Shown here piece after piece: positions 1-64,000 of a DNA stretch of 64,000 nucleotides (position 1 is its first letter; each line of letters opens with the position of its first letter). A program made the translations under genes and the position numbers. The notes beneath the pieces were generated by a model. The model made no database searches and had not been told where the DNA came from. It was given only the letters and a program-made list of their open reading frames with translations. This stretch comes from Utricularia gibba (taxonomy: Eukaryota; Streptophyta; Magnoliopsida; Lamiales; Lentibulariaceae). The stretch is taken from contig NEEC01000009.1 of assembly GCA_002189035.1 (NCBI GenBank), positions 558,001-622,000 of the forward strand, given 5' to 3'.

Positions 1-600
1 ATATCGGAAATACTTTGAAGCAATGACAACACAATACCCTTAATTGATCATGAAAATGAATAATACAAGAAATATAGTTCAAATAAGTAGAGTTTATTAT
101 TGTGCTAAGACTCTATGAACTATTCGAAGTTTGTTGTGATATACAACATAGTGATGAATGAATCCATTTACATGTCGGGCTCACAAAAGATTAAAAAAAG
201 TAATATATGATTGGTGGCCAAATGTTGACTAACGTGGTTGATGGTTCCCCTCTATTTATAGAGGAGAACATTTTCTACAAATGAATATCGAAACATCAGC
301 ATTTGATTAGTCTTTTAGAGTGAGTTTGTTAGAAATTCAGTTTCGAAGGGTAGAAAAGGAAAAAAAAGGAAAACAATTTTTTTTCCTATTCGTATTTCTC
401 ACCTCATAGAGTTTTCGGAAAGAAAGTGGAAAGAGAGAATAAAACCCATTAGTTTATCAAATCCCTTTGTATTCATTGTGGTAAATAGTGAATTTTTCTC
501 AGAGTTGGTTGTGGATGTAGCACTTATTTTAAGGTAAACCATATTAACTTTTGGTGTTTATTTTCTTGATTTTATAATTAAATTTATTGTATGGTATCGA
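1..600 (+). mobile_element. Possible decayed Copia-type LTR and primer-binding site
   Basis: The stretch reads like the right part of a plant Copia LTR. A TATA-like box (ctatttatagagg, ~251-263) is followed by a segment around 507-540 with 'gtggatgtag' and 'aaaccat', resembling the R/U5 part of many plant Copia LTRs. 'TGGTATC' at ~592-598 resembles the start of a PBS complementary to initiator tRNA-Met. No gag or pol frame follows, and no second LTR was found. This could be an old fragment or chance similarity in AT-rich DNA. Confidence 0.3.
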
Positions 601-3130
601 TTGCATACAAACCATAGGTACTATGAACCTACGTCGTGGACTTACACTTGTACCGAAAGCCAAAGTTGTTGCAATTGCCAATTACTCGGTGTTTGTTGCC
701 ATACGAGAATTTGCTATAAAATGCAATAGCAACTCCAAGTATGAGCTAATTTGTCATAAATTATTTTAAAGTAAATCGCACTATTATTAGAAAATGTATT
801 ATAGCCATAGTAATATGAAAAGTATATGGAAGATCACATAGCTAATATAACATCAAACTTGCAATATATTTTGTATTTTCACAACAAGACGTGTGAATTT
901 GAGAAAATACTTTTTGACCCATAGCCTGATTGAATGGTAAGAGATTGGTTGTGAATTAGATTGACTACGATATAGCGATTCATCTAAATGCAATTCCAAT
1001 TTAAGATATTGTACTCAAAGGCATAGTGTATTCTGATACGAGCATAGGAGCTAGTTTATGGTACATAGGAGCAATCTATCATTGAATTGCCTGAATATCT
1101 CTTAAAGTGCAATGATTAAATGTAGATACTATTGGTACATTTAAAAATACTCGTGGAAGACAAGAGGAACATCTATTGCATTGCGTTTTCTGGGCCTTTT
1201 GACCGTACGCTGCAAGTTACAAGCATTATCGTCCGATGATATAGGTAGACGAGACACACTTATATGTTAAATATAACTATAAATTATTTGTTATTGTGGT
1301 CATAGATGCCGAAGTTCATTGTTTCCCTGTGTTATGAAAATGGTTCCTACACCTATTAAATGTGCATGTTGTCCACAATTGCCATCCAATATACGTAATT
1401 AATAATGAGAGAGTCAGATTGGTAGATACTTTAAAAACGGTCTTGACATTTCGACTATCTAATGGGATTTATCATTTCTACCTATGACATGTGGGGTCGA
1501 ACTGTATTATATATAATAGAAACAAAAATCTACGTATCTTAGCATAGGTCGCCGGATCTACACCACATGTTGAAGAATTCAATCGTATGATGGAGAGAAT
1601 ATATCACATACATTCAGTAGGATAGCAGTATTTAATAGACATTCCATTGGAAATATAGACATTATCGCATGATTGAGGTGCAAGATTCACTTGTTTTATT
1701 TTTTGCAAACTACATGCTCTATTAATTTTCAACTCTACTTCCATGTATGACTTCCGCTTCTTAATTTCCAAATTCGATATTATAACTACAAACCACGCCA
1801 AAACGATAAATGGAATTTTTCGAGGAGAGCATCGTTTGTTGTGTATATCTATTGTGTATATCTACACCTCAATTTTTTTGAGATAACTTCTTTAACTACT
1901 CTTTTGATAAATGTAGTCATCATTCAATAAAACAAATGAATACTTTGCATACAGGATGGCCGCAGCTCATCAAATAACTCAATAACAAATTAAGTTTGCA
2001 GAAAAGTGTGAATAACTTTTTCAGAAAGTCTCTAATAACTTTTATGTCATATAGGTTAAAAACTATAGTATGGCTATGATGATAGCTTCAATATATGACA
2101 TCGATACTTTATGTATAGTGGGATGCACATATAGAGGGACCCATTAATCAATAGATTGTTATCTATTAAGACATTTGTTATTGCATAATCAACCGACTTT
2201 AACCTCATACGAGATGAAGCTAATTGAGACGATGCTCCTTTATTGTTGGTATGAGATCCAACCAAACTAGGTAATTGTCATCATTTTGGACGAGATACAA
2301 CGACTTAAGTACATGAATAAATGGATTGGGAACTTGATTTATCACATCATAGAACATCAACTCAATCTTAGAGTTAAAGATAATCAACACAAAACCAGCA
2401 GGTGAGAGGTACTACAATGTCTCAAAATGTCTTACATTCCTTATATGCATCAAGATTGAATACGATGATGTATTCGATACAAATTCTAGGCATTCATTAT
2501 ATTTTACATCACTTGTGGAGAGATCATCATCACAAATCATCCGTAACATGCTTAATTTAGTTCATACTTGTAAATCAACATTCGGAATAAAAAGTTTATT
2601 TAAGAATTTTAATCAAAAATAGATATTAATATTTTACGTGAAGTATATTATTTTTTTTCAATTTTTTATTAAGATGCATCTTGATTACACTTATTAGTAT
2701 TGTTTAAGTATATATAGTATGAATATGTTTTGTATGTATATTAAATAAAAAAATATGAATGTGCTTCTTAATTTAATTAGTGAAAATTTTAGAAGATAAA
2801 TAATTAATAATTCATATACGATGTTTTAATTAATAACATTTTTATAAATAAATAATCAAACACAATAACATAATGTATTCTATATAATTTTCATTTAAAA
2901 ATGAATTGAATTGATAACATTTGCAACGCTTATAATATTTTATCAATTCCTATTTAATATTATACATAAAAAAATATTTTAATTATATCTGAAATAAGAT
3001 AAAATATATTATGCAAAAATTAAGCATATTTAGCAAATACCTAGATAAAGTAGGCCTATTTCACAAATCTTTACTAGGATTATATAGCAAATAGAATTTT
3101 TGCGGTGGAAATTAACCCAGCATTCCACAG
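601..3130. other. AT-rich gene-poor stretch
   Basis: Only short open frames (about 60 codons) occur here, with many stops and no splice-linked coding continuity. I recognise no protein family. The last part (2580-3060) is very AT-rich. Decayed internal retroelement sequence is possible but was not demonstrated. Confidence 0.6.
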
Positions 3131-3238
3131 TTTGAATGAGCTCTGAACTGAAGAAGAGCGAAAAAGGTCTGGACTTCACCAAAGTAACAGATTCGTTCTT
3201 CCGGTTGTCTACTGATTCGAACGCTTTTTGGTGGAAAA

Positions 3239-4194
3239 ATGGCGAGCGGTGGAGGGTATGGGGATGCAACCCAGAAAATAGACTACGTTTTCAAGGTGGT
3301 GTTGCTTGGGGATTCCGCCGTCGGGAAGTCCCAGATTCTGTCGCGGTTCGCCAGAAACGAGTTTAGCTTGGATTCCAAAGCTACGATCGGCGTGGAGTTC
3401 CAAACTCGAATAATGGCCATCCAGAAAAAAAGACTGTTAAAGCCCAGATCTGGGATACTGCTGGCCAAGAAAGGTAATGAGCTTGCCATTTCAATACGTT
3501 TGTCTGTCTCGGAGTTGATTTGGGGATGTGAACTCTCGGATGTTGCGGCTGGAGATGGCGGCATTTCGTGTAATGTCCTGATCTTTGTTTGCTTCAATCT
3601 AGCTATGAACTGTTCTGTGTCTATCATTCTCCATGAATGTCGCTTGCTCACTCACTCACTCACTGCTGTTGATGATTCTTGCTCGTGGGCTTGTTCCATT
3701 GGCGATTTTCCTTTGGATTCGTTGCACACCTCTCAGCACTTTTGCACCATGAACAGATACAGAGCTGTGACGAGCGCGTACTACAGGGGTGCAGTGGGTG
3801 CAATGCTGGTCTACGACATCACCAAACGGCTAACCTTCGACCACATCCCCAGATGGCTTGAAGAGCTGCGTGCCCACGCAGATAACAACGTTGTGATAAT
3901 CCTGATTGGGAACAAGGCAGACTTGGAAGATGAAAGGGTTGTGTCTACTGAAGACGCAAAGGAATTCGCTCAAGCGCAGGGCCTTTTCTTCCTAGAGACC
4001 TCAGCACTGCAGGCTACCAACGTGGAGGAAGCGTTCTTAACCGTGTTGACGGAGATATTCAGCATCGTGAACAAGAAAGCGCTTGAGGTGGTGAGGATCA
4101 GACTGGAAATCCTGCATCTTTGTCCGGGAAGACGATCCTGGTGCCCGGTCCTGGGCAGGTAATCCCCGAAAAGAAGGCGTGCTGTGGCTCATGA
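3239..4194 (+). CDS. RABA4-type (Rab11-like) small GTPase, frame broken twice
   Basis: Rab11/RABA GTPases direct post-Golgi and trans-Golgi/endosome traffic; the RABA4 group acts in secretion to cell walls and growing tips. The start at 3239 gives the N-terminus [20 protein letters not shown]. Exon 1 is 3239-3473 and exon 2 is 3757-4194. Visible motifs are the P-loop GDSAVGKS, switch I ATIGVEF, a switch II region matching [12 protein letters not shown] across the splice, NKAD, and ETSAL. The C-terminus ends in CCGS, a prenylation-type cysteine pair, at 4192-4194. Length would be ~224 codons, normal for the family. Two frame breaks interrupt it: one at an A7 run (3425-3431) just before switch II, and one at ~4086-4093 in the hypervariable tail. 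Both look like single-base losses. Either this is a recent pseudogene or, more likely, the assembly carries deletion errors. It is convergent with RPS6. Confidence 0.85.
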
Positions 4195-4576
4195 CTGATG
4201 TTTGGTCTCTGCTTGTTCCATGTTGCTAATTTTTTGAGATTGGCTGGTAATTCACGTCGGGTTCTTGATTTTTATGCCTTTTAAAACAGAAAAGATCTCA
4301 TTCTGTGTTCAGGTTTGTTCATCAGATCTGTTTTGGTCAGACAAACCTGTATGCCCCATTCTTCAATTTTGTCCATGAGAATGTATATGAAACCATTGAA
4401 ATCCATCAAAGAATGCGAATGAGTGAAGCAATCCACACGGCAACGAGATACTTGATCAAAATCTTGTTGTATCAGAAATGAAAGATGTCCTCAGGAGGGC
4501 GGCAAGTTCAAAACTTGGAACAATCAACGGAGATGAAGAGGGCACATGAAACCGGGGACCATGTCATAGTAGAAAC
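4195..4576. other. Convergent 3' UTR interval
   Basis: This spacer separates the 3' ends of the RABA4-like gene (+) and RPS6 (-). It holds no coding frame and presumably carries both 3' UTRs and polyadenylation signals. Confidence 0.5.
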
Positions 4577-5888
<1,312 letters not shown>

Positions 5889-5954
5889 CTTCGAGTAACT
5901 GCGGAAGCGCAGGTAAGACTCGCAAGAATGGCAGCGACGAAGCTCTCAGCGAAC

Positions 5955-6130
5955 TCCCAGTGATTAGGGTTTCCATTATATATATTCCCCGCAGAGGAAC
6001 ATGGGCCTCAATTCAAACATTTTGTGTTCATTAATGGGCCTAGTTTCCAAAATGGCCCAATATAAAATTTCATAAAAGCTCATTAAAGCCCAAGACGTCG
6101 TAATCGTATATTTTTCCCCACCCCCAACCT
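5955..6130. promoter_or_regulatory. Shared divergent promoter RPS6 / 14-3-3
   Basis: Between the head-to-head RPS6 and 14-3-3 genes are a telo box (AAACCCTAA on the minus strand, 5964-5972), a TATA-like tatatata at ~5976-5984, and four site II-type TGGGCC/TGGGCY motifs: 6002-6007, 6035-6040, 6054-6059 (minus) and 6087-6092 (minus, TGGGCT). Telo box plus site II is the known signature of plant translation-gene promoters, bound by TCP and related factors. The motifs are seen directly; control of both genes by them is inference. Confidence 0.7.
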
Positions 6131-6206
6131 TTCTTCTCTCCGTCTCGGTTTTGGAATCGGTATCCCCAACCTTGAGAATTCGCAATCCCTTGTCCCCAAA
6201 TCGAAA

Positions 6207-7733
<1,527 letters not shown>

Positions 7734-8029
7734 TGAGATTGGGAGGCTGTTTTAGCTCCATATAGCATAAAATTCCAGGTTTTTTTCCCGCGTCATATTT
7801 TGAGCCGGGAGTCCGTTTCTGCCCTCTCCATCTAATAAAGGTGTACTGAGCGAATAAAAACAAAACAAAAAGAACCGGAAAGGGAATTCGGCCTGACCCG
7901 GCCACTTTATCAACCGGTGGTTGAATCGGTGGTATGGGTACTTTTATCACACAGTAAAAATACAGTGGGTACTTTTTAAATTAACTCTTGAATCGGTTCT
8001 CGTCGGTGACATACTTTACCAGGGTTTGA

Positions 8030-8904
8030 CAAAGGAGTGGCACTCGGTAGGGTTTTTGCCGCAGTTGCCTCCCGACGACTGCAACCGTCTTCTTTCAGCC
8101 TTGGAGCCTACCGCCGCTGTTCTCCCTCGCTGGTCACTGTGCGTTAGGTTAGATTAGTTTTCGGCGCTTGAATATCTTTCATACGTTCCTTGACTCTTCG
8201 GTGATTTTTTTGATCATCGTCTGGTTTGGTGGCAACCCGTTTGCTTCTTCGAGAATCTGTGATTTGGGTTTGTGGCAGAAGACTTAATTTCGGATGTTTG
8301 ATGCTCAAATGTACCTTTGGTTGTTCTGTTAGGTATTGTTGTTTAAGAAAGCTTAAAGCTCTTGGATTGCTGTTGGAATGTATGAAACGAATTCTGGTTA
8401 ACTGGATATGTAACCCATGGCAGTGACCATTTTTTTCTGAAATTTCTTGATTGCTGTGTACTGAAGAGAAGCTCCTTGATATGATTCTGGTACTTGTGTT
8501 CCCTCTGCAGAACTGTAGTCTTTGGGGAGGCTGAGATGAGGCTCATAACTCACAATATGCTCGCTTCAAACATCAAAGGTGTAACCAACGGCTTCCCACT
8601 CCGCATCGAGGCGGAGAAAGTGGTGGAAAAGGAGGTCGACTTTAACCCTGACTTCCTGAGGAACATGTTTTCCAAGATTGAATGGGGCGTCCTTGCTGAA
8701 GCCTCGAAAACATTGGGTTACACGGAGCTACCGCAGGATGCAGACCCCGCCATGCTCGAGTCGGAGGAGTTCCTTCGCAAGTTCCACCATGCACTCCTTG
8801 AACTCCATCTTGAGGAGGGTGCATTGGTTTGCCCGGAGACTGGCCGCAAGTTCCCAGTTAACAAGGGGATCCCAAATATGCTGCTTCATGAAGATGAGGT
8901 TTAG
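8030..8904 (+). CDS. TRM112-like methyltransferase activator (SMO2-like)
   Basis: TRM112 is a small zinc-binding partner that activates several methyltransferases (tRNA, rRNA and release-factor modifying). The Arabidopsis homologue SMO2 affects cell-division progress in organs. The coding part is a single uninterrupted frame, 8536-8904, of 122 residues. It begins MRLITHNMLASNIKG, keeps EWGVLAEASKTLGYTELP, and ends EEGALVCPETGRKFPVNKGIPNMLLHEDEV. The CPETGR part belongs to the zinc-binding half. The Leu-Pro-rich end matches the family. The region 8030-8535 probably holds the 5' UTR and a UTR intron ending at ctctgcag (~8510); that part is inferred. Confidence 0.93.
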
Positions 8905-9301
8905 CTGAAGGTTGCATTGAGTTTGCATCTCTTGATATGCATCTCCTGCACTTATCTAGTGAGAAATCAACCATCTTTTTCTTGATCTAGAAGGTGTTTT
9001 GTCCAGAAATGTTTCAAGTTTCAGAAAAAAGTGTTTCCCAGTGACTTTTTATGGGGCTTTACAAACTCTTTGAATGAAGGGTGGCCAATGTATTTAGTTG
9101 CAGATCACAAAAATGAGATCATTTTTTGTGCAGCATGTACCTTAGCTATTATAAGTCCTCTGTGCGATCCTGCGATAAAGATGAGAATCAAATTTAGCAA
9201 GCAGGGTTGTAAGATGCTGTAGTCCGAGCAGGCAAGCCTAATAATGCATGTTGCAAACCTGAAAATTTGGTAATGGAGAAGTTAGGTCATTCTTCACAGC
9301 T
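8905..9301. other. Convergent 3' UTR interval (TRM112 / ZYP1)
   Basis: This stretch lies between the two convergent genes and has no coding continuity. It presumably holds the 3' UTRs of both. Confidence 0.5.
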
Positions 9302-12300
9302 CTAATCAAATGAAAAAGGGTCGTGTACGTAAGGATTCAACGATCCCTCGGTGAACAGATCGCCGATATTGGAAGGCTGCCGATGATCTACAGCCTGTAT
9401 CATGCATAAAAAGTCAATAGCCCTTGCTTGAGGTTCCGATTTAAAGTTCAGGCATTTCAATTGAAAAGAGAATGAATGTAGTTGTTGCCTGGGTAGCTCT
9501 TGGTGTCTTTGCTTTTGGTGTAGCTCGGCTCCTGTGTTTCCTTGGTTCCTATCATGGAAAGATACCAAGTTTAAAAGGTATAAGGTACTGAATTGATGAA
9601 CAGAACTGCTGACCCCAAACATGACGGTACTCCGAGTCTTCCTTCGCTTTGTGATCGTTCTTCCGTTTGAGGTTTCGATTTCGTATTCATCATGTGTCAC
9701 CTACCATTGTTGCCGTAAAATAGATATATGATTTAGAGCTCATCATATCCACTGATATTAACTTAACTGAAAAGGGCCTCACCTTTCTACTGTGTGTAGG
9801 CATATTCACTGGGCTGCCAGCATTTGCATTATCATTAGTTACCAATCCATGAGGAACCGGAGATTGAGTTTCTTTAAGATAAGGGGACTCCTGCAATCAG
9901 AAAAAAAAAAAAGGATTTCATTGCATACCAAATTCTTCCCCCAATGTTCATAGCAATAAAATGGATACATGTGAAACGCAAACGAGGATTATTTCTGCAA
10001 CTTCACCTTTTCCTCATCTTCTGGTATGTTCATTGCATGCCGAATTCTTCTACCAGTGGCTTTACCTCTCTTAGTAGACGAAAAGGAGTAGTTCTGTGAA
10101 ATATCAAGATAATTGTTTGATCTCATAAGGCAGTCTACCATCAGCTAGTTTCATAAATTCACATGGCCAGATAATTTCTTGTTGCTGTTGATTTTTCTCA
10201 GAGCAATATGTGAAATCTAGACATTGGGAGCCATATTATCCGTTACACTAATTTCTGTACATGTTTACGGTGTTAGTTAAGACGCATTTTCAGTCGACCT
10301 TCATACCTTTTTCGAAGTCACTTCTTGTTCCTCCTGGGGATTGTCGCCCATTACTTTCCATTGCAGATGCAGTAAGGCTCTCTGTCTCTCTTCCTGAAGT
10401 TGAAAATCAGAAGACATAGTTACATGTGACACTACATTCTGTGCCAAAAGTGTACCTTGGCCTTCTGAATATCCAGATCTTCCTGCAGCCTTCTGCACTC
10501 ATCTTCATGCTCACACCTCATAGCCCTCAACTGGGCTTCGTGCTCCGACCTAAGTGATTTCAATTTCTGCAAATATGCATTAATCATAGTTACCACCATG
10601 TTGAGTTTGATAGATAACATAACACCGATACCTCTCTAAGCTCCATGTCAGCTTGAAGTTGCGTGTGCTTTAGTTCTTCGGTGTGCTTTAACAAGAGGGC
10701 CTGTTCTTTATTGGTGTGTTCTTGTTGATAGTTGAATGCCTGTAAAGAATCATGAGCAGTCATCTGAAAGGGATACATTTAATATGAACAGAATGCATTT
10801 TCTTTCAGACAACGGTTCAGCATGACGCAACAAGGCTTATTTTGTAAATTGTATGGTCTGGTTATGAGATCTAAAGTGATTCAATAATACAGTATCATTA
10901 ATCATGAATTACATAAAAACAGCAGCAGAAGCAAATAGGAACCCGCGTCATCAGAGGGCCGGTAAAAATGAATTCATTGTATAGCTCTACTTTCATAACT
11001 CATTGTAAAAATAATATCTTGAAGTCATTGTATAGATTTGCTTTAATATTTCATTGTGAAAATGATATTCTTATAGCATGAAACATTAAATTAAGCATTG
11101 TAAAAATATTTCCTCATACCGCCGCAGTATATTCCTCCTCCATCTTCAGTAACTTTTTACGAGACTCTTCTTCGCATTCTGCTAACTTTTCTTCATATTT
11201 TTTCTCCATGTCTTGGATAATCTTATCTGCCTGAACAGATGGAAAAAGATCTTGTTCAATTTTTTACAGTGAAAAAAATATCATAAGGAAAAACAAGCAA
11301 TCTGACCTTTTGTTTCTCAATATTGATTGCCTCTTCCTTCTCAGCCTCATAGCTCCTTCGTATATCTCTTATAGCCTGTTGAACCAGAAAATGAATTTTC
11401 AAGATTATAGGAGATGGCATTGCCTACGACTGGAATACCTCATCGTTCCTCAAAGAAATTTCCTTCAAGTGTTTTGATAACTCGTGTTGCCTGATTTCTA
11501 ACATGTGATCACACTGCTTCTTGGACTCGTCAAGTTTACTCTCAGTTTCAGCTAGCTGTTCCATAATCTAAAACACGAGAAATATTAATATTTAATAAAC
11601 CAGCTCACTAAAATTGAAACTCTGCTCGAGAAATAAAAATACCTCCTGGTGTTGGTTTTGAAACTGTTTCTCTTTATCTGTCAGGTCCAAAATGAGCAGT
11701 TTTTTCTGCTCTAATGCATTCTCTAGATCGCCTACTCTTTTCTCTAGTGATTCAATCATTTCCTCGCCTCTTCCTTTCTCCATCAGTAGATGATCAATTT
11801 CCCCTTGCCTTCCCAAGATGTCTGCTCTTAGTCCATCGATGCAGTCTTCGCTATTTTTCTCCAACTCCGAATATTTCAGCAACAATTCTTGCTGCAATAG
11901 AATTAAAAAAAAGAACTCCATTACTGATATCATAGTTTAAAAGAAATATGAACTCATTAGTCAACCATTTTTCTATCAGATAATGTTGAGTTTTCTGATG
12001 AAATTCTGAGATCATCCTGTAGTCGGACAATAAACTCCTGCATTTCACTAATCCTAAGGCGAAAGGTTTCGGCGTCAAACTCTAGTTTCTGTATTTTTTC
12101 ATCTGCAACGCGGCATTCATCAGCATGCTGCACCAACGTAAATTCCTGTTCTTTATGAAGCTCCTGAACCTTAATTTTCAGTTCATGATTGTGAATCTGC
12201 AAAGCATCTCTCTCAGATATGACTCTAATCAATTCACCATGCATATGGTTGAACTTTTTTTGCGTAGACTGAACAACAAGGTCTTTCTCCTGTCGAGATA

Positions 12301-13837
12301 ACTCAAGGTATGATTCAAACGAAGCAGTCAGCCGGATGATTTCATCAGAGAAGGCAACCCTTTGATTCTCCAATTCAGTTAATTTCGAAACCAACAATGT
12401 AACAAAATCTTCAAGATTCTTGATCTCCTTGAGTGCCATTTCAAGTCTATGAACAGACTCATCATGGCTGACCAGTAGCTCCTTGTTCACTCTCTCCAAT
12501 TTTGCGTTGGAGACCCTCAAATTCAGTAGATCATCTTGTTTTTCTCCTAAATCAAGAATCAGCTTCTCCAACTTAGACGTCGTATCATCCATGGTTAGTT
12601 TTGTTTCCGCTGCATCATTTTCCAGTTGCTTTATTACAGCATCTGCTCCAACAGTGTAAAATATTAGAGCCCACTATCGAAAACCAGGCATTTAAAAAAA
12701 TGATCTGTAAGAAACTAAACAACATGCAATAATATAAAAAGATTCTCAAGAATTCAGGATTCGGATGGTAAGGCCTTGCCATGATTCAGTATTACCTTTT
12801 TCTTCAATTAGGAAGGCTGCTTTCTTCTCCTCATCTCTGAAATAAGCCTCAGCTTTTTCCTTGGCATGGCCAAGCTCTGTAAGTTCTCTTTCACCTTAAT
12901 TCATTATGCCAATTAAATATCACCACAGTATGAAGAAAAAGAGCCATATATTTTGTAGTGAACTCCCTCAATAATTTCACTTACGAGTGCGGATTCTCTC
13001 TTCTGAACATTTCAATTTTGAGGACAGTAAATCTATGCGCTGTTGTAGCTCATCGAGAGTTGCGGATGCCGAGGAGATTTTTTCTCCGAAAAACTTTTTG
13101 TCCTTCTCAGCTGCAAAAGACGAAAATGAACGAGGGCATCTTTTCTAGAACAGGGAAATAATAATGCAAAAACCACTTGCCTTGCTGAACCTGCAGATTC
13201 AGCTGCAGCAGAGTTTCCGTGAGTTGATCACAGAGTGCCTTAGTCGATGAAAACTTAGACTCAAGTCCCTTCCATAGCTTCTCATCTTCATTCAATTTCA
13301 CTTTTAACCTTGAATTTTCATTGAAAGCGCCTTGCAGTTTCTCTTCCAGGACACGAATTTGGTCAATCGATTTCTTAAGCTTAGAATACTGCATGCTCAA
13401 TGAGAAACAAAAAGCAATGAATCTCTTATCCTGTCCATCGGCATAAAACTTATCACACGAAACTCGTGAGGAGAAAAACAGACATAGAGAACATACAACG
13501 CTGAAAAATAATACGTAATTATTCCATACCGCCAAGTCAAGTTCGGTCTTTGTAGAAGCTTGTTCCCGTACTAATTTCTCTACATGAATATTAGAAATGA
13601 TCATTGATCGAAACAACTTCAGACAATCCTAAACAGACAATTTACAGTAAAAAAAAAAAAACTAAGCAAACCAGCGGTAAGCTTCAGGCTCGCAAAGTTT
13701 CCGATAGAACCGGAATTCGACGAAGCGAACGAAGAACTTGGAAAATTTTTTGAGCTGGTACCGCCTGAATTGGATCCGTGACGAGCTTTGAACATTTCCA
13801 GACCTTTCATGCTCGGAAGTCCGATCAATCTACTCAT
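9302..13837 (-). CDS. ZYP1: Synaptonemal complex transverse filament protein ZYP1
   Basis: ZYP1 forms the transverse filaments between homologous chromosomes in meiotic prophase and limits crossover number. I traced 18 exons on the minus strand with continuous phase, predicting 882 residues, close to known ZYP1 proteins. Exons from 5' are 13672-13837, 13530-13579, 13181-13388, 12985-13110, 12796-12894, 11966-12642, 11643-11891, 11439-11567, 11307-11375, 11120-11230, 10632-10763, 10456-10566, 10307-10393, 10007-10093, 9783-9890, 9614-9700, 9489-9548 and 9302-9394. The N-terminus ([20 protein letters not shown]) is short and serine-rich. A very long coiled coil fills the middle. The basic C-terminus has [11 protein letters not shown] and ends [22 protein letters not shown], diagnostic for plant ZYP1. 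Introns after exons 3 and 17 appear to use GC donors. Confidence 0.95.
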
Positions 13838-14435
13838 CGCATCTCCGATCTGAAAATCAACGGCAAACTAGATCTAGGATATGTTAGCTTCCGCAGGAAC
13901 ACGAAGAGTGCATGTTTCGGAGCGCCAAATTGAGCATCATTTCGTGGGATCCGGGAAGTAAGCTTCGAGTGTTCACTCTGCAAACGTAACGGTCCAAATG
14001 AAGTTCGCGCCCGATGATTTCGTACGCCAACTGATGAAGAGTTGGGATAATGGAGTGACCAAACTGCCCCTCTATATTTTATTATTTAGGATATTACTTC
14101 AATATATTACAAAAAATGATCGACCAGAGGAGACTCATTGAGTTATCAAAATGATTCTAACAACTATTTATTTAAATACATATACATCTAGCTGGTTTAT
14201 TTTATGGGTAAAATGGTCAAATTGCCCCTCCATTTCATCTTGGAGATCAGCAGTCGATAGACCACCGCACGACGACAGCGCCTGTAGCTTGGACTAAGTG
14301 AAGGCAAATCTCTCGGCATTTGGCGTTATTTGCGTAACGGTAGTTCTTTTGATCTGTTTCATTTCGACATCATCAGTGAGGCAGAGATGAGATCAAGACA
14401 ACCCACTTAGGTTTTTGAATCGCGTACGTTGGGAT
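13838..14435. other. ZYP1 upstream region
   Basis: This is the promoter/5' UTR side of ZYP1 and the 3' flank of the H3 relic. I see no coding frame and no confident motif. Confidence 0.45.
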
Positions 14436-15470
14436 TCAAACCACGCTCCCCTCTGATCCTGCGAGCCAGCTGAAAATCTTTTGGCATGCTCATGGCACGG
14501 TTGCATGGATAGCACACAAGTGGGTGTCCTCAAAGAGACGTACAAGGCAGCAGAGTTCAGCAGCCTCTTGAAGCGCCAACACAGCGTGGCTCTGGAAACA
14601 CAGATTGGTCTGAAGGAAAACAAGAAACAAAATCAAAAAAGGAAGTAACACGGCAGGAGAGCTGTCAATTATCAATACCCTTGAAGTCCTGAGCTATATC
14701 ACGAGCAAGCTTTGGAAAGGTAACTTCCTGATCAGGAGCTCGATACTCTTCGTTTGGTATAGTTTAAACAATCCGTTTGTTATTTGCGAATTTCCCTGCC
14801 AGGGAACGAACAGACGCATTCAAAATCAGCAGAAACGAGTAGAGTTTCAGAAAGTTTTGGAACATAGAAGAGCTGCTTACCGCAAGGCAACAGTACCGGG
14901 ACGGCAGCGGTGAGACTTCTTCACTCCACCCGTGGTTTGAGCAGATTTACAGCCAGCCTGAGACATTATATGCGGCAATTAAATTTCAATTTTCATATGC
15001 ATTAGGAAAGGGTGAATTGCTCGTAAACCTTAGTTGCAACTTGCTTTCTGGGAGCCTTTCCCCAGTTGACTTACGAGCAGTTTCCTTCGGTCGCGCCATC
15101 TGCAAGCATTTTACGAGTAGGATCATGAACATCAAACTCAGTCATGCTTCGCGAGCTTTCAAAATGCAGATGAATGATACGAACAATATTCAAATCCACA
15201 CAGTCTAAAATTGAAATTATCATCAAGTAAAGAAGCTACAATCGATAGGCAGATCAGGAGCCAAGATCAACAAAAACAAAAAAAAAACAACCACGGACAC
15301 GATAACCTAACGGAAAACAATTCAACTCAATCCAGAAACTCAAAAAGCACACACGAATCGAAGGAAAAGAAACAAAGAACAGGGGGACTTACCGGTCTAC
15401 CGGGGACCGGAAACCCAGGATCTCTCTCTCTCTCATTCCGGGGATTCAAAACTTCCGTACATGGAAGGCC
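14436..15470 (-). pseudogene. Decayed intron-containing histone H3 (H3.3-type) gene
   Basis: Four blocks in order on the minus strand match histone H3. They are 15029-15099 (MARPKETARKSTG then a frame break), 14881-14957 ([19 protein letters not shown]), ~14680-14765 (ELLIRKLPFQ, frame break, [10 protein letters not shown]) and 14436-14609 ([25 protein letters not shown], in-frame stop, then QLARRIRGERG in another frame). Blocks are separated by GT-AG-type introns, as in plant H3.3 genes. A GA-rich leader with a possible 5' UTR intron lies at ~15100-15470. Damage includes at least three frame shifts, one early stop, one extra codon, and changes at highly conserved residues (T3, R26, P30, Y41). 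Intron retention shows a DNA-level copy or in-place decay, not a retrocopy. Calling it a pseudogene is an inference from this damage. Confidence 0.85.
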
Positions 15471-16095
15471 GATTGATAATTTTGAGTGGAAGGAAGGAAG
15501 GCCCAATAAGACGTGGGCCGGAATAAAAATAATAACATTTCAAAATGTGTTCTTCCTGTCCGAATCGACGGTGGAGAATGATGGAATCTGTGTTTCCATT
15601 CTACGGCTCAGATGAGAGAGATATGGATCGAGATAGCAGGTCTGTTACCGGAGCTGGATCACCAGGCAAACTGAAGGCTTGGAACACCAGCATTTCAAAC
15701 ATAAGGAAGAATTTGTGTTCATCTTTGTACTGCAAACCCAAGTAACACAAATTTCATACATGATCTGATCCCTCGAAGTGAGAGTCAATTGGGAAACAAA
15801 AAGGAAAGAAAGTGCAGATGAAATGGAGAGGGAGGAATTCAACCTCACAGTGCTTCTTGATTCTATCTGTAGTGCCCTCAAGATATGAACAAATGGCATC
15901 TAACACCCAACTAGAAAACCAGAATCTGCAAAACTAGGAACCCACTTGCCAAGGAACAATGCAAGTACTTACTACTACTCAAACTAGCAATAACACCAAT
16001 GCTTCATTGGATTGAACTATATGATAATCAAGCTTTGCTGCTGTATGAGAAGACACTAACATGTACAGATTCCTGCTCTTCCCTTTGCATGAAGA
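15471..16095. other. SCAI 3' region / H3 relic upstream spacer
   Basis: No coding continuity was found. The part near 16095 is presumably the 3' UTR of the SCAI gene. Confidence 0.45.
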
Positions 16096-18778
16096 TTAGG
16101 AGAATCTAAAGCAATCTGAAACTTCCAAGCAGGCTGCGAGTCGGACGATGGAGGGTTGTACGGACTCTGAGTTGGGGGACAACGCTCTTGGAAGTTCGGG
16201 TATGCATTCTGGGACATGTTGGTCGGTCTTCTCTTGCATGAAGAACAGTGAAAGCACAGCACGGCAGAAAATGAACCTGTAAATTTACGGAGTTCATGAC
16301 AGGATTATGCAATGAAACTTTTGACTTGCCCAGCTGCTATTGCCTATGGATTGGATCACGAGATTCACGAAAATAGTTGAAACAGGAGATGAGTACCTGA
16401 GGATTAGCCGCCGAAGAAACGGATCACACAAAAGCTGAGCCCAAGAAAGGTCCAGCTCCACGGAAGTGCAGAGAATTTCCTCCCATTTAGAAAACGATTC
16501 AGAAATGATCTTTTCCATGGAGCTCAGCAAATCCTGAAACAACACACCCGGTTTCAGAGCACGAACGTTTTACAGTCCCAGGAGGTAGTACGATCATGGG
16601 AATTTCATGAATACAAGGACGACCAACCTGGCCAGCATTGGCCAGTTTATAGTCTACTAGCTGGCAGAACGCCTGCAAAGGAGCAGCTAAGAAAAAAGTG
16701 AACTGGCTTCCATGGTGTGCATCATCAACCACGCTATGATTCTTGAAAGAAGGTGTGGAGGGAGAAAGAAACAGAGAAATAGGTTCACCAATCTCTGCTC
16801 CACGCAAAACCTGCAGAGTAGCAGAGATGCCATCACTTGGAAATGTATTCTTTACCCCAAAGGCAATCCATCCAAAGTTTTAACAAACCTGCCTTGAAAG
16901 AATGGCTGCCATCGCTATCTATTATCAGAAAAAGCGGCTTTCTAGTGAAGGGAATTATATCACCCGGGAAAAGCATATTTGAACCTGAAGAGGTCCATGA
17001 TACATTAAAAAAAGAGGCATCAGTTACTGGCAGAACACCGTGAAATACAAAAGCAAACAGCAGATTTTCTTTTTACCCCGATTTCTGCTGGGACCAAGCA
17101 CCAAGTAATTCTCATAATAATGGTTCAGGACTCCTTTAGCATTTGAATGATTCTCACAAACACCATTCCTTTGCCCATTATGGCTTCTTGCAAGGGCACT
17201 CCTGTGAGAGCTTTTTCCTAGTATTCCAGTGTTTTCAGCTTCGAATGAGCTTCGTTGTAAACTATCTCCTATAACAACACAGTGTCAGCTAAAAGCAAAA
17301 CATCAAGATGGCAGAAAATGGTGACTGGAAATAATAGCTAACCAGGTGCAGATATATATATAAGCAATACATTGTCAGGTGGAAGCTCTTGACAAGCTGT
17401 TGCAATCGTCTGTCCATTACAATTCAAAAAAAGAAAATGCAGGTTGATAACTTTATTGAAGAAATCACATCATGCAGGAACCACATCACACACAGAAATA
17501 ATAGTAATGGAAATCAGACACTCACAGCAATCAAATGTGTCACCAAAGGACGATAAATCACAGCTTTCTTAGGATTTGGGGGCAAATTTGGATCTGTCAT
17601 ATCCGCAAACAAGTTTATGTCAATCATTCCAGAAGTAACCGAATTATCAGCAACTATGCCATTGTCTCTCGGCTCAACAAATTGTTTCTGGTAGAATGCT
17701 CCACTAGGTTCCCATTCCAAACACTGCAACATTCTAAATGTGTCTAAGGAGAGATCCGCAAATTTCACCTGAAATGAGCATTGAACAAAAAATATCACAA
17801 CAAAATGCACTGTAAACATGGAATTCCAACTACAAAGAACCGTAGAATCAAGAACCATACCTCATTTCTGTGATAGCTTGTCAGAATTGCATCCTTGAAC
17901 TTCAGAAGCCTCTTAGCATGATATCGGGCCACAAATGGGAAAGATGATGGATATGAATCATAAGTTGCAGTATACCGCAATGGTCTAATGTTCAAAACAT
18001 CCAAATCCGCTTTCATAAACCGCAATATTTCCTGAACCACAAGCTTCCATTCTTTGAAGGTGGTTTCCTACAAGGCATGTTTTCTAGTTATAACGGTAAC
18101 ACCAGAGGGTGAATTATGTTTAGAACCAAGCCTCTCAAATTCATACAAAGTGCAGTACTGGGGTAGAAACAGAAGAAACTTCACAGGAAAAGACCTATCA
18201 ACCTCCAATCATCAAACCAAAAACTGAATCACATATTCGTGTAATTGAGTAATGGGGATGCAGCAAAATTTTTTTACCCGAAAATTAACTCTGCTTTCCT
18301 CAACAAGCTCTTTCAATTTATCAACAAGCAACTTTACCATCTCCACACGATTCAGAATCAAGGCCACCATCAAAAATCTGGCATGAAATCGAAGTTCTTT
18401 GAACCGCACATCACGGTTGCTAGCTGACCCATTGAAGTACTTCCTATAAAAAATCGCCTCGTAGAATACATACGCCTCGAGAAGAAACCTCGCCTCGCTT
18501 GTCCTCATGTACTGATTGAAATACAGCTGTCCAATTCTTGAAGCAATTTCCCCAATTTCCCACCGCTGGAGCCCAGACTCCATTAGTTTTGCCCGATTCT
18601 CCTGCTGATACTTCCACAACTGCATATAAGCCTTGAAAACCTTGTGAAAGAAATGCCCATACGGCAGCCCTGTTTGGCCGTAAGGATGCAGCGGAGCGTC
18701 ACGCACACGCGCGAACTTCCTCTCCGCTTTCTCCACCAAAGATCGGAAATTCCTCGAAACTTCCTCCGGTTTCGACAT
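16096..18778 (-). CDS. SCAI-family protein
   Basis: SCAI in animals is a nuclear cofactor that restrains MRTF-SRF transcription and acts in DNA double-strand break repair. Plant members are conserved but little studied. Eight exons were traced: 18278-18778, 17861-18067, 17526-17768, 17343-17409, 16893-17268, 16628-16810, 16397-16533 and 16096-16276, for ~631 codons. The start is the ATG at 18778 (MSKPEEVSRNFRSLVEKAER), since a stop lies in frame upstream. Family stretches include RWEIGEIASRIGQLYFNQYM, NIRPLRYTATYDSYPSS, TFRMLQCLEWEPSGAFYQ, LPPNPKKAVIYRP, IPFTRKPLFLIIDSDSS and FKNHSVVDDAHHGSQF. Exon 5 has a single-base frame break at the T5 run 17070-17074 (A5 on the coding strand). Intron 5 appears to start with GC at 16892-16891. 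Confidence 0.9.
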
Positions 18779-21369
18779 CGAAGAGATCTCAGGAACTTCA
18801 ACTGACACGACCCTTTACCATACCTCCAGCAAACCCGTTGCTAGTGAAGTCAATGCAGAAAAAGATGGCAAATAAAAGAAAGGGAATACACGAAGAGAGG
18901 AGGAGGACAAAAAAATAAAACTGCAATTCTACATGGTATTTTCAACTTTCCTCAACGGGTCCATGCCCATGGAAAGTGAGCTGGAAACAGTGAATATGTG
19001 CAGTTATAATGTCAGGACGGCAGTCAAAAACATATTCCCCGCATTTGTTTGTTTCTTTTGCTCGTTTCCCCCTGTGCAGATACTTCACCTAGATTCTGAT
19101 TCTGCAATACGGAGTCGAACGGGGGAGGGAGAAGAGGAAGAAGAAGAAGAACAAGTGACTACTGCAGTTCGAGATCCCTATAGGCTGCGACGCCGTGTTG
19201 ATTGGCCGCTATAATGCGTGGGAGTCATACAACTGCGCACAACAGGACGGCTGTACGGGTATCCCCAGTAGGCTCTAGGGTTGGTTCATTTCATTTCAGG
19301 GTTTCTTTCCTTAATTTCTTCAATTTTCATAATAAATTACTCTAATTAGTGTCTTAAAACCCACAAAGTGAAACCGATTCAACTGTAAGAATCGAATTTC
19401 ATTTTTTATAACAAAATATCATGTATGAATATAATTATTTTAATTACTTTTTATTTTATGATAATTTATATAAAGTAAATTTTATTTAAATTATATGTTT
19501 ATATTTAAATATTTTACCAATATCAGATAACATCATAATGTATCTAGTTTTATATTCTCTCACTTTTAGATATTCAAAAGATTAGATGAATACTAATTTA
19601 TCCCACCATTTATATTAGCCTGAATTCGGTTCTAATATCAAATATTATGATCCATTTTATCTTACGTAATATTGTATATTTCAAATACCTAAATATTATA
19701 GTTTATATTTTAAAATTTTTGAAAAAATATCTCATACAAAATTCAAATATTACCTATATGTAAGTGCATCCTTTATCTTATTCATAACCAATATGGTACT
19801 ATCATGATGTTTATTTTTTATTATTAAAATAAAAAATATGTATTTTCAATTTAAAACATCATTTAGTATTAGAAAAATTCTAAAATCAATTAACCATTTA
19901 ATCGAATTATTCCGGTCACGAAGTCGTAGTATTTGTTAATTAAAGCATCCAAAGGAGGTCATTTAGTAGCACACCACTAAATACAGCTTAGAGGCACGCT
20001 GTGCGACAAATTAGGTCCATCGCACGCGCTAGTGACTAGTGAGTGATTACATAATTATTCAACGTAGGCAACATCCCACTTCGAATGAACATCAAGCCTA
20101 GTTTCAATATAATAAACATTAAAACTCACCAAATCATTATACAATTCATTATTTCTCAATATCTGGATGCATAATTTGAATAAATGTTACTTATAAATTC
20201 ATTATTATAAATATTCGCCTGGAGATGCATCATTAATAACTGTATTTAGTGGCCTTAATTGTGCATTAATACTTAGCCCCTGTTTTCCATAGGGTAGGCC
20301 AATAAATTCCACCTTTCGCCGAGGTTGCCGGTTTCAAGGCTATGATAATGCTTTTATTTTTAAATTCACCCGCGTGTTGCCGGCTATTGTGATGGCGATG
20401 GGATGCGACGCATGCGACATCAGTCGTGCGGTTAGACACTCGGACGCGGACACGGTGTCGTATTGGAGCAATGATTCATCTCCACCTTTTTAAAGGTAGT
20501 GGACTCTTAGGAGGCTTTCATTTTCATTTGGAATGATGTGTGGCTCATACTTCTCGTTTTCTTCCCAAGGAAGAAACAAAGGGTGTGTTATGAGATATTT
20601 AGGCGATAGGGTGCACAAATTATTTTTTTACTTAGAAGTTAAAGTAAAATTTAAAAAACTGTTTTATATAGATTATTCCAATTTCTTATTTTTTCAACTT
20701 CTATTTCTATTATTAATTATCAACTATTTATTATATTTTACATTACAATCAACTTATTTATTAACTTATTTTATAAATCATCAAAATGCTACTTATTTTT
20801 ATAAGCAATGATTTATTCAGAAATTTTTCAAGTCCCACATTCTCTAGAGAATATTGGTGTTGAATCCAATCTATGTATGAATGATGCTTTTTTTTTTCTT
20901 ATTTTCTCCTATTTTTTATAGTGTTGGACATACTCTTTTCTCGTTCCTTATACTCAATTGGTTCTAGAATTTTTTTTCTTAAAATCTGAAATCTGATTTG
21001 AAAAGACTCCTAAGTCCTCGTTTGTTAGGTGAGTTTAGCCCTCTAAACCTTTAGGTAAAAAGTATTGTATGTGTTTGTTGGAATGGTTTAGCAAAATACA
21101 AGAGTTTGTATTATCCCGAATTAAACTTGCAACTGGTGGTTTCTCAAAACCCACCGAGAAACCCATCTCACACAAATACAACTTTGTCGATAATACCCTT
21201 CTACTCCATAAGCAAATTCACAACAGTAAATCTATGTATCCGTTCATCCTCTTCAACACAAATCTGTCAGGTTTTTACAGGTACATGGTGTGTGGATTCG
21301 AATTCTAATATTTCGACGAAAACCCATACTTCAGTTTAAGCCAAGAGTTCTTATTTTTTGTTTTGCATA

Positions 21370-22390
21370 TGATGGAGTCGGGTGATTTTTTTCCGAAAAT
21401 TGCAGTAGGATGTGCGTTGCTTATTGAGGTTGTTGCAATGGTTTCAAAGAAGATTATTTTGGCTGCCCTTGCTGCGGCGTATTGCGTTGGTCAGCACCTA
21501 TGTGTTATGCATTTCAGGCACTTCAGAATGCCGCTCTCGATGTATGGAAGACACATTGTAGGCATTGCAACCTTTGTTCACGGTGCCTACAGCATTCGAT
21601 CCTTAGGTACGATCCAAATTGCTCCTAAGGGTCGAGCGTTAATATAAATTTAAAATAAATAAATATACACTGGACTCGAATCACACATAAAGATCGAATG
21701 CTAATAAAAATATTAAAATAAAAAGTATATGTTCGATCCGAATCATACCTAAGGATCGAATGCCACACACATGCACTCAGTTGGCGCATCGATGCCAAGC
21801 ACTGCAAGCGCATATTTGTGGTGCCTAGAAAGATTGGATGCATGATAGATACTGCAACATTTATTTGTGGTGTCTAGAAAGGGACGAGTCCTGTTGTTCT
21901 GCTTTCTATAGGTTACACCTCTTGATAAAGATCTTTGGTTATACAAACTGAAATCAGATATCAGCTACTCATGGCAAACATGTAAAGCGTAATATTATCA
22001 CTCAAAGAAAAATGATCTTCATGATATATAGACATCATATGTGGATATGATCAGAACAACAAAGAAAAACGGTGGTGTAACAAACATTATAGACCTCTCA
22101 CAATCCCATCCACCATAACCTCACCGTTCTGCTCAGAAAGAGTTGTAGCTTTATGGGATTACTCAAGATGACTTTAGTTACTCCTAGACACTGCATTGTA
22201 GTTAATTGCAATGGCATCCCTTTGATGATGTCTGCAGCAGCATTTCGACGTTCCCGTAGGTCATTGGTTTCAACAATAAGAATTTCTCCCAATTGTGCGA
22301 TGGCATCATTTGTTGTAGGCACGTTTGCTTCAACCATTTCTGCAACCAACACATAAGTGCACAACCCATGATAAAACCACGACACACATA
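21370..22390. mobile_element. Possible PIF/Harbinger-type remnant
   Basis: A plus-strand frame at 21370-21645 contains KKIILAALAAAYCVGQHLC, which recalls the N-terminal region of plant HARBI1-like nucleases. A minus-strand frame at 22385-22101 contains NDAIAQLGEI, NAAADIIKGM and VILSNPIKLQLFL, which recalls the C-terminal helices of Myb/SANT-like proteins carried by such elements. Both are short and start-less, and no terminal inverted repeats were found. The similarity is remembered pattern, not alignment. Confidence 0.22.
21655..21775. repeat. Imperfect tandem repeat, ~60 bp unit
   Basis: A unit with 'cgaatcacacataaagatcg' and 'aatgctaataaaaatatt' recurs ~65 bp later as 'cgaatcatacctaaggatcg' with 'aatgcc'. 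A third, shorter relative ('taggtacgatccaaattgct') lies near 21604-21623. Confidence 0.45.
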
Positions 22391-24296
22391 TAGCTCAATA
22401 TGGCACAAGAAGTATAACAACATTATATGGGTTTCAGGGGCACAATTCACATCCATATTACTCAAAAAACATCACGCACACTAACACCCAGTCGCTCAAT
22501 CCATGTGGTTAAGGTCATTCAAGTGGCAAATGAAATAAACGCCTCAAATTCGAGAAAAAAATACTTGGTGCATCACCCAATACCTAATTTTTCGGTAGAT
22601 CAAACTTGTTCCCAGAGTTACATGAGCCGAAGATCCATGATATTACATCGCAGATCGAGGGTTTCGAATTCCCCAATCTGTGAGTCTCATGTTTCTACAT
22701 GTGGGGTCAAAATAGGATAATAAAATATTTTATTATACATAAATTGTATATTATAGAATTCATTTTTTCTAGTATTGAGAATCTATACATTAACCTTTCT
22801 AATAAACATACAAAATTGATAATCATATATTATTGAACTCTATCTATTAAATATATATTTTATTCTAAACCATTATTTATGGGATACAATAAACTAAAAT
22901 AATCTAAACCCTTTTAATTTAAACTCATCTAACAAACGAGGCCTAAGAGTTTTCGGATGAACTGATTCTCTTTGTACCAATTCATAAATATTCTATGAAA
23001 ATTTATTACAGATAAATTATGTATAGTTTATAATAAAAGAAGAATGTAATATAATGGATTCTTGTAAATTACATTTCTTATTTCATTATATTATATTTAA
23101 CATAAAAACGTAAAGTATTTGATTTGTAAAATTAGAATATAAATGTAATTTACAATCTAATTATACTTCTTTAAAGTCTATATTCCAATATTTAAAAATA
23201 ATTTTTACATAAACAATGTACCGTATATATCATTAATATTTTACTTGTTATTTATTTATCTAATAAATTTTACTTTATGACTTAAGAAGATGTTACTAAA
23301 AAAATCGTACATACTATAATCTTAGTGTTTTTTGATTGGTTTATGTAACATCAATTGGTACAAAGATTAGTAAAATAATAAAAGAAGAACGAATTTGGTA
23401 ATTGAGAATTGATTGATTTTCGGATGAAATCAATTTGAATTACTTTAATGTTATTTTATATGGACAGTTGACTGGTTCTAAGACAATAATTTATTTTTGG
23501 CCGAATTTTAGAATTTTTTTTTTTGACTTTTTAACCTCATGTCTAGGATGTTGGACACGTTCATTTTTTGAAAAAAAAAAGAATATTATACATATACTAA
23601 GTGTATGGATATTATGTTGAAATATAATAAATTAATATTATTTAATAGTTTAATATGAAACAATATAATTTATTAATATTTATTCTTTTATGTCCAAAAG
23701 CATTCAAATTAATCTTAATCTTATTTCGACCATCCTATTTATCCCACTGCAATTCACCCAACTCCTATTTTTTACTACTTGTACTAAATTGTTATAATTA
23801 TTTTATGTGTTAGACGTGTTAAAAGAATTAAATAATAAATAAAATTGTTTTTATAATTATGTAAAATTTATTTTTGTAATAATATAATTTAATAAAAATT
23901 GATTATGTAATAATAATAATAATATTATTATTATTATTAAAAATATTATCTGTATATTAAAATATGATACTTTATAATTCAATGTATCCTATGTTCGAAA
24001 CTTGTGTGTAAGGCAACTAACAGCCTTGCCTCATGTAATTAACCGGTTTTTTTCCTTAATCTCGGAGCCAAAACAATAGAATTACAGCCAATTGGTTGGA
24101 AATCCAAAATTCGGAACCCTAAATTGATTTACACGATCGGCATTGTGTTTGATTTTGTGTGGATTCTGATTGCTCAAGGCGTTTCTGGGTTTCCTACTAA
24201 CTCTAGTAACTGTTTAGCTTTGCGAGCGTCGGCTGAATTGTGCTGTCTATAAAGGATTCTTGAAGGTTCTTTCAGGAGGAGTGGACTCCGGTGAAT

Positions 24297-27200
24297 ATGG
24301 AGCAGTCCAAAGGGCGGACTTGGGAGAAGAGTCCCCGTGTGGAAAGGGTTTATCGTGTTTCTACAGTTCCTTCTTTTCGCGGGCCTTCGCGTCAACGGTA
24401 CCAGACCAGGTTTTCGAGTTGTCATCAGTATCGTGATCGCCCACCTGATCAGAGATTACCCTGTTTCAACTATGCTGTACAGATGATATCGGTTTCTAGG
24501 AAAGATGTGGAATTGAAGGATATGGATGTCGTGCTTGGAAGGCTTGATTTCCAGCCAGTGGATTGGAATTTGCAACGTTGTAATAATATTTCAGCCACGC
24601 TTTATTACCAGCGATGGAGCGACGCGCTTGAGACTGTCGTTCAGCTGTGGAATATGGTCTTCGACGGTTCTGTTGTTGGATTTCTGCCGCATTTTTTTAG
24701 CAAAGTGAATTTGCCCTCCGAAAGGGAGGAAACAATTTATCGGTTGAGAACTGTGTTTTTGGATAACTTGAAGCTGTTGAGAGGAGTTTTCCTGGAGAAG
24801 TGGATGAATGAGATTCAGAGGGCAGCTGAAGAAATCAGGAAGATTTCTACTTCATTAACAGGACCACAGAACTTACGCGTCTGGGATGAACTTTTGAAGA
24901 GAAAGAAAAGTTTGCAGGAAGAAAGAGATTTGATCTTGAATAGGGTTCAGGAGTTTTTGACTGGGATTGATTGCATTGAGAATTATTTGAAGGACGAAAA
25001 AAACCATGAAGATGGGGATGTCCCAGTTTTCCAGTTTTGGGATGGGGAGATTGACTGGAGGAGAATCTACAATTTAATAATGAGGGAGCGCCGAAGACTT
25101 GAAGATGGACTACCAATTTTCGGCCGTAGGCGGGACATTATGAAGCAAATACACTGCCAACAAGTAATTTCATGCAAAGCTCTTCCTTCTATTAATATAG
25201 TTATTACTTTTGGGCTAAATGGCGTAGGTGAATCTTTTTTCACTGATGTTATAATAGCATCGGCACATGATTAATGTGGTTGATTTGGACTAGGAGATAA
25301 GTATCACTCTCAGTTGTGTCATCCATAATGATCACGTTTGCCCCCTATGGTTTCTGAAAGGCAGTCTGAGAGTCTTTTGTAAAGGAAGATCCTGATGCTA
25401 TAGAAATATCATTTCATCAGGTTCCTTGGTTACACAAGATTAATTTTGTTTTAAAATGAACTGCATGATGAGGATTTGTTGGCGTTTTTCATATGAGTAG
25501 TTCCATTGTTTTGTTCAGATTAGATTGCGAATATGAGGTTTTCTTTTTTGTTCCCTAAAATTCTGAACATTCTTTCTATTTCCATTTTCTTAGTTGTCTC
25601 TTGTGAATGAATAATGTTTGCATTGAATTTAATCCTTTCATTTCAATGACATCTAGGTAATCTTCAGGATTGGTGTCAGTAATCTTTTCGTAATTTTCAG
25701 AATTCATAGAACTTAAATTGTGACTTCACTGATGATGGTCATCTATAGGTTTTAGTACTAATTGGCGAGACGGGGTCTGGAAAGAGCACACAGCTGGTAC
25801 AGTTTCTTGCGGATTCGGGAAATTACCATGAGTCCATTGTGTGTACACAACCACGTAAGATTGGTGCCATTTCTTTGGCAGAAAGGGTCAATGATGAATC
25901 CCGTGGCTGTTATGAAGATACTCTGGCCACATGCTATCCTACATATTCATCTGTTCAGACGTTTAAGAGCAAAGTGGCATTTTTGACCGATAACTGCTTA
26001 CTTAGGCATTACATGAATGACGACAGACTTTCAAAAATATCGTGCATTGTTGTTGACGAGGCCCATGAAAGGAGCTTACACACGGATTTGCTTTTGGCTC
26101 TAATCAAGAAGTTACTCTGTGTGAGGCCCTGCCTTAGGCTTATTATCATGTCTGCCACAGCAGATGCTGGCCAATTTGCAGAATACTTTTTTGGTTGTAC
26201 AATTGTGCGTGTACCTGGGAGATGCTATCCTGTTGAAATAAAATATGTGCCTTCTGAATCTGAAGGATTTTCACCCTCCAATGTATCACAATACGTACTT
26301 GATGTTTTGAAAATGGTAAATGAAATTGACAAAACGGATATAGATGGGACCATTCTTGCATTCTTGACATCCCAAATGGAAGTAGAATGGGCTTGTGAGA
26401 ATTTTCATTCACAGTCTGCTGTAATATTGCCTTTACATGGAAAGCTATCTTCTGCTGATCTAAATCGTGTGTTTCTAACATATCCAGGTAAGAGAATTTA
26501 CTTTTTCCCATCAAAACGTTTCATTGTTGGTCTGTTTTTGAATTTCTGGCATGTGCAGGTAAGAGATTAATTATATTTGCCACTAATGTTGCTGAGACAT
26601 CATTAACAATTCCTGGTGTCAAGTACGTGGTTGATTCTGGGATGATGATTGAGAGTAGATTCGAGCCTTCTAGTGGAATGAACGTTCTAAAGGTATGCCG
26701 CATAAGCCAGAGTGCTGCAAATCAACGTGCAGGCCGTGCAGGCAGGACAGAACCTGGGACATGCTATAGACTCTACAGAGAAAGTGATTTCCTGGAAATG
26801 AGGCTCCATCAAGAGCCTCAAATTCGAAAGGTGCATCTTGGTATAGCAATTCTTAAAATGCTTGCGCTAGGGATTGAGAATATCGAGAAGTTTGATTTTG
26901 TAGATGCACCGAGTGAATGTTCTGTGAGCATGGCTGTTACAAATTTGATTCAGTTAGGAGCCATTCTGCTGAAAGGTGGAAGCTATGAACTAACCGCGCA
27001 GGGATGGGAAATGGTTAAATTGGGTGTTGAACCTCGCTTAGCTAAAATAATTCTAAAATCTCATGACTACCATTTGGGTAGAGAGGGCCTTGTTCTTGCT
27101 GCAGTAATGGCTAATTCAAGTAGCATATTCTGTAGAGTCGGTAGGCTGGAAGACAAGTTGAAAGCAGATTGCCTTAAGGTGCAATTTTGCCATCCTGATG

Positions 27201-30200
27201 GTGATCTTTTCACCCTGCTTGCTGTTTACAAAGAGTGGGAGTCTCTTCCTGATCAAATGAAAAATAGCTGGTGTTGGCAAAATAGCATCAATGCCAAGTC
27301 CTTGAAGAGATGCCGGGAGGTTGTGTTGGAGCTGGAGACATGCCTCCAAAGTGAACTTAATATTATTGTGCCAACCTACTGGAGCTGGAACCCTCAAAAA
27401 GTTACTGAAAATGATAAAAAACTGAAAGATGCAATACTTTCATCCCTTCCTGAAAATGTGGCAATGTACTCTGGGTTTGATCATCTTGGGTATGAGATAG
27501 CATTGACAAGAAAGTATGTGAAATTGCATCCTTCATGTTCTCTTTTCAGTTTTGGTAATAGACCAGCTTGGGTTGCTTTTGGGGAAGTACTTTCTGCATC
27601 GAGTGAATATCTTGTCTGTGTTACTGCTTGTGAGTATGAATCTTTGCTGATGCTTCCTTCTGCTTCACAATATTGTATCATGGAAAGCCAACGGTTGCAA
27701 AAGAGAATTTTTTCAGGTTTTGGGAGTGTTCTGCTGAAGAAGTTTTGTGGCAAGTTTAATGGCAATTTGCAACGCCTTGTTTCAAGTGTTCGGTCGTCAT
27801 GCAATGACAACAAAATATATGTTGAAGTTAATGTTGATCAGAATGATGTGCATCTCTTAGCATCATCTCAGCACATGGAGAGAGCATACGACATTGTATT
27901 TGGAGCACTGGAATATGAAAAGAAGCTCATGGAAAATGAATGCATGATAAGATCTTTATATGACGTAGGGCCTACTGCAGTTGCCCCAGTTGCTCTATTT
28001 GGAGCAGGTGCTGAGATTAAAAATCTGGAACTTGATGGTAGATATTTGACTGTTGATATATTCCACTCCAACATCAACGCACTTGATGACAAGCAGCTCA
28101 TGGGTTTACTTGAGCGGCAAGCCTCAGGTTTTATTTGTAAAACCAGCAAGTGTTTTGGCATCGCTCCTGATGGTGAGGTGGACAAATGGGGAAATGTCAC
28201 ATTTCTTGACCCTGATGCTGCAAAGAGGGCTTCTGAAATAAAGGACTTTGAACTTTGTGGTGGATTGTTAAAGGTAGTTCCTTCCAGAAGCAAGGGAGCT
28301 GGTGATAGCAGAATGTTGAGGGTCCCTCAACTTAAAGCTAGCATTGAATGGCCTCGTAGATATAGCAAAGGGGTTGCTTTTGTGACATGCCATCCTGCGG
28401 ATGTTGATTCTCTGATAGAGGTTGTTTCCAATCGACAGATTGATGGTAGTTTTGTTTGGTGTGACAGAAGTAAAACCAGTGAAAACTCTGTTGTTATTTC
28501 TCGGCTTAGTAAGGAACTTTCAGAAGATGATATATCTAGGGAGTTAGGTGCTGTCACTGAAATACCTATCCTGTCTGTGAATCTCATGAGAGCAGACGTT
28601 GTTGATTGCCCTCCCCTTAAGGTTCTTCATGAGGCCATTTTAAGAGAGATTTCTCCTTTTTTTCGGGGACTTAACCCACAATCCAACTGCGTTCATGTTG
28701 AGGTCATTGAACCCAAAGAAATGGATTCCTTCATGAAGGCGACAATCACTTTCGATGGAGATTTACACTTGGCTGCAGCTAGTGCCCTTGAGCAGATTGA
28801 GGGAAAAACATTACCTGGACTGAAGTCATGGCAAAAAATAAGATGCAGACGATGGTTTCGTAGCTCTGTATCATGTTCTGCAGCAGTATATGATGCTATT
28901 AGCAAACAACTGCAGTCGATGATTGAAAGGATACGGCAGCAAAAGGGTACTTCTGAATCTACTACTTCTTACATGCCATGTTTTGCTCCTTGTCATGTTT
29001 TTGTGTTGTTAGCTTGCAATATATGGAATTCATCAAGAACATCTTTCAGTTGTTGAATTGTTGCCAGAAGTTATGTTTGTGCCCTGATGTTGCGGAATCC
29101 TCATTGGCAGGTGTCACATGCACTCTACTGGGGAACAGAATCGGTTTTTTTAGAGTGGATATATCTGCTCGTGCAACGAGAACAGTTGCAGAGGCGAGGA
29201 GACCTCTGGAAAAGCTTATGAGAGGGAGGATCTTGCAACACCCTGATCTTAATTCCCAAGTGCTTCAGATTCTTTTTTCACGGGATGGTGCCACGCTGTT
29301 GAAAATTACTCAACGGGAGACAGGGGCATACATCATATTTGAAAGGCAAAGCATGATTGTGAGAATATTCGGTTCTCCTGAAAAGGTACAAAAAGCAGAG
29401 GAAATGCTTGCCATAGGCCTTCTTGCACTGCATGAGAGCAAGCAACTTGAGGTCAAACTTCGCAACAGGTTTTTGCCTCTTGACATGATGAAGAGGGTAG
29501 TTCAGAAGTATGGACCAGACCTTCGCAGTCTTAAAGATGCGTTTCCTGGTGTTGAATTCTCTCTGAACGTGAAACGCCATTGTATTTACATGTCATGTGG
29601 CAAGGAGCTGAAGCAGAAGGTCGAGCGACTGATTTTCGACCTCGCCGACACATCCGAACACCAGAGCTCCTGCAAGGACTACGCCCCAGCCTGCCCCATC
29701 TGTATGTGTGAAATAAGCGATGCTTACAGGCTCGACGGTTGCTGCCATGACTTCTGCCGCTCCTGCTTGGTCGATCAGTTGGAGTTTGCAACTCGAAACT
29801 CCGACAGTTTTCCAGTCCGGTGTTCCAAGTATGGCTGCGGATACCCCATCCTCCTTGCCGACTTGAGAGCCTTATTACCAGATGAGCACAAACTGGACGA
29901 GCTTTTCCGGTCATCTCTGATAGCCCACGTCGCCGGCAGCGGAGGGAAGTACGCATTCTGCCCATCCCCGACTGCCCCTCCGTCTACCGCGTCGTGGACC
30001 CCGGCGAGCCGGCCTCCCCCTTTCTGTGCGGCGCCTGCTACTCGGAGACGTGCGCGAGGTGCCACAGTGAGTACCATCCCTTCGTGTCCTGCGAGAAGTA
30101 CAGCGAGTTCAAGGAGGACCCGGATCTGTCACTGAAAGAGTGGCGCAAGGGGAAGGACAACGTGAAGACCTGCCCGTGCTGCCGCTCCACCGTGGAGAAG

Positions 30201-30323
30201 GTCGACGGGTGCCACCATGTGGAGTGCCGGTGCGGGGCGCATGTGTGCTGGATGTGCTTGATGGCCTTCACCACCAGTGAAGACTGCTACGCCCACCTCA
30301 GGTCTGAGCACGAATCCATCTGA
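24297..30323 (+). CDS. DEAH-box RNA helicase with C-terminal RING-IBR-RING (DEAH11/DEAH12 type)
   Basis: This plant family fuses an RNA helicase to an RBR-type E3 ubiquitin ligase module. Exons are 24297-25163, 25749-26487, 26559-28946 and 29111-30323, ~1735 codons. The ATG at 24297 (MEQSKGRTWEKS) is the first in frame. The order is an arginine-rich N-terminus, a helical accessory region, Walker A GETGSGKST (spliced in at exon 2), the DEAH box VVDEAHERS, motif III MSATAD, motif V FATNVAETSLTIPG, motif VI QRAGRAGRT, HA2/OB-like regions with FCHPDGDLFTLL, a KH-like part, then RING1 (CPICMCEISDAYRLDGCCHDFC), IBR, and RING2 (CPCCRSTVEKVDGCHHVEC, HVCWMC). A single-base frame break at the C4 run 29966-29969, just inside the IBR, splits the open frame; the rest of IBR-RING2 continues in another frame to 30323. 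Read error is likelier than loss, since both sides are well conserved. Confidence 0.95.
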
Positions 30324-31199
30324 TATATCCCTTCCCTTCTCCCCGCCTCGCCCCTGTACACGCACCCGGTTCTGCAACTGTACAGCAAGGAATCTGTCTC
30401 TGGTTTGACACCAGAGCCGGATACCACATCCTCCCTGTGAATACGTATTATACGTTTACTTTGATCTGCTTCCATCCCCATTTTGATGTAAATAGTAATA
30501 TTTTATAAAAATAAAAAAGGATGGTATAAAATTTAATCGAAAATTCGAATTTTACCTGATTTAATCTGATTTCTTGATATTTTGAATTCGAATTGATATT
30601 CTTGATATTTTTCATCATATTTTTTTTATAATAGATTGAACTCAATTTAATTAATTATAAAAAAATTTTAATCCAAAATTGTAAATAAACTGAAAAGTAA
30701 GTTAAACGCAATTTTAGACATAAAACCTCCGTTGCAATACAAAAAATTCGTAAATTCGTGGTTAGGGTGGTTATATTGAACCAAACACTTATCTTTATAC
30801 TCATTTATTTAATTTATCGAATGAAAAATGTATTAATATTAATTATAACAAAATTAGTTGGGACCTACCATTGCACAATATCTAACGGGCTACCCGATCT
30901 TAATAAATGGGCCTTATATTGGGCCCAACAACTACGTGGTTTGAAGGGCCCACCCCAAAACATTAAAACAGAGAGAGAGAGAGAGAACTGGCAGCTGGTT
31001 TATGCATAGCGCCCGAGTCTGTGCTGCGAGGGAGCGCAGGGCCTAGGAATCATCAAGACTACATTTTTCTCGGCCACGAGGGTCCGCCAAGCCACGCTTG
31101 CCACCTACCTGGTTATTATTCGACGTGGGTATTTGTCAATGCCGTTCTCTTTATAGTGTAGTGGAATATTTGGGAATCTCCGAGTTCGTTGCCTCGTAA
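30324..31199. other. Intergenic region, PFK5 upstream
   Basis: The stretch is AT-rich to ~30750. From 30900 the PFK promoter side shows TGGGCC-type motifs (30908-30913 and 30919-30927, the second being palindromic TTGGGCCCAA) and a (GA)n tract at ~30970-30985. No gene is seen. Confidence 0.5.
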
Positions 31200-34100
31200 A
31201 TGGAGGCGCTTGCACCAGCGATCAAAGGGGTGGGCATTCTCCCGCTTCCGCTTCCTCACTCCCGTCGCTCTCTGCTTCCATTTCGATCTTTCCGGGATAC
31301 CAAACGGAAAGACACCGGGGCTGCTGCCGCCATCGTGATGAAAGTGGGAGCGGGTGTTGATTTTAGTGATCTCGATTGGAAGGCGAAGTATAAGCATGAG
31401 TTTGAGACACGTTTTCGCATTCCGCATATCTCGGACGTGCTTCCCGACGCCGCGTCGTACCCGTCTACCTTCTGTCTGAAAATGAGGTGTTTTTATTTGG
31501 ACTCGGAATTTAGAGTTAGAGAATGGGTTACGTTGTTGAGCTAATGCGTTGAATGTATTTCATTTTGACGATCACCATTGGATGAGCATTTGCTTCGGTT
31601 TTTTTTAAAAAGCTTCTTTTTTGTCCATTCTGTGTTCCCTGTTCCATATGTTTGACTTGAGTTGAGTGTTGGAAGACATCGCTTTCTTGATTCTTACGAG
31701 TGAAAAAACTGCGTGTTTTAGTCGAGCAAGTTAGCAACTTTGTGAGTCTTTGGATCAGTGGGAAAGGAATGTTTTTTTAATTAAAGATTCTTTGACAGGA
31801 CACCTGTAATTCCTGAATTTGAAAGGGGTTATCCGTCAGATGAGGAGTGGCATGGATACATCAACGATAATGACAGAGTCCTGCTAAAGGTTTGATCATG
31901 TTTTGGTAATTAGTGCCTTATGGAACTACCGTTGCTGCTATTAATATTGCATTCTACTTTTAAACTTGGTATGGTCACTTTTTAAACTGAAGTATCTGTT
32001 GGCCCTTTCTTTCAGGTGATAGATTATTCATCTACCGCATCTGCAGGTGCGGAGTGTATAGATCCAGATTGTACATGGGTTGAACAATGGTAACGTTTTC
32101 GACATTTACTAATTCTCATTGTCGAGAAATGCACGCACACTTTGCTGAGACCATGCCTATTTTTTCTGAGACAACTTGGTGGATGATGAGTCTAATAACA
32201 TGCAAATCATTTGATGTGTTGCGATGATATAGAAGATTTTTTTCATGGCTTATATACTCAAGAGTCGGTTCATGTAGAAAATTTCTTGAATTCTTCAGGG
32301 TTCATCGTGCTGGACCCCGAGAGAAAATATTCTTCAAACCCGAGGAAGTTAAAGCAGCTATTGTGACTTGTGGTGGCCTTTGTCCGGGTCTGAATGATGT
32401 CATACGGCAGGTAAGAGTAATATTGATAAAAAGAAGAACATGTCATGATCATGCATCAAGCCTTAGAAAGCAAAAGAACGTATTTTTTTATAGTTCTCTG
32501 AAATTCTTATTTGACATTGATCTTTAAGTTGCTCTTCGCTACTGCAGATAGTCATTACCCTTGAAATCTATGGTGTGGAAAAGATTGTTGGCATTCCTTT
32601 TGGTTATCGGGGGTTTTCCGACAGCAATTTATCTGAGATGCCTGTAAGCATATTGATTCCCAAGAGTTTTCTGAAGTACTCCTCCAACTGACAAATAACT
32701 TATTTTCAGCTATCAAGGAAGGTTGTTCAGAATATCCATCTTTCTGGTGGAAGCTTGCTTGGAGTCTCTCGAGGAGGACAATCAGTCAGTGAGATAGTGG
32801 ACAGCTTGACAGTATGTGCCTAAATTTGTTCCATTTTGGTCCGCACCCTGATTCTTAGCACGCTTGAGATTGCTATGTGCTGTTTTTCCACTTACATAAG
32901 GAATTTTTCAGGAAAGGGGGATCAATATGCTCTTTATTCTTGGGGGAAATGGCACTCATGCTGGTGCCAATGCCATTCATGAGGAGGTACTGGGATTAAC
33001 TTTCATGTTCAATTTACTATTGGTTTCAAATGTGATTTGAATTACATCCACCATGTGGGAAGGATGGAAAAAAAAACTTGATTCTTCTTTTCGTCATGAA
33101 TCAGATATGGTTTGGAATGATTTATAATTTTTGTTTTGTTACTTGTTAGTGCCGTAAAAGAAGAATGAAGGTTTCAGTGGTCGGCGTGCCGAAAACAATA
33201 GACAATGACATTATGCTAATGGACAAAACATTTGGTTTTGATACTGCTGTTGAAGAGGCACAAAGAGCTATCAACTCTGCGTACATTGAGGTTAGTTCAA
33301 TCCATTTTTTTCTTCTTATAGGATTGTCTCCAGGATCATTCTGTCTAGCTGTTAGTTCAGTTTTTTTTTTTTTCAAACTCCATATGTTTGTGATATGATA
33401 GGCTCACAGTGCTTACCGTGGCATTGGAATTGTGAAACTGATGGGTCGCAGCAGTGGCTTTATAGCTATGCATGCATCCCTCGCCAGCGGCCAGATTGAC
33501 ATATGTCTTATTCCAGAGGTACTACATTTGTAGGGAAACTCGCAGTTAAATTTGGTTATTTTCTCCATGCACTACGTGACAGTGTGCTTGTTTGTAGGTT
33601 CCATTTAATCTCCATGGGCCTCATGGGTCTTAAATCACTTGAAGTACCTCCTTGAAAGAAAGGGATCAGCCGTTGTTTGTGTTGCTGAAGGAGCTGGGCA
33701 GGTGACATCATAATCCAAACTTTTCGAACATTGCAATGAGCTCCTAAACTGATCTTGATGATTCACAGAATCTTCTTGAAAAAACTAATGCCAAAGATGC
33801 ATCCGGAAATGTTGTTCTAGGGGATGTTGGTGTTCATATACTAAAGGAGGTATGTTGCTGCACCTGTTTTTCATATTTCCAATTGAAGAATAAACTTGTA
33901 CCCTGAGCATAGTAATGCTTTTGAGCTTCCAGACTAAGAAGTACTTCAAAGATACCGGATCTCCAGCAGATGTAAAATACATCGATCCCACTTACATGAT
34001 TCGTGCATGCCGTGCCAATGCATCAGATGGAATACTTTGCACCGTTCTCGGCCAAAATGCGGTAAGCCAATCTTCTTCATTTGCTGACATTACAACTACA

Positions 34101-34317
34101 TTTGGAGGTTCTTGTAGGAGGCCCCCTGATCCACATTCCATGTTAACAGGTTCATGGTGCATTTGCTGGATACAGCGGAATCACAGTTGGAATATGCAAT
34201 ACTCACTATGTTTATTTCCCTATCCCAGAAGTCATCGCGCAGCCGCGAGTGGTTGATCCCAACAGCCGGATGTGGCACCGTTGCTTAACATCAACAGGGC
34301 AGCCAGACTTCATCTGA
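31200..34317 (+). CDS. PFK5: ATP-dependent 6-phosphofructokinase, plastid PFK5 type
   Basis: PFK phosphorylates fructose-6-phosphate to fructose-1,6-bisphosphate; the PFK4/PFK5 group is plastid-located. Thirteen exons, ~525 codons: 31200-31486, 31799-31889, 32016-32089, 32299-32410, 32548-32643, 32710-32811, 32912-32986, 33150-33290, 33402-33518, 33598-33701, 33769-33849, 33933-34061 and 34150-34317. The first ~50 residues ([20 protein letters not shown]...) are Ser/Arg-rich and acid-poor, like a transit peptide. Key sites are the nucleotide loop [26 protein letters not shown], the catalytic [21 protein letters not shown], and the C-terminus [18 protein letters not shown]. Exon 10 has a single-base break at GGG 33625-33627, which creates a premature TAA at 33631-33633. 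The downstream frame is fully conserved. Confidence 0.95.
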
Positions 34318-35705
34318 TCCACCAGGATTTAAGTTAGTAATGCTTCTCCTGAAGCGTACCACAGCACTTGTGTTATAATATAGGCCAGAGGAGATGGTGT
34401 CCCTTTTCTTAAGCCAACAACATCTGCCTGGATCATTGGAAGTGTATAGCATTCTTGATCAGCAGTGATAGCAAAGCTTACTTTCAGGATCCTTCAGAAT
34501 CTATTCTTGCAACTCCCATGTGAGAAAAACCCATTCATGAGACTCATGTGTAGTAGTAGTAGTACATTTCCAATAAATGAATGCAAAGCTGTCATCTGTT
34601 TTCCACGTTGTTTCACCTAAAATTACCATGGGCCTTCTTGTTTCAGTGCAGGGGAAACTTACATGACAGGTTTCAAGGAAGACATATGTCGTTACTGTTT
34701 TACCAGGAGATAGTAAATATTTGACCCCAAGCGACTGTGGAGAACTATCTACAGCCCAATTTTCCTTTTGAGCAGCAGTAATGAAACTCAGAAACAAGCA
34801 AAAAAAACTGACTATTACACCTGTGAGGAATCCAATCAGGGATTTCTTTTTGGAGTGAAATAAATGGAATGGATCGACTGTGTGGGTAAGACAAACGTGG
34901 ACTTGGGTCCCAAATGGATTCCCAATCTTAGTAGACAATGCACATACGTTCAATATTTATATAGTAGATTTGAATGAGTCCGGACAACGTAGTGACACAT
35001 GCACATTATTACTATATGGAGTTCTCAGACCAAAACCTGGAAGCGAATGAGGTGAATTCTTGTAATTGAAAAGACATGGCGAATTCAACTTTCACAAAAC
35101 TGTTAGCCCGTGAATATACACCTCTTTTATGACAAACTGCCAATGCAGCAGCAGGCATTAGCTGGTTCCCAGAACCAACATTCAATTCCTCTCTGCAAAC
35201 TCACCTGACCTTATGCCTTCATGACCCATCTCTTAAATTGCTGTGAACACAAATATTTTAACCTCCCCTTGCTTTGTTTATGCTTTTTTATTACACTTGA
35301 CATCAAACTCGCTTCATAACCGCAGTATATGAAACATGTGGTCCTGTGGATGTATTGACAGAGAACTCCTGAAAATATTACGTTTTTTCATGAATCTTTT
35401 TGTTACTGACTTCAAATTACTGAGTAGACTTTCAGTACAAATGTTACCACATTCTTCTGATCATGCTGCTCGAAAACTTCTGGTATGTAAGATATGAGAA
35501 CGTTCGTGTGTTAAATTCAGAACAGGCGCCCATGGAATGACCCTGTCATGTGATATGTATCATGCTGCAATCTGCATGAAGGAGAGGGAACTCTTTCATT
35601 TCTCAACTTCTCGTTATTCATTCTTACATGAACTGGTTTCAGTTTATTTTAGAATACCGGTCTCATTAAGCTAAGCTTGGTGTTTATCCACCATTAACTT
35701 CGGTT
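34318..35705. other. Convergent spacer PFK5 / cyclin D
   Basis: This is mostly 3' UTR and spacer. A minus-strand open frame of 150 codons (34953-34501) has one hydrophobic segment (SLIGFLTGVIVSFFCLFLSF) and a TATA-like TATATAAATA just upstream (~34958-34968). It lacks an early ATG and matches no family I know. I do not call it a gene. Confidence 0.4.
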
Positions 35706-37112
35706 TCACTCCAATCTCCTTCTCTTGGACTCCTGGCTACTGCTACTCGGCCGAGAATCCAAGCTGCTGCTCTCATCACTTTCATACATCAAGGATGTTG
35801 ATTCCAACACCGTCTTTGGACTCCTCAAATCCCTCGGCTCGTTGTCCTCGTCGGAGTAAGCCAACTGATCTGATATCAGACCTCTCATTCCCTTGGTTGA
35901 CACCATATCTTGGATGAGCTCAACGCACTTCTTCACTCTAATCTGCAAGGAAAAACATGGAGAGTTCAAATGGTAATGATAATACAAGGAAACGGCCTTG
36001 AGGGGACCTGCATTACTAATTACCATGTCTAGTAGTATTCCTGTGGTGGCTGAAGTGAACTTGTCAGTTTCAAGTTCTTGTGTTTCCATTGTGGCATACA
36101 AAGCTACAGCTGCAGCTATTTCCGATGGCCTGAATTCGAGGAACTCTAATCCTAAGTAAAAGAAAAACCAAAACCAAGATCAGCGGAGGCAAAAAGATGT
36201 AATTTTTCTGTCAACATCTCCCATTCTTTTGCCAACCTTCAACCGTGTTAGAGACGATTTGGAGTGATCTCCGGACGGCAGCCATACATGGAGCTTCACC
36301 GCCCTTTGCATTCCGAAGGAAGTAGCCGATGAAATCGAAGGGGGTCAGTGCTTTGATCCTCCATTTAAGTGTACTCATGATCAGTGTCTCCATTCTTTGG
36401 ATGGTTTTTGCGGCAAACAAGAATTTGGGCTGCCCCATCTAACAATGACAGGTTTGATCAATCCTATGAGATGTTCATCGGTCATCACTACTCTACTCTG
36501 AAAAAAAAATCAATTCTTTTTCGTAGCGGTTCCCACCTGTAAATCGACAAGATGGGGAATGGTAACCTCCTCTAGCTTTGCTGCTAGGGACAAGGAGGCC
36601 ACGGCTGTCAACTGGAACAGCCACTTTTTACTGAGTTCCTGTTGAACAGGGATTAAACCCACGTAAGGCATAGATGAACGGACTAGCAAGAAAAATCAAT
36701 AGGAAAACTCCACTTACAGGGGACTCGAGCATTGAAATGAAGCGATCAAAGGTGCGTACTGCCAAATACAAGCATGGATCTCCAAATCTGTAGCGACAAC
36801 AAACCTGCCAAGTTCATCAAAAGCCTTCAGTTCCTTAAACAAATCAGTGAACAAAACTGTTCTAAGGATTGACCTTAAACATCCATTCTAGAGCGTTTCT
36901 CCTCATTCTCTCATCCAACTCCGCCTCCCCGAATCTCGTAACATAATCATTTCTGGGCAAATGCTCCTTTTCCCTCTCGATCATCCAACCCACGGATTCT
37001 TCCCCAAACCCATCACTGAATCCGCTTCCCATTCACCCTCGTCGACAAAGTGCAACCCTTCATCGCAGAGGAGTCCTGCTTCCAGAGAAACGAAACCGGT
37101 TTCCTCGGCCAT
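35706..37112 (-). CDS. D-type cyclin
   Basis: D cyclins activate CDKA and drive G1/S by phosphorylating RBR. Six exons: 36874-37112, 36718-36804, 36537-36638, 36237-36438, 36024-36151 and 35706-35942, ~331 codons. The N-terminus MAEETGFVSLEAGLLCDEGL contains the RBR-binding LxCxE motif (LLCDE). The cyclin box follows with RRNALEWMFKVCCRYRFGD, LYLAVRTFDRFIS, LTAVASLSLAAKLEE and KTIQRMETLIMSTLKWR. The Ser-rich acidic tail (ESDESSSLDSRPSSSSQE) is PEST-like, fitting rapid turnover. A single-base frame break lies at ~37016-37021, between the LxCxE part and the cyclin box (SDGFGEESVGWMIEREKEHL). The subgroup (D2/D4 or D1-like) is not certain. A TATA box (minus-strand TATAAAT) lies at 37238-37244. 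Confidence 0.92.
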
Positions 37113-37420
37113 TGGAAGCAAGCCTTTTTCACGAAAAAGACACAAAACCCAGTAGCAGCATTGCGCTCCTCCTGCAAAGCCCAGTGACAGGAAAGGAGGC
37201 TGTGGGCTGTGAGGGAAGAAAGTGCTGAAATCCTCAGATTTATAGACAGTGAAGCCAAGGGGCGCTGAAGAGCGTGTTGTCTGTGAAAGAGGATCAGGGG
37301 AACAGATTTTGTGTTGTAGCTCTGTATCGCATTTGACCGACCGGTGAATATGCAAGAAATGGAAGGAAACAGACAATTTTCCAGTGGTCGTAAACAAGGC
37401 AACCCAATTTGCATGTAAAT
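37113..37420 (-). promoter_or_regulatory. Cyclin D 5' UTR and core promoter
   Basis: A minus-strand TATAAAT (37238-37244) lies ~126 bp upstream of the chosen ATG, consistent with a ~95-nt leader. Other open frames across this interval are shadows. Confidence 0.5.
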
Positions 37421-38955
37421 CCTGCTTCCTCCAAAAATTAATTACCTTCTCATTAACCCTCCCATCAATGTTAATTAATAATATATTTAAATTATTTACA
37501 TTAAAATTAAAAATATAATTGAGACATACATTTTATAAATATATATTTAAAATAAAGATAAAACTTCAATTAAGTAAATAATTTTCAAATATAAAATTAA
37601 AGAAATAATGTAATTATTTTACAAATCATGTATATATTAGAAAATAATCCATTATTTAATCAATGACATAAAGATTAAAGAAATGTAATAATTTATAAAT
37701 TTAATCAGAGAATCTAAATTTATGATTTTAAATTTAATAATATTTTAAACTTATAATACATAAATTTTATGAATAGATATTTAAAATACAAAAATAAAGA
37801 CGAAAAATTAATGTAAATGATTAGTTTTTAAAAATAAAATTGGAGAAAATGATATAATTATTTTACAAATTATATATATATATATATATATTGGAAAAAA
37901 TATATATCAAATAAATATAATTCTCTATATGTTTGTTTGAGGATATAAACATAATTTTTCCAAAAATTCCTATAATCTTCTCATTAACCCAATTAATTTA
38001 AATCAAATTGATGATATACTTGAATTATTTATAGTTAAATAAATAAATATTATGTGATTAAAATTTAAAGTACATGTTTGATGCATGCATTTTACAAATG
38101 TGGTATTCAAATTATGTATTTAAAATACATAAAAAATAGTATAACTTATTTGATTAAAAAAACTTCATGCAAAAAATATTTTTCAAAAATATGAATGGAG
38201 CGATGATGTAATTACTTTAATAATTAAATACATGCTTGCCAAATAAACATAATTCTCATTGCATATATATTTAGAGCCTTAGAAAATTGCTAAATATGTA
38301 GTTAGCATGCATTCCTTCTAAATTAGATTCGGGAAATCAGTTCATATAATATTTTTTATTTATTCTTAAAATATAAAAAAAGATGAAAAAAATAAATTTA
38401 GTATATTCATTACAAATGTATTCATGCAATAAACAATATTTCACCAGCCTTTTAAATGTTATTTTATTTTTCCACGTCCACAATGAAAAAGAAAATACTA
38501 AAATATGCTTGAAATCAAATTTTTGGGTATATTTTGTAATTTAAAGGTGTACTCTAGATTATGTAGAATAAAATTAGTTTTAAAATTATGAAAATAGATT
38601 TAATTTGAAATTCTAAAATTGTTTTATGGATAACATAAAATTATATTATAAAATTTAATAAAATAATTATATATTGTAAAGTTTAATATATTAAATTATT
38701 ATATAATTTAATGATATGATATAAATGTATTTTTAGAATAAATAAAAATAAATAGTATAATTTTTCTAATTAATCTCTTATTTAATTATTGAAATAGAAA
38801 TTAAATTTTTTTAATAATTTCTAAATTAAATTATATAATTTAAATTTATAATTTTATTGAAGATTAAAATCTTTAAAAATTAAATAGAATCACTTCAATA
38901 ACTAAATAAAACAGAACATATCACTGTTTTGTAAAATGGATTGTCTACAAACCAC
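37421..38955. other. Very AT-rich intergenic block
   Basis: There is no coding continuity. A (TA)n microsatellite is at ~37871-37891. Related AT-rich segments recur, for example 'ttaacccaattaatttaaat'-like runs near 37450 and 37985, suggesting an old local duplication or degenerate insertions. Confidence 0.5.
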
Positions 38956-38958
38956 ATT

Positions 38959-39022
38959 TGTGAGTTCGGACACAGGCCGAATTAGTTGAACCAAGTGGAG
39001 ATATTTTCGTGAGTTCGGACAC
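38959..39022. repeat. Direct repeat upstream of the GRP gene
   Basis: GTGAGTTCGGACAC occurs at 38960-38973 and again at 39009-39022, about 49 bp apart. Confidence 0.7.
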
Positions 39023-39059
39023 TCGTCTTGTTCAAAAACCTTTGTATTTACATTTTACA

Positions 39060-39223
39060 GAGTGCTTGCATGCAGTTGAACCACGCGCCGCCACGTGCCA
39101 CCGTCGAAACCGCTTCACCTCCTCAACTAAAAACCTCTTGGTCTATAAATTTACACACATTCGTTGCATTCTAACGCATTCTGATTTTTCTGATTGGAAA
39201 ATATTCCTCTCCCGGAGCTGGAG
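39060..39223 (+). promoter_or_regulatory. GRP promoter: RY motif, G-box/ABRE, TATA
   Basis: Visible elements are GCATGCAG (RY-type CATGCA, 39069-39074), CCACGTGCC (G-box core CACGTG, 39092-39097) and a TATA box ctataaat (39143-39150). G-box plus RY is a pairing known from ABA- and seed-responsive promoters; use here is inference. Confidence 0.55.
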
Positions 39224-39852
39224 ATGAAGGCGAAGATTCTCTTGTTTGTCGTTGGCTTAGCTCTCGTGGCTTCCGCGGTGGCTGCCGTGGAAGCTTCTGG
39301 AAGCGAGAAGAAGAAGGGAGTTGCCCAGGAGGGAAAATCTGGTTTGCTGAGTTTCATTACATTCGGGATTTTTTTTTCTTTTTCTTTTCTGGTTGCATTC
39401 GAAATTTGCGGACTGCAGGAAGTGAGATGAAGCCTGATGGTTACGACGGCGGGAAGGGTGGCTACGATGGCGGGAAGGGTGGAGGTTATGGGAAAGGCGG
39501 AGGCTACGACGGCGGGAAAGGCGGAGGCTACGACGGCGGGAAAGGCGGAGGCTACGACGGCGGGAAAGGCGGTGGTTACGACGGTGGGAAAGGCGGTGGT
39601 TGTGGCGGGAAAGGCCCATGCACTGAGAGCAAAGAAGAGATTAAAGAAGGTGAGAATTGACAGTCGAATTTCGAGGTCACTACTCTGTGTGTACATATAT
39701 ATACCTGAGCACTGAGGATACACGCAGGCAAAGATCATTACGGTGGCGGCGGGTACGGCCATGGCGGTGGCCACGGTCATGGGGGCGGTCACGGCGGCTA
39801 CGGCGGCGGAGGGTATGGGCACGGCGGGAAAGGAGGGGGCCATGGGAAGTGA
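39224..39852 (+). CDS. Secreted glycine-rich protein with GGYDGGKG repeats
   Basis: Three exons, 39224-39341, 39419-39649 and 39728-39852, give 157 residues. The N-terminus MKAKILLFVVGLALVASAVA is a clear signal peptide. A short basic/acidic segment (GSEKKKGVAQEGKSG) follows, then four near-perfect 8-9 residue repeats of the type GGYDGGKG, then a single-Cys pair region (GGCGGKGPCTESKEEIKEG). Exon 3 encodes a Gly-His-rich tail (YGHGGGHGHGGGHGGYG...GHGK). Without splicing at 39650 the frame would end at 39660, dropping the His-rich tail. The family is the cell-wall/apoplastic GRP class; the repeated His could bind metal, but that is conjecture. The repeats also create long antisense open frames that are not genes. 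Confidence 0.88.
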
Positions 39853-41416
39853 ACCCAAAGTTGGCGAGTCTAAGAACTGATGCAACAAGGCGGCGGTGGT
39901 GGAGAATCCTTGATGATGTATTGAAATAAAAGCGCCGAGAATAATTTCTAAGTTGACTAATCTCATCTTAGCCTATGCTTTTATGTGCCACGTCACCAAA
40001 TTCCCCCCCCCCCCATCAGTCAACTCTACCCCCCAAAAGCCCCTTTAATCATAATAAAATATTATAAAATAATACATATTTTTTATATTAGAAAATCCAA
40101 AAAATATTCTAATTATATATTATAAAATATTTATATATATAACATGTGTGTGTGTGTTTACATTACTTTTGTCCAAATTTTGATAAATAAGTGGGCACTT
40201 TTTTTAAACGTGTGTAAAATTTTTATTTCAAATAATCACAACTCATTTATATGGGTCATCACAAATAAATATTTATTTCATATTTAAATATTTTAAATCA
40301 TATTAATTTTTTACATAGCTACAAATTAGTTTAGTTTGGAATTTAACCAAAATCGATAAAATAATTGTGCATAATAGTTTTGGAACCATAACCAACATTT
40401 GTTGCTCTCATAATACTGGGTCAAAGAAGACAATATAATAGTTAGAATGGTTTATTATATTGCGGATGAATAACATTAATTAGACAGGTTTCTGGAAATA
40501 ATAAATTAATTATTCGCATAAAAATTCATTATTTTAAATGTTTGTATAAAAATATAAGAAATAAAAAGATGTGACTATATGACAATTCTCTACTATATTT
40601 TTATCTAGATTTTGCATTTAACATATACAACATACGTTATTTTTGGTACACACAAAAATCGGGATGGTCATTCTTCAAATAACCCGACAATTCATGCATG
40701 AGAATGATAATTGCACAAGTTTTGGTGATATTGTACCAAAACAACATTACTTGTTTCACCCAATGTATAGACTTGTAATATTACTTAATGGTCCACTAAT
40801 TTCATAATAATATTACTTAATATTCCACTAATGTAGAATCATTTCTGTTAATCCATATTTATGTACATAATTCTCACATTGGGTAACACAAGTGAAGTAC
40901 GAGTATCTTCGATTGATACGTTTATTATTATGATTTTTACAATTTGATTCTTAGGTTGTGTAATTCAAGTGGTTGTTTTAAAAATCTCAATTCAGCCACA
41001 TTATTATAAAGTTGGATTAAATTTGAATCATTTAAAAATAAAAAAATGAATCACATTTCAATCATGTTTCAATTATAATTAAATCAGGATTTAATTATGA
41101 TTTAATGTATAGTTTGATGGGATCCAAATCACATTGGGATAACGAGCCACTGAAAAGTAGCCGAAAGGTGCTCTGGTGGACTGGCGTAGGCCGATAAACC
41201 GATATGTGTTAAAGTTTGCCAGCAGCGGCCGTTTTGAACAGTCTGAAAAATAGTCGAATTATGGCAATGCCAAAACAGTCGGCGGCTGATAACATATATT
41301 TTTGAGTGATTAAGTACATGGTAAAGATTCATATTGTGCCATAAAAATTAAGTTTTATTGCCTAGTTTTATATTTTTACGTATAAGTACCGTATTTGTGT
41401 TATTTTAGTCTTATTT

Positions 41417-41488
41417 GGGTTAAATCTACGATTTAGGGTTTAGCAATATTTGTGTTATTGCCTAAACCCTAATCTACGATTTAACCCC
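41417..41488. repeat. Near-perfect inverted repeat (32/33 bp arms, 7-nt loop)
   Basis: The left arm 41417-41448 and right arm 41456-41488 are reverse complements with a few mismatches and bulges. Each contains the plant telomere-like TTTAGGG/CCCTAAA motif. Confidence 0.75.
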
Positions 41489-41539
41489 ATGATTCTAATA
41501 GTTTTCTTTGAGCAATACAACATAGGTCGCAACACAAAT

Positions 41540-42760
41540 CTCAAGAAGCTGTATATAAATAGTGTAGTGGCATAAGATGAGGTCAAAGTCCGAGAAGGAG
41601 TACAACAAAATCTAAGAAAGGAAAAATTAGGATTTTGGACAAAAAGGAGGACAATATGGAGAAATAAAAATATCTCCCCCATTGAAGACGCACGAAGTTC
41701 TTTCTGGAGAAAGTTTTCTAGGGGAAAAAAGGAGAAAGACGAACCTGGAACGAAGCTTATATTTCAAGACTATTTTATGTTTCCAAATAATATTACTCTT
41801 AGGTAAGAGTAGCTAACAATATGTTCTAGTTTTTTGTTGATATTTTAAATTCTTTACTAGTTTATTTTCTGGTATTCGATTATGAAATTATAATGTGGAT
41901 GATGTTTTTTTTCTATTTTCATTTACCTTAAGTATAAGTGACTAACCATTTAAGGGTGACTTGGGGTGAAAATGAGAGATTTGTACTAGTCAATCTTTAG
42001 ACCTAATCAGCCATAAGTCATGCCATTTCCTTAACAAACCAGGATAGATACAGGAGAAGAGAGTAGTGAAATTCATCTTAACAATCCTAAATAGAGGTAG
42101 ATCAAAAATTAGAGAAAAACAAGAGTTTAGGTAGACCTAAACTTTGTATTAAATGTTTGATTTATGGTTTGTGTAAGCGTGTGTAGTGATAAACATATAT
42201 CTCTTAGGAGTCTCAAGTCATTACCCATTTCATCTCAGAAACAATCGAGTTCCAAAGCTTGTTACTTTTTTTACTGCATTCCATTGTAGTTCTACCTTAG
42301 TCCTAGTTTTAAGATTAAATTTACCAATGTGACATTGATTTCATGCATTGATTTTCATATAACAAACATCATACTCCTTGTATTCGACCCTAATTACTAT
42401 GTTCACAATTGTATTATGTTTGAATGTGTGTTAGGTTATAAATTTAGTTGATAAGAAAAATTACAATATAATGACGTTGTTAATTTTTCGTTTATCAACG
42501 GTTATTTGAAGACAAGACCACAATACGGACAGCAGGCACAGGAAATAACTGACGTCTACAGAACTCAAAATTCGATCAGACTAGTCTCTTCTATAAATAC
42601 AAGGAACCCCGAAGAATTAAGAGCGAGAACTCCAATCCCTTTAATTTGTATCTTTTCCCCATCCCCATCTAGTGAAATCATTTGTCCAATGAGTCACGAC
42701 AGTTTCGTGGTTTTTTCTGTTTTTCGACAGTTTTCACGTTAAAACCCCTTGTATTTTTTC
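41540..42760 (+). mobile_element. Probable fragment of a Ty3/gypsy (Tat/Athila-like) leader
   Basis: A TATA-like box at ~41549 and a distinctive untranslated segment at ~42371-42500 (ctccttgtattcgacccta, then 'ttaggttataaatttagttga') recall the leader between LTR and gag in plant Tat/Athila elements. No gag or pol frame and no clear LTR pair were seen. Confidence 0.3.
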
Positions 42761-43522
42761 ATTTATGTCGACCGCATCACAGCACTCAACTCGTTAAAAT
42801 CTAATTCGAATAGGACGCATTCAGCTGCATCCTTGACCTGAAAATCGGTCTCCACCCCCTTGCCGATTTTCGACCACAAAATAGTTCATAATGAAAATAT
42901 TAAAACAAGATTCAATCATGGTTTGGATTATAAAAATCATTAACCACTTGTATAGGTAATTTATAATTTTTTTACAATTTAAAACCCTATTTAAAAGTAA
43001 AATAATATGAAAATAAGAATTATAATTATATAATGACCCATTTTCACTTTACATGATATTATTCGTTTCGAATATTTAATACTCATAATTATTACATTCT
43101 ACTCTTTTGAAAAAAATAACTTTTATAAGGTTATAGAAATTCTGTGTATAAACTGTTACTTTATCTCGTTTTAATTAATTATTTGTTCTAATTCACATGG
43201 TTCCACTTATAACTAACAAAGATTCAAAAAAAAATGAAACAAAATATTAGGATATAATCAAATATTCATCTTGAAATTATCTTATGAGACACATTGATAT
43301 TTTTTTTTAAACACAAAAATTAACTGTCATTTCCTCCATGTGAAACTGCTACGAAATTAACTGTTGAAATCTGCTGCTGTTAATCAATGGATTTTGTATT
43401 TATTAAAATTGATAAATTAATTTTAAATTAAAATTCAAAAAGATGATTTATTGATGAGCCACGCTGGTCCAACATTAACGTCTGTTTCCTTTGATAAGAA
43501 CATCTTCTCTCTCTGGCGGCTC

Positions 43523-43532
43523 CTACTTATAG
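43523..43532 (+). promoter_or_regulatory. CArG/TATA-like element, P1 copy (ctacttatag)
   Basis: It sits in the same context as the B and B' copies (ggcggctc before, aaacc after), with two base changes from CTATTTTTAG. Confidence 0.5.
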
Positions 43533-43630
43533 AAACCTTTTTCTTTTCCTAAAGGACTCCACTTGGTGCTCTTGTTCCTTTCTGGGTCATTTTCATTTGG
43601 GTTTCCTTTTACCAGTGCTGTAGTTGTTAT

Positions 43631-45000
43631 GTGGAGGTCAGGATTGGCAAGACAAAACAAATCAAGAAAGAGAGAATTGAAAATCTGAGCTCTCTACAGA
43701 TGGCTTTTTCAAAGAGAAGAAAGAGAAGGGCTTATCAAGAGCTCCCACAATTTTCTCCTCCTCTGAAAGGCTCTTTGAGTTCTTCAGCTCCAGGTTCTCT
43801 ACTCTTGTTTCATCTTTAAACAATTGTGTTTATGAGTAATCTGATTTCATTCAGATCCCTGCGAGAGGAGAAGAAAAAAAAGGGTTTTGTAGTAAGAAGC
43901 TTTCTTTGTTGTTTCTCCTTTCCCCCCTTTTGTTCTGTACGGACGGTACGGACAGGCATGTACTGTTTGCAAACAAAGAAATCAAAATACAAAATGGCGT
44001 TGCTATTTCAAGGTGGAAGTTTGAATTTCTTTTATGCAGTGGGTGCATGCATCATTAACCGTTAATTCCTCTGTAGTTAAGTTAATGCTGACAATTAAGG
44101 TTGAATTGCTTATATTAGAAGATAATAAATCTGTTGTGGCATGATTAGGCCCCCGTAACTCTAAGGAAAATAGCTAATGCTCTCGAGATGTGTGATTTGA
44201 TTCTTAGGCATTTCTTATTGCTGATAACCGAAGTTAATTCCACATGAGGTTTTCTGCTTGTGTTTTGAGAGTTTTATGCTGACAAACACGGAGTAAATTC
44301 AATGCATTTTTTAACATCATGAAGCATGAATGGCATACTTCAGAGGCATGATTTTGCAGTTTCAGGAGCCCGGAGAAGTTGGAGTGACCATGGCGTGATG
44401 TTGAGGTAATAGTGAACGACACCCTAAGGTTTGCCATCCGTTACTTGAAAAAAAGAACAATACGGACATGGTGATATTCATATTGTTAGAAAGCATATCT
44501 CAGGTCCAAGGAGGTAGATTAGTGATTGTCTTGTCATTTTTGTTATGAATTTGAATTTCATACGCATCTTTTCGATCCATCGGATCATGAGGCTGCAACT
44601 TTCTTGAACAGTTGAATGAGTGGCCTAGAAGATGGGCCTCTGAGGTGCCCGTAGTTACACTTGATAATGGTGAACTGGATGAGAAGGTCAGGACACTTGG
44701 ATCTCTTGTCTTCTTAAGACTACTGGTTCTATCATGCTTTATTTGAGTTCCCAACTAGTGAACCCCCCCCCCCCCCCTCTCTCTTGTTCATGAAAAACAA
44801 GTACCCGGTTCATCATGTGAGTGTATGCTTTCACCCTTGAATGTGAACATGAGCCATGGGACAAAATTCAAAATCAGTGTGATCTACATGCTCAGTGATG
44901 TCTTTGTGTTTTTGCTGATTACGTCATAAGAACATGGAAGATGTTTATGTAATCAGGGGTTTTGTTTTCTTTCACCGTGTTTAGGTGGTGGAGACGTCAG
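43631..45000 (+). pseudogene. MADS pseudogene P1 (SVP-like)
   Basis: Exon 1 remnant (~43640-43796) reads RIENLSS, then MAFSKRRK, an internal deletion of the [12 protein letters not shown] part, then a frame-shifted version of the end of the MADS domain, and stops at the conserved ctccag/gt donor. Exon 2 remnant 44325-44405 starts CATGAATGGCATACTTCAGAG, like exon 2 of the intact genes, and ends ttgag/gtaa. Exon 3 remnant begins at 44985 after tttag (VVETSVGSQ). The upstream element and GC-rich flank resemble B-type genes. The K-box exons are absent; instead the sequence runs into the unit-start segment found again at 50028. A C15-type run sits at ~44763-44777. Confidence 0.72.
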
Positions 45001-45294
45001 TCGGGAGCCAGAAAAGCGCGAATACAAGCTGCAAGATCATATCAGCGATGGATTCCGGTCACCGGTATCCGCCAGCGGCGCCGCGATTGCCTAAATGGGG
45101 ACTTTCAAAACACTTTCAGTTCAATCTTTCCCAAGCAAAATCATTAACCGAAATCTCAAACTTACAAGAAACGATCATCCATGAAGATGAAACGGTTTAC
45201 AGTGATCATGATCTTGTTATTTTACAAGATGATTGTTACTATTATTCCAACGGTTGTTTGATCTCGTGCTTCCTTTTTTTTTTCTTCTTTTTGT
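44985..45294 (+). other. Open frame at the duplication-unit start, function unknown
   Basis: A 103-codon frame (about 85 non-repetitive residues, e.g. GSQKSANTSCKIISAMDSGH, PRLPKWGLSKHFQFN, HEDETVYSDHDLVILQDD) follows the P1 exon 3 remnant. A second copy is at 50028-50290, but there the frame is interrupted near 50178. I recognise no family. It may be a captured gene piece. Confidence 0.35.
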
Positions 45295-45579
45295 AACGTA
45301 AGACATTCCACTGAACTAGGAAGATCTTTGTCCAAAGGGGTGTAAAGGCGATCGAACATGTCCGTACAAAAGATCCGATGAAAAACAACATGTATTAATT
45401 TAATGATAATTTAGATAGGCATTCGTGGTTTGTGGAGGTAGAGGCGGATTCTGTGGACGTGAGACCGATGGACAGACAGCTTGCCTGGGGCCTGGGCCTC
45501 TGACAAAATTCATGACTGGATTTCTTTCTTCTCTTCTCATCTCTTCCATTTCTACCTCCACGGAAAGATTCCCTGAGCA

Positions 45580-45589
45580 CTATTTTTAG
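45580..45589 (+). promoter_or_regulatory. CTATTTTTAG element, gene A
   Basis: It matches the MEF2-type CArG pattern C(A/T)8G and lies 70 bp upstream of the A start codon. It may instead serve as the TATA box, as no other TATA-like site is close. Confidence 0.55.
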
Positions 45590-45658
45590 AAAGCCCTTTG
45601 CTTTTCAAAGGTCAATTCGCAACTTCCCTTGTGTTGATCGAGCTCTGCACTACCGAAA

Positions 45659-47460
45659 ATGGCACGAGAAAGGATCAAGATCAAGAGGATCGAAAACCTG
45701 AGCGCCCGACAAGTGACTTTTTCCAAGAGAAGAAAAGGGCTCATCAAGAAGGCCAAAGAGCTCTCAGTTCTCTGCGACGCCGAAGTTGCTCTCATAGTCT
45801 TCTCCTCCACTGGGAAGCTCTTCGAGTTCTCTAGCTCCAGGTGGGTTCATTTGTTTTTCCAACACTAAGTGTGTGCTGTTTTTTTATCTTCATTTTTTAG
45901 AAATTATAGCATCAGATCCTTGGTATAATTAGGGTTCGTCATCTGGAGACCTCTCCTTCTTACATTACCTTGTTTTTCTCAAAGAATATCCCGAGATCTA
46001 GGAATCTGGTTGATGCCCAGCGAGTTCTAAGCACCCATCTGCAAATAGCCATCCATCTACTTAGAAAACAACATTTCTAGCAATCGTAACTGGTAGAAAC
46101 TAGGGGTGTAGAGAAACAAGGTATTGTTTTCAAGCGTAGCAACAGGAATGAAACATAAGTTGTGTTGTAAATCTTGCATCGACTTTCTGCACGTTTGTTT
46201 CAAGTCAAATTGTCAAGTGAACTTTAGAGCTGAAGATTCAACATCTGTGGTAAGGGTGTAACCAAACTCATGGTGCTTCTCTCTGTTGAATCTTAGATAC
46301 TCCATTGCTATTTTGATCTGTGTTCTATTACCATGTACGGCTTTGTTATTACGCATTGTCTGTTGGAATGAGATGAAGCTCAAGTCCACTCTCTTGTTAA
46401 TGTTGTGAAGCATGGATGGTATACTGGAAAGGTATAACTTGCAGTCGAAAAGCCACGAGCTGCAGGCACTTCCGTCTCTCGACCTTCAGGTTTGAAAACT
46501 ACGATTCAGTAGCATTGCAATGTGAGTGGCATACATTTTACACTAGCTACTGATGATCTTGTGGTGATGGCAGCTTGTCATGAGCAGCGATTTCCCCACA
46601 TTAAGCAAACAAGTGGCTGAGAAGACCCGCCTGCTGAGGTAGTGTGCTCGACTTCGCAAACCCTTCTAATTTCTCATGTTGACAACATGGCTATGTCGAC
46701 ACAAGGCGGATGAGAGGGGAGGATCTCCTGGAAATGAGCATACAGGAGTTGCAATCTTTGGAGAAGTCACTAGGAGAAGGATTGGATCGCGTTATCGCAA
46801 AAAAGGTCTGTGCAGCAAATCCATGAATGAAGCTCTTGGGAGAATCAAGGTTGTCTCTTCTGATCCTGGTGTTTTGGCTTTTGACAGAATGAGAGGATTG
46901 AGAAAGAGACAAGTGAGTTACAAGAGAAGGTTAGCACCCTTGATCCCTTTGTTTAAGCAAGACAAGCACTCAATACAAGCTTAAAAAAAGTTTCCCAGAA
47001 TTAGATCTACCTGGTTCATGGCTCACTTTCCATCCCTATGTGCAGATAATCCAGCTTGCAAGAGAGAATGATTTGCTAAGGCAAGAGGTATGCACATCTT
47101 TTGGTTCAAGACAACATCTGTCCACAGGGCATCAACTAACCAGATACGTTAACACCACAGTGCCATTCACTTTTTTCCCCTTTCTTGTCCACAACATTCC
47201 TGTTCAGATGGAGGACATGTCGACCAGTAGCCTGAAAATGGGGACTACATGTTCCGAAACCATAGCTTACGACGAAGTCCCGACGTCGTCCTCGTTTTCC
47301 AAGAGTTCCTCAGACACCTCCCTTACACTAGGGTGACTGATTCCTTCACTCCGTGAAGAAAAGAATCCAAGCCCTCCTCTTCTGACCTCGCTGCTGCTCC
47401 TTCTTTGGTTGCAGGTTGGGTTTAGATGAGACCAGCCGGGCTAGTGGCGGCTCACGCTGA
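45659..47460 (+). CDS. SVP/AGL24/DAM-like MADS-box protein, gene A
   Basis: MIKC-type transcription factors of the STMADS11 clade control flowering time and, as DAM genes, bud dormancy. Eight exons: 45659-45840, 46411-46489, 46574-46638, 46706-46805, 46888-46929, 47046-47087, 47208-47332 and 47415-47460, 226 residues. The MADS domain is [20 protein letters not shown] ... [19 protein letters not shown]. The I region is [18 protein letters not shown]. The K domain is [24 protein letters not shown], continuing to NDLLRQE. The C-terminus is [16 protein letters not shown], with an LxLxL (EAR-like) repeat formed only when the last intron is spliced; read-through stops at 47334-47336 after LTLG. The frame is fully open. 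This is the first copy of the ~5 kb A-B duplication. Confidence 0.9.
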
Positions 47461-48930
47461 TGGATCCGTACCCTGCAGCTGACTCCTTGCTCATGTTGTG
47501 CCCTTTTCTTACATTGGAACTTCCATGTTTGCTGCTTCTAATCAGTGGCTTGCCGTTCCACCTTTAAAATTTAGTGCGTGATTTCCGTTGTGAAAATTAA
47601 AAGCTAATGATATATTTTATTTAAATTATTTATATTTAGATAAATACGTATTATACATTAAAATCATACTTAATACATAGATTTTATAAATATGTGTTTA
47701 AAGTGAATAAAAAAACTAAATCTTGTATGACTACAAAAATTCATGCCGCATTGGAGGTTTGAAAATATGGTTGAATAGGTTACGTAAATATTTCAGAAAT
47801 TATGTGTATTCTTCCATAAATAACAAAAAAAATAGAATAGGAAATATGAAAAATTTCATTTCTGAAATTATATCATTATTAATACATGTGTATTTTTAAA
47901 AATAAACGCATATCAAATATAATCTGTGTTGTATAGACTTAGGGTATCCACATTATGCATGGTCCTCTTTTTTCATTTTTTATTTTTTCTTATTCCACAC
48001 AATAAATTTGCATTGTTGTAGGAATATTAATATTTTTTTTAAAATAGTTTTGCTTTTATACAAATATTTTATATTATCAAATACAAATAATTTTTACTAT
48101 AAATTAAATTGATAAGCAATTCTTATTTTTTTAATAAAATAATAATATTAATTTACATTTTATTATATATACTTAAAAAAATTACATTTTTTTGAGAAAC
48201 AGAATCAAATGGATACGATGAGAATTTGGAGTTCCTATGCTACCAAATGTTTTTGTTCCTTTGGGTTGAATTTATGATTTTAAAACCATGGCTTAGTATT
48301 CAGTTTTTTTTTTAATATTATTGACCAATTGATTATGAAGAGTTAAGTCAATATAGGAGCATTGTTATCTAAAATTTCTTTGTATGATATTGTTATTTTT
48401 GAATGTACAATTCTCATAATTTTACGTTATCTTCTTCTAAAAAAAAAAAAGAGCTCATACAAAATCAAAAAATATATTTTTGTATAAATTGTCTCTCTAT
48501 GTATTAGTAAACAATATGATATTCGACTAAATCATTATATAATTACTTGGACTCATTAGCAATTCTTGACCATATTTATTGACCAATTTATTAAAAGAAA
48601 CTCAAAATGTACTTTTCTGTCAAATTTAAAATGAAAGTTTAAATTTCATAATAAAATTCGAAAAATGGTGACAGGGGCCCAAAGGCAGCCAAATCATTTA
48701 GTGGGAATGACACGGTGGGTGGGGGTGTCATTTGGATTTTTTTGAAAAATACTCACTATGTGTGTGTTAAAAATATCCATCCTGTGTTCAAATTTTTGTA
48801 CGTGGTGTGTGAGAGATAAATCCTTTAATACCATTGATTGCTTATACCATTGATTGCTTGCTTTGCTTGCTCATGGCGTTTGTCAGGTGAATTTTTTTTT
48901 GATTCTCGCGTGTTCTCTCTCCGGCGGCTC
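47461..48930. other. Spacer between A and B (first duplicate copy)
   Basis: This is AT-rich DNA that is closely matched by 52489-53746. No coding frame is seen. B's GC-richer promoter (ctctccggcggctc) begins near 48910. Confidence 0.6.
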
Positions 48931-48940
48931 CTATTTTTAG
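48931..48940 (+). promoter_or_regulatory. CTATTTTTAG element, gene B
   Basis: The same motif as upstream of A, 133 bp before the B start codon, preceded by cggcggctc and followed by aaaccca. Confidence 0.55.
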
Positions 48941-49072
48941 AAACCCACATGGCATCCCCCCTTCCCCCTCAACCCCGGTAGGGCGGTACCTTGCACTTGG
49001 TGGACCTGCTTCTCTCTTCGGCCCTCAATCTTCATCTGCTCTCAATAATAGCTTCTTGTCCGAGAGCCAAAA

Positions 49073-50040
49073 ATGGCGAGGGAGAAGATCAAGATCAGGC
49101 GAATCGATAACTTGAGCGCCCGCCAAGTAACTTTTTCCAAGAGGAGAAAAGGGCTCATCAAGAAAGCCAAGGAGCTTTCGATTCTCTGCGATGCTGATGT
49201 TGGTCTCATCATCTTCTCCTCTACTGGGAAGCTCTCCGAATACTCCAGCTCCAGGTTCCGTACCTCTGTTATCTATTTATTTATTGGTTCTGCCTCAGGC
49301 CCTCAAGGTCTTCTGTTTCTGTCAAAGAAGTTGGACATCGGATCCTTGGGAGAAAAAAGGGTCCTTCTGATGTTTTTGTATCGTGATCTGGAGATATTTC
49401 ATTGTTTTGGCCCTCGATCTTTAGAGATCTGAGAGAGCTGTCCATGTTCCTTAAGTTCCGTACAACTCGGAAACTAAAGACCAAATGGATAAAGAAGGAA
49501 TATACCTTTTTAGTTGCTGCCTGTGCCTGTGGGCTTGTTGCTTTTTTGGTAATTAAAAAAATCATATCTTGATCTGTTCTCTCTAAAATGGTTTTCTTGG
49601 AGCAGTTGAGAGTAAGCACAGTTGAGGCTCTTGATTGGCCTTCTGTAAAACTTTTGTTGTGTTTCAACAAGCTGATAGAACATCTTCTATTGCACTGTTT
49701 TCTTTTTCTCAATCCCTACTTTTCTTCCAATCGCGTTGTTAATGTGACTCTACAATGGCACCACTGCTAATTTGGACTCCTTTGTTGAAATCATGAAGCA
49801 TGGATGATCTTCTTCAAGGGTACAAATTCCTGAAAATCTGTTGCAGCCATGGCTTGATCTTGAGGTAAGCAAGCACCATCTGGCATTCTCTTCTTATTGG
49901 GATTGTGATACGAAGCTGTCACTGAGATTCATATCCTATCCTTCTTGAATCTTCTTGAACGTGCAACAATGGCGGTGGCAGCTCGTTGTGGGCAGCGACT
50001 TCCCCACATTAAGCAAAGAAGTGGCTGGGGAGCCAGAAAA
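49073..50040 (+). pseudogene. Truncated MADS gene B, broken at the duplication junction
   Basis: Exon 1 (49073-49254) is an intact MADS domain identical in type to B' ([40 protein letters not shown]). Exon 2 (49799-49864) is 66 nt instead of 79, a 13-nt deletion that shifts the frame. Exon 3 starts after ggcag at ~49979 ([15 protein letters not shown] in B') and ends abruptly at gtggctg (50021-50027), fused to gggagccag, which is normal unit-start sequence (45003 onward). All K-box exons are missing. A transcript reading into intron 1 would make a MADS domain plus a short tail. No dimerisation K domain is possible. Confidence 0.85.
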
Positions 50041-50591
50041 GCGCGACTACAAGCTGCAAGATCATATCCCGGGATGAATTCCGGTCATCGGAATCCACCA
50101 GCGACGCCGCGATTGCCCAACTGGGGACTTTCAAACCACTTTCAGTTCAATTTTTTCCCAAGCAAAATCATTAACCGAAACCTCTAAAACTTACAAGAAG
50201 CGATCATCCTTGAAGATGAAGCTGTTTACAGCGATCAAGATCTTGTTCTTTTACAAGATTACTCTTATTCTAACGATGGTTTGATCTTGTGCTTCCTTTT
50301 TTTTTCTTTTTGTAATGAAAGACATTCCACTGAACTAGGAAGATCTTGGTCCAAAGGGTGTAAAGGCGATCGAACATGTCCGTACAAAAAGATCCGATGA
50401 AAAAACATATATTAATTTGGTAACTTAGATAGGGATTCGTGGTTTGTGGAGAGGCGAATTCTATGGACGTGAGACCGATCCGATGGACAGACAGCTTGCC
50501 TGGGGCCTGGGCCACTGACAAAATTCATGACTGGATTTCTTCTCCTTCTCATCTCTTCTATTTCTATCTCCACGGAAAGATTCGCTGAGCA

Positions 50592-50601
50592 CTATTTTTA
50601 G
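50592..50601 (+). promoter_or_regulatory. CTATTTTTAG element, gene A'
   Basis: It lies 71 bp upstream of the A' start, in the same context as in A (gagca before, aaagccctttg after). Confidence 0.55.
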
Positions 50602-50671
50602 AAAGCCCTTTGCTTTTCAGAGGTCAATTCTCAACTTCCCTTGTGTTGATCGAGCTCTGCACTACCCAAAA

Positions 50672-52488
50672 ATGGCACGAGAAAGAATCAAGATCAAGAG
50701 GATCGAAAATCTGAGCGCCCGACAAGTGACTTTTTCCAAGAGGAGAAAAGGGCTCATCAAGAAGGCCAAGGAGCTCTCAGTTCTCTGCGACGCCCAAGTT
50801 GCTCTCATAGTCTTCTCCTCCACTGGGAAGCTCTTCGAGTTCTCTAGCTCCAGGTGGGTTCATTTGTTTTTCCAACACTAAGTGTGTGCTGTTTTTTTAT
50901 CTTCATTTTTGAGAAATTATAGCATCAGATCCTTGGTATAATTAGGGTTCGTCATCTGAAGACCTCTCCTTCTTACATTACCTTGTTTTTCTCAAAGAAT
51001 ATCCCCGAGATCTAGGAATCTGGTTGATGCCCAGTGAGTTCTAAGCACCCACCTGCAAATAGGCATCCATCTACTTAGAAAACAAGATTTCTAGCAATCG
51101 TCACTGTTAGAAACTAGGGGTGTAGAGAAATATGGTGCTGTTTTCAAACGCAGCGACTGGAATGAAACGTAAGTTGTGTTGTAAATCTGGCATCGACTTT
51201 CTGCTCGTTTGTTTCAAGTCAAATTGTCAAGTGAACTTTAGAGCTGAAGATTCAACATCTGTGGTAAGTGTCTAATCAAACCCATGGTGCTTCTCTGTGT
51301 TGCATCTTAGATACTCCATTGCTATTGTGATCTGTGTTCTATTACCGTGTACGGCTTTGTTATTACGTATTCTCTGTTGGAATGAGATGAAGCTGAAATC
51401 AATTCTCCTGTTAATGTTGTGAAGCATGGATGGTATACTGGAAAGGTATAACTTGCAGTCGAAAAGCCAAGAGCTGCAGGCACTTCCGTCTCTCGACCTT
51501 CAGGTCTGAAAGCTACGATTCAGTAGCATTGCAATGTGAGTGTCATACATTTCGAACTAGCTACTGATGATCTTGTGGTGATGGCAGCTTGTTATGAGCA
51601 GCGATTTCCCCACATTAAGCAAACAAGTGGCTGAGAAGACCCGCCTACTTAGGTATCGTGCTCTCGTTTGATTTCTCAAACCCTTCTACTTCTCATGTTG
51701 ACAACATGGCTATGTCAACACAAGGCGGATGAGAGGGGAGGATCTCCTGGAAATGGGCATACAGGAGTTGCAGTCTTTGGAGAAGTCGCTAGGAGAAGGA
51801 TTGGATCGCGTTACCGCAAAAAAGGTCTGTGCAGCAAATCCATGAATGAAGCTCTAAGAGAATCATGGTTGTCTCTTCTGATCCTGGTATTTTGGCTTTT
51901 GACAGAATAAGAGGATTGAGAAAGAGACAAGTGAGTTACAAGAGAAGGTTAGGACCCTTGATCCCTTTGTTTAAGCACAAAAAAAGGTTCCCAGAATTCT
52001 ACCTGGTTCATGTCTCCCTTTCCATCCCTATGTGCAGATAATCCAGGTCGCGAGAGAGAATGATTTGCTAAGGCAAGAGGTATATACATGGTGCCATAAT
52101 AATGCTTATTCTGGGATCTTTTGGTTCAAGAAAAAATCTGTCACACAGGGCATCAGCTAACCAGATACATGAACACCACCGTGCCATTCACTTTTTTCCC
52201 CTTTCTTGCACACAACATTCCTGTTCAGATGGAGGACATGTCGACCAGCAGCCTGAAAATGGGGACTACATGTTCCGAAACCATAGCTTACGACGAAGTC
52301 CCGACGTCGTCCTCGTTTTCCAAGAGTTCCTCGGACACCTCCCTTACACTGGCGTGACTGATTCCTTCATCCTTCACTCCGTGAAGAAAAGAATCCAAGC
52401 CCTCCAATTCTGACCTCGCTGCTGCTCCGTATTTGGTTGCAGGTTGGATTTAGACGAGACCAGCCGGGCTAGTGGCGGCTCACGCTGA
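50672..52488 (+). CDS. SVP/AGL24/DAM-like MADS-box protein, gene A'
   Basis: This is the duplicate of A with identical exon sizes: 50672-50853, 51425-51503, 51588-51652, 51725-51824, 51906-51947, 52038-52079, 52229-52353 and 52443-52488, 226 residues, open throughout. Changes from A include Glu to Gln in the MADS domain (LCDAQVAL), His to Gln in exon 2, Ser to Gly (LEMGIQ), Ile to Thr (RVTAKK), Glu to Lys (NKRIEKE) and Leu to Val (QVAREN). The last intron donor context differs (ctggc/gtgactg instead of ctagg/gtgactg). Splicing gives SLTLALDLDET, still an LxLxL series; read-through ends SLTLA. Its neighbour upstream is the truncated B. Confidence 0.9.
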
Positions 52489-53746
52489 TGGATGCGTAGC
52501 CGGGAGCCATTCTGGAGCTGTCTCCTTGCTCATGTTGTGCCCTTCTGTTACCTTGGAACATCCATCTTTGATGCTTCTAATCAGTGTCTTGCCGTTCCAC
52601 CTTTAAAATTTAGTGGGTGATTTCCGTTGTGAAGTATGTGAAAATTAAAAGCTAATGATATATTTTATTTAACTTATTTATATTTAGAAAAATACGTATT
52701 ATACGTTAAAATTATATTTAGTACATAGATTTTATAAATATATCTTATGAATTGATAGATGTGTTTAAAATAAATAAAAAAAACTAAAAAAAAATTCGAG
52801 ATTTGAAATTATGGTTGAATAGGTTATGTATTTCAAAAATTATGCGTCTTCTTCCATAATAACAAAACAAATAGAATAAGAATTTTGAAAAATATCATTT
52901 CTGAAATTATATAACTATTAATACATGTATATTTGTAAAAATAAACGCATCTATCAAATATAATCTGTGTTGTGTAGACTTAGGGTATCCACATTATGCA
53001 TGGTCCTCTTCTTTCGTTTTTTATTTTTTCTTATTCCACATAATCAATTTGCATTGTTGTAGGAATATTAATATATTTTTTAAAATATTTTTGCTTTTAT
53101 AAAAATTAAAACACAAATAATATTTATTATAAAATTAAATTTATAAGCTATTCTTATTTTAATAAAATGCGAATATATAATTTACATTTTATTATATATA
53201 TTTATAAAAAAATACATTTTTCGTGAAACAGAATCATATGGATATGATGAGAATTTAGAGTATGTATGCTACCAAATGTTTTTATTCCTTTGGGTTGAAT
53301 TTATGATTTCAAAACCATGGCTTAGTATTCAATTTTCTTTATTTACCAATTGATTACCAAGAGTTAAGTCGATATGGGAACATTGTGGTACATTTCACAC
53401 ATTGTGGCGCTCGTTAGCAATTATTCCACACCATTTCTTGACCATATTTATTGACCCATTTATTAAAAAAAAACTCAAAAATGGACTTTTGTACTCCATC
53501 CATATATACACACATATATATATGTATATATTTTTAATTTGTAGTAATTTAAAATGGAAGTTTAAATTTCATAATAGAATTCGAAAAATGGTGACAGGGG
53601 CCCAAAGGCAACCGAATCGTTTAGTGGTAATGACACGGTGGGGGTGTCTTTTTTATACCATTGATTGCTTGCTTTGCTTGTTCATGGCGTCTGTCTGTCA
53701 GGGTGAATTGTCTTTTGATTCTCGCGTGTTCTCTCTCCGGCGGCTC
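52489..53746. other. Spacer between A' and B' (second duplicate copy)
   Basis: AT-rich, near-identical to the A-B spacer. It has a short (TA/CA)-rich microsatellite at ~53505-53530 that is absent or shorter in copy 1. No gene is seen. Confidence 0.6.
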
Positions 53747-53756
53747 CTATTTTTAG
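53747..53756 (+). promoter_or_regulatory. CTATTTTTAG element, gene B'
   Basis: It lies 132 bp upstream of the B' start, in the same GC-rich context as B. Confidence 0.55.
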
Positions 53757-53887
53757 AAACCCACATGGCATCCCACCTTCCCCCTCAACCCCGGTAGGGC
53801 GGTACCTTTCACTTGGTGGACCTGCTTCTCCCTTCGGCCCTCATCTCCATCTGCTCTCAATAATAGCTTCTTGTCCGAGAGCCAAAA

Positions 53888-55664
53888 ATGGCGAGGGAGA
53901 AGATCAAGATCAGGCGAATCGATAACTTGAGCGCCCGCCAAGTAACTTTTTCCAAGAGAAGAAAAGGGCTCATCAAGAAAGCCAAGGAGCTTTCGATTCT
54001 CTGCGATGCTGATGTTGGTCTCATCATCTTCTCCTCTACTGGGAAGCTCTCCGAATACTCCAGCACCAGGTTCCGTACCTCTGTTATCTATTTATTTAGA
54101 GGTTCTGCCTCAAGTCTTCTGTTTCTGTCAAAGAAGTTGGACATCGGATCCTTGGGAGAAAAAAGGGTCCTTCTGATGTTTTTGTATCGTGATCTGGAGA
54201 TATTTCATTGTTTTGGCCCTCGATCTTTAGAGATCTGAGAGAGCTGTCCATGTTCCTTAAGATCCGTACAACTCGGAATCTAAAGACCAGATAGATAAGG
54301 AAGGAATATACCTTTTTAGTTGCCGTCTGTGCCTGTGGGTTTGTTGCTTTTTTGGTAATTAAAAAAATCATATCTTGATCTGTTCTCTCTAAAATGGTTT
54401 TCTTGAAGCACTTGAGAGTAAGCACAGTTGCGGCTCTTGATTGGCCTTCTGTAAAACTCTTGTTGTGTTTCAACAAGCTGATGGAACATCTTCTGTAAAA
54501 CTCAATCCCTACTTTTCTTCCAATCGTGTTGTTGGTGTGACTCTACAATGGAAAAGATGATGAAGATGCAAACTCCCTTCTCATCCCACCACTTCTAATT
54601 TGGACTATTTTGTTGAAATCATGAAGCATGGATGATCTTCTTCAAAGGTACAACTTGCAGACCAAGAGTCCCGAAAATCTGTTGCAGCCATGGCTTGATC
54701 TTGAGGTAAGCAAGCCCCATCTGGCATTCTCTTCTTCTTGGGATTGTGATACGAAACTGTCACTAAGATTCATATCCTATCCTTCTTGAATGGGCAACAA
54801 TGGCGGCGGCAGCTCGTTGTGGGCAGCGACTTCCCCACATTAAGCAAAGAAGTGGCTGAGAAAACACATCAACTCAGGTCCTACACCCAAATTCTGCTAG
54901 TTAGTTATTTACCTCATAATTTCATTAAAGATGAGATTTTGACACACGAATGAAATGTAAAGACGACTGAGAGGGGAGAATCTCCAAGGACTTAGCATAG
55001 AAGAGCTGCAGGCGATGGAGAAGACTCTCGGGATCGGATTGGACCGTGTTATAGCGAAGAAGGTATGCTCATCTCACAAACATCGATGAAACCCCTAACA
55101 GAAAAACCAGTTCTTTTGTTATTCAAATTAACACGCCTATTGCTATTCATAGACTGAGAAGATCAAGAAGGAGACCGATGAACTTCAGAAGAAGGTCACG
55201 ATGAAGAGACTAAGCATCTTCGTTTTTAGCATTTTCTTTTCATTTCATGTCTAGTGAAAGAAAGAAAAGAGGGCCCTTTACCAGCACTAGGGAGACATGT
55301 ATGTCTAGGGTTACCCCAGAGCCGTGTGTGCGGTGCGGAAGCGTGTGTTATTCTCTTGAGTTTTACGTGCTTCACTTCTCATTCCATAAATCCTGAGTAT
55401 GTTGCAGGTACTCCGACTCACCGAAGAGAATGATCAACTGAGACGCGAGGTTCGTTTGGACAAGTTTACCAGCCTGTGTGATCTCCTGCTAAGACAACGT
55501 TGTTGTGTTAGGTGTTGGACTCCAAGGGTAGCCAGAAAACGGCTGATGCAAGTTCTGAAACCATGATGTACGACAAAGCCCCCTCCTCGGAATCTCCAAG
55601 CAGTTCCACTCAGCACCTTCAAGATTCCAAGAGCTCATCCGACACCTCTCTTACACTAGGGTGA
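53888..55664 (+). CDS. SVP/AGL24/DAM-like MADS-box protein, gene B'
   Basis: Exons 53888-54069, 54627-54705, 54813-54877, 54963-55062, 55153-55194, 55408-55449 and 55512 onward, all in phase. The MADS domain is [20 protein letters not shown], with [15 protein letters not shown]. The I region is [19 protein letters not shown]. The K domain is [26 protein letters not shown], then [14 protein letters not shown] and [11 protein letters not shown]. The tail [20 protein letters not shown] is followed by a serine-rich segment and [10 protein letters not shown], with a read-through stop at 55662-55664. A gtgagc donor overlaps this stop as in A, but I could not identify the matching last exon with confidence. 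It is the only complete B-type gene. Confidence 0.88.
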
Positions 55665-56185
55665 GCGTTTATTTTTTCTGCTTTTTTTTTTTTTGGAAGA
55701 ACACAGATCTCCTAGGGGTTGTTGACAAATTCGTCTTCCTTCTTCTTCCCCGCAAGATAGGCTGCATTTCGTTTGAAACTTCAAACCAAAGGATCTACCT
55801 GGTCGTGTGACAGAAATTGTAAAAGCAACGTTTGTGTTCAATCTCATGTTCCCCCCTGGATGTAGCCAGTTATCATCAGCAATGGTGGCCTCCGTGCTTG
55901 AAAATGTTCATGTCTGCAAAGTCGCTACTTGTGAATTGGGTGAATTGTAGTTGCATTGGAAGTGAATGGTGGTGGAGAGTGTAACTTTTGTAATGACAAC
56001 AACCCTTTCTCAAACTTCACATCCCAACACTGCTAAAACTTCGAAGGATATTCTGCTGAACAGATCTAAATTGTTTCAGAGAAAAAAAGGCAACATTTCA
56101 AAATCGGGCTACTTGTGATTCATATTGGTGGTAGCTGAGAAGAAGAAGAAACACGGTATGGGGGTGGTCCCGGCCTGGTGCTCGG

Positions 56186-56218
<33 letters not shown>

Positions 56219-56225
56219 CGGAACT
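55665..56225. other. Spacer B' to P2
   Basis: Probably the 3' UTR or last exon of B', then a (CT)n microsatellite at 56190-56217 just upstream of the P2 promoter relic. Confidence 0.5.
56190..56217. repeat. (CT)n microsatellite
   Basis: About 14 uninterrupted CT units directly upstream of the P2 promoter element. Confidence 0.9.
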
Positions 56226-56229
56226 GGCC

Positions 56230-56240
56230 CTATTTTCTAG
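56230..56240 (+). promoter_or_regulatory. CArG/TATA-like element, P2 copy (ctattttctag)
   Basis: An 11-nt variant of the cluster motif followed by aaacccc, ~111 bp upstream of the decayed P2 start. Confidence 0.45.
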
Positions 56241-56350
56241 AAACCCCTTTTAGCTTCTTTCAAGGAACCCCACTTCACAACCTAACGTGACTTCCTGGCT
56301 CAGTCATTTCAAACCTTCTCGTCCGAATCCACGGCCGCCGGTGAACAAAC

Positions 56351-58005
56351 ATGGCAAGGGAAAATGATGAAGATCAGGAAAACTGAAACTCTGAGCGCTC
56401 GCCAGAGAAGAAAAAGGGCTTATTATCAAGAAGGCTAAAGAGCTCCCAGTTCTCTGCCGCGCCCAAGTTGCTCCCCAACAGGGAAGCAGGCTCCTCCTCC
56501 CTTTTGCTAGCCCCAGGTTCCTTCCTTAATCTTTCAGCATTTCACTGTATGCAAGAACACAGTATCGACAAGAAGGGATGGACCAAGGTGGAAATACTCA
56601 GGTTTTGCTGAGATTTTGGTTGTGGAAGGAAGTAAGAAACCAGAACATGATTTTGCCTTGACCTGCTCTCCTTTTTTGTTCTGGTTTCTTACTTCCTTCC
56701 ACAACCAAAATCTCAGCAAAACCTGAGAGTATCTGCATCGTGGCCTATCTCTTCTTGTCAGGTATGTTTGTTTTTTGTTTGCCGGAGTGAAAATCGGTGT
56801 CTCAGATCCATGAGAAATAGGGTTTGGGCTGGAGATTTTATTTCAAGAGGAGATGGATATATTGGAGATCTACCAACAACCTGCCCAATTCTCTTCTTTG
56901 AGAAAATGCTGATGAACTAACTTGGCCAGTATAGCCTCCTTTGTTTTTTATTTTCTTACCAAAAAAATTGTATTTTATTTTTTGAATACAAAAGAGTTAG
57001 ATAGATTTCAAAATTTAAGTGATATTTAACTTATATAATTTTTAAAACATTCAATGAATTAATTATGTTTTCATATCAACTCAAAACATATTTGTTTTGT
57101 GCATAGATACTCTTTAGTAATTCATAAATTGTATTTTCTTTCCTAGCAATTCCAATGCTAAATATTCAAATTACTTGAAAATGTTTGTGTCATGACTCAA
57201 AATGCGGTATTTTTATAATTCCTTTGATTTTCGATGACATTCATTTTGTAATAGCCCCTGAGCTTCTATTCATAACCTCCTTTGACATCACGATCAAGAA
57301 GTTTGATCATGTTTGTAATGTGATACATTTAGTTTGCTAACTTGATTTGGACATGCCTTTTTTTTTTTTATCTAAGATGACTAGAAGAATTGGTAGGATT
57401 TAGCTTTGGAGAAGTCAACAGAATGGTAGCATGAAAATTTCCAAGTTGCTACACATTACAAACTCATGCTACTTGCCATAGTTCATTAACTCCATTTAGG
57501 CTTCTGTTGTTTATGTGATGAAGCATGGATGCTACACTCAAAAGGTATAGTTCGCAATCTGAAAATTGTGAGACAATGGCGTAGCCATGGCTCCACCTCC
57601 AGGGCACTACACCATTCTGAGCTAAGGTAAGATGTAGTGACAGAGGGGAAAGCATTGATACTTGTGGCATCCTTCATGAGGTTCAAAGTGTGTGTTCAAT
57701 TTCCTTTCCTCTGATGTGAATAGTGACTGGGATTGCTTACTTGTCTTTGGTACATGGCTCATGACAAGAGTCTATTTAGACAAGAGATGTGTGTACGGAT
57801 GTAAGAATGTTCCACTCCCTCTTGTTGGATGACCGCATAGGTGTCGGTTAAACTAGCGAGCTCATCGGCAGTTGAAGTCTTTTGTATTTTCCTACATTTT
57901 TCGAGCTCAGGTAGCAGTGAATCAGGTCATTCGGTGGTTTCCGATGGGTTTCCGCCGGAAACACTCCTAGACCTCCTCTGATGCTTCTCTTACAGTGGTG
58001 CATTT
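56351..58005 (+). pseudogene. MADS pseudogene P2 (SVP-like)
   Basis: Exon 1 relic 56351-56516 begins ATGGCAAGGGAAAATGATG (an extra base after MARE), keeps 'ctgagcgctcgccag', has lost the VTFSK part, and hits a stop after the KRAYYQEG-like frame. It ends at a conserved ccag/gt donor. Exon 2 relic is at ~57522-57600 (catggatgctacactcaaaag). A possible last-exon relic at ~57974-58000 (tcctctgatgcttctcttac) matches the SSDTSLT tail. No K-box exons were found. A long inverted repeat sits in its first intron. Confidence 0.7.
56594..56732. repeat. Long inverted repeat (53/55 bp arms, 31-nt loop)
   Basis: Left arm 56594-56646 and right arm 56678-56732 are reverse complements over 53 bases, with only a 2-nt bulge near the base (atact/cagg against ctgagagtat). 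The loop is 56647-56677. A transcript of either strand would fold into a long near-perfect hairpin. Confidence 0.92.
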
Positions 58006-58860
58006 GCTTTGATTATTCGAAAATGTTTTTCCCACAAGCAAATCTTTTTGTTTAATTGGTAACATAACTAATTTGCAAGAACAACTAATATTTGGTAAAA
58101 TATATTTTTAATGCGATTGTTTTTGTCAATTTGTTTTATTATTTTCTTTAGAATTTTTTATGTCTTTTTATTTCTATCTTAAATAGTGAATTGAGTGATG
58201 AATTATTTTTCAAATAAGTAATGATTTTTTTTTATGTGAGCGATTTAATTTGATATTAAATTTATTATCTTGAATTTTCTGAGAAAAAATTATGGAAAAA
58301 AAAATTAAAAATTGCATCTAATAAATAAGAATTAAGATACTGCAGTTCATCAAAAAAGAAAAAAAGGAAAAGTGTGTAGAAATTATTGGAATTAAGTAAC
58401 GAAGTTATAACTTATATTCGAATATATTTATTTAGATTTGTATATTATTTTGGAGTTTGACTTCCGGAAGCATTTAGCCCTAGGGCGCCTCTCGCCGCAT
58501 TCCTGATGGGATGCCAAGCGGAATGATGCTTCGTTCTCGTCTTGAATTTCAGTTTAAGTTCCGATCTGATGAGAACAGAAGGCTTCAACCTGACTAATTC
58601 AAAGGGATAAAGAACAAGACCCACATGCATCAGTGCAGTGCAAAAACGCGTATTGATTAAGTTCCTTCTCATCGACTTGGGATATTCCTCTCAAGGAAGA
58701 TTCCAAGGGCTCCTATTGTGGAAACCCTCTTGGTACTACTTAGTACTTGGCACTCAAACGAACCCCACTTTCTCCATAAGCGCGTCTAGTGTCTTTCACC
58801 TCCAGCAGTCTTATCTGAGCCAAGCTCTCTGTCTACCTGCAGCTGCTTCTTTTTCCTTTT
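58006..58860. other. Spacer P2 to gene C
   Basis: AT-rich to ~58440, then GC-richer promoter-side sequence of C. A weak relative of the cluster motif (ctattgtgg) lies at ~58713-58721, followed by aaaccctc. A minus-strand open frame at 58672-58445 has no recognisable family. Confidence 0.5.
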
Positions 58861-58873
58861 GGGGGGAAAAGAA

Positions 58874-60296
58874 ATGGCAAGGGAGAAGATAAAGATCAAG
58901 CGAATCGATAACTTGAGTGCCCGACAAGTGACTTTTTCGAAGAGGAGAAAAGGGCTCATCAAGAAGGCAAGCGAGCTTTCGGTTCTCTGTGATGCACAAG
59001 TTGCCCTCATAATCTTCTCCTCAACGGGGAAACTCTTCGATTTCTCCAGCTCCAGGTTCCCTTTTATGTATCCCTCTCTGTGACGAAGATTTGCCAACAC
59101 TATACCTTTAGGAGGAGGGTTTTTTTCTTTCTTCTATGTGATCATAATCTGGAGGTATTCCTTGACTTTTTGCTTTTCTACAAAGCCCCAGTCTGGGATC
59201 TGGGTGTGTAGTCAACGTTCCTTGCGTCCGTACAGCCATTTTTAAGCGCTTTCCAAGTAGAAGCCACAGAGAAGCAGAGAGACCTGTCTTTGTTGCATAT
59301 ACTTATTTATTTTTCCTGTGAGGAAAACAGGGTTTTCTTGCAAGTATTGTTGCGCCTTTATTGCAACGCTGTCGTTTGGATTTAGCACAGTTTGCAAAAT
59401 CACAATCATCGCCACTGAAAATCCTAGCAATATTTATCATTTTTGCAATCCTTTAACTTAGGGGGGAAAACATAAACATTTCGTCCAACCATCGAAGTTT
59501 AACCCTTTTTCCTTGTTCATTCCAATATGTTCTGTATGCCCCTACACTACATGAATATTTTTTGTTCATGATGTTGAAGCTGATATGCTCCTTGGTTTCA
59601 TTGTTGTGAAGCATGGATGAAATACTTAAAAGATATCATCTGCATTGCAAGAACTCTAATAACCCGGCGCAGCCTTTACTTGACCTTGAGGTACTTACTA
59701 CCCTCTCATGTGACACAAGCTTTGTCAATGGTGTTTAACAAGCTTGCGGTGGTCTCACAGGTGGTTGTCGGAAGCCACACGCCGACGTTAACCAAAGAAG
59801 TAATGGAGAGAACTCGGCAACTCAGGTAGTCTATCTGCACTCGTTGTTTATTACAAGCTCGTTTTGATGCTCATTTCATGATGATATGGTGATGTTCTGA
59901 GAAGGCGTTTGAGAGTGGAGGATCTCCTGGGACTGAGTGTCGAAGATCTGCACTCCATGGAGAAGTCACTCGGAGCTGGATTGAACCGTATCATATCAAA
60001 GAAGGTAGCCACCGTTTGAATGAGATCAAGCACTTGCAATAGGAAGAAAAAAACACTCTAATTCTAATCCTTGAATTTCGATAGAACCAGAAGATCGAGC
60101 AACGGACTGAGGAACTACAAGAGAAGGTTTGTTTCATGGTACCGAGTATACGAATCTTTTCTACATGACATGTTTCTCCATCCATATGCAGATACTGCAG
60201 CTTACAAAGGGCAATGAACTACTTAAACAAGAGGAATCCCAACTCCGTCTCTGCGGTATCCCCGGCCAAAATCCCTGGCTTCCTTTTACAGTTTGA
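58874..60296 (+). CDS. SVP/AGL24/DAM-like MADS-box protein, gene C, shortened C-terminus
   Basis: Exons 58874-59055, 59612-59690, 59761-59825, 59905-60004, 60085-60126 and 60192-60296 give 190 residues. The MADS domain ([40 protein letters not shown]), the I region ([20 protein letters not shown]) and the K domain ([20 protein letters not shown], then [14 protein letters not shown]) are intact. Exon 6 normally ends caagag/gt. Here it reads aagaggaatcc, so the donor is gone and translation runs on through [20 protein letters not shown] to TGA at 60294-60296. The Ser-rich tail and LxLGL motif are therefore missing. An alternative donor (ctgcg/gtatcc, ~60256) would also stop shortly after. It is a MIK-type factor without the putative repression tail. 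Confidence 0.82.
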
Positions 60297-60750
60297 AAGA
60301 GCAAACTCAAGTAGCAAGCACCATTTACCGCATCCTCTTTATGCAGGCTGATCGAAATCGGAAGCATCTTCTGCCCTGAGAAGGAGGGTCTCACACAATG
60401 GAATCAATATACCTATAGAGACACTGTGATTAGTTGCTACACTGTGGGGTTTGCGCAGATCACCCCAATCTGAATAAGCAGACAGATGTGATTGATTCTA
60501 CACTAATTCCATTAATTTGCAATATGGAGTCTTCAGAGGGGATCCTCGAAAATAGAATGGATGCTAGTTAGAGTGTTTGTGTGTGTGTGTGCTTAGGTAT
60601 TTAAATATAGAGAGGAGGAAGACAACCGAGAGCAGGTGATTTATTCATTAAGTTGATCGTACGGACGGCAAGTGAGACGTGGGGTTAAACCAGTGGCGTT
60701 CAGGGCTGATGTGTCTTTCCCTTTCTGTCCTTTGCTTTCTTGGAGAGCCA

Positions 60751-60760
60751 CTATTTTTAG
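60751..60760 (+). promoter_or_regulatory. Orphan CTATTTTTAG element downstream of C
   Basis: It has the same 10-mer and similar flanks (gagccactatttttagaaa) as in front of A and A', but no MADS exon follows; the sequence becomes AT-rich by 60800. Confidence 0.5.
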
Positions 60761-60799
60761 AAATAAAAGAGAAAAAGGGCGGTGGTCCTCCTCCTCCTC

Positions 60800-62080
60800 T
60801 ATTCCTTTTTTAAAGTATGTTTTAAAATAAAAAAAATTAATCATTTTACTTTTAGTGTGTTATAAAAATAAATATAAAAATTGATTTTAATGCATGATAA
60901 AATTTGGTCTGAAAAAATATAATATTTTTGATTCCTTAATTTTAGGGCACGATTTCTATTTAAATTCTTTCAAGTATATAGAATTTGATGAGTTTTTGCC
61001 AAATTAACTTGTTTTTAGGATTAAATTTTTTTTATTTTTTATGGAATACATTAAAAAAGTTATAATGTTTAAAGTATTGCATATTATTATTTCACTTTTA
61101 AAAAAATTGTTTCATTCTTAAAAAAGATTGTTTTGTATTACATATATTTGAAATACTTCGAAAAATAGAAATTTTAGAACGTTACAAAATTTTTTTAAAG
61201 TATTTCTAAAATTTTTGAATCACTAGTTAGACCTATTAAATAAGGTTTAAATGATAAATTTTTACTTTTAAAAAATACTTTATAAATAATTTTGTTATCA
61301 AATAAGATCAAATCTTATTATAAAAATAGTATAAAGTTGAGAAAAATGCATACCACACCCATTATATTTAACGTTTCTGTACCCCACACTCAAAATTTAA
61401 AAAAGTACATCTCATGCTCAAATCATTTTAACTTTAGTCGCATAAGAGCTACATGTGACTCATGTGCATCACGTGCCCTTAATTTTTATCATGAGAAATA
61501 TTAAACATATTGGATGTAGCTTGTAATTTCTTTGATAAAAGCATCGTGAATCATTGGAAGCTCCGATTATTGTTATGATACACTTTGTAGATTGCATTTG
61601 ATTTAGGATTAGCAATTTGTTGATGATAGCTCTATTTTTCATTTTTTATTTGACATTGACTATTTCATTTTGGCCTGAGGTGCTTGGGTTTTGCATGAGC
61701 TGCTTTGTTCTTTGAGTTTCGTTTGATTCAATACTTCAATTCTATAATGGGTTGAGCTATTACATTTTTTTTTCTTAGGTTTTTTGTGGGTTGCTTTGAT
61801 GTTGAAATTTCATATGACTAGAAACTTTTCTTACATAATAGCTTCAATATTTTTTTCCTTTCTATTTGCTTCAATATGATGTGATATTGAATATTTATCT
61901 CATCAATTTGATGTGTTTTGGTATGAGATTCTATATTGCTAAAATTTTGAATGTATTGCACACTTATCGTGTTATGAAATTAAATGCTTTATTTTATAAA
62001 ATACATATAAGGTTGTTGATTGTTGTAGAATATATGAAATGGATTATAATATTAATTTCATGGTTGAAGAAAATATTGAC
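60800..62080. other. AT-rich intergenic region
   Basis: No gene was recognised. The right half may be the decayed 5' part of the MULE element that follows. Confidence 0.5.
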
Positions 62081-63060
62081 GAGTTAGATATTGATCAAAA
62101 AGAGTGTAATAGGATTGTAAGTGAAGATAAGTAGATTGAAAGTATATGATTCTAATTATGAATATTTGAATAATATTAATTTTGATGTTGACTTTGTTGC
62201 TATTTCAAAAAATGTGGAAAAAATTCTACCTTTATTTTAGAGTTGTTTTACCCGAGGAAAGAAATAAGAGATGCTATTAAAAATTAATATTATTAGAATG
62301 AAAAAAACGTCTAATTTCTAAAAAGTAAAAAATTAAGATTAGAAGTAATATGTTTTCAACTATGTGGTATAAATGACAATGTTAATCCTGGAATTCGTTG
62401 TGTATTTCATATAGCGTTGAAATTCACCTTGAACAAAAAAAGTTTAATACTTGTATGTTTATTTTAAAACTTGTCATAAAATCTTCTAAAAAACATATAG
62501 ATCTATCATTAGAATGAATGAATGTTTTTTAAAGTAGATTTTTCAAGATCAAATTTTGGTTTTTTGGCTTAGATCTGAATAATATTTTTTCAATTATTTG
62601 GACTATCCAAATTGGTGTTAGTTTATTAAGTTATTAAAAATTTACTTAGGTATTGATAAGAAAAATGTCAATAAATACATGTTCATTCCGGATCAACATA
62701 AAGACTTAATATTTGCATTTGATATTGTACATCAAGGAGCTAAAAAAATATTTTATATTAGAACTATACACATACAAAAAGAGTAGGATATGATTCACTA
62801 TTAATGAAACTTGCTTTATATAGAGCATCAACAACTTCAATTGAGGATTGTGACAAGTGGTTGCAAGATAAATTGTCAAAGTATTAGTTAACAAATTTTT
62901 TTCAATACAAATATCAAAATATGATAACTTGTCGAACAATATGTCAAAATACTTCAATTCATTTATTTTAGAATCATCAATTTCTTTAATAAATTAGAGA
63001 ACTTGTTATGTTGAGGTTGTTTCACTGTTGAGATATAGTCAAGAAATAAATAGTTTCGAT
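62080..63060 (+). mobile_element. Degenerate MuDR/MULE transposase
   Basis: Fragments in changing plus-strand frames follow MULE order. They are an acidic N-terminal piece (VEENIDELDID, ~62060), FYPRKEIRDAI (~62245) and KSKKLRLEVICFQL (~62310), both of the N-terminal DNA-binding region, LGIDKKNVNKYMFIPDQHKD (~62646) with the D of the catalytic triad, LALYRASTTSIEDCDKWLQ (~62810), and NNMSKYFNSFILES (~62935), matching the NNxxExFN signature. Many stops and shifts show an old, dead copy. No terminal repeats were identified. Confidence 0.6.
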
Positions 63061-64000
63061 ATATTTTGTAGAAATGGTATCTGTACAATGCGAATTAAAA
63101 AAGATGATCAATATAAGTGAATTAATCATTTTTAGTGTTGAGATCTATATGATCATCTTTTTATTATATTATTAGTTTATGTTCTTTATCATTTTAATTG
63201 GTTGTTGATAAAGAAGCACTTAAAGTTGTTCCAATTAAGAAAAGAAGAGTCAGTAGGCTAGTGAAAAATAGGAAAAAAACATATAATGTGACAACTTGAT
63301 AAACAGATATTTCTATATTGTTATAATAAAATCAAATTTTCGTATCAAATAAATTTGTATGTTGTAATTTTCATAAAATACAAATTTAGAAAACTCGTAT
63401 AATAGATTTTGGAATTGATTACAAGAAGTACGTGCTTGTTATGTGTTTTATTATATGCAAAATTATAGAGCAAATTCTTTTCTTAGTCCAAGGTAAGACT
63501 AATAACGACATATAAGTAATTTAAATCAAATAATAATGCAGAAAGTAGATAAATTCGACTTTTGCATAAAGGGACACGTGATGCCTCAGGGTGCTTATAT
63601 AGTGTGGTAAACAAACTCTTAATTTTTTTCATGCAATTTTACATTTTCTTAATTCCAAACAAGCTAAATTTACTTAGACTATTTGTTAAAGCTTTGGCTC
63701 TAACACTCTCTAGTATTACAACTCATTTTATGCATAAGTCTATTAATTTGTGAAATATATAGAATTAGGTATACTTAGTTCTATTGGTTTTATTCAAAAG
63801 TAACACTTAATAAGTTTTGTATCAATTATTTGGTTTACATTCAAGTTGAAAGTCTGAGTTATTCAATTGATTTGTCTATTTCTTAAATCTACCTGAGACA
63901 TAGTAATATATATAGTAAATGTACAAAAAGTATAATTAAAATAGATATTCATCCCACACCAACTTCGTTACCCTAAAGCATCTCCTAACCTTAGCTATTC
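63061..64000. other. AT-rich window end
   Basis: Nothing codes recognisably. Some of it may still belong to the MULE remnant. Confidence 0.5.

Follow-up and report, generated by a model that had tools for sequence, protein, structure and literature searches.

DAM1-6 of Rosaceae are a described tandem set of SVP-like MADS genes. The DAM genes have their origin in the SVP2/AGL24 clade, within Amygdaloideae (PMC9533583), and an EAR motif has been noted in the PmDAMs (PMC5800298). AGL24 of Arabidopsis (AT4G24540) adjoins the O-fucosyltransferase gene AT4G24530 (PMC8582161), whereas Arabidopsis SVP (AT2G22540) lies close to CYCD2;1 (AT2G22490) and to AT2G22480, which is PFK5 (PMC3095283). In Mimulus guttatus, the neighbouring SVP genes H02293, H02296 and H02298 on LG8 are putative flowering-time repressors at a vernalization/photoperiod QTL (PMC4856076). 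An expanded SVP orthogroup of Utricularia gibba, ORTHOMCL11149, was reported in 2015 with five members in an earlier assembly; its expression in flowers was low or absent, and the authors suggested a connection with flowering phenology (PMC4350169).

A window of U. gibba DNA (the whole stretch analysed, 64,000 nucleotides) on contig C505 holds a tandem cluster of such genes, and genome-wide searches covered ~100.1 Mb in 516 contigs. We consider it probable that the locus is an SVP1-type tandem array with types that predate the last genome doubling, shaped by differential loss and by a later ~5-kb duplication of A and B, and with products that would act in SVP-like repression. None of the literature searched, which covered few subscription journals, described the tandem layout, the partner array, the relics or an SVP1-locus assignment.

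Composition and family membership of the array

Hand splicing with GT-AG borders and tblastn placed seven MADS loci at 43523-60760, all on the + strand and all of the SVP/STMADS11 type, in agreement with a first-pass annotation of the sequence (Table 1). They comprise the full MIKC genes A, A' and B', gene C without its C-terminal exons, the pseudogene B and the relics P1 and P2. The full genes have an eight-exon pattern in common (182/79/65/100/42/42/125-149/~46 nt), which in A and A' reads 182/79/65/100/42/42/125/46 nt with GT-AG borders and no stops. The Pfam domains SRF-TF and K-box scored above cut-off in A, A', B' and C, the MADS plus K-box architecture. The top PDB match of B' was the K domain of Arabidopsis SVP (7xgs) with 88.7 bits, as against 26 and 24 bits for the K domains of SEP3 and AG. 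In a 74-row MADS-domain tree, with rows that included 51 further MADS genes of the U. gibba genome and Arabidopsis sequences, the array fell inside STMADS11 with SVP and AGL24 as against all other MIKC clades (support 96/94). The tree and the SVP K-domain match rule out a placement outside STMADS11, and by these sequence comparisons the MADS/SVP identity of the loci is far beyond chance. The STMADS11 clade also contains C413:752092, C1:7955926, C409:1105099 and C1:4644211.

The first-pass annotation had counted four complete or near-complete genes. This description fits A, A' and B'; C has no C domain and thus is not near-complete. The frame of C runs on into a stop because the GT splice donor of exon 6 is lost, and exons 7 and 8 were not found behind exon 6. 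The SSDTSLxLGL end present in A, A' and B' is absent from C, and the three full genes end in LxLxL stretches (LTLGLGL, LTLALDL and LTLGL). The truncated gene and the two relics had been recognized correctly: the exon-2 deletion and the exon 3 cut by a duplication joint make B a pseudogene, and P1 and P2 are decayed.

Table 1. Features of the array and its syntenic anchors (window coordinates)
Feature	Position	Strand	Description and basis
PFK gene	31200..34253	+	Pfam PFK 6.7e-13 on one exon; SVP1-locus syntenic anchor
D-type cyclin, CYCD2/4-like	35709..37150	-	Cyclin_C 2.5e-8; syntenic anchor
Relic P1	43639-45100	+	exon 1 43639-43795, exon 2 ~44319-44410; tblastn
P1, probable exon-7 relic	~44985-45100	+	tblastn
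Duplicated unit 1: A and the truncated B	45004..50027	+	comparison with unit 2
Gene A	45659-47460	+	8 exons, 226 aa, C-terminal LTLGLGL; gene model, Pfam
Pseudogene B	49073 to ~50077	+	intact exon 1, exon 2 with a 13-nt deletion, cut exon 3
Duplicated unit 2: A' and the 5' part of B'	50028..54858	+	comparison with unit 1
Gene A'	50672-52488	+	8 exons, 226 aa; gene model
Gene B'	53888 to ~55785	+	8 exons, 224 aa, C-terminal LTLGL; gene model, PDB, Pfam
Relic P2	56229-57602	+	exon 1 56351-56517, exon 2 ~57520-57602; tblastn
Gene C	58874-60296	+	exons 1-6, 190 aa; C-terminal LxLxL absent
CTATTTTTAGAAA motif	60751..60764	+	resembles motifs upstream of other copies; orphan

A CTATTTTTAGAAA-like element lies ~80-140 bp upstream of most copies and is possibly a CArG-like or TATA-like box. 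Sites were located at 45580, 48931, 50592, 53747, 56230 and 60751 of the window and at local position 16254 of the C402 region described below (C402:1174254). No gene follows the 60751 site within the window, and the site has no similarity to the sequence upstream of the C402 gene cY; this orphan may be a chance occurrence.

Other MADS clusters were seen in the genome. Four MADS exons with FLC-like MADS domains lie on one strand within 10.6 kb at C2:1183943-1194548; they probably form a tandem FLC/MAF-like array and recall the one on Mimulus LG11. Smaller clusters with weaker MADS matches, at C1:2063449-2074918 and C411:224272-228383, are probably type I genes. The cox1 of this genome has two contiguous cysteines (SLLLLCCSALV); contiguous cysteines in COX have been described in Utricularia and in some Genlisea (PMC3141634).

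Tandem duplication of the A-B unit

Units 1 and 2 are 91-92% identical (92% without gaps), with 47 gap runs. At the joint (~50027), exon 3 of B runs into sequence from the 3' part of P1, whose usual place is 5' of A. Judged from this joint and the similarity of the units, the A-B-A'-B' order is the product of a single ~5.0-kb tandem duplication of [A-B] whose joint cut B in exon 3, and the one event accounts for both this order and the truncated B. The alternating A and B types of the first-pass annotation thus come down to one duplication. The two units are of similar length, which would also suit haplotigs or a misassembly of one locus. An artefact of this kind is extremely improbable: both units lie on one 3.45-Mb contig, no other contig is equally similar, the units differ by the identity and gap runs given above, the joint falls inside an exon, and the homologous array on C402 has the same gene order. 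The tandem copies are thus not haplotigs.

The synonymous divergence of A and A' (Ks 0.10) was compared with that of A and its C402 counterpart cA (Ks 0.89). Synonymous changes between A and A' were found at 14 of 151 sites and non-synonymous changes at 9 of 527 (Fisher p = 5e-5; Ka/Ks ~0.17). The higher rate of synonymous change per site indicates that the copies stayed constrained. A and A' are the sole recent pair, and both have been under purifying selection since the duplication.

A partner array and the age of the copy types

The whole-genome search revealed a second array at C402:1166.6-1179.8k. Its members are the relics R0 and R1, gene cA, relic R2 and genes cX and cY, with the genes modelled over exons 1-7, and the two collinear arrays hold seven intact or nearly intact copies. 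The left flanks on C505 and C402 are collinear for a Rab gene, a ribosomal protein gene, a 14-3-3 gene, ZYP1 and SCAI relics and a glycine-rich gene. The right-flank genes at C505:624-626k and 638-640k are also collinear, and C402:1147-1187k is the counterpart region of both flanks. Flank Ks values between C505 and C402 were 0.36-0.78. Collinearity with Ks in this range is the pattern left by whole-genome duplication, which identifies the C402 array, on gene order and divergence, as the whole-genome-duplication partner of the C505 array. The SCAI gene of the window (18212-18808) has a decayed partner at C402:1153716-1154033, and ZYP1 likewise seems to be a relic on C402. C402:1138-1196k yielded no partners of PFK, the cyclin or DEAH11.

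Once the MADS exon was masked, the top cross-array pairs were A-cA (431 bits), C-cX (261 bits) and B-R2 (140 bits), and P1-R1 was weak. P1 and R1 grouped in the exon-1 tree (81/80); exon-only trees of the relics left most groupings without resolution. The A+A'+cA clade had support of 100/99, and support for C-cX was only 77/81. Independent expansion of the two arrays, each as its own clade, was rejected (p-AU 0.0003). The cross-array pairs and the tree suggest that P1-, A-, B- and C-types most likely predate the genome doubling, which makes the array old and its turnover continuing. The sequence upstream of P2 (56229-56331) is 75% identical to that upstream of cX, although cX is better matched by the gene body of C. 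The B type survives on C505 only and cY on C402 only. An ortholog of cY was not found in the window at 60.3-64 kb or in C505:622-640k; cY may be a B-like type.

The proposed history starts with tandem copying at the SVP locus, which would have given at least the P1-, A-, B- and C-types before the last whole-genome duplication. The daughter arrays on C505 and C402 would then have lost different members, and the later ~5-kb tandem duplication on C505 would have copied A and B and truncated the first B. The birth-and-death turnover proposed in the first-pass annotation is supported. "Species-specific", another term used there, is only partly apt, as most copy types predate the whole-genome duplication. 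The same evidence bears on the idea of a recent expansion, specific to the species and selected for flowering phenology. A U. gibba-specific expansion has been proposed (PMC4350169), and A and A' are both recent and constrained; however, most types are older than the genome duplication, and the recent event gave A' and a second B, with one B copy now dead. We regard such a selected recent expansion as rather unlikely.

Decay is widespread in the arrays. B, P1 and P2 on C505 and R0, R1 and R2 on C402 are dead, and C has lost its C-terminus. C also evolved faster than cX, with chi2 from 2.3 to 8.9 depending on the outgroup; unique changes numbered 18 in C and 4 in cX with C413 as outgroup, and the difference was weaker with other outgroups. 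The low or no flower expression mentioned for the orthogroup (PMC4350169) also counts against the preferred reading. An array that is mostly decaying, kept by chance and left with one or two working genes is nevertheless unlikely, as Ka/Ks between intact copies was 0.11-0.26 and A and A' remained constrained after duplication.

Locus assignment, proposed function and known systems

The array has a PFK gene and a D-type cyclin gene as neighbours. The PFK N-terminus is plastid PFK4/5-like by eye, and the cyclin stretches FLEFRPSEIAAAVAL and SPxxVLExxxLxYxSDE resemble those of CYCD2/4. PFK and CYCD2-like neighbours are those of the AtSVP locus, an agreement of two anchors whose subtypes are probable. 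The SVP-like gene on C413 adjoins an O-fucosyltransferase gene, its only AGL24-type synteny; inspection by eye out to 10 kb from it revealed neither CPR nor AP4M, which also neighbour AGL24. Array proteins matched AtSVP at 93-107 of 170 positions and AGL24 at 90-95, and the array formed its own long branch in an AtSVP/AGL24 tree, without firm placement in either subclade. The K domain of the AtSVP sequence used in that tree agrees with PDB chain 7xgs. The related STMADS11 genes C1:7955926 and C413:752092 have MADS domains that are 80% identical and are maybe a whole-genome-duplication pair at an AGL24-type locus.

The SVP-type neighbours of the array, the AGL24-type C413 gene and the origin of DAM in SVP2/AGL24 together point to an expansion that most likely sits at the SVP1 locus and is independent of DAM; two neighbours carry this assignment for the array, and a single one does so for the C413 gene. 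The first-pass annotation had left open whether the expansion was independent of DAM or homologous to it; the PFK and CYCD2-like neighbours favour independence, and the O-fucosyltransferase beside the C413 gene speaks against homology. A true DAM equivalent would control dormancy, for example of winter buds, through homology to the Rosaceae genes or functional convergence. The STMADS11 clade and the tandem architecture are common to both systems, as is a C-terminal EAR-like motif like that of the PmDAMs (PMC5800298). Against this, DAM originated in SVP2/AGL24 within Amygdaloideae (PMC9533583), and the neighbours of the locus expanded in U. gibba are of the SVP1 type, with the AGL24-like gene separate on C413, so that dormancy control of this kind is very unlikely.

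From the domain structure we infer, by analogy with SVP, repression, its targets and a role for C. A, A' and B' most likely bind CArG boxes as dimers through their M, I and K domains, as SVP does. They would repress flowering or growth-phase genes, presumably aided by the C-terminal LxLxL (EAR-like) stretch. C retains the M, I and K domains but not the tail; it might bind yet fail to repress, or be a pseudogene in the making, and could compete for partners or be decaying. Flowering repression is a better guess for the array than a dormancy role.

These results suggest that tandem expansion is also open to the sister paralogue of the DAM progenitor. They further provide a clean natural example in which two arrays paired by whole-genome duplication have lost different members. 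A wider possibility, which we hold to be doubtful, is an old SVP1-locus array shared across Lamiales and identical with the Mimulus LG8 QTL array, in which SVP1 would take roughly the part of DAM and C would be a tail-less competitor. If true, SVP1 in Lamiales plays the evolutionary part of SVP2/DAM in Rosaceae, and an array common to Mimulus would tie the bladderwort locus to a known flowering-time QTL. Otherwise the array illustrates, at good resolution, the ordinary turnover of a gene family within an expansion already noted.

Members of ORTHOMCL11149 are very probably the same genes as those of the arrays described here. The main text of that report (PMC4350169) has no array, whole-genome-duplication partner or relics, whereas the present analysis found two collinear arrays with seven copies that are intact or nearly so. 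The Mimulus guttatus LG8 genes are likewise adjacent SVP-like duplicates in Lamiales (PMC4856076). Arabidopsis SVP shares the MIKC layout, the top K-domain match and the near neighbours PFK5 and CYCD2;1, but is a single gene, and its MADS domain has RRRGLFKKAEE, a stretch that is altered in the U. gibba array. Like Rosaceae DAM1-6, the C505 array is a tandem array of SVP-like STMADS11 genes with a C-terminal EAR-like motif and a history of tandem and whole-genome duplication; DAM belongs to SVP2/AGL24 and the U. gibba array to an SVP1-type locus. The U. gibba array thus seems to resemble the peach dormancy-gene cluster yet to have arisen separately, from the sister gene.
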